From contig NZ_OY762229.1 in NCBI RefSeq assembly GCF_963665355.1, positions 1,922,001 through 1,986,000 on the forward strand: a stretch of 64,000 nucleotides of DNA, given 5' to 3'. Shown here one piece after another: positions 1-64,000 of this stretch. A model generated the notes under the pieces. The model searched no databases. It had not been told where the DNA came from and saw only the letters and a program-made list of their open reading frames with translations. Each line of letters opens with the position of its first letter. Position 1 is the first letter of the stretch. The translations under genes were made by a program, and so were the position numbers. Source of the stretch: an uncultured Desulfobacter sp. (lineage in GTDB: Bacteria > Desulfobacterota > Desulfobacteria > Desulfobacterales > Desulfobacteraceae).

Positions 1-16
1 TGGACCAAACCGGTGC

Positions 17-1120
17 CTAAAGCCCTTCCGGCCGGACCCATTTATAAACGCCCCTTGATACCCGTTCCAGTTTACCTTGATTCAGAAGCCTGAACAAAAT
101 ATTTCTGACCTTTTGCGGATCCATGTCCGATTTCTCGATAACTTCGGCAGCCGTTGTATGGTGTTTTGTGCGTCGTTTAAACAGGGTTTCAATGTCGGCG
201 GCATTTTTAATTTTTGCGGAATCGGTTCCCCTTGCGGTGCCAGTGGGCCGGGAAGACTTGTTCTTGGCCCTTGCAGCCTTTGGCCGACCTGGTTTTGCTT
301 TATCAGTCCCTGATTTGACAGGTTTGACAGGTTTGACGGGTGCGTTACCCGCAGGTTTGGTCTTTGCCGGCGGCAGGCGTGGCGCGTCGTCCATATCAAT
401 GTCGATTCCGAACATATCCGACAGATTCTGGGTTTCTTCATCAATAACTCTTGAGGATTTTTTTACAGATCGGTTGAGAAGATCTTTTTTGCTCTCTTGG
501 ACGGTTTCGGCAACCAGATCGCTGACCTTGGCTTTTCTCAAAACGAAGAACAGGGCCGGATCCTGATCCAGGCGGGCTCCGATCCCGTATAGTACGGCGG
601 CCACATGTTTGCACATGACTGCCCGGTCCGGGCAGGAACAATCCAGTTCAATGTCTTTGGGGGAAGGGAAAATACCTTTGCCTTTTTGGGTAAACAGGTC
701 TTCAAGCGCCTTGGGGAATTTGCCGGCCATCAGTTGCTTGATGCCCTCCATTTTTCCCTTGCATTCATTTTTGATGTGCTGCCATTGTTCTATGGGAATG
801 GGTTTAATGGTGATGGTGACCCGATAGGGGGTGCTTGCACTCCCCGTGACCAGGCCCGTGATCTTGCCGGGCGTGATTTGAAGGTCCAAGACCGCCCCGT
901 GCCGGACATAGCTGCGGCCACGGTCGATTCGATTGGCATAATCTGCGTACCGTTCCAGGTTTTTGTTCCAGGCTTTGCCCCACCAGGTTTTTGCCAGGGC
1001 CTGGCCTTCAATGACCACGGGTTGAATGCCGGGATTCTTCTTTTTTAAAGTTGCAAGCTTTTTTTCAGCTTTTGCCCGTTTTTCGGCCACGCTTACATAT
1101 TTGGGATACTCGTAATGCAT
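17..1120 (-). CDS. SWIM zinc-finger domain protein
   Basis: A 367-residue cytosolic protein. It carries a SWIM zinc-binding motif, CxC-x6-CxH, at C161, C163, C170 and H172. The middle is low complexity, Lys/Pro/Ala rich, with a short Pro-Val-Lys repeat around residues 260-300. The C-terminal ~60 residues look like a winged-helix or HTH domain. SWIM domains are known to mediate DNA or protein contacts and often sit beside SNF2 helicases. Here the SNF2 gene ends 40 bp upstream on the same strand, so the two are probably co-transcribed and may work together on DNA. The start at 1120 (ATG) follows a GGAA-type ribosome site. The specific function is unknown. Confidence 0.85.
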   Translation of the reverse strand: MHYEYPKYVSVAEKRAKAEKKLATLKKKNPGIQPVVIEGQALAKTWWGKAWNKNLERYADYANRIDRGRSYVRHGAVLDLQITPGKITGLVTGSASTPYRVTITIKPIPIEQWQHIKNECKGKMEGIKQLMAGKFPKALEDLFTQKGKGIFPSPKDIELDCSCPDRAVMCKHVAAVLYGIGARLDQDPALFFVLRKAKVSDLVAETVQESKKDLLNRSVKKSSRVIDEETQNLSDMFGIDIDMDDAPRLPPAKTKPAGNAPVKPVKPVKSGTDKAKPGRPKAARAKNKSSRPTGTARGTDSAKIKNAADIETLFKRRTKHHTTAAEVIEKSDMDPQKVRNILFRLLNQGKLERVSRGVYKWVRPEGL

Positions 1121-1159
1121 TATTGGATTCCTTCAGCTTTTAAAGCTTTATCAGTTGCT

Positions 1160-3859
1160 TTATTCCGGCAAGGAGAGCTGGAACAGGTCGAGCAGGTCTT
1201 GATCATCCATTTCTGTGATCAGTCCTTCGGCGGACGATGTGACCACCTGGTCGGCAAGAGCCTGTTTTTCACTGATCATCAAATCAATTTTTTCCTCAAT
1301 GGTGCCCCGGGTGACAAACTTATGCACCAAAACATTTTTGGTCTGCCCGATGCGAAACGCCCTGTCCGTGGCCTGGTTTTCCACGGCCGGGTTCCACCAT
1401 CTGTCAAAATGGACCACATGGTTGGCCCGGGTCAGGTTCAGGCCCACGCCCCCTGCCTTTAGCGAAAGCACCATAAATGGGCAATAGGCATTGTCCTGGA
1501 ACGTTTGTATCAGTTTTTTTCGTTTTGCAACAGGCACGGATCCGTGGAGCACGAGTCCCGGATGATGGAATATGGTTTCAAGAAAAACCCGCAACGGCTC
1601 TGTCATCTCTTTGAACTGGGTGAATACGAGTACCCGTTCCCGTTTTTCATAAACGGTTTCGCAGATACTGCCCAGGCGCATGAATTTCCCGCTGTGGGCA
1701 GCCTTGAAATCCCCGGAGCCTGTGAGCTGGTCCGGGTGGTTGCACAATTGTTTGAATCGGAGAAGAAAGGAGAGCACCAGACCTTTGCGCTGGATGCCTT
1801 CTGATGTTTCAATGGCTTGTTTTAAATCCTTGACCGCTTTTTTATACAGCACCACCTGTTTGGGGCTTAAATCGGCAAAGACCTTCATCTCCACTTTGTC
1901 CGGCAGATCTTTGATGACGGTCTTATCGGTTTTCAGGCGGCGCAGAATATAGGGAAAGATCATCTGGCGCAGTCTGGCATATCCGTTGGGATTGTCTTTC
2001 AGGGTTTTGGCAAAATTGGAAAATTCCGTTTTATTGCCCAAAAGCCCGGGATTTAAAAAATCAAATAAGGACCACAGGTCTGACAGCCGGTTTTCCACCG
2101 GTGTGCCGGTCATGACGATCCGGTGGGCGGCCGGCAGCGCTTTGACCGCCCGGGTCTGCTGGGTGCCGGGGTTTTTAATGGCCTGGGCCTCGTCCAGGAT
2201 CAGACAGTGCCAGGAATACTTGGCAAGCCAGTCGTATTTTTTCACCAGGGTGTAGCTGGTGATGACCAGGTCCAGGGTGTTCAGCTGGGTTTTGGTGAGC
2301 TTGAATTCCTTGTTTTTGGGGGTCTTGTCTGGCTGCGGAGCCGATGATGAAAAACCAGGGTGGGCCACACAGGTTTTGAGGCCGGGCAAGAACCGGTTGA
2401 TTTCCGACTGCCAGTTTGAAATCAGAGAGGCGGGCACCACCAGGAGCGTTGCCGGGCGTTTCTGGTTTGAAGGAAAAGTGCTCAGCCATGCCAGGATCTG
2501 GACGGTTTTTCCCAACCCCATATCGTCAGCCAGGCAGGCCCCGAATCCGTAAGATGCCAAAAAGTTCAGCCAGTTAACGCCCTTGGACTGGTAGGGCCGC
2601 AATGCCGCCTTGAAGCCTTTGTCCGGAACCACCGGATCAATCTGTTCCGGGTGGGTCATTTTTTCCAGCACAGATGTCAGCCATGTGCCGTTGGAGACAC
2701 AGACCTCCACCTGTCCGTCAGCCTCCCGGCCAAGAATCTTTTCCGGAACCAAGCGTGCCCGCATGGCGGTTCCCAGGGTCATGCCCGGGGCAGCCAGGTC
2801 CTCAATACTGTCACAGGCTTTCAGGGCCTGCCTGAGCTTTTCCGGGTCCACGGCCACCCATTTGTTTTTGATAAACGCCAGGCCCTGGGTTTCTTCTAAG
2901 ATGGCTTCAACCTCCTGCCTGGACAATTCCAGATGGCCCAATCCTACACTGACCTTGAAATCAAGAATGGCATCCAGCCCGGCCAAGGACGGTTTTTTGT
3001 CCCCCAGAGAGATCGTCACACTGGGCGTGGAAGCAGTTTGTTTCCACCAGTCCGGGATCCGGCAGAGCACACCGCAGGCCTCATAATCAGGTATCTCTTT
3101 TAGAAAGGCAAAGGCCTCATCCCCATCCCAGGCCAGGGGGTGGAACAGCTCGCCGGATTCAATGAGATCCGCCACAATCCGGCTTTGTTCAGCCGCCTTG
3201 TACACCGTGGATAAAAGGGTTAAAAGCGCATCATCGTCATGGGTTTCAATGGCATGTTTCAGGGGCAGGTGCTTGGGTTTCCCATTGGCCCCCATGCCCG
3301 CGGAATAGGTGGCCATAAAGGCAAAGGGCAGATCTGAATTTTTATTTTCCACCAGATGGAAAAACACCCGGCCTGCCGGGTGAAGATCGGGGTTTTTCTC
3401 TCGGAAATAGTCGCTGACCCGGCCCTTGAAATTTTTGATGTCACGGGAAAATGTCCCATTAAACCCATGCCAAAGCTCTTCAAGCATACCGGCGGTTACA
3501 TATTCGGACCCGGCCATCAGGGGACAGGCTGAAATAAAATCGTTGACAAGCCCCGGCGGTAGGCCGATGATAGCGTCCTGCCTCAGGGTTTCAAGTTCGG
3601 CCGTTTTTAACAACTCCCGGACAAAACAGCGGGAAAACCGCAGGAAATAGTCCAGGGAAGCTGAAAAATCCAAGGGAAATTGCTTAAAACCCAGGTCGTA
3701 CAGCCAGTCGCCTTTTCGTGCTTCAGCCGTTTGAGAAATTTTATTCAGGTACTGTATTTGGTCCGGGGAAGCTGTGCCTTTTACCGTTTCCCATTCAAGC
3801 ACCAATGCCTGGTCCGGCATCACCGAAACAACCGGTTGTTCTTTAGTTTTGTCCGTCAA
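1160..3859 (-). CDS. SNF2-family DEAD/DEAH-like helicase (HepA-type)
   Basis: An 899-residue SNF2/Swi2 ATPase. The first ~410 residues form a family-specific N-terminal region without an obvious catalytic motif. The two RecA-like lobes follow: Walker A DDMGLGKT near residues 445-452, Walker B/motif II as DEAQ, motif III with MTGTPVENRLSDLWS, and the C-terminal lobe with VFTQF, AGGVGLNLT and the arginine finger in QATDRAFRIGQ. This is the expected arrangement for bacterial HepA/RapA-like remodelers. The start is TTG at 3859, with GGAGA about 9 nt upstream; no ATG precedes the conserved part. It is the first gene of a two-gene unit with the SWIM protein. The substrate (nucleosome-like proteins, RNA polymerase, repair intermediates) cannot be read from sequence. 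Confidence 0.92.
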   Translation of the reverse strand: MTDKTKEQPVVSVMPDQALVLEWETVKGTASPDQIQYLNKISQTAEARKGDWLYDLGFKQFPLDFSASLDYFLRFSRCFVRELLKTAELETLRQDAIIGLPPGLVNDFISACPLMAGSEYVTAGMLEELWHGFNGTFSRDIKNFKGRVSDYFREKNPDLHPAGRVFFHLVENKNSDLPFAFMATYSAGMGANGKPKHLPLKHAIETHDDDALLTLLSTVYKAAEQSRIVADLIESGELFHPLAWDGDEAFAFLKEIPDYEACGVLCRIPDWWKQTASTPSVTISLGDKKPSLAGLDAILDFKVSVGLGHLELSRQEVEAILEETQGLAFIKNKWVAVDPEKLRQALKACDSIEDLAAPGMTLGTAMRARLVPEKILGREADGQVEVCVSNGTWLTSVLEKMTHPEQIDPVVPDKGFKAALRPYQSKGVNWLNFLASYGFGACLADDMGLGKTVQILAWLSTFPSNQKRPATLLVVPASLISNWQSEINRFLPGLKTCVAHPGFSSSAPQPDKTPKNKEFKLTKTQLNTLDLVITSYTLVKKYDWLAKYSWHCLILDEAQAIKNPGTQQTRAVKALPAAHRIVMTGTPVENRLSDLWSLFDFLNPGLLGNKTEFSNFAKTLKDNPNGYARLRQMIFPYILRRLKTDKTVIKDLPDKVEMKVFADLSPKQVVLYKKAVKDLKQAIETSEGIQRKGLVLSFLLRFKQLCNHPDQLTGSGDFKAAHSGKFMRLGSICETVYEKRERVLVFTQFKEMTEPLRVFLETIFHHPGLVLHGSVPVAKRKKLIQTFQDNAYCPFMVLSLKAGGVGLNLTRANHVVHFDRWWNPAVENQATDRAFRIGQTKNVLVHKFVTRGTIEEKIDLMISEKQALADQVVTSSAEGLITEMDDQDLLDLFQLSLPE

Positions 3860-4023
3860 TTAATCTTATCTCCGCCATCGTCATTCTCCGGCGCAGATAT
3901 ATCAAATCCTTGGATTAACAACAAGGGATACTGTGGCAGGGCAATCGCCATTATCATCAGTTAATGATCAACGGAAACCAATCTCTAATCGTGATGTGAT
4001 CACATTTTCTCGATTTTTATAAT

Positions 4024-4710
4024 CTATGCTTTATCCGATTCAAATAACCGTTCAATTTCCGGGGGCAGATCCGGCAACTCCAAGGTGACGGTCCTGCCCT
4101 TATCCTTGAATGAGAGGAAATAGGAATGCAGGCCCATGGACTCGAACTGTTTTTCGGTTTTTAAAAATTCAAGGGCTCTGGGGGAGCCGTACCGTGAATC
4201 ACCCACAACCGGATGCCCAGCCAGCTTGGCATGGCGCCGAATCTGGTGCTTGCGGCCGGTGAACAATTCAACGTCCAGAAGGGTATAATGGATGGAATGG
4301 TCCAGAACCCTGTACCGGGTCAGGGCCTTGACCCGTTTTCCCCGGCCCCGGGGATCGGTTCTGCCGCCGGCGGATTTGGTCAGGGGGGTATCCCAAGTGC
4401 CCTGGTCCTGGTCAAAATGGCCGTGGACCAGGGCCTTATATCGCTTTGTCACCTTCCCCCCTGCAAAAAGATCCGAGAGTCCGGTCAGGGTGCCCCGGTC
4501 CGTGGCCACAAGGAGCAGTCCCGAGGTCTCTTTATCCAGGCGGTGAACGGGCTGGAGTATTTCCGTGATGCCGGGGCCTAAGTTTTTTTGAAGGTCCGAT
4601 AGTAAATCTCTGCCCGGATCGTTATGGACACTCATGCCCCCGGGCTTTTCCAGGCAGATCCAGCCTTGGCCGTGTTCTATTATTTTGATTTTTTTTTCCA
4701 TGACGCCCAT
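4024..4710 (-). CDS. RluA-family pseudouridine synthase, copy 1
   Basis: A 228-residue RluA-family pseudouridine synthase. These enzymes isomerise uridine in rRNA or tRNA. The catalytic motif HRLDKETSG, with its essential aspartate, is intact, followed by the conserved KRYKALVHG strand and GRKHQIRRH. The protein lacks an S4 domain and is short, like RluA or TruC types rather than RluC or RluD. It is almost identical to the copy at 12982-13668, with a few substitutions in the N-terminal third. Both look functional, so this is a recent duplication. The RNA target is not predictable from sequence. Confidence 0.88.
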   Translation of the reverse strand: MGVMEKKIKIIEHGQGWICLEKPGGMSVHNDPGRDLLSDLQKNLGPGITEILQPVHRLDKETSGLLLVATDRGTLTGLSDLFAGGKVTKRYKALVHGHFDQDQGTWDTPLTKSAGGRTDPRGRGKRVKALTRYRVLDHSIHYTLLDVELFTGRKHQIRRHAKLAGHPVVGDSRYGSPRALEFLKTEKQFESMGLHSYFLSFKDKGRTVTLELPDLPPEIERLFESDKA

Positions 4711-4796
4711 CCCATTCCGGGCCTGGGTTCAAAACCCAATGAAGGATATGGGGTGCTGACAAATTTTAGATAAAAGCTTGTTTGATAATTGCTGAA

Positions 4797-5436
4797 TCAG
4801 TTTAGCACCCGGTCTATGCCTTCCTTTGCACCAAGCGGGATGCTGATTCCTCCTATGGGCACATCGTAATCTCTCGGGTTGATGCGTATCAACGTCGCCT
4901 CCACGGTTCTGCCGATGCGCTCAGATTGCATTCTTACTGTAGGTACGGCCTTGCCTGCCCCAATTTCAATAACTGCTACTTTTGCATTCACGCTGCCAAG
5001 CCTGTGAAGCCATTTGTGCAATCGTTCTCCCTGCTGATCACTGCGGTGCGATATCCAGTTCCAGTCTCCAAACATTAAAATATTGGGACGTGCAAGCCCT
5101 CCGCAGTTCGGACATTTTGGAAGCTCTCCTGTTGCTGTAAACACCTCCATATCAACATTGACTTCAGCGTCTCCGATTTCCCAGATGCTGCTGGAGCATG
5201 GCTGGACACATTGAAGATGGTGTATGGAGCCATGGCATTCTTCAATCAGATCTTCATGAAAGCCCGCTTTTTGAAACTGCCCGTCAACATTGGAGGTGAA
5301 TACAAAATATCCGTATTGCATTTCTTCCCCTAAATCAAGCAATTTTGAAAACCCTTCGTGGGGAATTGTTTCACGATAAAGGTTTAACCTGTGCCCATAA
5401 AAAGCCCAGGCCATTCCGGGGTTTTTGACAAACCAG
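4797..5436 (-). pseudogene. Truncated sirtuin (Sir2 family), copy 1
   Basis: The 3' portion of a Sir2 NAD-dependent deacylase gene. It keeps the catalytic-histidine segment (ECHGSIHH), the zinc cysteines (CVQPC and CPNCGG) and the GAGKAVPT segment. The first ~70 residues, with the NAD-binding GAG...GLPDFRG motif present in copy 2, are missing. Homology stops at 5436, where IS66-type end sequence begins. The open frame from an internal ATG at 5414 cannot make a working sirtuin. Copy 2 at 13760-14593 is complete. Confidence 0.9.
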
Positions 5437-5514
5437 TTGTAGTAAGATTCCCTTTGCTGTGTTCGTTTAAAGATGGCTTACTATCGCACGGCTTATAAGC
5501 CGATGGAAGATGGG
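5437..5514. mobile_element. IS66-type right-end remnant
   Basis: About 78 bp between the broken sir2 and the transposase fragment. Its last ~50 bp align with the segment just before 12832: both start TATCGCA and finish with a GRTGGGGTT-type stretch and GCGCTTAC. Ends reading GTAAGCGC inward are typical of the IS66 family. The transposase fragment begins directly after GCGCTTAC, so an IS66 element appears to have inserted in that transposase and then been mostly deleted. Confidence 0.6.
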
Positions 5515-6145
5515 GTTTGTAGAGCGCTTACTTATTTTGGTTTGTAAACCAGATTCACATAAAACCTTATACCAATGGATAGAAGGGTTGGATTCAAACG
5601 ATCTTAACACCCACATTGTTAAGCGATGGACAGGGAAACGACAGGAGATTGATACCTATCGTTTTGTTAACAACGTCCTCTTGAAAGATGGCGCTGACGC
5701 ATTGCATGTCAACTGGTGTGAACTAACGACAACACTGGCAACCGATCAAATTATTTATAAAAATGCCTTTGCAACGAATTTTGAAATCCATAAAGAAAAT
5801 GTAGAACAACTTGTGATCAATGGCCGGGCTCTCTGGAAAGTTGAGAATGAGAACAATAATGTTTTGAAAAACAGAGGCTATCATTTGGAGCATAATTTTG
5901 GACACGGGAAGAAGCACCTTTCCTCAATTCTGGCGACGTTTAATCTATTGGCCTTTCTTTTCCACACCCTATTGGACAATGTCGATAAAAAATACAAGTT
6001 GGTTCGAGATAACCTTCCAGCAAGAAAGACTTTTTTTGATGATATCCGGGCACTCACCAGGTATTTATATTTTGACAACTGGGAGGCACTTTTAGACTTC
6101 ATGATACGCGGACTTGAATTGGAAGCACTACCAGATACGAGTTGA
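5515..6145 (+). pseudogene. C-terminal half of a split transposase (unclassified IS family)
   Basis: About 207 residues starting at ILVCKPDSHKTLYQWIE, continuing through YHLEHNFGHGKKHLSSI and ending with EALPDTS. This is the C-terminal half of the transposase family whose N-terminal half lies at 11679-12380 on the same strand. The missing junction (PFVELL to ILVCKPD) matches between the two pieces. No start codon belongs to this piece; the ATG at 5510 lies in IS66 end sequence. It is a dead fragment. Confidence 0.8.
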
Positions 6146-6222
6146 TACCGATTCATTTTGCTTTCCCAGACTTGAAATTATAACAAAATTTTCCTTCCAG
6201 ATATTTGGGGATAGGATAGTTG

Positions 6223-7652
6223 CGCTAACTTGAGATTATTTCGATGGTTTTCTTACAGCCAGATTAAAGATTGAATGTCAAAACTTAGATAGTCAGCCTT
6301 GTGAGATATGCTCATCGAACAAAAAAGTGTACAATGAGCATCCTCTGAAACGAGTTAATGGCAAATTTAGAATTGCTGTACATCATCATTCAATATGCCA
6401 TCCAATTTCGGATAGTATTAGGCATGCTAATCAAGGAACATCCTGAACTTTTTCCGCCCGAAATCGCCTTCGGATACAAAATGAAAGAGATCAGAGTCTC
6501 AAAAAAGCTGAAATTGAAAATCAGAAGAATAGTGATAGCTGGTGTCTGTTATACAATAAGGCCGTCTTTTGCGATGCCCTATATGACTGGATTTGTAAAA
6601 GATGTTGAGAAACCCTTGTTTTTGCGTAAGTTTGCCGTTCCATTTTGGGCTCTGAGTCAATGTTTCGGAAAAAATCCCATGTATTGGTATCGCCTTGAAG
6701 CAACCATTGGCCGGTACAGCCTCGTGGGAACCACTATTAAATCCCCAGACAAATTACCCCAGCACCTTTCTGCTGATGAAAAACATACCCGCCTTTTGGG
6801 AAAGAAGACCTATATAGCCACGACAGTCGGAAATAACTGTATTTTAGGAGCCAGTGTCTCGGAAACCGCTTCCGGTAAAGATCTTCAAAAAGCATACGGT
6901 GTTTTTAAAGAGGAAGCTGAATGCATTAATCCGGAATATCAGCCGGATACTGTCAATACCGACGGCTGGCCGTCAACGCAGAAAGCCTGGAAAAAGCTGT
7001 TTCCCAAGATAACCGTGCTATTCTGCTTCTTACACATTTTTATTGGTATACGTGATCGTTCTCGCAAAAAATACAAGGAGTATTTCCTCGATGCGGCCAG
7101 CAGATTATGGAGTTGCTTCAGGGCAGAATCCAAAAGATCATTCTCACAGAGAGTTCGCAGGCTTTCTGAATGGTGTCGAAATACGAAGAATGGAGTTCCC
7201 GACGTTATTGCAGCCAAAATCAAGAAGCTCAGGGATAATCTTCCACAGTTTTCCCAAATCTATGATTTTCCTGGCGCACATAGAACGAGCAACATGGTTG
7301 ACCGGTTGATGCAGCGAATGGATCGTCATTTGTTCAGTACAAAGTATTTTCACGGGACTATGAAATCTGCCAATCTCAGCATACGTGCCTGGGCACTTAT
7401 CCAGAATTTTGCTCCACTCAATCCATGGGCGGTAAGGCAAAAAGGCTATGTGAGTTCTTTTGAAAGAGTTAACGAATTTAAGTACCACGGAAACTGGCCT
7501 CAGAACCTTTTGATTTCGGGTTCACTGGGAGGCTTACGGACGGGTCCCCCAAATCCGTTATAATCAGTCGGAATAAAAGGAACGTAACCCCAAATTTTAA
7601 GGGTTAAGAGTCCAAATCATGAGCAACTAAACCAGGGCATTTAGACACCCCA
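6223..7652 (+). mobile_element. Insertion sequence of ~1.43 kb (family unassigned)
   Basis: The borders come from comparison with the inverted partial copy at 11180-11397, where sequences matching 6223-6379 (left end) and 7594-7652 (right end) lie directly abutted. The element contains one transposase ORF (6358-7563). I could not see clear terminal inverted repeats or a target duplication, so the exact ends are approximate. Confidence 0.65.
6358..7563 (+). CDS. DDE-type transposase, probably with N-terminal frameshift
   Basis: A 401-residue transposase-like protein. Candidate catalytic acidic residues lie in HLSADEKHTRL and in NTDGWP, followed by FCFLHIF and a basic region, a pattern of DDE transposases that I could not place in a named IS family. 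Upstream, another frame (about 6290-6400) encodes a Cys-rich start (CEIC, then EHPLKRVNGKFRIA). This suggests the true N-terminus is shifted out of frame around 6400, so the ATG at 6358 may be fortuitous and the gene inactive. It is the only gene of the 1.43-kb IS. Confidence 0.65.
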   Translation: MANLELLYIIIQYAIQFRIVLGMLIKEHPELFPPEIAFGYKMKEIRVSKKLKLKIRRIVIAGVCYTIRPSFAMPYMTGFVKDVEKPLFLRKFAVPFWALSQCFGKNPMYWYRLEATIGRYSLVGTTIKSPDKLPQHLSADEKHTRLLGKKTYIATTVGNNCILGASVSETASGKDLQKAYGVFKEEAECINPEYQPDTVNTDGWPSTQKAWKKLFPKITVLFCFLHIFIGIRDRSRKKYKEYFLDAASRLWSCFRAESKRSFSQRVRRLSEWCRNTKNGVPDVIAAKIKKLRDNLPQFSQIYDFPGAHRTSNMVDRLMQRMDRHLFSTKYFHGTMKSANLSIRAWALIQNFAPLNPWAVRQKGYVSSFERVNEFKYHGNWPQNLLISGSLGGLRTGPPNPL

Positions 7653-7739
7653 GGCCAAAACTAAAAGATATTTATCTATCGAGATCTGCCTGCGCTACTA
7701 TTTCACTGCACTGGCGACATGACTTTTTGAATGGATATC

Positions 7740-7805
7740 AAAATTAGGAAATGTTTTTTATAAAATTAGGAAATGTTTTTTATAAAATTAGGAAATGTTT
7801 TTTAT
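7740..7805. repeat. Three perfect 22-bp tandem repeats
   Basis: Three identical, uninterrupted 22-bp units (AAAATTAGGAAATGTTTTTT plus AT) at 7740-7761, 7762-7783 and 7784-7805. The unit length equals about two helical turns, as in iterons or arrayed protein-binding sites. No replication-initiator gene is nearby. The array lies ~115 bp upstream of the -24/-12 promoter, a distance compatible with an activator-binding site. Function unknown. Confidence 0.95.
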
Positions 7806-7919
7806 AGTAACTAAATATCTTGATGTAACGAAGCCAGTGGCTTAAAAGAGTAGATCGGGCTGCTGGCTTGATCGTTAGCCTTAAACCATTATAGACAAAG
7901 TATTGTAAGACCTTGGCTG

Positions 7920-7934
7920 TGGCGCACAATTTGC
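7920..7934 (+). promoter_or_regulatory. Candidate sigma-54 (-24/-12) promoter
   Basis: TGGCGC-N5-TTGC matches the RpoN consensus TGGCAC-N5-TTGC at all but one position and has exact spacing. Transcription would start near 7946 and run into the dockerin-protein gene. PEP-CTERM genes in some other proteobacteria are known to depend on RpoN with PrsK/PrsR, which makes this placement plausible. Confidence 0.6.
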
Positions 7935-8150
7935 TTATATCTTTCCATTCAACAAGTCAAAGTGCTGGTTTTGAGTATGGTCTCTAACTACTTAAAAGAA
8001 AGGAGATACTTAAAAATAAAAAAAGATTTTAAAGTCTGTTATATTAATTTTCCCCTTTGGGCTTGGGATCAGGTTAAGGGCTTAGGAGGGATGACGTATT
8101 TAAACAAAAAAAGAATCTGATAAGAAAAAAGAAAGGAATCTGACAAAAAA

Positions 8151-9998
8151 ATGAAAAAATTAAAATGGTTGAACATCCGTTTGATATTATCAGCAATCCC
8201 GTTTTTATTTGGATTCATTTGCGTACAGAATTCACATGCATCATTAGATAATAAAGGAACCGATTTTATTCTGGGTTTTCTGCCTAACTTAAGTACAGGA
8301 ACTTTAGAGCTACACCTGACTGCTGATACCAACACGGAAGTAACCGTTGAGTATCCGACCAATTCCCCGACGTTCACAACAACAGTAACTCTAACCCCGG
8401 GGGATGTTGCCATTGTTGCGTTGCCTTCAGAAGCCCAGAACTGGACCAGTGGTCAAGTAGGTACCAAATCGGTCCATGCATATTCTTCAGAAAATGAATT
8501 CGTATGTTACATGATCAATCGCTACTCTTACACGTCTGATGCATCATTAGCCATTCCTATGGATACTTTTAATACCGAGTATTTCACGGTTAATAACCCG
8601 GATATCAACAGCTCTTACGAATATCCCGAAATTGTTGTTGTAGCTGCCTATGACGATACTGAAGTTTCAATGACGCTGCCAGGCGGTGCGGTGCAGACTG
8701 CAACTTTAAACCGCGGTGAAGGGTATTTCTATACTCAAAGTTCGGATCTGACCGGGACATACATTAATTCAAGCAAACCAGTAGGCGTAACAAGTGGAAA
8801 CAAATGCTCCAATTACGATGGCAGTGCCTGCGATCATATTTTTGAAATGCTTCCCCCCATTGCTGCCTGGGAAAAAGCTACTCCGGCAGTTGAGCCGCCC
8901 GAAACATCCCTCGGTACCAGATACTCGATTGTTGCATCTACAGATGGGACAGAGGTGACGTATAATGGTACACTCCTCACAACTTTGAACCGGGGAGAGT
9001 CAATTTATACTGACAGGCTTACCGGAAATTATCTATTCGCAGCCAACGAGCCTATTATGGTGACACAGTATCTGGCCAACCGGTCCAGCTCCGGCGGGAA
9101 TCCCATCGGCGATCCGGCGATGGGGATACTTACACCCATTGAACAGTTTGACATTGCTTACACATTTTCAACTGTTGGCGGAGAACAGTTTTCGGAAAAC
9201 AATGTGACCATTGTTACGCCGTCTTCGGCAGTAGGGACCCTGACGCTGGACGGTACTGCAATACCAGCAGAAGAGTACAGTCAAATTGGCACCAGCGATT
9301 ACTGGGCTACCATTCAGTATCTTACGGACGGAGTCCATTCAACCAGCTCCTTTTCAGGCCACGGTATCACCGTTGAAGGGTTTAACAGTTATGATTCGTA
9401 TCTGTATACCGGCGGTGCCCTGTTTGAATTTGTCAACCCCCAGGGCGACACAAATTCCCCGATATGCTCCTGTGATGACCAGACTCACACCTGCTATGCC
9501 ACGGACGACCAGCCAAGTGAAGATGTTGACGGGAACGGTGTTCTTGACGCTGGCGAAGACCTGAATAACAACGGCCTCATTGACAAGGACAAAGGTATTT
9601 ACTTTGTAGAACTGGCTGTCGGGTCCCAAAATTTAAATCTTGTTGTTGATCCCTTTGAACCGGGTGATCCGGAAGTCGACTACTCCTACTCAAAAATTGA
9701 TCCACAACTTGAAGCAACTGGTACCATAATTGTGACCGACGGTGCTGGAAATAAGTGTGAAACCGAGGTTTACATTCCCGGTATTGACGACCCTTCTGAT
9801 ATATGTGGCGATCTGGATAATGATTATGATGTTGATGCTGCTGACCGGAACATCATAAGAGCAGCTTTTGGCGCAACTACAGGGGATGCCGGATATATTG
9901 AAGAAGCTGATTACGACCAGGACGGTGACATTGACTATGTTGATTACCGTGAATGGTATGCATGTTACAAAGCATATTTGGCCTCTCAGCTCAAATAA
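8151..9998 (+). CDS. Secreted IgGFc-binding-like protein with C-terminal dockerin
   Basis: 615 residues. A Sec signal peptide covers about residues 1-31 (basic start, hydrophobic core, SHAS). The N-terminal ~420 residues begin GTDFILGFLPN and resemble the IgGFc-binding-protein N-terminal family found in bacterial surface proteins. A Cys-rich, acidic segment follows, with an EF-hand-like DVDGNGVLDAGE. The last 66 residues form a type I dockerin with two calcium-binding repeats (GDLDNDYDVDAAD and DYDQDGDIDYVDY). Dockerins bind cohesins, and a cohesin gene lies 240 bp downstream. No catalytic domain is evident; an adhesin or structural role is inference. The ribosome site is AAGGAAT before the ATG. 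GC content is lower than in the flanking housekeeping genes. Confidence 0.88.
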   Translation: MKKLKWLNIRLILSAIPFLFGFICVQNSHASLDNKGTDFILGFLPNLSTGTLELHLTADTNTEVTVEYPTNSPTFTTTVTLTPGDVAIVALPSEAQNWTSGQVGTKSVHAYSSENEFVCYMINRYSYTSDASLAIPMDTFNTEYFTVNNPDINSSYEYPEIVVVAAYDDTEVSMTLPGGAVQTATLNRGEGYFYTQSSDLTGTYINSSKPVGVTSGNKCSNYDGSACDHIFEMLPPIAAWEKATPAVEPPETSLGTRYSIVASTDGTEVTYNGTLLTTLNRGESIYTDRLTGNYLFAANEPIMVTQYLANRSSSGGNPIGDPAMGILTPIEQFDIAYTFSTVGGEQFSENNVTIVTPSSAVGTLTLDGTAIPAEEYSQIGTSDYWATIQYLTDGVHSTSSFSGHGITVEGFNSYDSYLYTGGALFEFVNPQGDTNSPICSCDDQTHTCYATDDQPSEDVDGNGVLDAGEDLNNNGLIDKDKGIYFVELAVGSQNLNLVVDPFEPGDPEVDYSYSKIDPQLEATGTIIVTDGAGNKCETEVYIPGIDDPSDICGDLDNDYDVDAADRNIIRAAFGATTGDAGYIEEADYDQDGDIDYVDYREWYACYKAYLASQLK

Positions 9999-10237
9999 CG
10001 TTACATAAAATAGGCTCCATAGAGTAGGAAGAAGGCTGCTGCTGCTATCATTATGGGAAAGGAAGCCATTGTTAGAATAATTCAGGGCCTGCTCAAAGTG
10101 AAACCCTGAAAATTGCTTAAAAATTTTAAATGGGTTGATGAAGAATGCTGCTATGCTACCTACGAATTTTTTATGCAACCTTTGAGTGAATAAAACAACA
10201 ATTATTGAAAATCATAACATAGGAAAAGGAACAACTA

Positions 10238-10801
10238 ATGAAAATTAAACGATTAAATTTAATCCTGCTTGCAATTTTTGTTATATTTTTTGCAGCTGGA
10301 CCTGCCATGGCACTTACAATGGATCTTCAAACCACATCAACTACTGTAGCGCTGGGTAATACCTTTAAGGTTGAAGTCTGGGTTAATAGCGAGGATATTG
10401 ATGAAGAGTTGCTTTCTTTTGGTTTTGATGTATCAATCACTGATGGGGATAATCTGTCATATGTCGGATATGACTTGGGAACCTATTTTGATGATGATTC
10501 TTTGCTGGCAGATTTAGATGTTGCAGGAAGCACATTCCCCGGTGTTGCCGATGATGATGTACTTTTGGCCACACTAACTTTTACAGCCATATCCATTGGT
10601 ATGGATAATATAAACGTATCCGGGGCGTATGATGAAGATGGATTAAGTTTTTCAGGATTGTTTTATGAATTAAACGGATTTGACATTGAGGCCTCTCTTG
10701 ATATCACAGTAACCACAGTTCCCGAACCCGCAACGATCTTTCTCTTGGGTGTAGGATTACTCACCTTCATGGGGGTATCCAGAAAAAATATTCATACTTA
10801 G
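10238..10801 (+). CDS. Cohesin-domain protein with PEP-CTERM anchor
   Basis: 187 residues: a signal peptide (about 1-25, ending AMA), one cohesin-type beta-sandwich (about 27-157; starts TTVALGNTFKVEVWVN), then a PEP-CTERM signal. The signal is VPEP at 161-164, a hydrophobic helix and a basic tail (SRKN). PEP-CTERM signals are known to be processed by exosortase for surface or EPS attachment. The predicted product is therefore a small surface-anchored receptor for dockerin-bearing proteins such as its upstream neighbour. The ribosome site is AGGAAAAGGA before the ATG. No own promoter is obvious; read-through from the upstream gene is possible. No exosortase gene is in this window. Confidence 0.88.
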   Translation: MKIKRLNLILLAIFVIFFAAGPAMALTMDLQTTSTTVALGNTFKVEVWVNSEDIDEELLSFGFDVSITDGDNLSYVGYDLGTYFDDDSLLADLDVAGSTFPGVADDDVLLATLTFTAISIGMDNINVSGAYDEDGLSFSGLFYELNGFDIEASLDITVTTVPEPATIFLLGVGLLTFMGVSRKNIHT

Positions 10802-10869
10802 TACGGATCTAAATCCTCCATCTCTGGTGGAGGACCCTAATAGGTTCTACCTATCCGGTGTGAAATAAT

Positions 10870-10922
10870 ATAGGTTCATCCTCCGGGAAAGGCCCGAAGG
10901 GCAAAAAGGAGGATGAACCTAT
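10870..10922 (+). promoter_or_regulatory. Long hairpin over the IS200 tnpA start
   Basis: A perfect 15-bp stem, 10870-10884 (ATAGGTTCATCCTCC) pairing with 10908-10922, with a smaller GCCC/GGGC hairpin inside its loop. The right arm includes the GGAGG ribosome site and the first two bases of the tnpA ATG. IS200 elements are known to hide their ribosome site in such a leader hairpin. Confidence 0.75.
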
Positions 10923-11097
10923 GCATGATTGGGAAAGCTTATCTCATGTCAGATGGGATTACAAATACCACGTGGTATTTGAGCCGAAATACAGACAAAA
11001 GAAACTTTATGGGAAATTCAGGAAACAAGTTGGCGAAATATTTCGAGATCTTTGTGGGTAGAAAAGCATTGAACTACTGGAAGGGCATCTGATGCCG
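10921..11097 (+). pseudogene. tnpA: IS200/IS605-type tnpA remnant
   Basis: Too short and interrupted to be called as an ORF. The frame from 10921 reads HVRWDYKYHVVFEPKYRQKK and GKFRKQVGEIFRDLC, matching the N-terminus of Y1 (HUH) transposases of IS200. An in-frame TAG at 11059 is followed by IELLEGHLMP, after which homology ends before the HUH histidines and catalytic tyrosine. It is a dead element. Confidence 0.85.
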
Positions 11098-11179
11098 GAG
11101 CAAGTTTGGGGCGTCAAAAAAATCGCATTTTAGGTGTTTTTACTTCTCCGCTTTTTGGCACTATTGATAATGCAGAGAT

Positions 11180-11397
11180 CAGCAATTCTAAATTTGCCAT
11201 TAACTCGTTTCAGAGGATGCTCATTGGACACTTTTTTGTTCGATGAGCATATCTCAGCAAGGCTGACCATCTAAGTTTTGACATTCAATCTTTAATCTGG
11301 TTGTAAGAAAACCATCGAAATAAGCTCAATTTAGCGTGGGGTGTCTAAATGCCCTGGTTTAGTTTGCTCATGATTTGGACTCTTAACCCTTAAAATC
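11180..11397 (-). mobile_element. Inverted IS fragment: right end joined to left end
   Basis: 11180-11336 is the reverse complement of 6223-6379 (left end and N-terminal codons of the 1.43-kb IS). 11337-11397 is the reverse complement of 7594-7652 (its right end). Read on the minus strand, the right end runs directly into a left end. That arrangement is expected of tandem copies or of an IS-circle junction, not of a simple internal deletion. Confidence 0.8.
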
Positions 11398-11678
11398 TCA
11401 GCAATTCTCAGTGAAGATTGAAACCCTTAACCAATGTGCTTTTCGGGAAATAAATCCAATTTAATGTTGTAGTGTTTTTGAAAAATTACTATGAGTGTAA
11501 ACCCTGAATGAATCATAAATTTTTCAATCTACGGTAAATTCTCTTGTTGTGAATTCCAACATCCCACATTCGGAAAATTATTTTATAACTAATTGAAATA
11601 ACTAAATATACAAAACTAGATTTTTTATTTACTTTATGATAGTCTTACTCAACGATACATTATATAGGGACTATCAGC
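11398..11678. other. AT-rich non-coding spacer
   Basis: No gene or conserved element recognised. It probably includes the left end of the split transposase element that starts at 11679. Confidence 0.6.
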
Positions 11679-12380
11679 TTGACCACTGGAAAAACACTCA
11701 AATTTTCAAATCTTAGAAAGACGGTTTCTAAACGGGCCGAGGAGATTGTTGAAAAGCGTCAAGCAGGAAAAATAAAATACTCCTTGCATGATTCATGTTT
11801 GAGTGCCCTTGCTATGATGTTTTTCCAAGACCCATCAATGCTTGAATTTCAAAGGCGCCTTGAAGAAGCTTCACAATTGAACAACTTGCAAACAATGTTC
11901 AATGTTATGACCATTCCAAAAGACAATCAAATGAGGACGATCCTCGACAATGTACCGCCGGAGAAACTGTATCCGGTTTTCTCAGACTTTTTTCGGTTGC
12001 TTCAACGTGGTAACCATTTAAATGATTATCTTTTTTTAGAAGACGGCTATATTATCCCGATTGACGGAACACAATATTTTCGGTCAGAGCGCGTCAATTG
12101 TCCTTCATGTTTGATGAAAAAACACCGCAATGGCACCACCAGCTACTCCCATCAAGCTCTCGGGGCCGCTGTTGTTCATCCTGACAAGCCCCAGGTGTTT
12201 CCATTAGCACCTGAACCCATAAAGAATACCGATGGAATCAAAAAGCAAGATTGTGAGATCAATGCCGGAAAACGGATCCTGCAGCGCATTCGAACGGATT
12301 ACCCCAATCTGAAAATAGTGATCACTGCTGATGATTTATATTCCAAAAAACCATTCGTTGAACTGCTTAAAAAATTGAAA
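11679..12380 (+). pseudogene. N-terminal half of a split transposase (unclassified IS family)
   Basis: About 230 residues from a TTG start (TTG ACC ACT GGA) to PFVELLKK. Hallmarks are FFQDPSMLEFQRRLEEA, NNLQTMFNV, the DGTQYF acidic motif with CPSC, KQDCEINAGKR and ITADDLYSKKPF. This is an ISNCY-like transposase family. The reading frame continues without a stop into an IS66 TnpC C-terminus, giving a 294-residue chimera that cannot be functional. Its own C-terminal half is at 5515-6145. Confidence 0.8.
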
Positions 12381-12823
12381 CCTGTGCTGGATGAGCTTAA
12401 AAAATGGCTGGATGCTACTGTCGAGATAACGCCTCCCCAAAGCCTGCTTGGCAAAGCCGTCAACTATGCTTTGAATCAATGGCACCACTTGGTCATCTAT
12501 GCAGATACGGCCCATGTCACTTCGGACAACAATATGGCCGAAAACACCATTCGCCCTTTGTGATCGGACGCAAAAATTGGCTCTTCTCTGTAACCCCTGA
12601 AGGCGCCGCTGCCAGTGCAGCCATTTACAGCCTAATTGAAACCGCCAAAGCAAATGGCCTTGAACCATACTGGTATTTTCGTTACCTTCTGGAAAAACTC
12701 CCCGATGCTATGACCGAGGATGATTTACAAAGCTTTGTTACCTCAATACCTCGACAAGACCAAACTTGCCGGTCCTCCTCATATCGCATAACGAGCCTCC
12801 CTATACAAGGTGGGGTTCATTAA
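12381..12823 (+). pseudogene. IS66 TnpC C-terminal fragment (frameshifted)
   Basis: Homology begins PVLDELKKWLDATVE and runs through LGKAVNYALNQW to the conserved NNMAENTIRP. There a one-base deletion (about 12557) creates a stop, and the frame resumes as FVIGRKNWLFS, then AAASAAIYSLIETAKANGLE. This is the end of an IS66-family DDE transposase. The N-terminal two thirds and the accessory tnpA and tnpB genes are absent. Confidence 0.85.
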
Positions 12824-12832
12824 GCGCTTACA
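12783..12832. mobile_element. IS66 right end
   Basis: Fifty bases from TATCGCA to GCGCTTAC, directly after the TnpC fragment. They align over their whole length with 5465-5514. Copy 2 of the rluA-sir2 repeat starts only 2 bp later. Confidence 0.6.
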
Positions 12833-12885
12833 TTAACGGAAACCAATCTCTAATCGTGATGTGATCCCATTTTCTCAATTTTTAT

Positions 12886-12980
12886 AACAGTCATGGGCTA
12901 TACCTGGCAGATCAGCTGATAGGCCTATCCCGCAACAAAGATTGAAAGATCTTGGTGACTTACCAAATTTTTCATATAAA
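12886..12980. repeat. MITE-like intergenic repeat, copy E1
   Basis: A ~95-bp element starting AACAGTCATGGGCTA, with TTGAAAGATCT in the middle and CATATAAA at its end. It is related to 15860-15954 and 21268-21362. It is flanked by TATA on both sides. The equivalent place in copy 1 (4020/4021) has only a single TAT/AATC junction, so this is an occupied site with a matching empty site. The GGG...CCC arms can form an imperfect hairpin. Confidence 0.8.
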
Positions 12981-12981
12981 T

Positions 12982-13668
12982 CTATGCTTTATCCGATTCA
13001 AATAACCGTTCAATTTCCGGGGGCAGATCCGGCAACTCCAAGGTGACGGTCCTGCCCTTATCCTTGAATGAGAGGAAATAGGAATGCAGGCCCATGGACT
13101 CGAACTGTTTTTCGGTTTTTAAAAATTCAAGGGCTCTGGGGGAGCCGTACCGTGAATCACCCACAACCGGATGCCCAGCCAGCTTGGCATGGCGCCGAAT
13201 CTGGTGCTTGCGGCCGGTGAACAATTCAACGTCCAGAAGGGTATAATGGGTGGAATGGTCCAGAACCCTGTACCGGGTCAGGGCCTTGACCCGTTTTCCC
13301 CGGCCCCGGGGATCGGTTCTGCCGCCGGCGGATTTGGTCAGGGGGGTATCCCAAGTGCCCTGGTCCTGGTCAAAATGGCCGTGGACCAGGGCCTTATATC
13401 GCTTTGTCACCTTCCCCCCTGCAAAAAGATCCGAGAGTCCGGTCAGGGTGCCCCGGTCCGTGGCCACAAGGAGCAGTCCCGAGGTCTCTTTATCCAGGCG
13501 ATGAACGGGCTGGAGTATTTCCGTGATGCCGGGGCCTAAGTTTTTTTGAAAGCCCGATAGTAAATCCCTGCCCGGATCGTTATGGACACTCATGCCCCCG
13601 GGCTTTTCCAGGCAGATCCAGCCTTGGCCGTGTTCTATTATTTTGATTTTTTTTTCCATGACGCCCAT
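12982..13668 (-). CDS. RluA-family pseudouridine synthase, copy 2
   Basis: 228 residues from the same start (MGVMEKK) as copy 1. The frame extends 19 codons further upstream only because of a 5-bp length difference, so the shorter start is preferred. The catalytic HRLDKETSG is intact. It differs from copy 1 at a handful of residues (for example DLLSGFQ against DLLSDLQ, DHSTHY against DHSIHY). It lies just downstream of the complete sir2 gene and in the same direction, the probable ancestral arrangement. Confidence 0.88.
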   Translation of the reverse strand: MGVMEKKIKIIEHGQGWICLEKPGGMSVHNDPGRDLLSGFQKNLGPGITEILQPVHRLDKETSGLLLVATDRGTLTGLSDLFAGGKVTKRYKALVHGHFDQDQGTWDTPLTKSAGGRTDPRGRGKRVKALTRYRVLDHSTHYTLLDVELFTGRKHQIRRHAKLAGHPVVGDSRYGSPRALEFLKTEKQFESMGLHSYFLSFKDKGRTVTLELPDLPPEIERLFESDKA

Positions 13669-13759
13669 CCCATCCCATTCCGGGCCTGGCTTCAAAACCC
13701 AATGAAGGATATGGGGTGCTGACAAATTTTAGATAAAAGCTTGTTTGATAATTGCTGAA

Positions 13760-14593
13760 TCAGTTTAGCACCCGGTCTATGCCTTCCTTTGCACCAAGCG
13801 GGATGCTGATTCCTCCTATAGGCACATCGTAATCTCTCGGGTTGATGCGTATCAACGTCGCCTCCACGGTTCTGCCGATGCGCTCAGATTGCATTCTTAC
13901 TGTAGGTACGGCCTTGCCTGCCCCAATTTCAATAACTGCTACTTTTGCATTCACGCTGCCAAGCCTGTGAAGCCATTTGTGCAATCGTTCTCCCTGCTGA
14001 TCACTGCGGTGCGATATCCAGTTCCAGTCTCCAAACATTAAAATATTGGGACGTGCAAGCCCTCTGCAGTTCGGACATTTTGGAAGCTCTCCTGTTGCTG
14101 TAAACACCTCCATATCAACATTGACTTCAGCGTCTCCGATTTCCCAGATGTTGCTGGAGCATGGCTGGACACATTGAAGATGGTGTATGGAGCCATGGCA
14201 TTCTTCAATCAGATCTTCATGAAAGCCCGCTTTTTGAAACTGCCCGTCAACATTGGAGGTGAATACAAAATATCCGTATTGCATTTCTTCCCCTAAATCA
14301 AGCAATTTTGAAAACCCTTCGTGGGGAATTGTTTCACGATAAAGGTTTAACCTGTGCCCATAAAAAGCCCAGGCCATTCCGGGGTTTTTGACAAACCAGA
14401 CAGGATCTGCCATCTCACTGAACGATTTGCCCAGTTTTGCTATGGGTGGGTAAGCTTTCCAAAAACCTGCATTCCCTCTAAAATCAGGCAAACCCGAATC
14501 TACGCCCATACCGGCTCCGGCAGTTATGAAAAGTGCATCCGCATCTTTAATAACTTCGGAAGCGTGTTGGATATTTTTTTCCAGATTGTCCAT
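13760..14593 (-). CDS. Sir2-family NAD-dependent protein deacylase
   Basis: A 277-residue, complete sirtuin. The NAD-binding motif is GAGMGVDSGLPDFRG (about residues 26-40), the catalytic His lies in ECHGSIHH, and the zinc ligands are CVQPC and CPNC. Sirtuins remove acyl groups from protein lysines using NAD. In this copy the zinc knuckle reads CPNCRG, while the truncated copy keeps the usual CPNCGG. The GAG-Ser position is Gly, a variation common in bacterial subgroups. It is followed by rluA on the same strand. Confidence 0.9.
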   Translation of the reverse strand: MDNLEKNIQHASEVIKDADALFITAGAGMGVDSGLPDFRGNAGFWKAYPPIAKLGKSFSEMADPVWFVKNPGMAWAFYGHRLNLYRETIPHEGFSKLLDLGEEMQYGYFVFTSNVDGQFQKAGFHEDLIEECHGSIHHLQCVQPCSSNIWEIGDAEVNVDMEVFTATGELPKCPNCRGLARPNILMFGDWNWISHRSDQQGERLHKWLHRLGSVNAKVAVIEIGAGKAVPTVRMQSERIGRTVEATLIRINPRDYDVPIGGISIPLGAKEGIDRVLN

Positions 14594-14901
14594 AATATCA
14601 GCCTCATTGTAGGGTTTTGTTTAACAACCAAAGTAGACCAGTTTTAAAGCTGTGTCCATTATTTTAACAAACTTTTAATATTGTCAGGCATCAATCCTTT
14701 ATTTCACTATTCACGGGGTTTTTCCGGCGATATTTTTGAATACAGCTGCGGCTCAACCAAACAACCACCGGCTAAAAGCCGGTGGTTGTTTGGTTGACAA
14801 TGCTTGGTTTTTCAGCAAAAATAATAAAATTTTTTTCAAGGGGTGTGTATTTAAAATGAATATTTTCAGTGTGTTATGATTGTATTTCAGGGGCGGTTTA
14901 T
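14594..14901. other. Divergent intergenic region sir2/birA
   Basis: Non-coding. Its main content is the 21-bp perfect inverted repeat at 14753-14797. A TTGACA overlaps the right arm's end (14794-14799) but lacks a convincing -10 at normal spacing. Confidence 0.6.
14753..14797. repeat. Perfect 21-bp inverted repeat with 3-nt loop
   Basis: The left arm 14753-14773 begins TCAACCAAACAACC; the right arm 14777-14797 is its exact complement, with AAA as loop. No T-run follows on either strand, so it is not a classical intrinsic terminator. It lies between divergent genes. Confidence 0.95.
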
Positions 14902-15810
14902 ATGACACTTCCTGTATTGACAATGCCTCCGGACCAAATTGCAAAGCGGCACCGATTGTGGATGAAAGATATCGCAGCTTTTGGTCCATGGGAACAAATG
15001 GACCGGCAGGACTTGTCACCGGCCGTCCGGCATTCTGTCTGGTGCCCGGTTGCCGGCCCAACGGGACCTGCGCCGACGATTCTGATCTGCGATAAGTGCG
15101 GTTCCAGCATGGAGCCGGCCTGGGACCTTCTGGACCACCGGGAAATCCATACCTGGGACTCGATCATCGTCACGGACCAGGTAGCCGGCAGAGGACAGTT
15201 CCGGCGCAACTGGATCTCCCCCGTCGGAAATCTTTATGCATCCTGGGTGTGGCCCGAATTTTCCGACAATGATATTTCCAATGCGTATCAGGAGAATTTA
15301 CTGCCTCTTATCTCCGCCTACATTGTTGCCCGCGGTTTTGAATTGCTGGGGATTGATGTCCAGATCAAGTGGCCGAACGATCTTTTATACAATAACAGGA
15401 AAGTCGGCGGTATTCTGGTTGAGCAGCGTGACAGGAAAATCATTGTAGGGGTTGGGATCAATATGGCTTGGGCGCCGTCTTTACGGACAGCCGGCACCGA
15501 CACGTTCATGGCAGCGACCTGTCTATGTGACGAAGGGTTTGATGTCTCACCGCTGGGGGTCTGGTCTCACCTGGTGGAAGCAGGCATCCATTGTTTCCGG
15601 ATGTTGATCCGGCAGATCCAGGTTTCCGACTTTATACATCTCATTACCGGCCGTCTGGCATGGCGGGGCAAGCTCGTCCACATTCTGAAAAATGGAGATG
15701 AAGTTTGTTCGGCAATCATTATAGGTGTTGCTGAAAGTGGCGGACTGCTGATAAAAAGCGGCACCCAAACACAGGTCATTCATTCCGGGAGGATTTTAAC
15801 GGTTGAATAA
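14902..15810 (+). CDS. birA: Biotin-protein ligase (BirA-type, no HTH)
   Basis: 302 residues from ATG 14902, which has AGGGGCG 8 nt upstream; an ATG at 14869 lacks such a site. Biotin-protein ligase activates biotin as biotinyl-AMP and attaches it to a carboxyl-carrier lysine. The catalytic motif GRGQFRRNW, the KWPNDLL motif and GGILVE are present, plus an SH3-like C-terminal part. There is no N-terminal DNA-binding HTH. Instead the first ~90 residues are an extra segment with a CDKC pair. The next gene encodes a biotin enzyme with its own attachment lysine, the likely substrate. Confidence 0.88.
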   Translation: MTLPVLTMPPDQIAKRHRLWMKDIAAFGPWEQMDRQDLSPAVRHSVWCPVAGPTGPAPTILICDKCGSSMEPAWDLLDHREIHTWDSIIVTDQVAGRGQFRRNWISPVGNLYASWVWPEFSDNDISNAYQENLLPLISAYIVARGFELLGIDVQIKWPNDLLYNNRKVGGILVEQRDRKIIVGVGINMAWAPSLRTAGTDTFMAATCLCDEGFDVSPLGVWSHLVEAGIHCFRMLIRQIQVSDFIHLITGRLAWRGKLVHILKNGDEVCSAIIIGVAESGGLLIKSGTQTQVIHSGRILTVE

Positions 15811-16004
15811 CGGCCATGGGCCGACCTATTTTATCAACATCCAGGCTCAGCGCACAACGAACAGCCATGGGCTGACCTGACATATCAGCTGCCAGGCTCA
15901 GCCCGCAACAAAGTTTGAAAGATCTGAGCGACTTGTCCAGTCTTTCATATAAAAAAGTTGAAAGGTCTGTGCAGGTGATACCAACCTTCTTATAGCTTAT
16001 AAAA
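15808..16004. repeat. Nested MITE-like repeats (E2)
   Basis: 15860-15954 is a full ~95-bp copy related to E1 and E3. It is flanked by 15808-15859, which matches the first half of the same element (CGGCCATGGGCCG to CGCACAACGA), and by 15955-16004, which matches the second half (AAGTTGAAAGGTCTG onward). Joining the outer pieces restores an older, more diverged element interrupted by the inner copy. The array fills the spacer between birA and the carboxylase gene. Confidence 0.8.
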
Positions 16005-16106
16005 CTTCATGCAGAATTGTTCTTTCGCCACGACGTTAAATGAATTATGATGTCTGCAGTATTCAAGTTTAACTAAAATACATTAAATATTAGGGAGGCT
16101 TAATCA

Positions 16107-19100
16107 TTGATGGGCTTAAAAACTCTATACCAGGTTCTGGCTGAAAATAAAGGCAAACCCATCCTCGTCGCAAACCGAGGGATCCCTGCCCGTCGACTCT
16201 GCCGCTCAATTTCAGAGATGGAAGCCGTCTCGATCATGACTGCAACCGATGTCGATAAAACCTCGCCCGCTACGGGAAGTGCCCAGGAATTGTTGCTGCT
16301 GGGGGAAGATCCGACGTCGTATCTTGATATTGACCGAATTATTGAAAAAGCCAAAAAACGGGGGGTTATTGCCATTCACCCCGGTTGGGGTTTTGCCGCG
16401 GAGGATGATAGTTTTCCCCTGAAATGTAAACAAGCCGGTATTAACTTTATTGGTCCGTCCCATGAGGCCATGCGGCTTCTCGGCAACAAAGTCGCCGTCC
16501 GTAACCTGGCCATGGAGCTGGATGTTCCGGTTATTCCCGGTACCGAAGGTGCCGTTACCCTGGCAGAGGCACGTCTTTTTGCCCGAAAAATAGGTTATCC
16601 CATCATGCTCAAGGCCGAAGGAGGCGGCGGCGGTCGGGGAATCTACGAAGTATACGCCGAGGATCAACTGGAATCCGCTTTTACCAAGGCATCTGCGTTT
16701 GCCCAGGCTTCCTTCGGCAATCCCAAGCTGTTTATGGAAAGACTGTTGACCAACGTGCGTCATATTGAAATTCAGGTTGCCGCCGATCAGCACGGCAATG
16801 TTTTTGCTTTTGATGAAAGGGACTGCACGATTCAGAGAAATCATCAGAAACTGGTTGAGATTACCCCGTCCCCCTGGCCGGGAATGACCGAGGAACTTCG
16901 CTGCAAACTCAAGGCGTATTCGGTCAAACTGGTCAAGCATGCAAATTATTATTCTCTGGCAACGGTTGAATTCCTGGTGGATATGGATGGAACCCCCTAT
17001 CTCATTGAGGTAAATACACGGCTTCAGGTTGAACACGGCATTACGGAATGCCGCTACGGCGTTGACCTTGCGGCTGAACAGATTGCCATTGCCTTTGGCG
17101 CTGCACTCAGTTTTAATCAGGAAGATACCAAGCCGTACCAGCATGCCATGCAGGTCCGAATCAACTGTGAGGATCCCCAGAACAATTTCTCACCCAATGC
17201 CGGTTTGATAACGCGGCATGCACCGCCGGGCGGCACGGGTGTCCGACTGAATACCTGTATCAGTTCAGGATACCAGTTCCCATCCCAGTACGACTCGGCC
17301 GCGACCCTGCTGATCTCTTTTGGCCGCAGCTGGAACAAATGTGTCAAGGTCATGCGGCGGGCTTTGGGTGAGTATCATATCGGCGGGGTGAAGACCACCA
17401 TCCCCTTTCACCGCCGGATCCTCAACCATCCGGTTTTCAATTCAGGCGTTTATGATACCAAGTTCATCGAAAAAACACCGGAACTTATGAAATATGTTGA
17501 CCAGGCACCTGAAATCGTAAGGCTTTCCCGTCTGGCGGCTGAAATTTCGGCCAAGGGATATAACGCGTTTGCCCAGTTAGGCGAATATCGCGGACGGAAT
17601 GACAAACGGGTCGGGCCTTTCAAACCGGCTCTCCCCCCTGAAGTGCACAACGACTTTGCCAATCCGTATCCCCGGGGGGATCGTCAGGCTATTCTGGATT
17701 TCGTTCGGGACAGCGGTTATGTTCATTTTACGGATACAACGACCCGGGATATTACCCAGTCCAACAGTGGAAATCGCTTCCGCCTGGCCGAAGAGAGGCT
17801 GATCGGGCCGTATCTGGATAGCTGCGGTTTCTTCTCTATGGAGAACGGCGGCGGTGCTCATTTCCATGTCGCCATGCTGGCCAATATGACCTACCCGTTT
17901 ACCGAAGCCGCAGAGTGGAATGAATTTGCACCCCAGACTTTGAAGCAGATCCTGATCCGCTCCACCAATGTTCTGGGATACAAACCCCAGCCCCGCAATC
18001 TGATGCGTAAGACCGGTGAAATGATCTGCCGGCATTATGATGTGATTCGCTGTTTTGATTTTCTTAATCACATTGAAAATATGCGTCCCTTTGCCGAAGT
18101 TATCATGGATTCCAAAAATAATATCTTTGAGCCGGCCATCTCTCTTTCCTATGCAGAGGGCTTTGACGTAAAGCATTATCTGTCGGTGACGGATGAAATC
18201 CTGTCCATGGTCGCCGGCGTTTCGGGCCTGACAACGGATAAAGCGCTTCGCAAGATCATACTGTGCCTCAAGGACATGGCCGGTGTCTGCCCGCCCAGGT
18301 TCATGCGCAAACTGGTGGCTGCAATTCGTAAAAAATATCCTGAGCTTATCATTCATTATCATCGCCATTATACCGACGGATTGTTTGTTCCGGCTGTGGG
18401 TGCGGCGGCCCAAGCCGGTGCCAACATCGTGGACACCGGCATCGGCGCTTCCGTCCGCTGGTATGGCCAGGGCGAAGTCCTTTCAACGGCAGCCTACATG
18501 GAAGATGAACTCGGCCTGAAAACCAATCTGAACAAAGAGATGATCCGTTCCTGCGGCTTCATGCTCAAACAGATCATGCCGTACTACGACCGCTACTGTT
18601 CTCCCTATTTCCAAGGCATTGATTATGATGTCGTCGAACACGGTATGCCGGGCGGCGCGACATCTTCTTCCCAGGAAGGCGCCATGAAACAGGGATATAT
18701 ACATCTTTTGCCCCATATGCTGGAATTTCTGAAGGGAACTCGCAAGATCACGCGTTATCATGATGTGACGCCGGGTTCTCAGATTACCTGGAATACCGCA
18801 TTCTTGGCTGTTACCGGGGCTTATCAGCGCGGGGGGGAGGAAGCGGTTCGGCGTCTGCTGTTTACCCTGAAAGCCGTCAATGCAATGCCAGAGAGGGATC
18901 TGCCCCGTGAACTCAAGAAGACACGGCTGGAACTGTACCGGAACAGCAATGACGCCTTCAGGGATCTGCTGCGGGGCCGTTTCGGTAAACTTCCACTCGG
19001 TTTCCCGCCGGACTGGGTTTATGAAAGCGCGTTCGGTGAGAATTATCAGGAGGCCATTGCCGATCGCACAAAACAGTCACCGTTGGATACCCTTGAAGAT

Positions 19101-19805
19101 ATTGATCTTGAGGCAGAACATGACAAACTTAAAGACCTGATCCACCGGGACCCCACGGAGGAGGAATTTGTTCTGTATCTGAATCATCCCGGGGATGCAC
19201 TGAAAACATTCGAATTTACAACAAAATTCAGCGATTCCAACAACCTTCCGGTGGATGTCTGGTTTGAAGGTATGGAGATCGGTGTTGAAGCGGAATTTGC
19301 AGACAGCAGCGGCAAACCCCATCAGATGACCATTCTGGATATTTCTTCGCCTGATGAAACCGGACACTGTGTGGTCCGTTACCTTTTAGATTCGGAAGTT
19401 TTTATCCACAAAATCAAGGTCAATGAGGCCGTCGGCAGAGGAACCGGGTCCATTGAAATGGCCGATCTCCGAAATAGCTATCATATTGCTGTGCCAAGCA
19501 ACGGGGATCTATGGGTCATGTATGTCAAGGAAGGAGACTTTGTCCGGAAAGGCGAAGAACTTTTTAATATCTCGATCATGAAACAGGAAAAAGCAGTTCT
19601 TTCGCCTGTTGACGGCATTGTCAAACGGGTTCTGAAGAGAGCCAATTATCAGGAAACCAAAAAGATGGTCTCGGTTGTCAATGGTGAACTGCTCGTGGAG
19701 CTTTCACCCGCATCGGATACCTGTTTGAACTGTAAAAGCCCCATTGATGTCGAGCACCAGAAATTTTGCCCGATATGCGGAGACAAAATCGGCTCCAACG
19801 TTTAA
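16107..19805 (+). CDS. Pyruvate carboxylase-like multidomain biotin enzyme
   Basis: 1232 residues. Biotin carboxylase domain at about 18-460 (GGGGGRGI ATP loop, EVNTRLQVEH). Carboxyltransferase domain at about 540-820: metal-binding DTTTRD, LKDMAG with the lysine expected to be carbamylated, HYHRH, MPGGATSSS, VTPGSQ. Biotinyl domain near the C-terminus with attachment lysine in ISIMKQEKA. The last ~25 residues add a zinc ribbon (CLNC...CPIC) not found in typical pyruvate carboxylases. The usual DTTFRDAHQSLLATR is DTTTRDITQSNSGNR here, so the acceptor could be pyruvate or another 2-oxo acid. Anaplerotic oxaloacetate formation is the default inference. It follows birA. Confidence 0.85.
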   Translation: MMGLKTLYQVLAENKGKPILVANRGIPARRLCRSISEMEAVSIMTATDVDKTSPATGSAQELLLLGEDPTSYLDIDRIIEKAKKRGVIAIHPGWGFAAEDDSFPLKCKQAGINFIGPSHEAMRLLGNKVAVRNLAMELDVPVIPGTEGAVTLAEARLFARKIGYPIMLKAEGGGGGRGIYEVYAEDQLESAFTKASAFAQASFGNPKLFMERLLTNVRHIEIQVAADQHGNVFAFDERDCTIQRNHQKLVEITPSPWPGMTEELRCKLKAYSVKLVKHANYYSLATVEFLVDMDGTPYLIEVNTRLQVEHGITECRYGVDLAAEQIAIAFGAALSFNQEDTKPYQHAMQVRINCEDPQNNFSPNAGLITRHAPPGGTGVRLNTCISSGYQFPSQYDSAATLLISFGRSWNKCVKVMRRALGEYHIGGVKTTIPFHRRILNHPVFNSGVYDTKFIEKTPELMKYVDQAPEIVRLSRLAAEISAKGYNAFAQLGEYRGRNDKRVGPFKPALPPEVHNDFANPYPRGDRQAILDFVRDSGYVHFTDTTTRDITQSNSGNRFRLAEERLIGPYLDSCGFFSMENGGGAHFHVAMLANMTYPFTEAAEWNEFAPQTLKQILIRSTNVLGYKPQPRNLMRKTGEMICRHYDVIRCFDFLNHIENMRPFAEVIMDSKNNIFEPAISLSYAEGFDVKHYLSVTDEILSMVAGVSGLTTDKALRKIILCLKDMAGVCPPRFMRKLVAAIRKKYPELIIHYHRHYTDGLFVPAVGAAAQAGANIVDTGIGASVRWYGQGEVLSTAAYMEDELGLKTNLNKEMIRSCGFMLKQIMPYYDRYCSPYFQGIDYDVVEHGMPGGATSSSQEGAMKQGYIHLLPHMLEFLKGTRKITRYHDVTPGSQITWNTAFLAVTGAYQRGGEEAVRRLLFTLKAVNAMPERDLPRELKKTRLELYRNSNDAFRDLLRGRFGKLPLGFPPDWVYESAFGENYQEAIADRTKQSPLDTLEDIDLEAEHDKLKDLIHRDPTEEEFVLYLNHPGDALKTFEFTTKFSDSNNLPVDVWFEGMEIGVEAEFADSSGKPHQMTILDISSPDETGHCVVRYLLDSEVFIHKIKVNEAVGRGTGSIEMADLRNSYHIAVPSNGDLWVMYVKEGDFVRKGEELFNISIMKQEKAVLSPVDGIVKRVLKRANYQETKKMVSVVNGELLVELSPASDTCLNCKSPIDVEHQKFCPICGDKIGSNV

Positions 19806-19859
19806 CTGGTTACAACTGATTCATGAGCACTGTTTTATGAGTTCGGAAAGAGATTGCTT

Positions 19860-19880
19860 CGGGGGACAATTCGTCCCCCG
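19860..19880. terminator. Hairpin between convergent genes
   Basis: An 8-bp perfect stem, CGGGGGAC/GTCCCCCG, with loop AATTC, located between the convergent carboxylase and aminotransferase genes. There is no strong U-tract on either side, so its efficiency as an intrinsic terminator is uncertain. Confidence 0.6.
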
Positions 19881-19893
19881 AAATATGTATTTA

Positions 19894-21072
19894 TTATAGT
19901 TTTTGGGCTCTTTCCATGGCTCGTTTGAATCCGGCCATGGAGTTTGTAATTGACCGTTCAGGCACGGCATAGGAGAGCCGGATGTGCCCGGGTCCGCCAA
20001 ATCCGGAACCGGGCACGACCAGGATGTTCTCTTCTTTAAGCAGGCCCGCAAATTGTACATCATTTTCAATGGGCGTCCTGGGAAACAGATAAAATGCGCC
20101 TTCGGGGACGTTAAATTCATACCCGGCTGCCGCTAACCCCTCACAGACCATATCCCTGCGTTTGCGATAGATACCGATATCCACACACACGCCCTGCAGT
20201 TTTCCCACCACTTGCTGGAACAGGGCAGGGGCGTTCACAAACATCATGGTGTTGGCTACGCCGGCTGCAGCAGCAATAAGTTTGGCATCCTCGGCAGCCG
20301 GGTGTACGGCAAGATATCCCACACGTTCGCCTGCCAGGGATAGTTCTTTGGAATAGGAGGTCAGGACGATGGTGTGGTCATATACGCCGAACATCCATGG
20401 AACATCCACATCATAGGCAATCTTTCGGTAGGGTTCGTCGGAAATCAGATAAATGCGGCGGCCGAATTCCAGGCTTTTCTTTTCTAAGAGCAGCCCGAGT
20501 TCTTCAAGTTCCGTTTTGGTGTAGACCACACCCGTGGGGTTGTTGGGAGAATTGATCATCATGACCCTGGTGTTTTTATTTATGGCAGCTTCAATGGCCC
20601 CAAGGTCCAGGTGAAAATCAGGCTTGGTGGATACGGTTTTAAGGCTGGCGCCGGCAATAAAGGCATACTGGTTATATCCCACAAAGTAGGGGGCCGGTAC
20701 CAGGATCTCTTCTCCGGGGTTGACCAGGGCTTTCAGGACATCATTCAGGGCGCCGGCGGCTCCCACACTCATGACCACCAGGTCGGAAGTCATTTCAACA
20801 CCACACTGGGCATTCAGATAATCGGCGATGGCCTGGCGCACCCAGGGAAATCCGGCATTGGGCATATATCCGTGGGAGGTTGCGGTATTGTTGATCAGCT
20901 CCAGAATGGTTTCCTTGACCACGGGCGGCGGCGGGACATCGGGGTTTCCCAGGGAAAAATCAAACACATTGTCAGCACCGAACTGTTCTCTCAAGCGGAT
21001 GCCTTCTTCAAACATTTTTCTGATCATGGATGCGGATTCTACTATTCCGACCATCTTGTCAGCAATTGGCAT
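19894..21072 (-). CDS. PLP-dependent class I/II aminotransferase (AspAT-like)
   Basis: 392 residues of fold type I. Motifs: FSLGNPDVPPPP near the start, NSPNNPTG, SDEPYRKIAYD and SYSKELSLAGERVGY, whose lysine binds pyridoxal phosphate; a conserved arginine follows in HIRLSYA. It belongs to the aspartate aminotransferase superfamily. The exact amino donor (Asp, Ala, aromatic) is not decided by sequence. It is convergent with the carboxylase gene and divergent from mtnA; no operon partner is seen. Confidence 0.87.
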   Translation of the reverse strand: MPIADKMVGIVESASMIRKMFEEGIRLREQFGADNVFDFSLGNPDVPPPPVVKETILELINNTATSHGYMPNAGFPWVRQAIADYLNAQCGVEMTSDLVVMSVGAAGALNDVLKALVNPGEEILVPAPYFVGYNQYAFIAGASLKTVSTKPDFHLDLGAIEAAINKNTRVMMINSPNNPTGVVYTKTELEELGLLLEKKSLEFGRRIYLISDEPYRKIAYDVDVPWMFGVYDHTIVLTSYSKELSLAGERVGYLAVHPAAEDAKLIAAAAGVANTMMFVNAPALFQQVVGKLQGVCVDIGIYRKRRDMVCEGLAAAGYEFNVPEGAFYLFPRTPIENDVQFAGLLKEENILVVPGSGFGGPGHIRLSYAVPERSITNSMAGFKRAMERAQKL

Positions 21073-21399
21073 GGCAGTACCTCTTTATAAGTTAAGTGTA
21101 AATCAATATTCAAGAAAAAGACCATAACCCAAAACTCATTAAACCAAAAGTTTAATTTATCCACACACAGAGTAATTGAATGAAGCAGATCCTGAGAAAA
21201 AATATTGCAACTTGATTCCTGATCAGGTTTGGGGTTTTATTGTACAAATTAACCATTGATCTGATATAACAGCCATGGGCTGGTATGGCATATCAACGGC
21301 CAGACCCAACCCATAACGAAGGTTGAAAGATCTGCGTAGGTTACACAGACTTTAATATAAAAAGGATTGGGAAGTCTAAAACACCAAAGGAAATGCGCC
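21073..21399. other. Divergent intergenic region aminotransferase/mtnA
   Basis: Non-coding and AT-rich. It contains repeat copy E3 (21268-21362), which ends ~37 bp before the mtnA start. Nothing else recognised. Confidence 0.65.
21268..21362. repeat. MITE-like intergenic repeat, copy E3
   Basis: A ~95-bp copy of the E1/E2 element: AACAGCCATGGGCTGG at the start, GGTTGAAAGATCTGCG in the middle, AATATAAA at the end, with TATA on both flanks. Hairpin arms GGGCTGG and CCAACCC are kept with one mismatch. Confidence 0.8.
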
Positions 21400-22509
21400 A
21401 TGAATGTGGATGGAAAACAGATGCGGCCCATCTGGTTTGATGAGGATACAAAAACCGTCAAGGTCATAGACCAGAGACGCCTGCCCCATGAATTGATCGT
21501 TGAAGACCTGACAACCAATGATCAAGTCATCCATGCCATCAAGGATATGTATGTCAGAGGGGCCCCGTTGATTGGTGCCACAGGGGCACTGGGCGTTTAT
21601 GTCATTTTGGTACAGAAAAGCAATCGGGGCGAGGACGACGCCTGGTTCAAGGCCGAATGCGCACGGCTTCGTGACGCCCGTCCCACTGCCACCAATCTGG
21701 CCTGGGGTGTGGCCCGGGTCATGGAAAAAGCCCTCAGCGTGCCCTTATATGATCTTCGCGTATCAACCGCCTTGGCGGAAGCCCTGGAAGTTGTGGAAGA
21801 AGAGGCTGTGAACTGCCAAAAGATCGGTGAATTTGGCCTGGCCATCATCAAAGAGATTGCTGAAAAGAAAAACGGCAAACCCGTAAATATCCTTACCCAC
21901 TGCAATGCGGGGTGGCTTGCCTGCATTGAGTATGGCACGGCCACGGCACCCATGTACACCGCCTTTGATGCGGGTATTGACATTCATGTCTGGGTGGATG
22001 AGACCCGGCCTTTGAACCAGGGCGCTCGCCTTACGGCCTGGGAGCTTGGCAAGCATGGCATCAGACATACCGTGATCACGGATAATGCCGGGGGGCATCT
22101 CATGCAGCACGGCATGGTCGATCTGGTTATTGTCGGCACAGACCGCACCACCCGGGCCGGTGACGTGGCCAACAAAATCGGCACATACCTCAAGGCCCTG
22201 GCTGCCCGGGATAACAATGTCCCCTTTTATGTGGCCCTTCCCTCGTCCACCTTTGACTGGACCATCACCGACGGCATAAAAGATATTCCCATTGAAGAGC
22301 GGGATCCGGGCGAGATTAAATATGTACAGGGGCTCGTTGATGGAAAGATTGCATCTGTTCTGGTACCGCCGGCAAACAGTCCGGCTGCCAACCACGCATT
22401 TGACGTGACCCCGGCCCGCCTTGTGACCGGATTCATCACCGAACGCGGCGTCTGCCCAGCCCGTGAAGATGAGATTATGGCACTGTTCCCGGAAAAGAAA
22501 ATAGGTTAA
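21400..22509 (+). CDS. mtnA: S-methyl-5-thioribose-1-phosphate isomerase
   Basis: 369 residues from ATG 21400, preceded by AAAGGA. MtnA converts methylthioribose-1-phosphate to methylthioribulose-1-phosphate in the methionine salvage pathway. It shows the eIF2B-like fold: YVRGAPLIGATGALG, ATNLAWGV, LTHCNAGWLA with the catalytic cysteine, and GTDRTTRAGDVANKIGTY with the catalytic aspartate. Length is typical of the family. No other salvage gene (mtnP, mtnB) is adjacent. ahbB follows 44 bp downstream on the same strand. Confidence 0.93.
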   Translation: MNVDGKQMRPIWFDEDTKTVKVIDQRRLPHELIVEDLTTNDQVIHAIKDMYVRGAPLIGATGALGVYVILVQKSNRGEDDAWFKAECARLRDARPTATNLAWGVARVMEKALSVPLYDLRVSTALAEALEVVEEEAVNCQKIGEFGLAIIKEIAEKKNGKPVNILTHCNAGWLACIEYGTATAPMYTAFDAGIDIHVWVDETRPLNQGARLTAWELGKHGIRHTVITDNAGGHLMQHGMVDLVIVGTDRTTRAGDVANKIGTYLKALAARDNNVPFYVALPSSTFDWTITDGIKDIPIEERDPGEIKYVQGLVDGKIASVLVPPANSPAANHAFDVTPARLVTGFITERGVCPAREDEIMALFPEKKIG

Positions 22510-22553
22510 AAAAATCAGATAGTGCCCAAACACAGGATTATGGAAAAAAGTTT

Positions 22554-23033
22554 ATGACAACATCCCTTACAGACCTGGAAAAAAAAGTAATTTCCCTGCT
22601 GCAGACCGATATCCCGGTGTGCAAACGCCCCTATCTTGTCATGGCAGAACAGATTGGTATTTCAGAAGAAAAATTTCTTGAAGTGCTGTCCGGCCTGCAT
22701 GACAGAAATATGATCAGACGGTTCGGCGCCACGCTCAAACATCAGAAATCAGGGTTCAAGGCTAACGCCATGGTGGCCTGGAAAATCCCCGAAGAACGGG
22801 TGGAAGAGGTAGGTCGCATCATGGCGTCCTTCCATGAAATCACCCATTGCTACCGCAGAGATCCCGCACCCGGGTGGGATAAGAATCTGTACACCATGGT
22901 GCACGGGGCATCCGAGGACGAATGTTTTGCCATTGCTGCAAAAGTCTCCGAAGCCACAGGTGAAAAAAATTATACCCTGCTGTTTTCCCGTCGGGAGTTG
23001 AAAAAAACCTCCATGCAGTATTTTGAAAACTGA
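22554..23033 (+). CDS. ahbB: Siroheme decarboxylase subunit (AhbB-like)
   Basis: 159 residues with an Lrp/AsnC-type HTH (1-60) and ligand-binding fold. AhbA/AhbB decarboxylate siroheme to didecarboxysiroheme in the alternative heme pathway of sulfate reducers and archaea. The HCYRR and NLYTMVHG segments and the GATLKHQKSGFKANAMVAW region fit the beta subunit better than alpha. No ahbA partner is next to it. The stop overlaps the start of a radical SAM gene, suggesting translational coupling. The dsr cluster in this window uses siroheme, the pathway's starting compound. Confidence 0.75.
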   Translation: MTTSLTDLEKKVISLLQTDIPVCKRPYLVMAEQIGISEEKFLEVLSGLHDRNMIRRFGATLKHQKSGFKANAMVAWKIPEERVEEVGRIMASFHEITHCYRRDPAPGWDKNLYTMVHGASEDECFAIAAKVSEATGEKNYTLLFSRRELKKTSMQYFEN

Positions 23034-24381
23034 TCCGCCCCACATCCTTTGCGTCAACCCCTGGGTCCATGATTTTGCGGCGTTTGATTTCTGGGCCCGG
23101 CCTTTAGGGCTTTTCACCATTGCCGCTATTCTCCGGCAGAACCGTGTGCGGGTCTCATTTCTGGACTGCATGAATCGTTTTCATCCCCGGAAAGCAAATC
23201 ATGTCAAGGTATATTGGGACGGCAGAGGGCCCTTTGATAAAACTGAGATCCCTTTACCATCAGCCCTTGAACGTTACCTGGCAGATCTCAATGGACATTT
23301 TATCCCCAAATTTATCCGATACGGGGCGCTAAAGGAGTGGATTGAACAGGACCTTCGGGCAATGGACCGCCCCGACCTGATTCTTGTTACCTCGCTGATG
23401 ACCTACTGGGCCACGGGTGTGGCTGAAACCATTGCCTTGCTCAAAAAGATTTTTCCCGGCGTGCCCATTGTATTGGGAGGAATTTATGCAAGCCTTTGTG
23501 AAACCCATGCCCGGAAATATTCCGGGGCGGACCAGGTTATAGCAGGCCCGGCAGAACCCGTCCTGGCCGATCTGGTTGAAAGGTATACCGGATTTACCCT
23601 GAATCACCTGCCGGATCCGGAAGACCTTGACACCATACCCTTTGCCGCCCTGGATCTCCAGAACGTTGTAGCTTATGCCCCGATTCTGACCTCCCGGGGG
23701 TGTCCCTTTTCCTGTGAATACTGTGCCTCCTCTTTTCTTGAACCGCGGTTGAGGAGGCGATCTGCTGGGAATGTCTTTCAGGAGATCTGCCATTGGAACC
23801 GCAACTTTCATGTGAAAAATTTTGCCTTTTACGATGATGCGCTTCTGATCAATCCCGAGAAATATGCGTTTCCTTTGCTGGAACGTATTATTGATGGAAA
23901 AATGGATGTTTTTTTCCACACTCCCAATGCCCTGCATATAAAGGAGATTTCGGCAAAAGCAGCCGGTATGATGCTTAAGGCAGGGTTTAAGACCATCCGG
24001 TTAGGGCTTGAAACCGCAGATTTTTCAAGCCATCGTCACGACATTAAGGTGAAACAGAATGAATTTTTTACGGCCGTGGAGCACTTGCGCTCAGCAGGAT
24101 TTGCAAAGGATCAGCTGGGCGCTTACCTTCTATGCGGACTGCCCGGCCAGAGCCTCGATGAGGTGGAAGAATCCATCATCCTGGTTAAGCGCTTGGGGTT
24201 AACCCCGGTGCTGGCCTATTACACACCCATTCCCCACACCCCCATGTGGGAGGATGCCGTAAAAAATGCCCGTTTTGATATCGGGGCCCATCCGGCGTTG
24301 ACCAACAACAGTCTGTTTCCCTGTGTGCGTTCCCAGGATGATCTGGATCGCATTTCTCAATTGAAAAAGATGGTAAAATAA
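23023..24381 (+). CDS. B12-binding-type radical SAM protein
   Basis: 452 residues. The N-terminal ~190 residues look like a B12-binding Rossmann domain (ILCVNPWVHDF, PIVLGGIYASL). The radical SAM core follows with the CPFSCEYC cluster motif near residue 230. There is no SPASM-type C-terminal Cys cluster. The start is probably TTG 23023, overlapping the end of ahbB by 11 nt. This differs from AhbC and AhbD as I know them, so a heme role rests only on context. The substrate is unknown. Confidence 0.8.
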   Translation: MKTDPPHILCVNPWVHDFAAFDFWARPLGLFTIAAILRQNRVRVSFLDCMNRFHPRKANHVKVYWDGRGPFDKTEIPLPSALERYLADLNGHFIPKFIRYGALKEWIEQDLRAMDRPDLILVTSLMTYWATGVAETIALLKKIFPGVPIVLGGIYASLCETHARKYSGADQVIAGPAEPVLADLVERYTGFTLNHLPDPEDLDTIPFAALDLQNVVAYAPILTSRGCPFSCEYCASSFLEPRLRRRSAGNVFQEICHWNRNFHVKNFAFYDDALLINPEKYAFPLLERIIDGKMDVFFHTPNALHIKEISAKAAGMMLKAGFKTIRLGLETADFSSHRHDIKVKQNEFFTAVEHLRSAGFAKDQLGAYLLCGLPGQSLDEVEESIILVKRLGLTPVLAYYTPIPHTPMWEDAVKNARFDIGAHPALTNNSLFPCVRSQDDLDRISQLKKMVK

Positions 24382-24423
24382 CGTATATCCCTCTAATTTA
24401 TTGGAAATATGGTTTAATGGAAT

Positions 24424-24870
24424 ATGATAGTATTTGATCTGGAATGCATTAACGGCCATGTTTTTGAGGGCTGGTTCGAGGACCGGGAGGATCTTACCCG
24501 GCAGCAGACCCAGGGCCTTTTGCAGTGCCCGGTGTGTGACAGTCCCTCCGTAAGTCCCAAACTCTCTGCTGTGGCCATTCGAAGATCGGCTTCCCGCAGT
24601 CCGGCCGGTTTCGACCAGGAGATGGCGTCCCAGGCCCAAATGGACGTCATGGCCGAGTTTGTTGAGAAGATGACCCAGTACGTTGAAAACAACTACGAAA
24701 ATGTTGGCTCTTCCTTTGCCAAAGAAGCTCTGGAAATGCATTACGGAGTCAAAGAGTTTAAACAGATCCGGGGTACCACCACAAAAGAAGAGGAAACGAC
24801 CCTGGAAAAGGAAGGTGTGCCGATCATGAAACTTCCGGCCTTCAATAACGATAACGAAGATCTAAATTAA
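24424..24870 (+). CDS. DUF1178 family protein
   Basis: 148 residues. It opens with MIVFDLECINGHVFEGWF and two cysteines (CPVC at about 37-40) of a zinc-ribbon-like N-terminus, as in DUF1178 proteins; the C-terminal half is charged and helical. The function of the family is not known. It lies 42 bp after the radical SAM gene on the same strand and may be the last gene of that unit. Confidence 0.8.
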   Translation: MIVFDLECINGHVFEGWFEDREDLTRQQTQGLLQCPVCDSPSVSPKLSAVAIRRSASRSPAGFDQEMASQAQMDVMAEFVEKMTQYVENNYENVGSSFAKEALEMHYGVKEFKQIRGTTTKEEETTLEKEGVPIMKLPAFNNDNEDLN

Positions 24871-25005
24871 TTCAACAGGTTCTCTTTTCGGTCCATTATT
24901 ATATAGGCAGTTAATACGCAAAACCAGGAAGATACGAGGCTTCGGGTTATAGTATATTCGTGTCCGTCGTGATCAGTATGCAAAAATTCCTTGCCTTTTT
25001 GACAG

Positions 25006-25024
25006 AATGCAATAGATTTGCATT
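25006..25024. promoter_or_regulatory. Candidate Zur/Fur operator upstream of znuA
   Basis: A perfect inverted repeat AATGCAA-TAGAT-TTGCATT, 55 bp before the znuA ATG. It immediately follows a TTGACA (24999-25004), so a bound repressor would cover the promoter spacer. A Fur-family gene ends the same cluster, making zinc-dependent autoregulation the natural inference. Confidence 0.6.
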
Positions 25025-25078
25025 TGTAAGCTGCTCAGGAATCCACCCGATTTAAAATTTATTTAAAAGGAGCCTGGT

Positions 25079-25996
25079 ATGAAAATGTTTATTAAATTTT
25101 TTACTGTTATTTCAATAATCGTCATATTTTTTGGGGCGGCCTGGGCCCAGACGCCACTGCCTGTGTTTGTCAGCATTGTGCCCCAGCAATATTTTGTGCA
25201 ACAAATTGGCATGGATAAAGTGGATGTCAACGTGATGGTACAACCCGGAGCGAGCCCGGCCACATATGAGCCCAAACCCGCCCAGATGGCCAAATTATCC
25301 GAAACCCGCCTCTATTTTTCCATTGGCGTGCCATTTGAAACATTCTGGCTGGACAAAATTGCATCTGCCAATCCGGACATGATCATTGTCCATACAGACA
25401 AAAATATAAAAAAACAGCCCATGGCTGAACATCACCACCAAGGGGAAGAACAGGGCGATCACCATGATGACAAGGCACATATGGATGATGACCATGATCA
25501 TGGTCATGCAGGGCTGGATCCGCATATCTGGCTGTCTCCCAGGCTGGTCATGATTCAGGCCGGCCACATCCTTGACGCCCTTGCCCAGGCAGATCCCGGA
25601 AATAAAGATTTCTATATGGAAAATTATAGTGCTTTTATCAGGCAGATTGAGGCCCTTGATCAGGACCTGACCCGGATGTTACAAAATAATGCGGGTATGC
25701 AGTTTATGGTTTTTCATCCGTCCTGGGGATATTTTGCCCGGGATTACAAGCTGAAAATGATTCCCATCGAAATAGAAGGCAAGGATCCCAAACCGGCAAA
25801 ACTGCAGGAATTGATTCGGCATGCCAAAGACGAAGGCATTAAAGTGATTTTTGTTCAGCCTCAGTTTTCAACCAAAAGCGCAGGACTTGTGGCCAGGGCC
25901 ATCAATGGTCAGGTTATACCGGCTGATCCCCTGGCCCTGGACTGGCTGGATAATTTGAAAAAAATGGCTGGGAAATTCAAGGAGGCCCTGAAATAG
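25079..25996 (+). CDS. znuA: Zinc ABC transporter substrate-binding protein
   Basis: 305 residues, cluster A-I binding protein. The signal peptide covers about 1-23 (ends AWAQ). A His/Asp-rich loop around residues 115-145 (HHHQGEEQGDHHDD...DHDHGHAG) is typical of zinc rather than manganese binding. Further ligand segments are present (DPHIWLSP, FHPSWGYF). It delivers periplasmic zinc to the permease. AAAGGAGCC precedes the ATG. First gene of znuA-znuC-znuB-fur. Confidence 0.9.
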   Translation: MKMFIKFFTVISIIVIFFGAAWAQTPLPVFVSIVPQQYFVQQIGMDKVDVNVMVQPGASPATYEPKPAQMAKLSETRLYFSIGVPFETFWLDKIASANPDMIIVHTDKNIKKQPMAEHHHQGEEQGDHHDDKAHMDDDHDHGHAGLDPHIWLSPRLVMIQAGHILDALAQADPGNKDFYMENYSAFIRQIEALDQDLTRMLQNNAGMQFMVFHPSWGYFARDYKLKMIPIEIEGKDPKPAKLQELIRHAKDEGIKVIFVQPQFSTKSAGLVARAINGQVIPADPLALDWLDNLKKMAGKFKEALK

Positions 25997-26805
25997 TCGA
26001 GATTTTAGAAAAAGCCCTGGTCACAGTTGAAGGTGTAGACTTTTCCTACAACGGACAAACAGTATTATCCGACATCAATCTGGCCATCCGGGAGCATGAT
26101 TTCATGGCCGTTATCGGCCCCAACGGGGGAGGGAAATCCACCCTGCTCCGATTGATTCTGGGCCTGATTAAGCCCGATAGGGGTAAGATCCGGGTGCTGG
26201 GTGAACGTCCCGGCAAGCTGATTCAGGCCCTGGGATATGTGCCCCAGAACGTCCATATCAACGACCATTTCCCCATTACCGCCCTGGATGTGGTGCTCAT
26301 GGGATGCCTTGGTTCGAAACAGCGTTTCGGGCAGTCCAGCCGGACCCGGAAAGAGTGTGAAAAAGAAGGGTTCGCCACCTTGGAGCGCATGGGCATGGCC
26401 GAACACGCCCGCAAAAAAATCGGGGAGCTTTCCGGGGGGCAGTGCCAGCGGGTGTTCATTGCCCGGTCGCTGATGACCCGGCCCCGTCTTCTGCTTCTGG
26501 ACGAGCCCACGGCCAGCATAGATTCCCGGGGGCAGGCGGATTTTTTTAACCTGCTTGAAACCCTGAACAAGGATGTGGCCATTGTGGTGGTTACCCATGA
26601 TCTGTTTGCCGTGTCCAGTTATGTCAAATCTGTGGCCTGTGTGAATCATCGGCTGCATTACCACGCCCAGGAGGAGATTAAAGGACAGGTGTTTGAAACC
26701 ATGCATGCCTGCTCGGTGGAAGATGTGTGCCGGGTGCAGGTGCTGACCCAGGTTTTGCCTGGAACAGGGTACAATGCCACAGGAGGTGACGGTGGAAATT
26801 CTTAA
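25993..26805 (+). CDS. znuC: Zinc ABC transporter ATP-binding protein
   Basis: ABC ATPase with Walker A GPNGGGKST, Q-loop YVPQN, signature LSGGQCQRV and Walker B LLLLDEPTA. The first ATG in frame is 26104, but the frame is open and homologous ~30 codons upstream (VTVEGVDFSYNGQTVLSDINL), which the fold requires. A strong AAGGAGG (25979-25985) lies 7 nt before an ATA codon (25993), with GTC and ATT after it. The true start is therefore probably non-canonical (ATA, ATT or CTG), overlapping the znuA stop. The C-terminus is extended after HRLHYHAQE. It energises ZnuB. Confidence 0.85.
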   Translation: MVEILEKALVTVEGVDFSYNGQTVLSDINLAIREHDFMAVIGPNGGGKSTLLRLILGLIKPDRGKIRVLGERPGKLIQALGYVPQNVHINDHFPITALDVVLMGCLGSKQRFGQSSRTRKECEKEGFATLERMGMAEHARKKIGELSGGQCQRVFIARSLMTRPRLLLLDEPTASIDSRGQADFFNLLETLNKDVAIVVVTHDLFAVSSYVKSVACVNHRLHYHAQEEIKGQVFETMHACSVEDVCRVQVLTQVLPGTGYNATGGDGGNS

Positions 26806-27634
26806 GTACGAATTCATGCGCCATGCCTTGGCTGCAGGGCTTCTGACCAGCGTCATCTGCGGTATCATGGGTACCCTTGTGGTGGTGAACCGCATTGTCT
26901 TTTTATCTGGTGGCATTGCCCATGCGGCCTATGGCGGAATCGGCATGGCATTTTATTTCAACTGGCCTGTGATTCCGTCCACCATGGGATTTTCCCTGGG
27001 GGCATCCCTAGTTATGGCCGCAGTGACCTTGAACAACAGGCAGCGGGCCGATACGGTTATTGGGGTAATCTGGGCCGTGGGCATGGCCTTCGGCATTATT
27101 CTGGTGGATCTGACCCCGGGATATAATGTGGATTTGATGAGTTATCTTTTTGGCAGTATACTCACCGTACCCGGATCAGACCTGATTATTATGGGTGTCA
27201 TCGGTGCCCTGATTCTTTTTCTGGTGCTTTTTTTCTATAAGGAACTTATGGCGGTGTCCTATGATGAGGAGTTTGCCGGCCTGCGTGGACTTCCGGTGCG
27301 AGGGATTTACTTTTCCCTGATTGCAATGCTTGGGTTGACCGTGGTTATGGTGATTCAGGTGGTGGGTCTGATCATGGTGATTGCTCTGCTTACCATTCCG
27401 CCCTTCATAGTGGAAAAATATGCGCGCTCCCTGGGCGCCATGATGGTTGGTTCAAGTGTTCTGGGGATATGTTTTACCCTTTCAGGGCTTTATCTGTCCT
27501 ATCGGTTTGATTTGACCTCGGGGGCTACCATCATCATGGTGGCCGGCACCGTATTCCTGGTCGTTCTGGGTTTTGAAAAAATTGGGGATGTTATCTCCAG
27601 AACGGTTCTGCATGCCGGAGAACAAAAAAGATAA
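26792..27634 (+). CDS. znuB: Zinc ABC transporter permease
   Basis: An ABC-3 family integral membrane protein with about 8-9 hydrophobic segments. The GTG start at 26792 is preceded by AGGAGG and overlaps the znuC end by 14 nt; the ATG at 26774 would place the ribosome site inside the gene. Conserved GGIAHAAYGGIG and LLTIPPF segments are present. It forms the membrane channel for zinc taken up by ZnuA. Confidence 0.9.
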   Translation: MEILKYEFMRHALAAGLLTSVICGIMGTLVVVNRIVFLSGGIAHAAYGGIGMAFYFNWPVIPSTMGFSLGASLVMAAVTLNNRQRADTVIGVIWAVGMAFGIILVDLTPGYNVDLMSYLFGSILTVPGSDLIIMGVIGALILFLVLFFYKELMAVSYDEEFAGLRGLPVRGIYFSLIAMLGLTVVMVIQVVGLIMVIALLTIPPFIVEKYARSLGAMMVGSSVLGICFTLSGLYLSYRFDLTSGATIIMVAGTVFLVVLGFEKIGDVISRTVLHAGEQKR

Positions 27635-28076
27635 TTCCATGTGTATTCATTGCAATTACAGCCAACTGTTGGAGGACGCGGGGCTTCCTGCAACCCCCAA
27701 CAGGCTCCGGGTACTGGAAATCATCGGCAACAACAGTTTTCCGTTGTCGGTGGCTGACATCCACGAAACCCTGGAAAGATCCTGTCCCGTCAACCGGACA
27801 ACCGTGTACCGCATCCTGGATCTGCTGGTGGAAAAGCAGGTCGTGGCCCGGATCGCAACCGGCGGCCGGGCAGCCTATTACGGCATGGCGCCCAATGAGC
27901 AGCACCAGGCCCATCCTCATTTTTACTGCACCCAGTGCGGGCGCATGGATTGTCTGACCCCTGAAACCGTGAATATTGATTTCCATGCCTTTGAAAATAC
28001 CTTTCCCGGCCGTATAGACAAGTTTGAGGTCCGTTTGGACGGCATTTGCCGCAATTGTCTTAAAAAGAGAGAATAA
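27612..28076 (+). CDS. Fur-family transcriptional regulator (Zur-like)
   Basis: About 154 residues from ATG 27612 (a later ATG, 27639, is also possible). The N-terminal winged helix (TPNRLRVLEIIG, VNRTTVYRILDLLVE) is followed by the dimerisation domain with AHPHFYC, CTQC-type and CRNC cysteine pairs for structural zinc. The start overlaps the znuB end, so it belongs to the zinc operon. A zinc-sensing Zur role is inferred from position and the operator upstream of znuA; PerR or Fur specificity cannot be excluded by sequence alone. Confidence 0.85.
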   Translation: MPENKKDNSMCIHCNYSQLLEDAGLPATPNRLRVLEIIGNNSFPLSVADIHETLERSCPVNRTTVYRILDLLVEKQVVARIATGGRAAYYGMAPNEQHQAHPHFYCTQCGRMDCLTPETVNIDFHAFENTFPGRIDKFEVRLDGICRNCLKKRE

Positions 28077-28121
28077 ATCTGTCTTAAGTGTTCATTCGTA
28101 TCCCATAGTACCATGCGGGTA

Positions 28122-28337
28122 CTATGAATCAAATTTTTTACGGGTGCCCTTTTTGGCTCCCAGTGCAAAATAGACAATCCAGCCGATGATAGGAACGATG
28201 GCCACAAGATGCCACACAAACTTCTCTTTTAGTGAGGGGAAGTCTTTCTTTAAAAGGTCTATCAGGGCCAGCACGGTCAGAATAAAGGAGATGCCGACAA
28301 TGAGCAGGATATACAAGACAAGATCTTTGGGTGTCAT
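28122..28337 (-). CDS. Small membrane protein, PLDc_N domain
   Basis: 71 residues with two transmembrane helices separated by a short charged loop (DLLKKDFPSLKEKF) and a basic tail. The W..VAIVPIIGWIVYF segment matches the phospholipase D nuclease N-terminal (PLDc_N) family of small membrane proteins. Function unknown. It ends close to the convergent fur gene. Confidence 0.75.
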   Translation of the reverse strand: MTPKDLVLYILLIVGISFILTVLALIDLLKKDFPSLKEKFVWHLVAIVPIIGWIVYFALGAKKGTRKKFDS

Positions 28338-28392
28338 TTATTTTTTTCCGATGTTGGTCGTCTTTTATGTGTTACGGGTCAGGCGTTTGATT

Positions 28393-29301
28393 TTATTTCA
28401 ATTTGTCTGAAATCTTGAGCAAAGCATCCACATAGTAGTTGGAATGATTGTACTGAAACAGGACTTCATGCTGGCGTTGGCGGCTTAAGCCTGACTTCCA
28501 GCCGTGATGTTTTAAATAGTTGGCTACGGAAAAGATGGCGTCATCGTGGTCAAACAGATCCACCCGCCCGTCCTTGTTGCCGTCCTGTGCCAGTACCAGG
28601 GCGTTGAAAGGCATGAACTGGGGAATACCCATGGCGCCGGCGTAAGACCCTTTGATGGAAACAGGGTCAATGTCTTCACGATTGGCATAGCTGATCAGGG
28701 CTTTAAGCTCCTCATAGCCCCATCTGGCTTTCTGGTCCACCTTTCTGTCAAAAGTGGCGCGATCAGGTTTTTTGTTATTGGCTATGGCCCGCCAGACCCT
28801 TTCGGCAAGAGCCTTGTCGGTAAGAGCTGCCATGGTGGACAGGGTGTTTATCACTGTGCGCTTGCCAAGATATGCCCCCAGACGGGTTTCCACCAGAAGG
28901 ATGGCTGTGATAATTGTTTTGTCCACTGAAAATTCTTCCTGGGCTTTATCAAGGCTCTCCTTATGCGCGACCATGTACTTTTGGGCATCGTCAATGGATT
29001 CCGGGGAAGAAAACTGGTCATAGTCGAGATTGGATTCCGAATGGATGAAAAATAGAGAAACACCGTCGGGATCGAAAGAGATCGTTTTATTGGCAAACAG
29101 GACTTTTGTTTTTTCCTGATCAAACCCATCCTGGATAAGCCGTTGGGTAAGGAATTCAAATTCACTGGTCTGTCCGGCACCAACTGGTTCGCTGCTATTC
29201 TGGGCATGGCAGACATTGATAAAAAAATTGACAAAAAAAATGATAAATAGCGCCACCACTAAGTTCAGAATGAATTTTATAGATCGGTCGGAATTATTCA
29301 T
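28393..29301 (-). CDS. Lytic murein transglycosylase (MltB-like)
   Basis: 302 residues. A signal anchor covers about residues 8-33. The catalytic SLT_2 domain follows: ILLVETRLGAYLG with the catalytic glutamate, then SYAGAMGIPQFMP and GRVDLFDHDDAIFSVANYLKHHGW. It cleaves the glycan strand of peptidoglycan, forming 1,6-anhydromuramyl ends in the periplasm. The C-terminal ~25 residues carry a Tyr/Asn-rich tail. It is a single gene with its own upstream spacer and faces the same way as glnA. Confidence 0.87.
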   Translation of the reverse strand: MNNSDRSIKFILNLVVALFIIFFVNFFINVCHAQNSSEPVGAGQTSEFEFLTQRLIQDGFDQEKTKVLFANKTISFDPDGVSLFFIHSESNLDYDQFSSPESIDDAQKYMVAHKESLDKAQEEFSVDKTIITAILLVETRLGAYLGKRTVINTLSTMAALTDKALAERVWRAIANNKKPDRATFDRKVDQKARWGYEELKALISYANREDIDPVSIKGSYAGAMGIPQFMPFNALVLAQDGNKDGRVDLFDHDDAIFSVANYLKHHGWKSGLSRQRQHEVLFQYNHSNYYVDALLKISDKLK

Positions 29302-29442
29302 ATTGGGGTTATCTGCTCCCTTGCCGTAATAGTTTGAGGCAGGACCTCTTTGGTGGTTCCAGTCCAGGGTTTGCTTTGTTCAAGGTTATATATCGTATTT
29401 CGTTTTTGTTTGCATTAAAAAAGCAAAAGAAATGACGAAAAA

Positions 29443-29482
29443 AAACGGGTCCGGGAGCAGTCAAGGCTTTCCGGACCCGTTT
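29443..29482 (-). terminator. Intrinsic terminator after glnA
   Basis: A perfect 12-bp stem AAACGGGTCCGG/CCGGACCCGTTT, followed on the minus strand by a run of T (the A-run at 29438-29445 on the plus strand). It lies 38 bp past the glnA stop. Confidence 0.88.
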
Positions 29483-29519
29483 GTCAGGTCAATCCGCAAT
29501 ACCAGCGCAAGGCTGGGTT

Positions 29520-30932
29520 TTAGATATCAAAGTACAGATAGAATTCATGGGGATGCGGACGGCTGATAACCTGTTTGACTTCGTTTTCCATTTTGTAGTC
29601 AATCCAGTAGTCAATAACATCCTTGGTGAAGACATCACCCTTGAGCAGGAAGTCATGATCTGCTTTAAGGGCTTCAAGGGCTTCTTCAAGGCAGCCCGGA
29701 GCGGACGGAATCGCAGCCAGTTCTTCAGGGGGAAGATCATAGATGTTTTTATCCATGGGATCGCCCGGATCAAGTTTGTTCTGGATACCGTCAAGCATGG
29801 CCATGGCGATGGCGGAGAAGGCCATGTAGCCGTTGGTGCTGGGGTCAGGGGTCCGGAACTCAAGACGTTTGGCCTTGGGTGATCCGGAGTACATAGGTAT
29901 ACGGATGGCTGCAGAGCGGTTCCGGCTGGAGTAAGCCATTTTGATGGGTGCTTCAAAACCGGGAACCAGACGTTTGTAGGAGTTGGTGGTGGGGTTGGTG
30001 ATGGCGCACAGGGCTTTAACGTGTTTCATGATGCCGCCGACGGCCCACAGAGCGTTGTCGGACAGGCCGGCATATTTGTTGCCTGCAAAGGTCGGTTCTC
30101 CGCCTTTCCAGAAACTCATGTGGGTATGCATACCGGTACCGTTATCACCAAAAAGGGGTTTGGGCATAAAGGTAACGCAATGTCCGTGTTTGGCAGCCAC
30201 ATTTTTCAGTACATATTTGAACCAGGCAAGCTTGTCACCCATATTCAGCAGGGAGTCAAACCGAAGGTCAATCTCAGACTGTCCGGCGGTGGCAACTTCG
30301 TGATGCTGGCATTCCATGTCAATGCCCAGATCCTGCAGGGTCAGCATCATTTCAGTTCTAATATCCTGATAGGTATCCATGGGCGGCAGGGGGAAGTAGC
30401 CGTGTTTGGGTCTGATTTTGTAGCCCAGGTTGGGCTCGGAACCGTCACCTGTGTTCCAGTATGCTTCCCGGGAATCAATTTCAAAGAAGGATGCATGGGG
30501 GTCAGAGGAGTAACGGATGTTGGAGAAGATAAAAAATTCGGGCTCGGGACCTACGAAAATGGTGTCGCCGATGCCGGTGCTCTTAATGTAAGCTTCTGTT
30601 CTCTTGGCAATACCGCGGGGGTCTCTGGAGTAGACTTCACCGGTGATGGGGTCATGGATGTTGCCGATAATGGCCAGCGTGGGCACTTTGAAAAACGGAT
30701 CGATTTTTGCTGTAGCTGCTTCAGGAATTACGTTCATATCGGAGTTGTCAATGTTCTGCCATGCTCTCATGGAAGAACCGTCAAAACCGAACCCGTCTTC
30801 AAAGGACGCTTCTGTCAGTTCATGCACGGGAACGCTGAAGTGTTGCCAGGTGCCGATGAAGTCCATGTAGCGGATATCAACGACTTTACAATCGTTTTCT
30901 TTTGCCATTGCCAATACGTCTTTTGGTGTCAT
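29520..30932 (-). CDS. glnA: Glutamine synthetase type I
   Basis: 470 residues, full-length GSI. It makes glutamine from glutamate, ammonia and ATP as a dodecamer. Seen: GFDGSSMRAWQ, the EFFIF metal site, the HHEVATAGQ loop, FMPKPLFGDNGTGMHTH, NRSAAIRIP, and NIYDLPPEE, whose tyrosine is the adenylylation site. This fits regulation by a GlnE adenylyltransferase (not in the window) and PII. It is the last gene of glnD-glnB-glnA and is followed by a strong terminator. Confidence 0.96.
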   Translation of the reverse strand: MTPKDVLAMAKENDCKVVDIRYMDFIGTWQHFSVPVHELTEASFEDGFGFDGSSMRAWQNIDNSDMNVIPEAATAKIDPFFKVPTLAIIGNIHDPITGEVYSRDPRGIAKRTEAYIKSTGIGDTIFVGPEPEFFIFSNIRYSSDPHASFFEIDSREAYWNTGDGSEPNLGYKIRPKHGYFPLPPMDTYQDIRTEMMLTLQDLGIDMECQHHEVATAGQSEIDLRFDSLLNMGDKLAWFKYVLKNVAAKHGHCVTFMPKPLFGDNGTGMHTHMSFWKGGEPTFAGNKYAGLSDNALWAVGGIMKHVKALCAITNPTTNSYKRLVPGFEAPIKMAYSSRNRSAAIRIPMYSGSPKAKRLEFRTPDPSTNGYMAFSAIAMAMLDGIQNKLDPGDPMDKNIYDLPPEELAAIPSAPGCLEEALEALKADHDFLLKGDVFTKDVIDYWIDYKMENEVKQVISRPHPHEFYLYFDI

Positions 30933-31023
30933 TTCTGTCCCTTTCTATTCTATAAAAAAATATATTATGGGTTGCCCCTGTATTTTGGTTTTTCTGTTAT
31001 GGGCCGAAGAATCGTTCTGTCAG

Positions 31024-33982
<2,959 letters not shown>

Positions 33983-34096
33983 GTTTAGTTATATCTTGAT
34001 TTTTGACCTTTTAATATTACGTCCTTTTTCCGGCAAAGCATTTCATATCGCCTGATCAATGCCCTAAAATTCTTTTTGCACTGATTCTAAATGACT

Positions 34097-34111
34097 GCAA
34101 TGGGTGTGCCA
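34097..34111 (-). promoter_or_regulatory. Sigma-54 promoter of glnD-glnB-glnA
   Basis: On the minus strand TGGCAC-ACCCA-TTGC, a full match to the RpoN core consensus with exact spacing. The predicted start lies ~100 nt before the glnD start. Nitrogen-limitation control through an NtrC-type activator is the known pattern for such genes. Confidence 0.8.
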
Positions 34112-34317
34112 GCCTTTTATTTTCAACAGGTTATAAGGCCTGTGTGTGGCTGAAATCTGCAAGTCAAAGAAAAGACTAAGGTTTGTTACGATAATGTCTA
34201 TTCGGAAGAGCGCCATATTACTTTTTTGTAATTACCTCCATTCAAAGGGTCTAAAAACGACAGATGAAATGCAGGCAAAGATACGAAGTGTCGAATTTTT
34301 AAAAAGGCATAAATAAT

Positions 34318-34344
34318 CAGCCAGACAAATGGCGTGTCTGGCTG
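34318..34344 (-). terminator. Hairpin downstream of tatA
   Basis: A perfect 10-bp stem CAGCCAGACA/TGTCTGGCTG with a 7-nt loop, 37 bp past the tatA stop. Only a weak U-rich tail (ATTATTTAT) follows on the minus strand. Confidence 0.6.
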
Positions 34345-34380
34345 TGTAAAATAAAAGAAGGATAGGACTGACGGATACCA

Positions 34381-34569
34381 CTAATTTTTATCTATTTTTT
34401 CAGGTTCCTTCTCTTTGTCTTCTTCAATGGGTTCCCTTGTTGCTTTTTTGAAATTCTTAATGCCCTTTCCTAAACCGGCACCGATTTCAGGCAGCTTGCC
34501 CGCTCCGAATATAATAAGGATAATTACCAGGATTATTATTAACTCCGGCATTCCTATGCCACCAATCAT
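34381..34569 (-). CDS. tatA: Sec-independent (Tat) translocase subunit TatA
   Basis: 62 residues: a single N-terminal membrane helix ([23 protein letters not shown]), the conserved FG hinge, an amphipathic helix ([12 protein letters not shown]) and an acidic/basic tail. TatA multimers form the pore that exports folded, twin-arginine proteins. tatB and tatC are not adjacent. The small size fits TatA/E rather than TatB. Confidence 0.9.
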
Positions 34570-34851
34570 GATTCAAGCTCCTCTTTGTTTTTTCATGGCG
34601 TTAGCACAAAAGTCATTAAATCAGGTCATTAACATTTAACCTGTCCGAAGTCAATCCTTAAGGATTTATGGCTGTTTCTCTCAATGTTTCAGTTTTGTAA
34701 TAAATGGGTGGTGTTTGAAATGTATGCAGACCTCCCCCCAGTGTGTTCTTCGTAAAGGGACAGATTAACCATTGACTATAAAAACCGAGCCTGCTAACCA
34801 AGCAGCTTAAACTTATTCCCACTCAATAAACCCGACATAACGGAGAATCCA

Positions 34852-35703
34852 ATGACAAAACATCAAGACGCACGGTTCCAGGGGGCTCAAAAATATGTGC
34901 TTGACCCGGAGCTTGCATCCATTGTCAATATATCCATGGCCCTTGAGATGCCCCTGCTCCTGAAAGGCGAGCCCGGCACGGGTAAAACCATGCTCGCCCA
35001 TGCCATTGCCGACACCCTGGACATGAAGCTGATTGTTCTCAATGTCAAATCAAGCATGAAGCTTGTGGAGGCCCTGTATCAGTACGATACCCTTACCCGG
35101 CTCAATGATTCACGGTTTGGTGATTCTGAAAGGGATGTCAGTAATATTAATGAATATATAAGGATGGGGAAAATCGGTCAGGCCTTCTGTGCAGAAAAAA
35201 GGACCGTTCTTCTTATTGATGAGATTGACAAGGCAGATACTGATTTCCAGGATGATATGCTTGATGTTCTGGATCAGATGCAGTTTGATATCATTGAAAC
35301 CGATCAAACCATAGCCGCCATTCACAGGCCCGTAATCATCATTACATCCAATGCCAAAAAAGATTTATCCGATCCCTTTCTCGGGCGGTGTAATTTTCAC
35401 CACATTGCCTTTCCCGATCCTAAAATGATGCGCAGGATTATCCAGGTTCATTTTCCCGGCATTGATTCAAAACTGGCGGAGAACGCCGTTAACACATTCT
35501 ATGCGGCCCGGGAGATTGAGGGGATAGAAAAAAAGCCTGCCACCCGGGAGCTGATCAACTGGATACGCGCCCTGCAGGCAGATCCGGACTTTAAGGCCCA
35601 GGACATTCTCCAGGGGAGTATGCCGTTTTTAGGCGTGCTGTTTAAAAAAAGTCCGGACTATGAACGGGCCAAAAATATGACCGGCCGACGTCAACGATTC
35701 TGA
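34852..35703 (+). CDS. MoxR-type AAA+ ATPase
   Basis: 283 residues. Walker A GEPGTGKT (about 38-45), Walker B TVLLIDEIDKAD, sensor-1 VIITSNAKKDLSDPFLGR with the arginine finger, and sensor-2 in the C-terminal helices. MoxR ATPases act with von Willebrand factor A proteins as chaperones or metal-insertion machines; the vWA partner starts 11 bp downstream. The target complex is unknown. Confidence 0.88.
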   Translation: MTKHQDARFQGAQKYVLDPELASIVNISMALEMPLLLKGEPGTGKTMLAHAIADTLDMKLIVLNVKSSMKLVEALYQYDTLTRLNDSRFGDSERDVSNINEYIRMGKIGQAFCAEKRTVLLIDEIDKADTDFQDDMLDVLDQMQFDIIETDQTIAAIHRPVIIITSNAKKDLSDPFLGRCNFHHIAFPDPKMMRRIIQVHFPGIDSKLAENAVNTFYAAREIEGIEKKPATRELINWIRALQADPDFKAQDILQGSMPFLGVLFKKSPDYERAKNMTGRRQRF

Positions 35704-35714
35704 GGTTATTGTCC

Positions 35715-36908
35715 ATGTTTCTCAAATTTTTTTATACATTAAAGGACGTGGGCGTGCCTGTCTCTCCCACATCTTTTCTGACCCTGCAAAAGGCCCTTTA
35801 CCAGGGGCTGATCACCAGCCTGGACGATTTTTACACCTGTGCCCGGTCTGTGCTGGTGAAAAGCGAACGGTATTTTGATCTTTATGACCAGGTGTTTGCA
35901 TATCATTTTGACGGCATCCCTCTGCCCGAGGATGCTGGATTTGAAATCGACCAGATGGCCCGGGATATGCTGAATGAATGGCTGAAAAATCCTAAAAAGA
36001 TGGCCGATGCCCTGGGTGTGGACGAAAACGCCTTAAAAAACATGACCCCGGATGAGCTCATTGAATATTTCAAAGAACGGCTCAAGGACCAGGACGGTCG
36101 CCATGACGGCGGAAGTAAATGGATCGGCACCGGCGGTTTCTCGCCTGTGGGGCATTCCGGTTATCATCCCGGCGGCATGCGGGTGGGAGGTACTTCCAGG
36201 AACAAATCTGCGGTGAAAGTGGCCAATGAACGAAGATACAAGGATTACTCCACCCGGGGCCCTTTAACCCAGGCCAAAATCGGAGAAGCGTTAAAACGAC
36301 TTCGCAATATGATTCCGGCGGGCCCCAAGGATGTCATCAATGTGGATGAATCCATACGGGCGACCCTTCGCAACGGCGGGGAGGTGGAATTGATTTTTGA
36401 CCGGGCCATGAAGGATAGGCTCAAGGTCATCCTTGCCATTGACAACGGCGGGTGGTCCATGGATCCCTATATCCATGTGGTCCAGACCCTTTTCAATTAT
36501 GCCCGGGCCCAGTTCAAGGAAGTAAAAACCTACTTTTTCCACAACACCATCTATGATTGCGTCTGGGAAGATCCGTCCCGGTATAAAAAACCTAAAAAAA
36601 TAATGGATTTTGCCCGGCTGGATCCGGAAACCAGATTCATTGTCGTGGGTGATGCCAGCATGGCGCCCTACGAACTTTTGGCCTCCAACGGGTCCATCCA
36701 TATCACCGATCGCAGCGGACGATCCAGCATCCAGCAACTCCGGTTTTTATCGGAAGTTTTCAGGTGTGCGGTGTGGCTTAACCCGGTATCGCCAACGATG
36801 TGGCACTATACCCATACCATCATGGCCATTGCCCAGGTTTTTCCCATGTATGAACTGTCCTTGGACGGACTTGAAAAGGCAGTAATAAAACTGATGGAAA
36901 AGAAATAA
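35715..36908 (+). CDS. VWA-domain (CoxE-like) protein
   Basis: 397 residues from ATG 35715 (GAGGTT upstream; a TTG at 35709 is possible). The N-terminal half is helical. A Gly-rich linker at about 135-175 leads to the vWA domain from about 235, with the metal site as DNGGWSM instead of the classical DxSxS. YFFHNTIYDCVW and PVSPTMWHYTHT follow. Partner of the preceding MoxR ATPase; such pairs remodel or mature other proteins. No client gene is adjacent. Confidence 0.85.
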   Translation: MFLKFFYTLKDVGVPVSPTSFLTLQKALYQGLITSLDDFYTCARSVLVKSERYFDLYDQVFAYHFDGIPLPEDAGFEIDQMARDMLNEWLKNPKKMADALGVDENALKNMTPDELIEYFKERLKDQDGRHDGGSKWIGTGGFSPVGHSGYHPGGMRVGGTSRNKSAVKVANERRYKDYSTRGPLTQAKIGEALKRLRNMIPAGPKDVINVDESIRATLRNGGEVELIFDRAMKDRLKVILAIDNGGWSMDPYIHVVQTLFNYARAQFKEVKTYFFHNTIYDCVWEDPSRYKKPKKIMDFARLDPETRFIVVGDASMAPYELLASNGSIHITDRSGRSSIQQLRFLSEVFRCAVWLNPVSPTMWHYTHTIMAIAQVFPMYELSLDGLEKAVIKLMEKK

Positions 36909-36975
36909 ACGGGGGGTAACGGAAAACGCAGACCGGAAAGAGGCCATCGCCTTTTTCGTTATCCGGCCTTCGTTA

Positions 36976-37782
36976 TTATTTATCCGGCCAGGCGGGATCT
37001 TCGGGGATATTATAAAGGTTCAGGGTGTTTTTAAACACAGCGGCGGCCAGTTGATTCGGGTCTTCTTTGCGGACCTGGGCAAGGCATTCCATAACGGATC
37101 TGACAAAAGCGGGTTCGTTGCGCCGGTGTTTGTTTCTCTGGGGCTTGGGTGTCAGATAGGGCGCATCGGTTTCTATGAGCAGCCGATCCCGGGGAATCAA
37201 GGGAACAATGCTACGCAGGTACTCTCCGCGCTGGAGAATGGTAAGTATGCCGGTAATGCCGATATAATACCCCAGATCAAGGTATTTAAACATCTCCTCT
37301 TTTGTGCCGGAAAAACAGTGAACCACTCCTTTTCTTGATTTGGGGCCGTCTGATTTCAATATGTCATAAAACCGCCCCCTGGAATCCCGTTCATGGAAAA
37401 TTAGAGGCAGATCCAGTTTTCCGGCCAGGGCAAGCTGGGACGAAAAACAGGCTTCCTGATCTTTTTGGGGTGAAAACATGCGGTTGAAGTCCAGTCCGGT
37501 TTCTCCCCAGGCCTTGACGCAATCTTGGGTCAGGGCCAGTTGTCGAAGTTCATTGAGTACTTGGGGGGAACATTGAACCGCATCATGGGGGTGAAGTCCC
37601 ACAGATGTGTAAACATGATCAAACCGGGATGCGATATCCATGGCTCTTCGGGAGGTGTCCCTGTCAATGCCGACCACCATCACAGCCAGAACCCCTTGCT
37701 GACGAGATCTGTCCATGACGTCGTCCAGGTCGTTAACGTAGCATTTATCGTCAATATGGCAATGGGAGTCAAAAAGAATCAT
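36976..37782 (-). CDS. TatD-family metal-dependent hydrolase
   Basis: 268 residues with metal ligands of the TIM-barrel TatD family: FDSHCHID at the N-terminus, GETGLDF, LIFHERD, VHCFSG and ETDAPYLTP. TatD/YcfH proteins are Mg-dependent 3'-5' DNases acting in DNA repair or tRNA processing. It is convergent with the vWA gene and not in an operon. The sequence does not separate TatD from YcfH or YjjV paralogues. Confidence 0.9.
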   Translation of the reverse strand: MILFDSHCHIDDKCYVNDLDDVMDRSRQQGVLAVMVVGIDRDTSRRAMDIASRFDHVYTSVGLHPHDAVQCSPQVLNELRQLALTQDCVKAWGETGLDFNRMFSPQKDQEACFSSQLALAGKLDLPLIFHERDSRGRFYDILKSDGPKSRKGVVHCFSGTKEEMFKYLDLGYYIGITGILTILQRGEYLRSIVPLIPRDRLLIETDAPYLTPKPQRNKHRRNEPAFVRSVMECLAQVRKEDPNQLAAAVFKNTLNLYNIPEDPAWPDK

Positions 37783-37950
37783 CTATGCATTCCTATGGTG
37801 TTTTCTTCTTTTCCTGAGAAGTAAAACCGGTGTAAATTTGCGGTAACGCAACCAGTACTAACTAAATTTTTAAGCCTCCACTGATTTGGAAGAAGCCGAT
37901 TTACGGGTTCAGTGAAGGCTTTGTGTAAGAAAAACTGTTTACAGCACTCC

Positions 37951-37979
37951 TTGACACGGGCAGTTTATATCAGTAAATT
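37951..37979 (+). promoter_or_regulatory. Sigma-70-type promoter of the ftsE operon
   Basis: TTGACA (37951-37956), a 17-bp spacer, then TAAATT (37974-37979), 45 bp before the ftsE start. Confidence 0.6.
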
Positions 37980-38023
37980 CAATATCAGTCAATTATCCTT
38001 AAAATACCACAAGGCAATCATAT

Positions 38024-38722
38024 ATGAGGGCGAACAGCGGTAAATCTTATATTATCAGGCTGTTTAATGTGACCAAACGCTATGGCGGCAAGCTGGCTTT
38101 AAATGATATCACCCTTGACATTGAGCCTGGTGAGTTCATTTTTATTTCCGGGCCTTCCGGGGCCGGAAAGTCCACTTTACTTAAAGTGTTATATCTGGCC
38201 GAACGGGTATCCGAAGGCCAAATTCTCATTGACGGTCTGAACCTGGCGCGAATTACATCGGCAAGACTGCCTTTTTTGCGCCGTCGTTTCGGCATGATTT
38301 TTCAGGATTTCAAGCTGATATCCAGCCGTACCGTGTTTGAAAACGTGGCCCTGGTGCTTAAGGTTGCCGGAGAAAAACCATCTATTATAAAAAAAAAAGT
38401 GATGCACGTTCTCAGGATCACAAATATGGAAAAAAAGGCCAATCATCTGCCGCTGACGCTGTCGGGTGGCGAACAGCAGCGGGTGGCGGTGGCAAGGGCT
38501 GTGGTGGGAGAACCATCCATTATCCTTGCAGACGAGCCCACGGGCAGTCTGGACAGCGAATCTGCCCGGCGCGTGCTTGATCTTCTTGCAGGGTATCACC
38601 AAAATGGGGCAACCATTCTCATGGCCAGCCATAATTTAGAGCAGATGAACTGTTTTAAAAAAGGACGAAATATCGTTCTGGAGGATGGCAAGCTAAAAGG
38701 AATATCAACTATTATAAGCTGA
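38024..38722 (+). CDS. ftsE: Cell division ATP-binding protein FtsE
   Basis: 232 residues. ABC ATPase: Walker [11 protein letters not shown]-loop MIFQDFKLI, signature [14 protein letters not shown], Walker [13 protein letters not shown]. With FtsX it forms the divisome complex that activates septal peptidoglycan amidases through EnvC. The next genes are ftsX and an EnvC-like factor, which settles the assignment against LolD-like paralogues. Confidence 0.94.
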
Positions 38723-38741
38723 AGAAAGATTCTGCTGCGAT

Positions 38742-39617
38742 ATGATGCGATTTCTAAGTAACGCCTTGAAAGATATCCGGTCCAACCGGTTTTTAAACCT
38801 AATCACCATCATGACCATCGCTCTTTCCATTCTTTTGGTATCGGTTTTTCTGCTTTTTTTTGAAAACGCAGGGCGGGTACTTTCTGCCTGGAATCATGGT
38901 GGCCGGGCCATGGTTTACCTGAGCAACTCTTTCAATCCCGGGATGCTGCCCCATGTTGAGGAACAGCTCCTGGCCCTGGGCGGCATCGAGAAAATGGTTT
39001 TTATACCCAAAGCCCAGGCTCTGGAAAAATTGAGAAAAGAGATGGGATCTAACACACAGTTTCTGTCAACCCTCCAGGTGAATCCCCTCCCCGATGCCAT
39101 TGAGGTCATCATGAACTCCCATTCAAGCTTTGACCAGATTCAACAGGCTGCCGACCGGATTGAGGCACTGGACATTGTGGATGCCGTGGAGTACGGGCAG
39201 GGATGGCTGGGCCGTTTTTTCAAGTTGTTTAATCTTTTTAAAATGACCGGGTATGCCATGAGCGGGCTGTTTTTAATGATTGCTTTGTTCATCACGGCCA
39301 ATACCGTGCGTTTAGCCTTTTATGCAAGGCAGACCGAAGTGGAAATCATGCGCCTGGTGGGCGCCACAGACGGGTTCATCAAAACCCCCTTTTATATTGA
39401 GGGACTTCTCCAGGGATTCATAGGCGGGATCCTGGGTATAAGCATTCTTTTGGCAGGATATCTGGCACTGTCTTCGGGAGTTTCCCAGAACATGGGTACC
39501 TATGTTTATCTGGATATTCATTTTCTTTCCTGGCAGGCCGTGGCAATAATTTTATTTTCAAGTACCTTTTTAGGTTGGTTCGGATGTTTCATTTCCCTGA
39601 AACAGATTTTAAAATAA
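38742..39617 (+). CDS. ftsX: Cell division protein FtsX
   Basis: 291 residues with four transmembrane segments: one near residues 20-45, then a periplasmic domain with FIPKAQALEKL and NPLPDAIEV, then three C-terminal helices around the MRLVGATDGFIKTPF coupling loop. It is the membrane partner of FtsE and binds EnvC in the periplasm. It starts 19 bp after ftsE and overlaps the envC-like gene. Confidence 0.93.
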   Translation: MMRFLSNALKDIRSNRFLNLITIMTIALSILLVSVFLLFFENAGRVLSAWNHGGRAMVYLSNSFNPGMLPHVEEQLLALGGIEKMVFIPKAQALEKLRKEMGSNTQFLSTLQVNPLPDAIEVIMNSHSSFDQIQQAADRIEALDIVDAVEYGQGWLGRFFKLFNLFKMTGYAMSGLFLMIALFITANTVRLAFYARQTEVEIMRLVGATDGFIKTPFYIEGLLQGFIGGILGISILLAGYLALSSGVSQNMGTYVYLDIHFLSWQAVAIILFSSTFLGWFGCFISLKQILK

Positions 39618-41023
39618 AATTCTTCTTTTTGGGCTGCATTACGGCGATTGTCGCCATTGGGGGCTTGGCGGAGCTGTGTTTTGCACAAGTCCTGTACAGG
39701 GGCAAAATCAATGCACCCAAACTCAATGTCCGGTCAAGGATGGACAATTGCTCTTCAGTGGTGGTGGTTCTAAATAAAGGCGAGCAGGTTGATGTTCTGG
39801 AAATGGAGGGTGGGGTCGGCGGCTGGTTAACCGTGGAGTACCGGGGCCTGAAGGGATATATCAGAAACCGGGATCGTTATATTCTTTTAAAGCCGCTATC
39901 TTCTAATCCGGAGCAGAAACCGGCATCTGAACACCGGGAAAAGACCGTCGGGGCAGATCAAGAAGAACGGGAGGCCATTGCAAAACAGCTCCGGGAAGAA
40001 ACTCAGAAAATCAACGCATTTTCCAGGCAGGAAATGCAGATTCTTGACGGGCTTGACGAAATTGACAAGGCTTTGAACCGGGCCCGGCTGGCAGCCCGGG
40101 ATTTAAGGCGCGATGACATTGCCATTACCCAGGAAATTGAAAAAACACAAGCCCATATTGCCGATCTGAACAAATCGATGAAAGGCGCACAGGACTATGC
40201 TGAAAAACGTTTGAATGCCCTTTTGCGTATGCATATGATGGGTAGTCTTGAATTGGTCGGCCCCCCGTCGTCTTTGTTTGATTTTGTCATTACCCAGAAC
40301 GCGCTGAAAAAAGTGGTGACATCTGATTTTGCACTGCTGGATAAACAGGCCCGGGACATGAAGGCACTCAACGATCTTGAACAGGATTTAAATACCCAGC
40401 ATGCGCTGAAATCAAACCTGCAGGAAGAGTTGAACTGCCAGATTGAAATCCATAAAAGAGAAGCCCTTAAAAAGGAAGAAATTCTCAAGGAGATTCGGCG
40501 CCGTAAGAGTTTGTCCCTGGCGGCCATAGATTCCCTTGAATCCTCGGCCCGGGCCCTGGACCAGACCCTCTCGGCCATTGCGTCTCCGGTCGGCTCCCCG
40601 GGCATCAAAATTTCCTTTGCCGGGCAGAAAGGCCAACTGCAGCCTCCGGTGACAGGTGAAATTATTTCAAGTTTCGGCACCACATGCAAAGGCGATTACA
40701 ACGCCTTCACATTTCAAAGCGGAATTGATATAAAAGCGGAACGGGGTGCGCCCGTAAAAACCGTTTTCAATGGAGAGGTCATCTTTGCCCAGTGGATGAA
40801 GGGCTACGGCAACCTGATGATCATCAACCATGGAAACAATTATTATACCCTTTACGCCCATGTGGAAGAGCTGTTCAAGCAAAAGGGCGACAGGGTTGGC
40901 ACAGGAGAAATCATCGGCACGGCAGGAGATACCGGCTCCATCAAGGGACCGTGCCTTCATTTTGAGGTCCGTCACCACGGCAAACCCGTGGATCCCCTCA
41001 AGTGGCTGAAAAAAGGAGCATGA
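39584..41023 (+). CDS. envC: EnvC-like murein hydrolase activator with SH3b domain
   Basis: About 479 residues (ATG 39584; a TTG at 39575 is possible), overlapping ftsX by ~34 nt. Signal segment to ~residue 35, SH3-like domain (about 38-100; LNVRSR, WLTVEYRGLKGYI), long coiled coil (about 125-330), then a C-terminal LytM/M23 domain. Zinc ligands are degenerate: FQSGID where HxxxD is expected, and CLHFE for HLHFE. This argues for an activator rather than a peptidase. FtsEX-driven EnvC activates septal amidases. The added SH3b domain is unlike E. coli EnvC. Confidence 0.88.
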   Translation: MFHFPETDFKIKFFFLGCITAIVAIGGLAELCFAQVLYRGKINAPKLNVRSRMDNCSSVVVVLNKGEQVDVLEMEGGVGGWLTVEYRGLKGYIRNRDRYILLKPLSSNPEQKPASEHREKTVGADQEEREAIAKQLREETQKINAFSRQEMQILDGLDEIDKALNRARLAARDLRRDDIAITQEIEKTQAHIADLNKSMKGAQDYAEKRLNALLRMHMMGSLELVGPPSSLFDFVITQNALKKVVTSDFALLDKQARDMKALNDLEQDLNTQHALKSNLQEELNCQIEIHKREALKKEEILKEIRRRKSLSLAAIDSLESSARALDQTLSAIASPVGSPGIKISFAGQKGQLQPPVTGEIISSFGTTCKGDYNAFTFQSGIDIKAERGAPVKTVFNGEVIFAQWMKGYGNLMIINHGNNYYTLYAHVEELFKQKGDRVGTGEIIGTAGDTGSIKGPCLHFEVRHHGKPVDPLKWLKKGA

Positions 41024-41026
41024 CAG

Positions 41027-42343
41027 ATGGAAAAAACGAATTGGGGCAGATTGACGCTGTCCCGACTGGCTGTTGCTGTGATCCTGGCCCTGATTTTGGT
41101 TTCAGGTTCATTGCATGCGGCTGAAGAAAAAACCTATCAAGCCTTAAAACTGTTTTCCGACGTCCTGGAAGAGCTTGAAAATAACTATGTGGACGAAGTC
41201 AAGCCCGAAGAGCTGGTGGAAAACGCCATAAAGGGCATGGTGGGCAATCTTGATCCACATTCCAGCTTCATGCCCCCTGACGCTTTTGAGGATCTCCAGG
41301 ATGACACCAAAGGCGAGTTCTCCGGTATCGGCATTGTCATTACCGTAAAAGACAGCATTCTTACCGTTATTTCTCCCATTGAAGGCACCCCGGCCTACGA
41401 GGCCGGTATCACCGCCGGGGACATCATTGTGAAAATTGATGATCTGTCCACCAAAGACATGGATATGTGGGAGGCGGTGGGAAAAATGAGAGGGCCGCGG
41501 TATGAGGAAGTGACAATCACAATTATCCGGGAGGGGGCTCCTGCCCCGCTGGTTTTTACCCTCAAGCGGGACATGATTCCCATGACCAGTGTGCGCTCGG
41601 CCATGCTGGCACCGGGTTTCGGGTATTTAAGAATTACCAATTTCAGAATGAACACCCTGGATGATGTGATCGACCAACTTTCGGATCTGGAGAAACAGTC
41701 AGACGGCCTTAAAGGTCTGATCATTGATCTTCGGGATAATCCGGGGGGGCTGCTGGACCAGGCGATACGAATTTCAGATTTGTTTTTAAACCAGGGGATT
41801 ATTGTTTCCATTAAAGGGCGCATTGAAAAAAACAACCAGGAATACACGGCCCATGCCAATTACCCCGAACGCGACTACCCCATTGTCACGCTGATTAACG
41901 GCGGTTCCGCATCAGCTTCTGAAATTGTGGCCGGTGCTCTAAAAGACAACTCCCGGTCTCTGATTTTGGGGACAACCTCTTTTGGCAAGGGTTCGGTCCA
42001 GACCGTACGGCCACTCAAAGACGGATTCGGGCTTAAGTATACCATTGCCCGGTACTACACCCCCAGCGGACATTCCATCCAGGCCAAGGGTATCCAGCCG
42101 GATATCCGGGTGGAGGCGGGCACCGTGGGCGAAGCCCCAAAAGATAATTCCGCCTTTGACCTGATGCTCAAAGAGAAAGATTTAAAAAACAGCCTTAAGC
42201 CCGAAAAGGAAGATGCTGAAAAGAGGAAAAAATCCCAGAAAAATGCAGAAATAGAAAAACTTAACAAAGATGTCCAGGTAAAATGCGCACTTGATATTCT
42301 TATCAGCTATGGTGTGTTCAGTAAGATAAATGGCACCAACTAA
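41027..42343 (+). CDS. ctpA: C-terminal processing protease (S41)
   Basis: 438 residues: signal peptide (about 1-29), N-terminal helical part, PDZ domain (about 95-180; GEFSGIGIVI, GTPAYEAGI), S41 catalytic domain with nucleophile Ser in GGSASASEIVAGAL and general-base Lys in SFGKGSVQT, then a Lys/Glu-rich tail. Periplasmic CtpA/Prc enzymes trim proteins, including murein hydrolases. It lies 3 bp after the EnvC gene. Confidence 0.93.
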   Translation: MEKTNWGRLTLSRLAVAVILALILVSGSLHAAEEKTYQALKLFSDVLEELENNYVDEVKPEELVENAIKGMVGNLDPHSSFMPPDAFEDLQDDTKGEFSGIGIVITVKDSILTVISPIEGTPAYEAGITAGDIIVKIDDLSTKDMDMWEAVGKMRGPRYEEVTITIIREGAPAPLVFTLKRDMIPMTSVRSAMLAPGFGYLRITNFRMNTLDDVIDQLSDLEKQSDGLKGLIIDLRDNPGGLLDQAIRISDLFLNQGIIVSIKGRIEKNNQEYTAHANYPERDYPIVTLINGGSASASEIVAGALKDNSRSLILGTTSFGKGSVQTVRPLKDGFGLKYTIARYYTPSGHSIQAKGIQPDIRVEAGTVGEAPKDNSAFDLMLKEKDLKNSLKPEKEDAEKRKKSQKNAEIEKLNKDVQVKCALDILISYGVFSKINGTN

Positions 42344-43577
42344 ACCGTCGGGCGGCACCCCAAAAAGCCAGGGCAGGAAATCACCTTCCCCCCGGAAAAC
42401 ACCCAAAGCCGCCCCAAAAACAAGCGCTAAAACAAAGAAGAAGACCGGGACAGCCAGAAAAAAGACCGGCACCAGGAAACCTGCCGCGAAGGAGGAGGCC
42501 GGGACTTTTCATGAGGTAAAAAAGACGGTTTTGGGCATTGTTATTCTTGTGGCTGTCTGTCTGACCGCGGCTATGTTGATTGATATTTTTATCAGCACCC
42601 GACATTCAGGGAGTCCCAAAAATCAAACGGACAAAAAAGAGCCGTCTGTGGCACAGTCGCCCGGACCGGCATCCCCGCTACCCAGGCAAAAGCCACCGTC
42701 TTCGAAAATAAAGGCGCCGACGGGCACTGAACCCAAAATTATCACCAAAACAGAAGGGCTTAAGGAAAAAGAGCCGGCTGGCAGGAAAGGCGGACGCGCC
42801 CAAACACCTGCTTCCAAAGAGAGCGGGGCCATTGTATACGAAGTGTATGATGATGTAGCCCCCCTTCCCCCTAAAAAGGTTGTACCGCCCCCAAAAAATA
42901 ATGTGATGCCTCGGATTGCCATCATTATTGATGATATAGGGTATGATAAAGATTTGGCCATGGGGCTGTTCAACCTGGACAGGAATATTACTTTTTCCAT
43001 ACTGCCCTTTTCTCCTGCCGGAGCCCAACTTGCCCACAGCCTGTCGGCAAAAGGGGCGGAACTGATGCTTCATCTGCCCATGGAACCGACCCAGTACCCC
43101 AAGGTCAATCCGGGACCGGGGGCATTGTTGTCTTCCATGTCACCGGATGAGCTTTTGATCCAGCTTCGCAAGGATATCCAGGCTGTCCCCGGAACGGTGG
43201 GGGTAAACAACCACATGGGGTCCCGGTTAACGGCAGATGCTGACAAAATGAATCAGATTTTTACTGTGCTTAAGAAAAACAATCTGTATTTTGTTGATTC
43301 CAGAACGTCCGCTGAATCCAAGGGCGAACAGTCCGCCCGTATGTTTCAGCTGGAATTTTCCCATAGGGATGTATTCCTGGATAATTCCCAGGATATAGAA
43401 TACATTTCAGGTCAGATCGAAAAACTTATCAAACAGGCCCAGATTCATGGCAGCGCCATCGGCATCGGTCACCCCCACAAGGCCACCCTGGATGCGCTGA
43501 AACGTGAACTTCCCAAATTCAAGGACAAAGTTCAGGTGGTACCTGCCGGCAATCTTGTGGAAGTGCCCAAAAGCTAA
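42330..43577 (+). CDS. Divergent polysaccharide deacetylase (YibQ family)
   Basis: 415 residues. A basic, Pro/Lys-rich N-terminus (about 1-60) precedes one membrane anchor (about 67-90), a Pro-rich linker, and the divergent polysaccharide deacetylase domain (about 190-412). That domain shows IAIIIDDIGYD, MLHLPMEPTQYP, VNNHMGSRLTAD, FVDSRTSA and GIGHPHKAT. E. coli yibQ sits beside envC, so the gene order is conserved here. It overlaps ctpA by 14 nt. The substrate is not established. Confidence 0.88.
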   Translation: MAPTKPSGGTPKSQGRKSPSPRKTPKAAPKTSAKTKKKTGTARKKTGTRKPAAKEEAGTFHEVKKTVLGIVILVAVCLTAAMLIDIFISTRHSGSPKNQTDKKEPSVAQSPGPASPLPRQKPPSSKIKAPTGTEPKIITKTEGLKEKEPAGRKGGRAQTPASKESGAIVYEVYDDVAPLPPKKVVPPPKNNVMPRIAIIIDDIGYDKDLAMGLFNLDRNITFSILPFSPAGAQLAHSLSAKGAELMLHLPMEPTQYPKVNPGPGALLSSMSPDELLIQLRKDIQAVPGTVGVNNHMGSRLTADADKMNQIFTVLKKNNLYFVDSRTSAESKGEQSARMFQLEFSHRDVFLDNSQDIEYISGQIEKLIKQAQIHGSAIGIGHPHKATLDALKRELPKFKDKVQVVPAGNLVEVPKS

Positions 43578-43582
43578 CTGTT

Positions 43583-46228
43583 CTATTTAGGCTTTTTGGC
43601 CCTGGCCGTCGCCTGGGCCGCATGTGGGTCCTGTGGCCAGTAGTGTTTTGGATAGCGCCCCATGAGATCCTTTTTTACTTCCTGGTAGGTATGTGCCCAG
43701 AAATGATCAAGGTCGGTTGTGATCTGAACCGGCCGGGATGCAGGTGAAAGCAGATGCAGGGTTAAAGGCATTATGCCTGCTGCAATCACAGGCGTAGCGG
43801 TCATACCGAACAGTTCCTGGATTCTCACAGCAAGCACAGGATTTTCCAACGGTCCGTTTTGGTTCGCATACTGGATGGGGATGGAAGACCCGGACGGCAC
43901 CCGGATATGGGTGGGGGCATGCTGGTCCACCATTTTTAACTGGTCCCAGGAAAAAAGGGTTTTCACGGCAGCATCCAGGTCCACGCGCTTTAATCCTGAA
44001 AAAGATGTTACCCCGGAAAGAAAGGGGCCAAGCCAGTCTGCCAAAAATTTTGTCAGTGCCGTATCTCCCACATCGGGCAACCGGGCAAATTCAGGCCTGG
44101 ATTTGGCAAGCCCTTTCAGGAAAATTACTCTGTGCCTGAAATTCATTGTATTTTTCGGCCAGTCAAGTTTTTCAAGCCCCATCTGTTCGATGCCCCGGAG
44201 CATGGCTGTTTTCACCGCTTCCGAGTGGGATTCCGGCAATGGTTGCTGACTGACGATAATTCGGCCGAACAAGGTTTGTCTGACAGCTTTCACAGAACAG
44301 GTACCGTTATCCCACGCCACCATGTCCTGCTGGATCAGTTCTTTTGGGAAATCAGTTTCCAAATCCTGGCGATCCAGGGCGGCAGCCAGAAAAATACGCG
44401 CATTCTTTGCCTTGCCGTCCACCTCAACGGCCACAATAAAGTTTTGGGCAGATAAGCAACTTTTCGTTTCAAAGAATACCCCGCTGCCTTTGGCCGTAAG
44501 AAAGGACAATGAGTCGGTACTGCGTCTTACTGCCACCCGGTCCGGAAAGGCCTGGGCCAGAAGTCTTCCTGCGGCACTGACATCCATGGTTTGATCTAAA
44601 ATATTAAACAGTGCTGCCAAACGTTTTGCCTGGGTCAGGACGGACAATGCCCTTTCCCGGTGGAAAAAAGTTTTTTCTCCCATTTGGGAGTGTAATAATC
44701 CGGCCATAATTTCCAGGCGCAGTGCAAGATCTGGATTTCTGTGCCCATGTTCAAAGGCAATAATATCTTTCTCATCAATCAGTGCACACAGGCAGCACCC
44801 TAAAAAACCGTGACCCATGTCCTGGGCCCTAAGAATCATATGGGCCAGCCGGGGGTGAATACCTGCTGTCAGCATTTTTCGGCCATGGGGCGTGATTGAT
44901 CCTTCAAGATCCAGGGCGTCCAGGGAAACAAGCAGGGTTTTTGCCCCGGCAACAGCCCGGGGTGACGGGATGTCAAGCCAGTTGAGCTGTGCCGGGTCTC
45001 GCACACCCCAAAGGGCCAGTTCAAGGACCATATGGGCCAGATCCGCGTTGAGGATTTCCGGACGGTTGAACGGTACAAGTCCGTGGTGTATATATTCGGG
45101 CCACAAGCGGTAGCAGACGCCCGGGCCGGTGCGGCCGGCCCGGCCACGGCGCTGGTCTGCAGATGCCCTGGACACAGGTCGGGTTTCAAGTCGGGTCATG
45201 CCCCGATCCTGTGAGAACTCAGGCTGGTTGGCTAAACCCATATCCACCACCACCCGGATCCCCTGGATAGTCAGGGATGTCTCTGCAATGGGTGTGGCCA
45301 GAACGATTTTTCTATTTCCCGGGGCTGAAGGCTCAATGGCAGCCTTCTGGTCTTTGAAAGACAGACTGCCGAACAAAGGGATAATTTTTACAGAGGGATC
45401 GTGTTCAAATGTATCATTCAATTTTTCACAAAGTATCCGGATGGCTGCGGCACCGGGCAGAAACACCAGAATATCCCCGTCATGGCAGGCAAACGCCTTG
45501 ACCACAGTATTCAGACAGGCCCGCAGAATACCTCCCCATCCCTCCCTGGAACCTATTGTTCCTTTTTGATTATGGGTATCCACATATATGGTATCCACAG
45601 GCCATGTTTTTCCCCGGGATGAAATAACCGGGGCATTTTCCAAAAGCCTGGACAATGCTCCGGTATCCATGGTGGCGGACATGACGGCAATGCGCAGGTT
45701 TTCGGCAAAGCCGGCGGCGGCATCAAGGCTTAGGGCCAGGGCCAGATCTCCATGGAGATGGCGTTCGTGGAATTCATCAAAAATAACAAGGCCAACGCCT
45801 TCCAGTCCCGGATCAGACTGTAGCCTGCGGGTAAGTATCCCCTCGGTGACAATCTCTACCCGGGTCCCGGGGCTGATACATTTTTCCATGCGAACCTGAT
45901 ACCCGATGCTGTGGCCCAGGGCTTGCCCAAGAAGCGCTGCCATATGGGCGGCACAGGCCCGGGCCGCCAGCCGACGGGGTTCCAGCATGATGATTTTTTT
46001 ATTTTGCAGCCAAGGCCGGTTCATCAGGGCCAGGGGCACAAGGGTGGTCTTTCCGGCACCCGGCGGGGCTGTAATCAGGGCACGGCCTTTCTCTTCCAGG
46101 GCTTTATCTATCTGTCCCAGTACAGATACCACAGGCAGTTCGGCAATACCGGGAAGATCTTTTACACTGTCCGGCAGCAGGGAAAGGCCATTCTCCACAT
46201 GGCGGGTCATAACAAGCGGTTTCTCCAT
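43583..46228 (-). CDS. hrpB: ATP-dependent helicase HrpB
   Basis: 881-residue DEAH-box helicase. Walker A GAGKTTLVPLAL, motif II as DEFHERH, motif III SATMD, motif V PIAETSLTIQGIRVVVD, motif VI DQRRGRAGRTGPG, then HA2 and the HrpB-specific C-terminal domain ending near FWAHTYQEVKKDLMGRYPKHYWPQDP. HrpB is widespread, but its exact role in RNA metabolism is not settled. It is convergent with the ftsE operon with only 5 bp between stops. Confidence 0.93.
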   Translation of the reverse strand: MEKPLVMTRHVENGLSLLPDSVKDLPGIAELPVVSVLGQIDKALEEKGRALITAPPGAGKTTLVPLALMNRPWLQNKKIIMLEPRRLAARACAAHMAALLGQALGHSIGYQVRMEKCISPGTRVEIVTEGILTRRLQSDPGLEGVGLVIFDEFHERHLHGDLALALSLDAAAGFAENLRIAVMSATMDTGALSRLLENAPVISSRGKTWPVDTIYVDTHNQKGTIGSREGWGGILRACLNTVVKAFACHDGDILVFLPGAAAIRILCEKLNDTFEHDPSVKIIPLFGSLSFKDQKAAIEPSAPGNRKIVLATPIAETSLTIQGIRVVVDMGLANQPEFSQDRGMTRLETRPVSRASADQRRGRAGRTGPGVCYRLWPEYIHHGLVPFNRPEILNADLAHMVLELALWGVRDPAQLNWLDIPSPRAVAGAKTLLVSLDALDLEGSITPHGRKMLTAGIHPRLAHMILRAQDMGHGFLGCCLCALIDEKDIIAFEHGHRNPDLALRLEIMAGLLHSQMGEKTFFHRERALSVLTQAKRLAALFNILDQTMDVSAAGRLLAQAFPDRVAVRRSTDSLSFLTAKGSGVFFETKSCLSAQNFIVAVEVDGKAKNARIFLAAALDRQDLETDFPKELIQQDMVAWDNGTCSVKAVRQTLFGRIIVSQQPLPESHSEAVKTAMLRGIEQMGLEKLDWPKNTMNFRHRVIFLKGLAKSRPEFARLPDVGDTALTKFLADWLGPFLSGVTSFSGLKRVDLDAAVKTLFSWDQLKMVDQHAPTHIRVPSGSSIPIQYANQNGPLENPVLAVRIQELFGMTATPVIAAGIMPLTLHLLSPASRPVQITTDLDHFWAHTYQEVKKDLMGRYPKHYWPQDPHAAQATARAKKPK

Positions 46229-46311
46229 ATCATTAAAGGTATTTAGCTCTTGTATCCGTTTTTGTTTTCAGATACAAGAAAACCTTAAATTCCAAACTTA
46301 AGGAAAGACCC

Positions 46312-46776
46312 ATGGGCCGGCCCCAAAAACAGCGCATTATACCCAAAGAGCAGGCCGTTTTCTGGATGGATAAGGACGGCACCTGGCACAATGAGCATGG
46401 AAAGCTGGAACATCCAAAGATTATAAGATATTTCAATCAATCCATCCAAAAAGATGGACAGGGATATTTTTTATGCCAGATTTTGGATGATGTTGAAGAA
46501 AGGGTATATTTCCCTTACGAGGATACCGCCGTTTTTGTGGTGGATCTTGTCAGAAAAGGTACCGGCATTGAGTTGGCCTTAAATACCCTTGATGCCATTG
46601 CCCTTGACCCGGAATCCCTTTATATAAATGGGGACGCACTGTTTATGGAGACCGACGACCATCTGATCAAGTTTTCCCAGAAAGCCCTGGCACAGATGGC
46701 AGCGTTTCTGACAGATACCCCCCAGGGACTTGCTTTGAATTATGGACAGATACAAACGATTATTCATGAAAAATAA
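46312..46776 (+). CDS. DUF1285-like protein
   Basis: 154 residues. DKDGTWHNEHGKLEHPKIIRYF, DGQGYFLCQ and FPYEDTAVFVVDL resemble the DUF1285 family; there is no membrane segment or catalytic motif. The function of the family is unknown. It overlaps the start of the phytochelatin-synthase-like gene, suggesting coupled translation. It is divergent from hrpB. Confidence 0.65.
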   Translation: MGRPQKQRIIPKEQAVFWMDKDGTWHNEHGKLEHPKIIRYFNQSIQKDGQGYFLCQILDDVEERVYFPYEDTAVFVVDLVRKGTGIELALNTLDAIALDPESLYINGDALFMETDDHLIKFSQKALAQMAAFLTDTPQGLALNYGQIQTIIHEK

Positions 46777-47587
46777 ATCAAACCCCTGCACCCTGCACCA
46801 GGAATTTACAACTTTATTTTGTGACATGATGAACCTTTTGAGGTTTTGCATTGTCCGAACATACCTGGGCATGAGATATTTTTTCCACTGGATGACACGA
46901 ACAGGCTGTTTTGGGCCGGGCCAGGCAAGGCATATGACCCCGTCTCCCGAGTTGTTCAAAGGGCCAGGCCTTCCGGCCGCTCTGTTTCGCCACCATGTAA
47001 AGCAATACCATGAATCTTCGTGTTCCGTGGCTTCTGTGGTCTGTGTGGTTAATGTGCTAAGGGAACGGTTTAAATGTCCCGGACCGCCCATTACCCAGCA
47101 GGCCATTCTGGACAAAGTGAGAACCGCCCACTGGAAAGAGCGCATGGAACCCGGCGGGTATAAAGGACGCCGGGGGTTGCCGCTGGCGGTTCTAACCCAG
47201 GTGGTAGAGGACAGCCTTCGGGCATACGATCTGCCCTTTAAAAAAGTTGAAATGATCCAGGGGCCCCTGGCCCAAGGCGCAACCAGGTTCCGGCAGCAGA
47301 TCCTTGGGTGCCTTAAAAATTTCCAATCACTGGACAAATGCCTGATCATTGCCCATTTTGACCAGGGGGCGTTTATAAAAGAGTTGAACATCCCCCATAT
47401 TTCACCTGTGGGGGGATTTGATCTGTCAACCGATGTTGTGACCATCCTTGATGTCGATCCCGACCAGAAGCTGCCCTACCGTATTTCTTTCGACAGGTTT
47501 TACAAAGGTATCTCCATCCCATACGCCGGGGTGTTCAAGCCTTTCGGGTATGAACGGGGGGGGATTGTGGTCATCCACTTGACTTAG
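46742..47587 (+). CDS. Phytochelatin synthase-like cysteine peptidase
   Basis: 281 residues (an ATG at 46766 is also possible). It has the papain-like triad of the phytochelatin synthase family: Cys94 in ESSCSVAS, His219 in PHISPVGGFD and Asp237 in TILDVD. Bacterial members are known to hydrolyse glutathione to gamma-Glu-Cys more readily than to make phytochelatins. A stretch before residue 60 may be a membrane-associated helix (RYFFHWM). The natural substrate in this organism is unknown. It ends 4 nt into the convergent acyltransferase gene. Confidence 0.82.
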   Translation: MDRYKRLFMKNKSNPCTLHQEFTTLFCDMMNLLRFCIVRTYLGMRYFFHWMTRTGCFGPGQARHMTPSPELFKGPGLPAALFRHHVKQYHESSCSVASVVCVVNVLRERFKCPGPPITQQAILDKVRTAHWKERMEPGGYKGRRGLPLAVLTQVVEDSLRAYDLPFKKVEMIQGPLAQGATRFRQQILGCLKNFQSLDKCLIIAHFDQGAFIKELNIPHISPVGGFDLSTDVVTILDVDPDQKLPYRISFDRFYKGISIPYAGVFKPFGYERGGIVVIHLT

Positions 47588-48231
47588 CGGTGCAGGCCCG
47601 GCAGCATTATCTTTTCAAGCCGTTGCAGCAGGGCTTCAAAGCTTTCTTTTTCTTCCCCGCAGATATGGATGGGATCGAAAAAACGCAGCCGGACCCTGGC
47701 AAAGGGTTTGGGCAGCATGAACCGGTCCCAGGAATTAAAATACCAGGCCTGATCCGCATCGGTAAAAAAGGGGACCAGTACGGCATTGGTCTGCAATGCC
47801 ATTTTGATTATGCCCGGTTTGACCTTGCCCATGGGTCCGGTGGGTCCGTCCAGAATATGGCCGCCAAAGCCATGGGTATTGAGATGCTCAATCATTTCTG
47901 CCAGGGCCTCTTTGCCCCCCACTGAGGATGAGCCCCGTGGTGTGTGCCATCCTGAACGACTGGCTACTGCGCAGATAAGCTCACCGTCTCTGCTCTGGGA
48001 AATCATCAGTCCCGGATTATACCGGGCATATGTTTTAAAGTGCCGGATAGCCGCAAAGAACTGCTGGTGCCAGGTCACCAAAATGATGGGCTGATTTTCG
48101 TTAAGCAGAACCCGCCAGGTCTTTTCATTTTCAACCCTGAACCTGAAGGTTGCCGTGTAAAGGCGTATGAAATAATAGAGAAAGCCACCAAAGGCCCGGG
48201 TATAAATAATAGATTTAAGCTGTTTTACCAT
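47584..48231 (-). CDS. DUF374 lysophospholipid acyltransferase-like protein
   Basis: About 215 residues from ATG 48231 (MVKQLKSI). The frame is open to 48459, but that part lacks homology. Hallmarks are VTWHQQFFAA, SQSRDGELIC, RGSSSVGG and DGPTGPMGKVKPG, the DUF374 branch of the PlsC-like acyltransferases, related to lipid A or Kdo-lipid acylation genes. It probably acts at the inner membrane on a lipid acceptor, unknown here. No clear ribosome site precedes the chosen start. Confidence 0.78.
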   Translation of the reverse strand: MVKQLKSIIYTRAFGGFLYYFIRLYTATFRFRVENEKTWRVLLNENQPIILVTWHQQFFAAIRHFKTYARYNPGLMISQSRDGELICAVASRSGWHTPRGSSSVGGKEALAEMIEHLNTHGFGGHILDGPTGPMGKVKPGIIKMALQTNAVLVPFFTDADQAWYFNSWDRFMLPKPFARVRLRFFDPIHICGEEKESFEALLQRLEKIMLPGLHR

Positions 48232-48421
48232 TTTAAATATTCCATGGGGGGATAAGAGTAATGGCCGTGAGGCTAACAGACAGGAATGAAAAAAATCAAG
48301 AGGAAAGTCATTCGCCTGCCAATTTATCAATAGCTTTGAGCCTGTTCTCCTTTTTAGGGAATATATGGTTGACGATGCAACCAAGCTGGTTTGACATGCC
48401 CGCCATCCGGACTTTTTTTTC

Positions 48422-48449
48422 TTGACACCCTGATCTGCTTGGATAGTAT
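48422..48449 (+). promoter_or_regulatory. Sigma-70-type promoter of dctP
   Basis: TTGACA (48422-48427), a 16-bp spacer and TAGTAT (48444-48449), 58 bp before the dctP ATG. No -24/-12 motif is seen, unlike many dctP genes. Confidence 0.5.
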
Positions 48450-48506
48450 AGGGCATCATATTAATTTACTTACAATTATTATAGTTACTTTTACGCTGGA
48501 GGAACC

Positions 48507-49496
48507 ATGAAAAAATGGTCTGTTTTATTTGTGTTTATGATTTGCCTGGCCTGGGTATCCCATGTTTCAGCCCAAACGACTCTTAGATATTCCAATTTTT
48601 TCCCGGCCACACATATCCAGAGCAAGCTTGCCGAAAGCTGGTGCAAGGAAGTTGAAAAAAGAACCAATGGAGACGTGGTTATTCAATATTACCCGGCCTC
48701 CAATCTGACCAAAGCCCCCCAGACATACGACGGGGTGGTTGAGGGCATTGCCCATATCGGTATGACCGCTTTGGGATACTCCCGGGGCCGGTTCCCGGTG
48801 GCAGAAGCCATTGACCTGCCCATGGGCTACATCTCCGGAGTCCAGGCCACGGCCGTGGCCAACGCCATGTATGAAAAATTCAAACCCGAAGAATTTAAAG
48901 ACACCCATATCCTGTTCTTCCATGCCCATGGCCCGGGCCTGATTCACACCCGGAACAAGGAGGTGAATACCCTGGAAGACTTAAAGGGCCTTAAAATCAG
49001 AAGTACGGGAACCAGCGGCCTGGTCATGGCTGCCCTGGGTGCATCTCCGGTGGGCAAAAGCATGGGAGAATGTTACCAAATGCTGCAAAAAGGCGTTGTG
49101 GACGGCTCCTGTCATCCCGTTGAATCCAACAAAGGCTGGAAACTGGGTGAAGTGGTCCATTACATGATTCAGAATTTTTCCACCGCGTATACCACAACAT
49201 TCGGGGTCTTTATGAACAAAAAGGCGTGGAACCAGCTCTCCCCGGATCAGCAGAATGTGATTACCGAGATAAGCCGGGAGTGGGCAGGCAAACACGGAGA
49301 GGCCTGGGATGAATCTGACAAGGAGGGGATGGCGTTTTTCATGGAAAAAGGGGGCGTTGTGATTCCCCAATCCCAGGAAGAATCCGAAAAGTGGCGTAAG
49401 GCTGCCGAACCCGCCATTGACAGCTATATCGAAAAAGTATCTGCCAAAGGGGTGGATGGAAAGGCTGTTGTGGATTTCATAAAAGCCAATATGTAA
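48507..49496 (+). CDS. dctP: TRAP transporter substrate-binding protein (DctP family)
   Basis: 329 residues with signal peptide 1-22 (ends VSAQ). The family pattern is clear: LRYSNFFPATH at the mature start, GIAHIGMTALGYSRGRFP, and LKGLKIRSTGTSG containing the arginine that usually binds the carboxylate. GGAGGAACC precedes the ATG. It captures an organic acid in the periplasm for DctQM. The ligand (C4-dicarboxylate or other acid) cannot be read off. Confidence 0.9.
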   Translation: MKKWSVLFVFMICLAWVSHVSAQTTLRYSNFFPATHIQSKLAESWCKEVEKRTNGDVVIQYYPASNLTKAPQTYDGVVEGIAHIGMTALGYSRGRFPVAEAIDLPMGYISGVQATAVANAMYEKFKPEEFKDTHILFFHAHGPGLIHTRNKEVNTLEDLKGLKIRSTGTSGLVMAALGASPVGKSMGECYQMLQKGVVDGSCHPVESNKGWKLGEVVHYMIQNFSTAYTTTFGVFMNKKAWNQLSPDQQNVITEISREWAGKHGEAWDESDKEGMAFFMEKGGVVIPQSQEESEKWRKAAEPAIDSYIEKVSAKGVDGKAVVDFIKANM

Positions 49497-49631
49497 CAAA
49501 TCGGTATAAACCGATATAGTTTGGATTAACCGCGCTTCCTGGGCGCAGGTGCAACTTTATGGAAGAATTCGTTTCCCCAAGCGGATTCTTCCTAATTTTT
49601 TGTTAAAACATTGACAATGACAGGCTATCGT

Positions 49632-50126
49632 ATGACATTACTGGACCGTTTTTTTAACGTTGTTTCCGACCTGCTCAAATCTGCCGGGGCCTTGGCCCTG
49701 ACACTGATGATGCTCATTACAGTGGCAGATGTCGCAGGCCGTTTTTTCAAACATCCCATTTTCGGGTCCGTTGAGATTGTGGGGTTTCTGGCGGTGGCCG
49801 TGGCTGCTGCTGCCTTGCCTCACACTTATAAGGTGGGCGGGCACGTGGGGGTGGAGATCATGACCCGCCTTCTGCCACGTAAAATACGACTGCTGGTGGA
49901 CCTGTTTACCCGGATCCTGACCCTGATCCTTTTTTCCGTGATTGCCTGGCAGATGTTTGTTTATGCCAAAGACATGCAACAGGCCGGTGAAGTCTCCATG
50001 AACCTGGAATTCCCCCTCCACTATATTGTCCTTGTCCTGGCTGTGAGTCTGGTTTTTTTTTCGGGTACCGTTCTTCAGCAGATTGTTGATACCGTCAACC
50101 AGTTAATGAAAGGTAAAACCGAATGA
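49632..50126 (+). CDS. dctQ: TRAP transporter small permease (DctQ)
   Basis: About 164 residues; ATG 49632, with upstream alternatives at 49617 and TTG 49611 and no strong ribosome site to decide. Four transmembrane helices; VADVAGRFFKHPIFGSVEIV is the usual DctQ signature. It overlaps dctM by 4 nt and forms the membrane complex with it. Confidence 0.9.
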   Translation: MTLLDRFFNVVSDLLKSAGALALTLMMLITVADVAGRFFKHPIFGSVEIVGFLAVAVAAAALPHTYKVGGHVGVEIMTRLLPRKIRLLVDLFTRILTLILFSVIAWQMFVYAKDMQQAGEVSMNLEFPLHYIVLVLAVSLVFFSGTVLQQIVDTVNQLMKGKTE

Positions 50127-51442
50127 GCCCCGTTCTCACAGGAATTGTCGGTATTGCCGCCATGATCATTATGTTCATGACCCAGATGCCTGTTGCCTTT
50201 GTCATGGCCCTGGTGGGGTTTGCCGGTTTTTCACTGATGACCAGCCCTGATGCAGGGCTCGCCCTTTTATCCAGAAATATTTATGAAACCTTCGCCTCCT
50301 ATGATTTGACCACGATCCCGTTGTTTATTCTTATGGGGCAGCTGGGATTTAACTCCGGCATATCCAAGCGACTTTATTCCGCAGGGTATAAATTTTTAGG
50401 TAGTGTGCCCGGAGGGCTTGCCATGGCAACGGTAACAGCCTGTACGGCATTCGGGGCCGTATGCGGCTCAAGTCCGGCCACAGCTGCAACCATGGCAACG
50501 GTGGGCTTGCCGGAAATGAAACGGTTTAATTATGATGATGCACTGGCGACGGGTTCTGTGGCGTCGGGAGGAGGCATCGGTATGATCATGCCCCCGTCCG
50601 TGGTGCTGATAATTTACGGGATTTTAACGGAGCAGTCCATTGGTCAGCTCTTTATGGCCGGTATATTCCCCGCCCTTCTTGTGACCCTGCTTTTTATCTG
50701 TGCTGTGTTTGTCACTTGCCGTATAAACAAAAACGCCGGGCCTGCCGGGGAAAAATTTTCCTGGGCCGAGCGGTTAAAAGCACTTTGGGGACTTGGCGAG
50801 ACCCTGACGATTTTTTTCCTGGTGGTGGGTGGTATTTTCTACGGACTTTTCACCCCTACCGAAGCTGCCTCCATAGGTGCTTTCGGCGTTCTGGTCATTG
50901 CAGTTATAAGACGTCAGCTCACCTGGAAGGGATTCGTCAAGTCTTTGATGGAGACATTGACCACCTCATGCATGGTTTTAATGCTCATTACAGGAGCCGT
51001 AATTTTCGGCAAATTCCTGGCCGTTACCAGGATCCCCTTTGAGATCGCATCCTGGGTGGGCGGGCTTAATATGGCACCGGCCCTGGTTATCGCCGTCATC
51101 ATTTTCATCTATTTTATCGGCGGCTGTTTCATGGATGCCCTGGCTTTCGTCACCCTCACAGTTCCCATATTTTTTCCTGTTGTCATGGAGCTGGGATATG
51201 ATCCCATCTGGTTTGGAATTATTATTGTTATGGTCACGGAAATGGGGGTTATTACTCCTCCTGTGGGCATCAATGTTTACGTGGTGTACGGGGTGGCAAG
51301 AAACGTCTTATCCCATAATGTGGCCCTGGAAACTATATTTAAGGGTATAACGCCGTTTTTAGTGGCGCTGATTATCGGGATTGCCATTCTTATCGCCTTG
51401 CCCTGGATTATCCTGTTTCTGCCCCATTTGATGTATTCCTAG
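50123..51442 (+). CDS. dctM: TRAP transporter large permease (DctM)
   Basis: 439 residues, about 12 hydrophobic segments. Signature stretches GAVCGSSPATAATMA, GGGIGMIMPPSV and the C-terminal GVITPPVGINVYVV are those of the DctM/UIT3 family. It couples substrate import to an ion gradient. Last gene of dctPQM. Confidence 0.93.
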   Translation: MSPVLTGIVGIAAMIIMFMTQMPVAFVMALVGFAGFSLMTSPDAGLALLSRNIYETFASYDLTTIPLFILMGQLGFNSGISKRLYSAGYKFLGSVPGGLAMATVTACTAFGAVCGSSPATAATMATVGLPEMKRFNYDDALATGSVASGGGIGMIMPPSVVLIIYGILTEQSIGQLFMAGIFPALLVTLLFICAVFVTCRINKNAGPAGEKFSWAERLKALWGLGETLTIFFLVVGGIFYGLFTPTEAASIGAFGVLVIAVIRRQLTWKGFVKSLMETLTTSCMVLMLITGAVIFGKFLAVTRIPFEIASWVGGLNMAPALVIAVIIFIYFIGGCFMDALAFVTLTVPIFFPVVMELGYDPIWFGIIIVMVTEMGVITPPVGINVYVVYGVARNVLSHNVALETIFKGITPFLVALIIGIAILIALPWIILFLPHLMYS

Positions 51443-51533
51443 AAAATTGGCACAAAGTGAGGGGAGGGGAGACGAATGCCATCTCACTGGCAAGTTCCCA
51501 CATAGGATGATGTAGGCGTTTTTTAGTCTAATA

Positions 51534-52973
51534 TCAGCGTGAAGCTTTATAGCTTCGGGCTTTGGCGATCAGGGAAGGGGCCCACCCGGTGGTGCCGAGG
51601 GCATGGATGTGGGTATAGGTGCCGAAAGTATTGTTTTGAAAGAAACCATCCTTTTTTTCAAGTATGCCCTTCCCCCGGATCATTTTAAACGCCATGGCCG
51701 TATCGTCATAGTCAATGGAAAGGACTTTGGAGTACCGGAATTCATGGCCTCGCAGCACTTCTCCCCTGGCGTAAAAAGGATTTTCATTCACCACTTCAAC
51801 TTCAGTGTACCCATGGCCCTGGGGGCGTTTGGACAGTCCAAACCGCAGGGGAAGAATTCCTGTCATGGAGTAAACCACATCATCAAGGCAAATGCTCTCC
51901 CCAAGGAATATCAAACCGCCGCATTCGGCATAAATGGGAAGGCCGCTGCGGGACAATTCTTTTAAATTATTTCTGAACGTCTCATTGGCAGACAGCTGGG
52001 CTGCATGGGTTTCGGGAAAGCCGCCTCCCATATAAATGGCGTCTACTTCGGGGATGTCGGACTGGGATAAGGGGCTGATGAATTTAATTCGGGCCCCCAG
52101 ATTTTCCAAGGCCTCAATGTTGTCAGGATAATAAAACTGAAATGCGGAATCCCGGACAATGCCAATGGTAACAGTCATATTATCTGATACCGGCTCTTGA
52201 TTTTCAGGTGTGCTGACAGCCGGGATTGTTTCCTGAAAGGGGATGTCGACATCGGGCATGCCTTTCCCTTTATACGAGGAGACCTTTGAAAACAGCTCAT
52301 CAATATCAATATTATCAAGAGCCACCTGCCTGGCCCGGGACAGGGATATATCGCTTCCTGCATGTTCTTCGGAAGTGACAAGCCCCATATGACGTTCAGG
52401 AAAATCTTCCTCTTTAAGCTTTGGCACGGCACCCAGGACCGGGATGTTGCAGAACCGTTCAATATTTGCCCGGACTTTTCCCTCATGCCGCTTTCCGGCC
52501 AGTCGATTGAGAATAACGCCGCAAATGTTGATGTCCGGATCAAACTGCATGCAGCCCATGAGTACAGCGGCCATGGTTCGGGTGGATTTGGTGCAGTCCA
52601 GTACAAGCACCACAGGAAGATCAAGCAACTTGGCAAGTTCGCTGGTGGAGGTGGTCCCTTCCATATCAATGCCGTCGAAAAGACCGCGGTTGCCCTCGAC
52701 CATGGCAATGTCACAGGATTGGGAATGGGTGAGATAAGACGTTTGCACCGTAGACTGGGTGCACAGATAGGTATCAAGATTATAGCAGGGGCGGCCGGCT
52801 GCCCGTGATAGCCAGCCGGCGTCAATATAGTCAGGACCCTTTTTAAAGGGGGCCACTGTTATATTCCGGGCTTTCCATGCGGCAGTTATCCCAAGGGATA
52901 TTATTGTCTTACCCGAACCACCCCTGAGTCCGGCAATGACAACTCCAGGGACTTTTTCCCTACTGACAGTCAT
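51534..52973 (-). CDS. cbiA: Cobyrinic acid a,c-diamide synthase
   Basis: 479 residues. The N-terminal P-loop (GLRGGSGKTIISLGI) and nucleotide domain are followed by a class I glutamine amidotransferase-like domain with nucleophile Cys in YAECGGLIFLG and IYMGGGFPETH. CbiA/CobB enzymes amidate side chains a and c of cobyrinate. In sulfate reducers this gene is often linked to dsrABD, where amidation of the siroheme of sulfite reductase has been discussed; that link is inference. It follows dsrD on the minus strand. Confidence 0.88.
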   Translation of the reverse strand: MTVSREKVPGVVIAGLRGGSGKTIISLGITAAWKARNITVAPFKKGPDYIDAGWLSRAAGRPCYNLDTYLCTQSTVQTSYLTHSQSCDIAMVEGNRGLFDGIDMEGTTSTSELAKLLDLPVVLVLDCTKSTRTMAAVLMGCMQFDPDINICGVILNRLAGKRHEGKVRANIERFCNIPVLGAVPKLKEEDFPERHMGLVTSEEHAGSDISLSRARQVALDNIDIDELFSKVSSYKGKGMPDVDIPFQETIPAVSTPENQEPVSDNMTVTIGIVRDSAFQFYYPDNIEALENLGARIKFISPLSQSDIPEVDAIYMGGGFPETHAAQLSANETFRNNLKELSRSGLPIYAECGGLIFLGESICLDDVVYSMTGILPLRFGLSKRPQGHGYTEVEVVNENPFYARGEVLRGHEFRYSKVLSIDYDDTAMAFKMIRGKGILEKKDGFFQNNTFGTYTHIHALGTTGWAPSLIAKARSYKASR

Positions 52974-52992
52974 GAATTAAGCAAAATAGGTT

Positions 52993-53253
52993 CTATGCTT
53001 CGCCCTCGGAGGAATGCTGGATGCCAGCACCCTTCAGACCGTACATAGTGGTAGATCCGGAGGACCAGAATTCGAGGACCTGTTCTTCTACCATTTTATT
53101 AATAACCTTTTTAATTTCCCGGGGTTTGTCATCGGGGAAAAGTTTATAAAAGTCTTTAATATAAAATTTGGTTTTGCTGCCGGCCTTTCCCTGAAGCCAA
53201 TCAACAACGGCTTTCGTGGCTGCTTCTTTATCGTTCAGAAGATCGCTTGCCAT
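52993..53253 (-). CDS. dsrD: Dissimilatory sulfite reductase-associated protein DsrD
   Basis: 86 residues from MASDLLNDKEAATK (53253), which has AAAGGAG before it; the longer frame to 53316 lies in the dsrB-dsrD spacer. It is a winged-helix protein (YIKDFYKLFPDDKPREIKKV). DsrD is found with reductive-type DsrAB and is known to stimulate sulfite reduction by DsrAB. It lies between dsrB and cbiA. Confidence 0.93.
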   Translation of the reverse strand: MASDLLNDKEAATKAVVDWLQGKAGSKTKFYIKDFYKLFPDDKPREIKKVINKMVEEQVLEFWSSGSTTMYGLKGAGIQHSSEGEA

Positions 53254-53356
53254 GTTAGACTCCTTTCCTTTCGGTTGAAAGGGATGAACCGGAGAACAAA
53301 ATGCACCCCGGTCCATCCGATATTAAATAATGTTTAAACCCAAATTAATTTAAAAA

Positions 53357-54505
53357 TTAGAATTTAAACTGAGTGGACTGACGCCAGCTCATGTAGGCCT
53401 GCTGACGGAAATCGTCAATCAGGTGGTGGGTGAAGTCAAGTTCACAAGCTTCAAAGAATTTTTCCCATCCGATTCTCTCCGCCCAGTCACCCAGACGTTC
53501 GTATTTGTTGGCGCCGTTTGAGTAGGCGTTAACAATCTTTTTGATGGCGTCGGTCATGGACGGCCAGCGGGGCATTTCGTTGGGCAGGAAGGCCACAACA
53601 ACCTTGGAGAATTTCGGATCGGAAATACGGTTGGACACCTTGCCGCCAGCCATGAGAACGATACCGTCACCGTCGGCGTCGGCAAGGGGCATGGAGGGGC
53701 ACATGGTGTAGCAGTTACCGCAGTACATGCAGCGTTCGTTTTTAACTTCAACGGATTTTACTTCAGTGCCGTTGGCCAGTTTAACTTTTGCCGGTTTGAT
53801 GGCTGCGGTGGGGCATGCGGAAACGGCCAAGGGGATTTCGCAAACCTTGTCCAGGTATTCATGGTCAAGCATTGGCGGTTTTCTGTGGTAACCCAGAATG
53901 GCGATGTCAGAACAGTGAACAGCACCGCACATGTTCAGGCAGCAAGCCATGGAAACACGAAGCTGTGCAGGCATTCTCATCTGTTGGAAATCGTCAAACA
54001 GTGCATCCATGGTGACCTTTACAGTACCGGAAGCATCAGTTGCCGGGGTATGACAGTGGATCCAGCCCTGGGTGTGAACGATGTTGGTGACGCCGGCACC
54101 AGTGCCGCCGATGGGGAATTTAAAGGAACCGCCGGCGTACTTTCTGGAAGCCAGATCGTTTTTCAGGGGCTCTACTTTGTCCTTGGAGTCAACCATGAAC
54201 TCAATGTTGTTACGGGTGGTGAAACGGACATACCCGTCACAATGTTTGTCGGCAATCTCACAGATTTCATTGATGTGAGCAGTGCCCATCAGACGCGCAC
54301 CACCAACTCTTACGGTATATACTTCATCACCGGAATCGGCCACATGAACCAGTACGCCGGGCTCCAGGATTTCATGGTGGGACCATTTGCCTTTATTTTT
54401 AGCGATAACAGGAGGATAGAAATCGTTAAAGTCTCTGGGACCGATGTCGGTGATCCTGTTTTGCATCGGGTTTTTGGGATCATACCCTGTGGAAATAAAT
54501 GCCAT
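53357..54505 (-). CDS. dsrB: Dissimilatory sulfite reductase beta subunit
   Basis: 382 residues. The siroheme/4Fe-4S ligands lie in [11 protein letters not shown] with further cysteines, and there is an inserted ferredoxin domain ([12 protein letters not shown]). With DsrA it reduces sulfite in the last step of sulfate respiration, passing product via DsrC. It starts 15 bp after dsrA and is co-transcribed with it. Confidence 0.97.
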
Positions 54506-54520
54506 TATGATTCTCCCTTT

Positions 54521-55846
54521 TTATCTTAAGTGATGTTTTCTGTAATCGTCAACGTCACGTTCCCAGCCACCCGTTACTTCGTCTTCTTTCCAGAAGATGT
54601 AGGGGTTGGTTCTCGGGTAGGCAACATGCTGGGGCATCGCTTCGATACCGGTCACTTCCAGAAGTTTCTGGAAACCCTGGCGCATAATCAGCTCGCCAAG
54701 ACGTTCACGGTTCTTGCCTTCTTCCATCCACCAATCCCATACGTTTTCAATGATTTCTGTGATTTCTTCGTAATCATTTTCAGGATTGACTTCAACAAAG
54801 GGAACCAGCAGAGAGCCCATCTGGGCACCGTCAAGGATCGGAGCCTTGGCACCGCAGAGAATGGACAGACCAGTCTCTTTACCGATTTTAAGGGCTTTGG
54901 GCATAACACAGATACAGTGCATGCAGCGGGTGCAATTGGCATTGTCAATGGTCAGTTTTTTGTTTTCAAACTTCATGCAGCCTGTGGGGCAAAGTCCGAT
55001 AACTTCTTTCTGGATGTCAAAGGGACCCCAGTCTTTGCCTTTGTGGGCACCGGCGTTGGGGGGGTATGCAGCATCGCCTTCAACATATTTGTTAACCGCG
55101 TCCTGATCAATGCGGATGTCGTCTTTCCAGGTACCGATGAAGGACATGTCGGAACGGGCGATGGACGCCACGCAGCAGTTGGGGCAGCCGTCAAGTTTGA
55201 ATTTAAACTTGTAGGGGAATGCCGGACGATGCAGCTCATCCTGATATTCGTTGGTCAGGAAATGGCACAGTGCGCTAGTGTCGTAGCAGGCATATTCACA
55301 TCTGGACTGGCCAAGGCAGTCAGCAGGGGTTCTCAGGTTGGAGCCGGAACCACCCAGATCCTGGTTCATATCGTGGGTCAGTGTCCAGAACACTTCTTCC
55401 AACTGGGGAGTCGTGGTGCCCAGCAGAATGATGTCGCCGGTGGCGCCGTGCATATTGGTAACTCCGGAGCCCCTGAAGTCCCACAGATCGGTCAGTTGTC
55501 TGAGGTATTCGGTTGTGTAGTATTTACCAGCAGGCTGGTTTACGCGGATGGTGTGGAAATGTTCAACACCGGGGAACAGTTTGGGCTGGTCGCAGTAACG
55601 ACCGATAACGCCGCCGCCGTAACCGAATACGCCAACGATGCCGCCGTGTTTCCAGTGGGTACGTCCATGTTTGTAAGAGAGTTCCAAAACACCGAGAAGA
55701 TCGTCTACACAATCCTGGGGAATCTGAAATTCAACGCCTTTTTCGTTTTTTGCTCTGACTTCTGCCTGCTGTTTCAGGTCAGAAACGAAGCTAGGCCACG
55801 GGCCAGATTCCAGCTCGTCCAGTAAAGGAGTTTGATGCTTAGCCAT
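54521..55846 (-). CDS. dsrA: Dissimilatory sulfite reductase alpha subunit
   Basis: 441 residues. Seen are the CLGQSRCEYACYD and GCPNCCVASIARSD cluster ligands and a ferredoxin domain (NCTRCMHCICVMPKA). It is the catalytic alpha subunit of DsrAB. The dsrABD-cbiA order and the presence of dsrD mark the reductive, sulfate-reducer type. GGAGG precedes the ATG. A leader with two inverted repeats lies upstream. Confidence 0.97.
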   Translation of the reverse strand: MAKHQTPLLDELESGPWPSFVSDLKQQAEVRAKNEKGVEFQIPQDCVDDLLGVLELSYKHGRTHWKHGGIVGVFGYGGGVIGRYCDQPKLFPGVEHFHTIRVNQPAGKYYTTEYLRQLTDLWDFRGSGVTNMHGATGDIILLGTTTPQLEEVFWTLTHDMNQDLGGSGSNLRTPADCLGQSRCEYACYDTSALCHFLTNEYQDELHRPAFPYKFKFKLDGCPNCCVASIARSDMSFIGTWKDDIRIDQDAVNKYVEGDAAYPPNAGAHKGKDWGPFDIQKEVIGLCPTGCMKFENKKLTIDNANCTRCMHCICVMPKALKIGKETGLSILCGAKAPILDGAQMGSLLVPFVEVNPENDYEEITEIIENVWDWWMEEGKNRERLGELIMRQGFQKLLEVTGIEAMPQHVAYPRTNPYIFWKEDEVTGGWERDVDDYRKHHLR

Positions 55847-55884
55847 TTACTTTCCTCCGTTAAAAGTTGATTTACATGCAACAA

Positions 55885-56024
55885 TGAAAAGGTTGTTCCA
55901 AACTTTTCATCAATATTCTTTTCTCTATCATTTCAAAGCGTTGGCAAGAATAAAAACGCTTCAAATCAGACATTATAAGCAAAATAACATAGCTGATATA
56001 GAATTTATAAGTCCGCATGTCAAT
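55885..56024 (-). promoter_or_regulatory. dsrA leader: promoter candidate and inverted repeats
   Basis: On the minus strand TTGACA (56024-56019), an 18-bp spacer and TATATC (56000-55995). Downstream are two inverted repeats: AAGCGTT/AACGCTT (55936-55942 with 55955-55961) and TGAAAAG/CTTTTCA (55885-55891 with 55903-55909). Either could be a regulator site or an mRNA-stabilising hairpin. The regulator is not known. Confidence 0.45.
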
Positions 56025-56048
56025 AAAAACCTGTCATCACAGATATGA

Positions 56049-56717
56049 TTATGCATTGCGGTGGGGGGCAAGCTCATCAATCAGCGCCGGATTTACTTCA
56101 AAACCTAAATCCCCGGCGATATCACAATGGGTGATCGCCTGTTTATAATCTTCAAGTTCAAGATAGGCCACAGCCAGGTTGTTGTGGGCAACGGGAAACT
56201 TGGGTTCAATGGCCAGGGCCTGAAGGTTGGCCTTTATCGCCTCCTCAACCAGTCCCTTCATGTAATAGGCGGTACCCAAAGTCGTATATGCCTGGATAAA
56301 ATTCTTATTGTGGATAATGGCTTTTTTTAAATTTTTAATGGCCTTGTCCACTTTTTCCTCATCTTCCTTGGCGTTCTGGCCGTCCACCAGTTGCAACAGG
56401 ACAAAGGCCATATTCGCATAGCCTTCGGCAAAACCCGCCCGGGCCTTGGTGGCGCGCTGGTTGTAGCGGAAACAACCTTCAAGGTCGCCGCGCTGCAGAC
56501 ACAGGCCTCCTAACTGTACATAGGCTTCGGACAGGGTGGGGCTGCAATCAATGGCATCATGGAGCACTTGTTCTGCTTCCGCAAATTCCTGCTTTCCGAT
56601 GAGCGCAACAGCCAGGTTGTAGTGGGTTGTGCCGCATTCGGCGTTTTGGATCAGTGCATGTCTGAGCTTTGCAATCTGCTCGTCTGCATTTTGAGGCAGG
56701 CTTTGGGTGTCGGCCAT
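56049..56717 (-). CDS. Tetratricopeptide repeat protein
   Basis: 222 residues with about five TPR units from residue ~25 on (for example HYNLAVALIGKQEFAEAEQ, AYVQLGGLCLQRGDLEG and AHNNLAVAYLELEDYKQA). There is no signal peptide, so it is probably cytosolic and serves protein contacts. It lies ~200 bp upstream of dsrA on the same strand, but the spacer with its own promoter candidate separates them. A functional link to sulfite reduction is not shown. Confidence 0.85.
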   Translation of the reverse strand: MADTQSLPQNADEQIAKLRHALIQNAECGTTHYNLAVALIGKQEFAEAEQVLHDAIDCSPTLSEAYVQLGGLCLQRGDLEGCFRYNQRATKARAGFAEGYANMAFVLLQLVDGQNAKEDEEKVDKAIKNLKKAIIHNKNFIQAYTTLGTAYYMKGLVEEAIKANLQALAIEPKFPVAHNNLAVAYLELEDYKQAITHCDIAGDLGFEVNPALIDELAPHRNA

Positions 56718-56918
56718 TTATATCTCCTTTGGCTCTTTTGTACTTTATCATTGTATTTAAATAAAATTTTTATATAATAAATTTTTTCGGTGGGGTGTCA
56801 AGGTCTTTCGGAGAAACTTAAACGTTCCTATCCGGTAAAGCACCCACCGCAACATTATTTTTGGCAAATGTTTTTAACAGCGCATACAGCGCAAACAACC
56901 GTCAGGAGTTTAGAATTT

Positions 56919-57953
56919 ATGGAACAAGGATGCTATACAGCACTTATCACCCCGTTCACCCGGGCTGGTGATCTGGATCGGGACGGCTTGTCCGGGCTCA
57001 TTGATTTCCAGATTGAAAACCGGATTACCGGAATTCTTGCCACCGGCACCACCGGTGAAAGCCCAACATTTAAATGGGATGAACATAATCTGGTTATTGA
57101 TCTGATTGCCAAACAGACCAAAGGCAAGTGCAAGTGCATCGCGGGAACCGGTTCAAATAATACGAATGAAGCCTTGATAGCAACATCCCACGCGGCAGAG
57201 CAGGGTGTGGATAGTGTTCTTCTGGTGGATCCCTATTACAACGGACCGTCCTCCCTTGAAATCCGACGGGAATACTACGAGGTGGTGGCAGGGGAAACCC
57301 CGGGGCTGGACATCATCCCTTATATTATACCGGGGCGCACCGGCGCCCAGATGCTGCCCCAGGACCTTGCCATACTTGCAGAAAAATGTGCCAATGTAAC
57401 CAGTGTCAAGGAAGCCACCGGCAACCTGGACAACATGAAACTGACCAGAAAGCTTTGTGGTGATGGTTTTAATATATTTTCAGGAGATGACGCCCTGGTT
57501 TGCAGCATCATGGCAGACGAGCAGATCCGGGCCTGCGGATCCATTTCCGTCATGTCCAATATCGCACCGGCATCCATGGCCCGGATGGTTGAGCTGCTTA
57601 ATCAGGGTAAAACCCAGGAGGCCCTTGCCATTCACACCGCCTTGTCTCCCCTGCTGGATCTTGTGGTGATTACCACTGAAGAGGAGAGCAAATACGGGCC
57701 TGTCAAATGCCGGGCCAGAAATCCTTTGCCACTGAAAACCATGATGCAGATCCTTGGCATGCCGTGCGGCCCCTGCCGGCCGCCCCTGGGGAAAATGACC
57801 CAAAAAGGGTTTGAGATTGCGCTTTGTGCCTTAAAGAAAGTACAGGCAGACAATCCTGAAGTTTTAGCGCCGGCGGCCTCTTTCTTTAATCTGGACATTG
57901 ATGCCCGCCTGAATGATTCAGCTGCCCATGCCGCATTGTGGTATAACTATTAG
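56919..57953 (+). CDS. dapA: Dihydrodipicolinate synthase family protein (DapA-like)
   Basis: 344 residues from ATG 56919 (CAGGAGT upstream); the frame is open to 56790, but that part lacks homology. It is a TIM-barrel aldolase: GTTGESPT, Schiff-base lysine K164 in TSVKEATGN, Tyr107 (YYNGP), and Arg140 in PGRTG. It is about 50 residues longer than typical DapA (~292), with extra C-terminal sequence (KVQADNPEVLAPAASFF). Lysine/diaminopimelate synthesis is the likely role; another lyase/aldolase of the family is possible. Confidence 0.85.
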   Translation: MEQGCYTALITPFTRAGDLDRDGLSGLIDFQIENRITGILATGTTGESPTFKWDEHNLVIDLIAKQTKGKCKCIAGTGSNNTNEALIATSHAAEQGVDSVLLVDPYYNGPSSLEIRREYYEVVAGETPGLDIIPYIIPGRTGAQMLPQDLAILAEKCANVTSVKEATGNLDNMKLTRKLCGDGFNIFSGDDALVCSIMADEQIRACGSISVMSNIAPASMARMVELLNQGKTQEALAIHTALSPLLDLVVITTEEESKYGPVKCRARNPLPLKTMMQILGMPCGPCRPPLGKMTQKGFEIALCALKKVQADNPEVLAPAASFFNLDIDARLNDSAAHAALWYNY

Positions 57954-57974
57954 ATAGCAACGGATAGATAGCAA

Positions 57975-58015
57975 CGGCGCACTGCAAAAAAAATATTCTG
58001 CAGTGCGCCGTTTTT
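57975..58015. terminator. Intrinsic terminator after dapA
   Basis: A perfect 12-bp stem CGGCGCACTGCA/TGCAGTGCGCCG with an A-rich loop and TTTTT after it on the plus strand. It lies between the convergent dapA and YkgJ-type genes. Confidence 0.9.
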
Positions 58016-58040
58016 CTTTGGAATTGCCCCTCGGAGGATA

Positions 58041-58871
58041 TTATTTTTCAGGGGCAGTTGCATCCCCGGGGTTTTCTTTCGTATTAAACATCTCCTCTCC
58101 GGCATGAAAAAATGTGCCTTTAAGCCATTCAAATCCAAACTGGAGCAGTTTTACATCATCATCTTTAATCTGGGCGACCCGCTCTTCCGGGATCTTGTAC
58201 CGGGTAAGGAAAGATGATTCAAATACGAACTTTTTAAATTTATCAATGTTATAGCACACCATGAAAAACATCTGTTTGGCCTGTTCGGACAACTGCATGC
58301 TGGTCGGTAAGGATTTTTTACGGACCATGAGATCCAGCCACCCTTCATTGACCTCATCGCGCAGATCAACGCCCTGGTCCTCACGCCATTCCCCCACAGT
58401 CCATTCATCGGGTTCATCAAAGCCTTTGCAATGGGGCTCCTTGATCATGAAAAAGAACTCATCCTTCTCCCCCTGCTCCCCGGAGTAGCTCAACGATCCC
58501 ACACCAAGGGGATAGTACCGGCAGGTGGTGGGGCGGTCTTCATAGATCACGCACCCCTCGTTGTCCCGGACAAACGGGCAGGAGCGACGTTCATCATCAA
58601 GCAGTTTCAGGGTCACCACGGGCATATCCGCTTTTTCAAGCATCTGGGGGTTGGTGAGCATGGAAAGAAATTTTTCCGAGTCCAATTCCAGTTTTTTGCG
58701 CATGGTTAAAATATCATAGGGGGTGAGCATGATATCAATCCCCCTGCAGCACTCGGTAAAACAGGACACGCCTTTATGGCATTTAAATTTAAACCGGCTT
58801 CTAAGGCTGAGCTGTTCGGGTGGAATTTCCGCCCGGGCCTGTGTTTTATCCGTCTTATTTTCAGCGTTCAT
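58041..58871 (-). CDS. YkgJ-family cysteine cluster protein
   Basis: 276 residues. The cysteine pattern CxxxCC (CFTECCRG), then CPFVRDNEGCVIYEDRPTTC and a later Cys in PHCKGF, is that of the YkgJ (CxxCxxCC) family, thought to bind zinc or an iron-sulfur cluster. The rest is helical without recognised motifs. No partner gene; function unknown. Confidence 0.82.
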   Translation of the reverse strand: MNAENKTDKTQARAEIPPEQLSLRSRFKFKCHKGVSCFTECCRGIDIMLTPYDILTMRKKLELDSEKFLSMLTNPQMLEKADMPVVTLKLLDDERRSCPFVRDNEGCVIYEDRPTTCRYYPLGVGSLSYSGEQGEKDEFFFMIKEPHCKGFDEPDEWTVGEWREDQGVDLRDEVNEGWLDLMVRKKSLPTSMQLSEQAKQMFFMVCYNIDKFKKFVFESSFLTRYKIPEERVAQIKDDDVKLLQFGFEWLKGTFFHAGEEMFNTKENPGDATAPEK

Positions 58872-59171
58872 TCACTATTTCCTCATCAATTAATAACAAG
58901 CAATTAAAAGTCAAATACCATACTTGAATTAATCAATAATGTCAAACGGATAGCCTGGCCAGGCCGGAACAGGTATATACAGGTTCTGCGGGATTCGCAT
59001 TTTAGGTTTGACACAACAGCCTCCTCTATTCTAAAAAAGTACCTTAAATATGAAAAATTTCGACTGAGTCAGTCGTTCAAACACCAACAAAAGATTCAAG
59101 GCCTGTTCCAACAGACCCTGCCCCGAACATCATGGGGGAACTTTCGGTATCAAATATTCAAGGAGTCATTT
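58872..59171. other. Divergent intergenic region before galU
   Basis: Non-coding. The only notable item is an odd-length palindrome CGACTGA-G-TCAGTCG at 59061-59075, ~97 bp before the galU start, a possible operator. Confidence 0.6.
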
Positions 59172-60041
59172 ATGAGAGTAAAAAAAGCCGTATTTCCGGT
59201 AGCAGGTCTTGGCACCCGCTTTCTCCCGGCCACCAAGGCCATGGCCAAGGAGATGCTGACCGTAGTGGACAAACCCATTATTCAATACGCTGTTGAGGAG
59301 GCGTTCGATGCGGGCATTGAGCAAATCATCTTTGTCACGGGCCGGGGTAAAAAAGCCCTGGAAGACCACTTTGACCGTAGTTATGAATTAGAGACCACGC
59401 TCAAAAGCAAGGGAAAAACAGATCTGCTGCACATGCTCCAGGATCTGGTTCCCAGGACCGGTACCATTGTCTATACCCGCCAGCATGATCCCCTCGGGCT
59501 TGGCCATGCCATCTGGTGTGCCAGGGACATTGTGGGTGACGAGCCCTTTGCCGTCCTTCTGGCCGACGATATGATCCAGACTCCTGGGAAACCTGTACTT
59601 GCTGAGATGGTGGAAAAATTTGACCGGTTCCGTGCATCCATAGCCGCCGTCATGGAGGTGGAAAAGGATCAGACCGATAAATATGGTATTCTGGATGCGG
59701 TTTCCCTGGAAGAAGACATTGTTAAAATCAAAGATATGGTGGAAAAACCCGATCCCGAGGACGCGCCGTCCAACCTGGCCATTGTGGGGCGGTACATCCT
59801 GACTCCCAAGATCTGGGATTATCTTGGCAGGAAACAGGCCGGAGCCGGCGGTGAGATCCAGCTCACTGATGCCATGAAGGGGCTTCTAACAGAACAGCCG
59901 ATCTTTGGATATAAATTCAAGGGTACCCGGTTTGACTGCGGGGACAAGGTGGGATTTCAAATGGCCAATCTTGCCTTTTCCCTGGAACGGCCGGAAATGC
60001 GTGGAAAACTCCTTGATTTTATTAAAACCATCAAGAGCTGA
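59172..60041 (+). CDS. galU: UTP-glucose-1-phosphate uridylyltransferase
   Basis: 289 residues, typical GalU length. Nucleotide-binding VAGLGTRFLPATKAMAKEML (the usual AIPKEML is AMAKEML here), IIFVTGRGK, LADDMI metal site, VGRYILTP, and GTRFDCGDKVGF. It forms UDP-glucose for polysaccharide and lipopolysaccharide synthesis. AAGGAG precedes the ATG. It stands alone, convergent with a lytic transglycosylase gene. Confidence 0.94.
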   Translation: MRVKKAVFPVAGLGTRFLPATKAMAKEMLTVVDKPIIQYAVEEAFDAGIEQIIFVTGRGKKALEDHFDRSYELETTLKSKGKTDLLHMLQDLVPRTGTIVYTRQHDPLGLGHAIWCARDIVGDEPFAVLLADDMIQTPGKPVLAEMVEKFDRFRASIAAVMEVEKDQTDKYGILDAVSLEEDIVKIKDMVEKPDPEDAPSNLAIVGRYILTPKIWDYLGRKQAGAGGEIQLTDAMKGLLTEQPIFGYKFKGTRFDCGDKVGFQMANLAFSLERPEMRGKLLDFIKTIKS

Positions 60042-60069
60042 TAAGTAAAGGATATTGAAAAACTAATTG

Positions 60070-60693
60070 TCAGCTGTGTTTATACCGTGAATACAAAGAC
60101 ATTACTTTTTGTACATAGGTCCGGGTTTCTTCATAGGGTGGAATCTCTTGGTATTTGTCCACAGCCGAAGGGCCTGCGTTGTATGCAGCAAGCGCCAGGG
60201 CAAGTTTTTCATTGTATCGAATGAGCATACGCTTCAGATACCGGGTGCCGGCCATGATGTTCTGGGACGGGTCAAAGGGGTTGGATATATTCAGGGCGGC
60301 ATCATTCTGGGGCATGATCTGCATCAGGCCCCGTGCCCCCTTGCTGGATATGGCATTGGGGTTGAAACTGGACTCCGCGTGGATCACGGCCTTGATCAGG
60401 GCGTGGTCCACACCAAAGATGCCGGCTGCTTTGAGAATAATATTGTCGTAGTCGTCGGGCCCGGCCTTAAACCTTTTTGTCCGGGTCCTTTCCCGTTCCT
60501 TTTCCTCCATAAAAAGCGTATAGCCATCGCTGGTGGGTGTGTTGGTGAAATGTACCACACCATCGGCGTCAATATATCGATATATATCCCCTATAGCTGT
60601 ACCGGGCGCTGTCAAGCACAGGCACATGAAAAGAAAAAATAGTGCCCGTCCGTGCTGATTTTTTACTATTCTATTTTTTTTTGCGCTTTTCAA
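60070..60693 (-). CDS. SLT-domain lytic transglycosylase with DUF4124
   Basis: 207 residues: signal/anchor (about 15-36), a DUF4124 module (YRYIDADGVVHFTNTP), a charged linker (EKERERTRTKR), and an SLT domain with catalytic Glu in AVIHAESSFNPNAIS, GARGLMQIMP and ALAAYNAGP. It cuts peptidoglycan glycan chains in the periplasm. Its 5' end overlaps the preceding small gene by 23 nt. Confidence 0.88.
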   Translation of the reverse strand: MKSAKKNRIVKNQHGRALFFLFMCLCLTAPGTAIGDIYRYIDADGVVHFTNTPTSDGYTLFMEEKERERTRTKRFKAGPDDYDNIILKAAGIFGVDHALIKAVIHAESSFNPNAISSKGARGLMQIMPQNDAALNISNPFDPSQNIMAGTRYLKRMLIRYNEKLALALAAYNAGPSAVDKYQEIPPYEETRTYVQKVMSLYSRYKHS

Positions 60694-61063
60694 CCCTATC
60701 CCTGTATGCTTTTAATGCAAGTTTTGCAGGAAACTTAGAGTTTGCCACGTATTTCCCCGTATTTTCAAGAAACGTGTTGACCAGATTTTCCAGTACAGCA
60801 TCCTTTTCGTGATCCATGATCATGTTGCGCTCCAGCCGGTAGCGATATTCTATGGGGGACCCTAATGCTTTCAAAATATCATTAAATTTATCATCGGACA
60901 ACGGTTCGGAAGCAAACAATGAGGTTTCCACAGGAATCTTCATTGTCGCGGTCATGATCACCACCCAGGCATCTGCCCCGATTTTTCTGGAATCGTCGAA
61001 AATTTCAAGACAGTGGCCATGGGGAAGATCTAATTTTTTATAAGGTGTTTGTTCCATTTTCAA
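60671..61063 (-). CDS. Hypothetical protein
   Basis: 130 residues (a start at 61057, MEQTP, is equally likely). No family recognised. It is soluble and charged, with a Lys/Arg-rich C-terminus (RDRVEKRKKK). It lies between the helicase gene and the lytic transglycosylase gene on the same strand, ~40 bp after the first and overlapping the second, so a three-gene unit is likely. Confidence 0.65.
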   Translation of the reverse strand: MKMEQTPYKKLDLPHGHCLEIFDDSRKIGADAWVVIMTATMKIPVETSLFASEPLSDDKFNDILKALGSPIEYRYRLERNMIMDHEKDAVLENLVNTFLENTGKYVANSKFPAKLALKAYRDRVEKRKKK

Positions 61064-61105
61064 AATATTAATTTGTCTGTTATTGGTATATGTTCAGGGC
61101 CGGAT

Positions 61106-64000
61106 TTAAAATAATTCCAGCTGAATATCCTTGGGTTTTTGTTTTTTTACCTGGGTTTTCCCCTTTTCATACCGGGCCAGTTCCTTTTCAATATCATCAA
61201 TGAAACAGGACCGGGTTCTTTGCTGCTCCCGGCCGAATATGCGTCTTTTTCGTGCATATGTCAAATAGAGCATCTCTTTTGCCCGGGTCATGGCTACGTA
61301 AAAAAGGCGGCGTTCTTCATCCGGGTCTTCCACGGTTTTACCGTCCCGGGCAAAGGGGATTGTGCCGTTTTCGCATCCTGTAATAAAAACAACGGGAAAC
61401 TCAAGGCCCTTGGCCGCATGGATGGTCATTAATGATACCTTTTCAACCGATTTGTCCAGGAAATCAGGGTCCTGGTCCAGCCTTAACGCGTCCAGAAGTG
61501 CACGGGGACAAGGATACCGGTCTGCCAGCAGGTTTAGGCGGTGCCATGCTGTTGCCAGTTTTTCATCTGCCTGGGCCAGGGTCTTGATATCAAACCAGCT
61601 GCCCAGGATCCCAAGAAGCTCTGATGTTCCCATGGCTTTATCGAGCCTGTCGATTTGGGGTAAAAATTGTGCGTACTGGTGCCGGTCTGTCTCGCTGCCC
61701 CGGGCAAGAAATATCCGTACCAGTGCCAGCAGGTCTTTTATGCCTGCCAGGTCGGCCCAGTGTTCCCGGTCCGCGGTCTGAAAAGGGATTCCGACCTTTT
61801 CAAAGGCCCGGGCAAAGGCATGGGCCTGCTGCCGGGTGCGATAGAGGACGGCAAAGTCGGAAAAGGCGTATTCTCTTTCTGTGCCGGGGTCTGCACCCGT
61901 GCCCTTGTCCATGGACAGAAAGGAGAGTCCTCCCACCCCTTTTTCAATCACCTTTCCCACGGCAACGGCTTCGGCGCTTTCTGCGGCCGTTTCACTGATC
62001 ACAATTTTTTGTGTGCCGTTAAGGCTTGTATATATTTTTCGCGGGTCATTATCTTTATCATTATCGGTGCAAATGACCTGGAAAGATGCGTCCAGAATGG
62101 TCTTGGTAGACCGATAATTCTGCCGAAGGCGAATTTGTTCGCAACCGGGAAAATCCTGTTCAAACCGGATAAAAAAACGGCTGTCCGACCCTCTGAATCC
62201 GTAAATGGACTGATCGGGGTCTCCGATCACGAAGATGTGGCTTTTTTGTGCAAGAAGTCGTATCAGCCTGTATTGGCCCAGGTTCAGGTCCTGGTATTCA
62301 TCCACAAATATAAATTTATACTGATGACGCACCTGTTCAAGCAGGGCCGCATCCCTGGAGAAAAGCTTGAAACAGATGAAGATCAAATCTTCAAAATCTG
62401 CCAGGCCGCGTTCTTGAAGAATCCGGTCATAGGCCTGGTATGCCTTGGGCCAGACCGGGTCAAAATCTTCAATGCCAGGCCTTTCATCGTCCTTTGACAT
62501 TTCATGAAAAGGTTCCTTTAACTGCTGTTTTTGCCTGCTGATCCAGGCATCAAGTTTTGCCACCGTTTTTTGGAGAACCTTTTTATCCCCTGTCACCTCT
62601 TTGACGGCAAGTTTCAGCATGTCAAACCGCAGATCCTCTTCCATGAGTCCGCGCCTGAATTCTGAATAACGCTTGAGCATTTGAAGGCAGAATCCGTGAA
62701 AGGTTGCGGCTGTAACAAATTGACCGCCCTGGGGAATAAAGGATTCGATCCGGTCGGAAAGTTCTCCTGCCGCTTTATTTGTGAAAGTCAAAGCCAGGAT
62801 ATTTTGTGGTGCCGTCCTGTTTTCCTGGAGTAACCAGGCGATCCTGGCTGTAAGGGTACGGGTTTTTCCTGTGCCCGGCCCTGCCTGGATCACCACGGCC
62901 TTTGAGTCGGATTTAACGGCTCTGTCCTGTTCGGGATTCAGTCCGTCCAGGACATGTCCGGGGGTAACGAATGCCGCCTCTCTTTTGGGGGGCAAAGGCA
63001 TTGGTGCATCGTTATTCGTATCCTTTTTATAAACAGGTGATGCACCGGTTGTTGTTTTTGTTTTTTTTCGGGGTGACGGGCCGGAAAACAGGCTTTTTTC
63101 TCCCAGAAATTCTTCTTTTTCCTCCCGGGTAAAGATGTAGACCTTTCCATATTCACCGTCATACCCCGGGTCAATGTGAATATCACCGTCTCTCATTTTT
63201 TGTATGGCCCGGGCCAGCAAGGGGACTCCTGCGTTTTCAATGGTTTCAGGGCAAAGTTGTGTGAGTATGGCAAGCTCAGGTCCCAGGGCATTGACCGCTT
63301 TGTCATAATGTGTGTTTACTTTTTTGGTATTAGGGCCCACCCCAAAAATCTGGGATAGAATATCTGCCAGGGGTACCACATAAGAATGGGGATGCCGGTT
63401 CCCAGGTTTAAACCCCTCGGGCCTGCTGGCAAGTTCCCGGACCCGGTAAAGCACCCCTAGTGTTAAGGGTTTGCCGCATTCGGGGCAGATCCCGCCCAAA
63501 GCCGCGGTCTCGTCGGGATTAAGACACACCCCGCATTTGCGGTGGCCGTCATAGTGGTATTTTCCCTGGTGGGGATACATATCCAGGGTGCCTTGGTAAG
63601 CCCCAAGGTCATGGGTTTTCAGGGCATCCCTCACTGCACCGAAGGCCAGATCCGTATCAAATACCGAAGCGTTCCGGCCCAGAAATCCCGGGGAGTGGGC
63701 ATCGGAGTTGGAGATCAGTCGGACCTTGTCCAGATTTTCCACACGCCAGTTCATGGGGGGATCGGATGACAGGCCGGTCTCGCAGGCAAAGATATGGGTG
63801 CTTAAATCCCCAAAGCACTCTTCAATGGTGTCAAATCCCGACTTGGATCCGAACATGGAAAACCACGGTGTCCAGATATGGGCCGGGACAAAAAAACCCT
63901 GGTCGGATGTCTCCAGCATAATTTCCAGCAGATTCCTTGCATCCAGTCCCAGGATGGGCCGCCCATCGGATTTGATGTTTCCAATGGCATCCAGGCGGGC
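61106..64000 (-). CDS. Endonuclease Q-UvrD/Rep helicase fusion (5' partial)
   Basis: At least 964 residues. The frame is open to the window edge, so the N-terminus is missing; the ATG at 63919 is internal. The first ~300 residues are a PHP-type endonuclease Q region: PAHIWTPWFSMFGSKSGF, ETGLSSDPPMNWR, LISNSDAHSP and a four-Cys zinc site (CGVC...CPEC). From ~residue 345 comes an SF1 helicase: Walker A GPGTGKTRT, FTNKAAGEL, DEYQDLN, GDPDQSIYGFRG, QNYRSTK, and C-terminal TIHAAKGLEFPVVF and YVAMTRAKE. EndoQ is known to nick next to deaminated bases. Fusion suggests nicking coupled to strand unwinding in repair. Confidence 0.88.
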   Translation of the reverse strand, partial: ARLDAIGNIKSDGRPILGLDARNLLEIMLETSDQGFFVPAHIWTPWFSMFGSKSGFDTIEECFGDLSTHIFACETGLSSDPPMNWRVENLDKVRLISNSDAHSPGFLGRNASVFDTDLAFGAVRDALKTHDLGAYQGTLDMYPHQGKYHYDGHRKCGVCLNPDETAALGGICPECGKPLTLGVLYRVRELASRPEGFKPGNRHPHSYVVPLADILSQIFGVGPNTKKVNTHYDKAVNALGPELAILTQLCPETIENAGVPLLARAIQKMRDGDIHIDPGYDGEYGKVYIFTREEKEEFLGEKSLFSGPSPRKKTKTTTGASPVYKKDTNNDAPMPLPPKREAAFVTPGHVLDGLNPEQDRAVKSDSKAVVIQAGPGTGKTRTLTARIAWLLQENRTAPQNILALTFTNKAAGELSDRIESFIPQGGQFVTAATFHGFCLQMLKRYSEFRRGLMEEDLRFDMLKLAVKEVTGDKKVLQKTVAKLDAWISRQKQQLKEPFHEMSKDDERPGIEDFDPVWPKAYQAYDRILQERGLADFEDLIFICFKLFSRDAALLEQVRHQYKFIFVDEYQDLNLGQYRLIRLLAQKSHIFVIGDPDQSIYGFRGSDSRFFIRFEQDFPGCEQIRLRQNYRSTKTILDASFQVICTDNDKDNDPRKIYTSLNGTQKIVISETAAESAEAVAVGKVIEKGVGGLSFLSMDKGTGADPGTEREYAFSDFAVLYRTRQQAHAFARAFEKVGIPFQTADREHWADLAGIKDLLALVRIFLARGSETDRHQYAQFLPQIDRLDKAMGTSELLGILGSWFDIKTLAQADEKLATAWHRLNLLADRYPCPRALLDALRLDQDPDFLDKSVEKVSLMTIHAAKGLEFPVVFITGCENGTIPFARDGKTVEDPDEERRLFYVAMTRAKEMLYLTYARKRRIFGREQQRTRSCFIDDIEKELARYEKGKTQVKKQKPKDIQLELF

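Follow-up and report, generated by a model that had tools for sequence, protein, structure and literature searches.

We found that two adjacent genes in a 64,000-nucleotide stretch of an uncultured Desulfobacter genome (the window) probably encode a minimal, non-cellulosomal pair, in which a single cohesin anchored through an exosortase displays a secreted protein tagged with a dockerin. This two-part display, as proposed in the original prediction, is the best supported reading, because such pairs recur with unrelated cargoes, their dockerin and cohesin modules co-vary with each other more strongly than with the cargo, and an exosortase was detected in 20 of the 22 tested genomes carrying a tailed partner. 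In the mechanism that we infer, both proteins would leave the cytoplasm by means of their signal peptides, and the chromosomally encoded exosortase would process the PEP-CTERM tail of the single-cohesin protein, which would come to lie either at the cell surface or within the exopolysaccharide. The C-terminal dockerin of the large protein, which carries no anchor of its own, would bind this cohesin in a Ca-dependent manner, and this hold would display on the cell a part belonging to the IgGFc-binding family and probably adhesive. The pair would be one case of a recurrent combination of dockerin and anchored cohesin that is reused with unrelated cargoes.

The original observation is confirmed, and both genes lie where it placed them. 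The upstream cargo gene (8151..9998, + strand) is an open reading frame for a 615-aa secreted protein, in which a signal peptide, called by eye, is followed by an IgGFc_binding domain (Pfam residues 130-408), a linker and a C-terminal dockerin. The IgGFc-binding assignment, already made in the original prediction, is borne out by a Pfam scan (PF17517, 188 bits, E 2.4e-55), while the same region gave no match in the PDB at E <= 1. The dockerin spans residues 551-615 (9801..9995, + strand), and its two Ca loops, read from the sequence at 9810-9845 (residues 554-565) and 9909-9944 (residues 587-598), are both complete. They follow the DxDxDxxxDxxD pattern of type I dockerins and are accompanied by helices in a model of low confidence (pLDDT 62.9; model positions 22-31 and 55-72). 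Pfam Dockerin_1 (PF00404) remained below its cut-off of 22.9, scoring 6.9 bits when the window protein was scanned and 19.4 bits when its own genome was searched (E 0.0076), and EF-hand outscored Dockerin on the window protein alone. When the PDB was searched with a profile of the dockerin family, however, the dockerin chains 2y3n_B and 5lxv_B came first (E 1.7e-6), followed by calmodulins. A Foldseek search with the low-confidence model listed dockerin or cellulosome entries in all of its first 17 rows, at E 0.066 and worse. The window dockerin is 72% and 64% identical to the dockerins of two other loci, L129 and L123 respectively. Among the IgGFc relatives found, L148 comes closest, with 51% identity across residues 2 to 558; the likeness ends eight residues into the window dockerin, and the C-terminus differs from there.

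The downstream gene (10238..10801, + strand), delimited by its open reading frame and a family alignment, encodes a 187-aa protein with a signal peptide (again called by eye), a single cohesin-like domain (10313..10711, + strand; residues 26-158, aligned with relatives) and a PEP-CTERM sorting signal (10715..10786, + strand) consisting of VPEP, a hydrophobic stretch and RK. This tail matches PF07589 with 28.6 bits, above the cut-off of 20.7, confirming the VPEP-type signal called earlier, and together with the signal peptide it gives the protein the features of an exosortase substrate. Between positions 7700 and 11000, we counted 7 promoter-like sites vs 8.1 expected and 0 terminator-like sites vs 2.5 expected.

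The cohesin label required more evidence. The original prediction had named rejection by profile searches as a refutation, and the single window sequence was indeed rejected, since it has no match to Pfam Cohesin (PF00963); its relatives restore the label. Pfam Cohesin matches 4 of 11 members of the family at E <= 1; at E <= 0.1 it matches 8 of 22, the window member not being among the eight, and its best match has E 3.4e-7. The best five of six PDB matches of the family profile are NagJ and ScaC chains (E 0.0085-0.015), and the sixth is an Ig-like protein. Among these matches are the entries 2jh2, 2ozn, 2o4e and 2w1n, which are chains of the NagJ cohesin, 2ozn being its complex with a dockerin, and the cohesin-dockerin complex 5lxv is matched by both the dockerin and the cohesin family profiles. 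Because Pfam Cohesin matches the relatives and the profile ranks PDB cohesins first, we kept the label, and homology to cohesins at the level of the family is supported by these sequence comparisons. Aligning the family with hhalign to the single Pfam cohesin of the same genome gave a weak match, with a probability of 9% (E 0.0036); the IgGFc region, taken as a control, scored lower still (0.4%, E 0.17). The AlphaFold model of the window cohesin, all-beta with nine strands, is poor (pLDDT 45.6); its Foldseek rows 1-3 are cohesins (E 0.13 and worse), with pilin and antibody entries interspersed further among the cohesins. No hit of either low-confidence model, dockerin or cohesin, passes E 0.001, and the Foldseek results count as a weak hint.

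Both the exosortase and further cohesin or dockerin genes, which the original prediction had proposed to seek in the full genome, were found. The exosortase (PF09721, 246 bits, full match) lies at C2:2715494, in a locus (L016) where it is ringed by what we read as polysaccharide genes, that is, in a putative exopolysaccharide locus. The genome has five dockerin matches and one Pfam cohesin match, a 372-aa protein at C2:3770947. A protein at C2:1280852 joins a cohesin-like part to a dockerin; an adaptor-like protein occurs in L014 and an orphan dockerin in L015. Sixteen PEP-CTERM proteins of this genome exceed the Pfam cut-off and just two of them lie near a dockerin match; these two are both found by the cohesin-family profile, of which both are also rows.

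Pairing of dockerins with tailed neighbours is far above background. In 86 genomes of the family, a pattern search recognised a tail-anchored neighbour at 22 of 53 dockerin places, where about 2 would be expected by background, and two more seen by eye bring the number to 24. Anchor ORFs number 22 per 270 kb near dockerins vs 7 per 777 kb elsewhere (Poisson P 2.7e-14), each count including one wrongly flagged membrane protein. The other 29 places are without an anchored neighbour, including all six of genus g2 (G019, G047), and in the genus of the window 9 of 19 genomes have a dockerin gene with a tailed partner next to it. At adaptor-type loci (e.g. L014, L067), the tailed partner is not recognisable as a cohesin, and at L074, L077 and L078 a single tailed cohesin is flanked by two dockerin genes. 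A search of 389 genomes with the window cohesin type, stripped of its tail, found 22 matches, spread over 18 genomes. Three of these matches belong to the query rows; among the other 19, a dockerin neighbour was present in 13 and a PEP-type tail in 15. The window type retrieves pairs throughout the class, and the pair also occurs in two MAGs labelled as other phyla. Overall, 22 of 25 genomes had a detected exosortase, and the two carriers of a tailed partner in which none was detected are G076 (pair in L080) and a Nitrospirae MAG with a 1.5-Mb assembly.

The cargoes of these pairs differ widely. None of 21 dockerin proteins scanned, including that of the window and six cut at their N-terminus, contains a catalytic glycoside-hydrolase family, in agreement with the absence of glycoside hydrolases and the non-cellulosomal use claimed at the outset; in L123, the match is to PF02973, a lectin-like domain from the N-terminus of Sialidase. 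Membership of a cellulosome, that is, of a multi-cohesin scaffold loaded with glycoside hydrolases, was rejected because of this result and of the single Pfam cohesin match in the genome.

The modules of the pairs also co-vary. Over 29 pairs, dockerin distances correlate with cohesin distances (r 0.774, p 1e-4; p 0.001 when permuted within genomes), whereas cargo distances hardly do (r 0.069, p 0.14). Restricting the analysis to the 17 pairs found through dockerins only gave r 0.573 (p 1e-4) for the dockerin and -0.016 for the cargo. Dockerin and cohesin do not correlate in type B alone (r -0.22, p 0.78); when types A and B are taken together, the cargo correlates too, less strongly (0.28, p 0.0075). 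The pair with the nearest cohesin is missing from the three with the nearest dockerins in 12 of the 29 cases. The type of the nearest dockerin, A or B as assigned by eye, is that of the nearest cohesin in 19 of 19 pairs. The test left out L077 and L078, which are orthologues of L074, together with the second dockerin at each of these three loci. It also left out L098 and L099 (two copies of one locus, whose dockerin is not C-terminal), L012 (dockerin N-terminal, cohesin untailed), L145 (cohesin without a tail), the loci L125-L127, L144 and L146, which duplicate others, and some pairs read later; the L137 dockerin was entered as 31 residues only, having been clipped by the script.

Since neighbouring genes share their history, such a correlation could arise in part without binding. 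The two genes might be neighbours only as accessory surface-protein genes, the tailed protein being a structural PEP-CTERM matrix protein and the partner of the dockerin lying elsewhere. The lack of correlation within type B, the 29 dockerin places without an anchored neighbour and the failure of Pfam to recognise the window cohesin are in line with this explanation, which we nevertheless consider unlikely: the only tailed proteins above the cut-off near a dockerin match in this genome are the two cohesin-like ones, over all 29 pairs the cohesin shows hardly any co-variation with the fused cargo (r 0.07), and the two family profiles match the two halves of the solved complex 5lxv. A plain EF-hand Ca-binding tail beside an unrelated immunoglobulin-like matrix protein seems highly improbable. 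It would account for the higher EF-hand score, the calmodulins in the PDB search, the Ig-like sixth match and the pilin and antibody entries among the Foldseek cohesins, but not for dockerin chains as the two best PDB matches of the tail profile, for the 17 leading Foldseek rows or for the 8 of 22 family members matched by Pfam Cohesin.

Alternatively, a genuine dockerin-cohesin contact could build a small non-cellulosomal scaffold, with several cohesins bound, including that at C2:3770947, or with the protein at C2:1280852 linking its members. The five dockerin matches, the Pfam cohesin, the adaptor-like protein and the orphan dockerin of this genome would fit such an assembly, as would the tailed cohesins lying between two dockerin genes at three loci. 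This is rather unlikely in our view, because the agreement of types A and B in all 19 pairs argues for private pairing, and the genome has a single Pfam cohesin match. We favour the display of one dockerin-tagged protein by one anchored cohesin.

Acquisition of the pair on an IS-bracketed island, as originally suggested, is supported by base composition, direct repeats, bracketing insertion sequences and the confinement of PF17517 to this genome among the 40 searched (0 of 39 relatives, several of them incomplete). The IS-rich, AT-richer island was described correctly in outline: its G+C content is 38-45% vs mostly 47-53% elsewhere in the window, where a second low-G+C region lies at 33001-36000 (42-44%). 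The direct repeats (4018..5436 and 12975..14399), 98.9% identical over 1425 bp, each carry a pseudouridine-synthase-like ORF and a SIR2 ORF, which lacks its N-terminus in the left copy and extends to 14593 in the right one; these two genes are far apart in relatives with both matched (e.g. G017, G018). To the left of the pair, an IS-like copy (6223..7659, + strand) contains a MULE-like transposase ORF (6358-7563; PF10551, E 0.0026, below the cut-off). To its right, an inverted remnant (11180..11396, - strand) carries both ends of that element (96% over 157 bp and 96% over 67 bp). The island holds one IS66-family transposase above its Pfam cut-off. DsrA (54524-55846) and DsrB (53360-54505) in the window agree with the proposed sulfate reducer.

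Similar pairs with unrelated passengers suggest a more general display system. Tentatively, and with some doubt, this could amount to sorting in trans: the dockerin would be a portable ticket by which untailed secreted proteins reach the surface on a tailed cohesin via the exosortase route, and the dockerin 3' end plus the cohesin gene would form a cassette of roughly 1 kb that became attached downstream of many unrelated cargo genes, across phyla too. PMC5244752 calls the role of cohesins and dockerins beyond cellulosomes not known, and according to PMC1569441 PEP-CTERM proteins have little homology to known proteins. By joining the two, the recurrent pair offers for both a concrete hypothesis that is cheap to test, namely that of an anchored receptor for a tagged passenger. 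Such pairs may escape notice, as the window domains fall under Pfam cut-offs and NCBIfam matches none of the 22 cohesin domains without tails at E <= 0.01. No paper with both "dockerin" and "PEP-CTERM" was found in the literature searched, to which any claim of novelty is limited. If types A and B do not cross-bind, surface display in diderms would have orthogonal pairs ready for use.

Single-cohesin wall anchors of cellulosomes are known from Gram-positive bacteria, such as the sortase-anchored ScaE of Ruminococcus flavefaciens and the SLH-anchored cohesins of clostridia, which hold cellulosomes through an LPXTG or SLH anchor. The window pair resembles them in that an anchored surface cohesin protein would hold dockerin-bearing proteins, and it differs by its PEP-CTERM anchor and by its likely cargo, one protein encoded next door. 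The NagJ module, among the best PDB matches of our profile, is likewise non-cellulosomal; NagJ modules join secreted glycosidases, whereas one partner of the window pair serves as anchor only. Non-cellulosomal cohesins and dockerins, some adjacent and suggested to act in adhesion, are also described in the available text on syntrophic sulfate reducers and ANME (PMC10553843, PMC5244752), and the window pair shares with them the occurrence of both modules in sulfate reducers. Neither "PEP-C" nor "sortase" occurs in the available main text of PMC10553843, where cohesins are reported missing from related clades; in contrast, tailed partners stand beside dockerin genes in the 9 of 19 genomes of the window's genus. 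For Ca. Stygibacter (Cloacimonadota), the available text of PMC8542988 describes a cellulosome-like complex with a 3,755-aa multi-cohesin scaffold and hydrolase and peptidase cargo; it too belongs to a diderm, has both cohesin- and dockerin-bearing proteins and is fixed to the cell through the C-terminal domain of its scaffold, but this domain is a CTD and not PEP-CTERM. With the PEP-CTERM/EpsH exosortase system, the pair shares the signal peptide, the PEP-CTERM tail and an exosortase in an exopolysaccharide locus, as far as that system is described in the available text of PMC1569441, the main text of which contains neither "cohesin" nor "dockerin". Unlike in that system (PMC1569441), the tailed protein of the window would be a receptor for an untailed one.

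The dockerin gene (8151-9998, + strand) encodes a 615-aa protein with a signal peptide, an IgGFc_binding domain (PF17517, E 2.4e-55 in the Pfam scan) and, at the C-terminus, two dockerin calcium loops, both complete. The cohesin-like gene (10238-10801) follows in the same orientation after about 240 bp. Its 187-aa product consists of a signal peptide, a single domain of ~130 aa and a tail that scores 28.6 bits for PEP-CTERM, above the cut-off of 20.7. The original prediction of a secreted IgGFc-binding-like protein with two dockerin repeats thus holds for the IgGFc domain and both loops, but Dockerin_1 stays below its cut-off of 22.9 (6.9 bits in the window scan, 19.4 bits in the own-genome search). 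Likewise, the predicted single tailed cohesin keeps its tail and has relatives that match Pfam Cohesin, but its own domain gave no Cohesin match in the single-sequence scan. Single-sequence HMMs are insufficient to settle either label.

By aligning the cohesin-like protein with its relatives (A7, 22 sequences), we found Pfam Cohesin matches in eight members at E <= 0.1 (best 3.4e-7), and in an earlier set of relatives in four of 11 at E <= 1, the window's domain being among neither. Against all PDB sequences, the A7 profile gave six matches at E <= 1 (top five E 0.0085-0.015): four NagJ chains (2jh2, 2ozn, 2o4e, 2w1n), which we take to be cohesin constructs, 5lxv_A, a ScaC cohesin by its name in the Foldseek output, and one Ig-like protein. 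The dockerin profile (A6) found 2y3n_B first (1.7e-6) and 5lxv_B second (2.6e-5), with calmodulins after. Judging from the entry titles, 2y3n and 5lxv are cohesin-dockerin complexes, and 5lxv was matched from both sides since A7 finds its chain A and A6 its chain B. The predicted models were poor (pLDDT 45.6 for the cohesin, 62.9 for the dockerin) and neither had a Foldseek match below E 0.001; the top three rows for the cohesin were cohesins (1g1k_A, prob 0.91, E 0.13), and the first 17 for the dockerin were dockerin or cellulosome entries (best E 0.066). With hhalign, the cohesin family aligned weakly to the own genome's Pfam cohesin (9%, E 0.0036; control 0.4%, E 0.17).

The search of the full genome for an exosortase and for further cohesin or dockerin genes, as proposed originally, returned all three: a full exosortase (246 bits), whose surroundings read as polysaccharide genes, one Pfam cohesin match and five dockerin matches, the window's included. 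Sixteen PEP-CTERM tails exceed the cut-off; among these Pfam-detected tails, only those of the window and of locus L013 lie near a dockerin match. These two loci, both rows of A7, are also the only matches of its profile there, and the remaining tailed proteins examined by reading appear unrelated to the cohesin family. Besides the window, three dockerin genes have a partner-like neighbour. In L013, a phosphoesterase with dockerin stands beside a cohesin-like protein of 187 aa that carries a tail. In L014, a short protein combining a cohesin-like part and a dockerin precedes a 188-aa protein that is not an evident cohesin and has a tail absent from the Pfam matches. In L012, a C39-peptidase-like dockerin protein precedes the genome's Pfam cohesin protein, which is untailed. 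The dockerin of L015 is an orphan; in a different genome, its relative L085 lies next to a tailed protein.

Across the family, Dockerin_1 gave 53 matches in 18 of 86 genomes, which together with the window's weaker one makes 54 hits at 53 places; the surroundings of all were inspected, some lying at contig ends and one (L072) having no ORF. An anchored neighbour within 1.5 kb was found at 22 of the 53 by tail pattern, and reading adds L095 and L075, giving 24. True anchored neighbours share the strand of the dockerin gene and mostly lie within 240 bp. Since L098 and L099 represent one locus twice, and L074, L077 and L078, with two dockerin places each, are orthologous, the number of pairing events is below 24. 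In these last three genomes a single tailed cohesin gene is flanked by two dockerin genes, that is, one anchor with two passengers. The other 29 places have no anchored neighbour, including all six of genus g2 (G019, G047). The 16 control regions (304 kb) contained none. In all fetched sequence, 22 anchor ORFs fell in 270 kb near dockerins (2.4 expected, Poisson P 2.7e-14) versus seven in 777 kb elsewhere, one ORF in each group being a wrongly flagged membrane protein. A CotH-kinase-type dockerin gene in G018 (L075) stands next to a tailed cohesin gene, but its relative in G017 (L069) does not, which suggests loss of the partner gene in G017.

Beyond the family, the window-type cohesin domain was searched without its tail (A4, at most a few tail residues). 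Of 100 candidate stretches from 84,980 species genomes, two proved related: L123 (44% identity), from a MAG labelled Deferribacteres, and L124 (52% over part), from one labelled Nitrospirae. Both have a PEP tail, and a dockerin gene stands immediately upstream of each; as these are MAG contigs, they may have been mis-binned. Within the class, 389 genomes searched with A4 gave 22 matches in 18 genomes; 18 of the matches have a PEP-type tail and 16 a dockerin neighbour, or 15 and 13 of 19 when the three query rows are excluded, L144 repeating L075 and L146 repeating L085. Across the phylum, A7 was matched 23 times, in 18 of 395 genomes; of the 21 matches outside the own genome, 12 carry a PEP-type tail and nine, by reading, a dockerin-like neighbour, L167 and the cohesin frame of L173 having no clear reading. 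A window-type tailed cohesin in G018 (L128) is possibly an orphaned anchor: the ORFs immediately upstream read as transposase-like, and the 1.4 kb covered on that side contain no dockerin gene.

Of 31 compiled pairs, 29 entered a comparison of distances. Those of the dockerins correlated with those of the cohesins (r 0.774, p 1e-4), cargo hardly correlated with cohesin (r 0.069, p 0.14), and cargo and dockerin gave r 0.277 (p 6e-4). The 17 pairs found solely through dockerins behaved similarly (r 0.573, p 1e-4; cargo -0.016), a permutation of partners confined to each of the five multi-pair genomes gave p 0.001, and the nearest cohesin was within the three nearest dockerins in 17 of 29 pairs. 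Common inheritance of adjacent genes can be a partial cause of this correlation. With types assigned by eye, the 11 type A pairs, to which the window belongs, gave r 0.863 (p 2e-4) with cargo correlating too (0.40, p 0.03), the eight type B pairs showed no correlation (r -0.22, p 0.78), and A and B pooled gave 0.774 with cargo at 0.279 (p 0.0075); nearest neighbours were of the same type in 19 of 19 A or B pairs. The seven adaptor-type pairs gave 0.476 (p 0.0026). The low correlation of the fused cargo indicates that the dockerin moves with the cohesin more than either module moves with the cargo.

The exosortase (PF09721) was present in 22 of 25 genomes tested, and in 20 of 22 with a tailed partner protein. 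It was not detected in G069, where no pair was seen, in the Nitrospirae MAG or in G076, which has a tailed pair (L080) and counts against an exosortase-anchored display unless an assembly gap hides its enzyme or the enzyme is of a different family. G019 and G047 have exosortase and dockerins without a pair.

A Pfam scan of 21 dockerin proteins, six of them cut at the N-terminus, found no catalytic glycoside-hydrolase family; that of L123 matches the lectin-like N-terminal Sialidase domain. Their content was Metallophos with choice_anch_I or LTD, Exo_endo_phos, CotH kinase with LTD, LamG, PD40, PKD with beta-helix, CARDB, SdrD_B, DUF11 and IgGFc_binding. The phosphoesterase or nuclease-like cargoes (Metallophos, Exo_endo_phos) of L013, L015, L085 and L096 hint at surface phosphate or DNA use. 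PF17517 is rare and occurred only in the own genome among 40 near genomes and in four of 395 in the phylum, one weakly. L148, the closest IgGFc relative found, comes from a different family of the phylum and shares 51% of residues 2-558; its C-terminus beyond is unrelated, the break falling inside the first eight residues of the dockerin. Seven loci (L014, L067, L084, L091, L094, L097, L137) encode a short protein that, by reading, begins with a cohesin-like part, ends in a dockerin and is followed by a tailed protein; in most it has two near-identical repeats. These short proteins are possible adaptors, and the Pfam scan of those of L014 and L094 found the dockerin but not a cohesin.

The predicted IS-bearing, AT-richer island was confirmed in outline: direct repeats (4018-5436 and 12975-14399, 98.9% identical) flank 7.5 kb of lower G+C, in which an insertion-sequence-like element (6223-7659) and an inverted remnant of both its ends (11180-11396) stand on either side of the gene pair. 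The arrangement is consistent with acquisition, possibly in the form of a composite element. A 56-bp piece just outside the left repeat (3967-4022) recurs, 95% alike, beside an IS66-like transposase (12832-12887), so the repeated unit extends past its two genes. A 211-aa ORF in the island (5510-6145) matches nothing in Pfam or NCBIfam. A 22-bp unit (AAAATTAGGAAATGTTTTTTAT) is repeated in tandem as three perfect copies (7740-7806), which end ~350 bp before the dockerin gene; positions 11565-11587 match the unit at 74%. Just downstream of the pair lies a fragment (10920-11130) presumably resembling the start of an IS200-type transposase.

Together, the recurrent pairs, their co-variation and the exosortase in the genome argue well for the proposed minimal two-part display system of an anchored cohesin and a dockerin-bearing surface protein. 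In the mechanism we consider most likely, and rather probable, exosortase would anchor the tailed cohesin, which would retain the dockerin-tagged secreted protein at the cell surface. In the PubMed Central papers searched, cohesin, dockerin and PEP-CTERM were not found together, nor was there joint mention of dockerin with PEP-CTERM, 'cohesin domain' with PEP-CTERM, or choice-of-anchor with dockerin. Dockerin and exosortase co-occur there only in a review of ANME (PMC5244752), where they appear in separate sections and the role outside cellulosomes is said to be not known. Other papers describe cohesin/dockerin adhesins, some adjacent, in ANME-partner sulfate reducers, with no mention in the main text of PEP-C or sortase (PMC10553843), and a multi-cohesin scaffold in Cloacimonadota (PMC8542988); the main text of PMC1569441 mentions neither cohesin nor dockerin. 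Anchored cohesins are known in the form of ScaE and SLH-anchored cohesins. Both ingredients, binding modules and sorting route, are known separately; their union in a recurring pair of one receptor and one passenger did not turn up in this literature, outside which lies the review of non-cellulosomal cohesins by Peer et al. 2009. A bolder and doubtful reading would make the dockerin, carried on a portable cassette, a ticket for sorting in trans.
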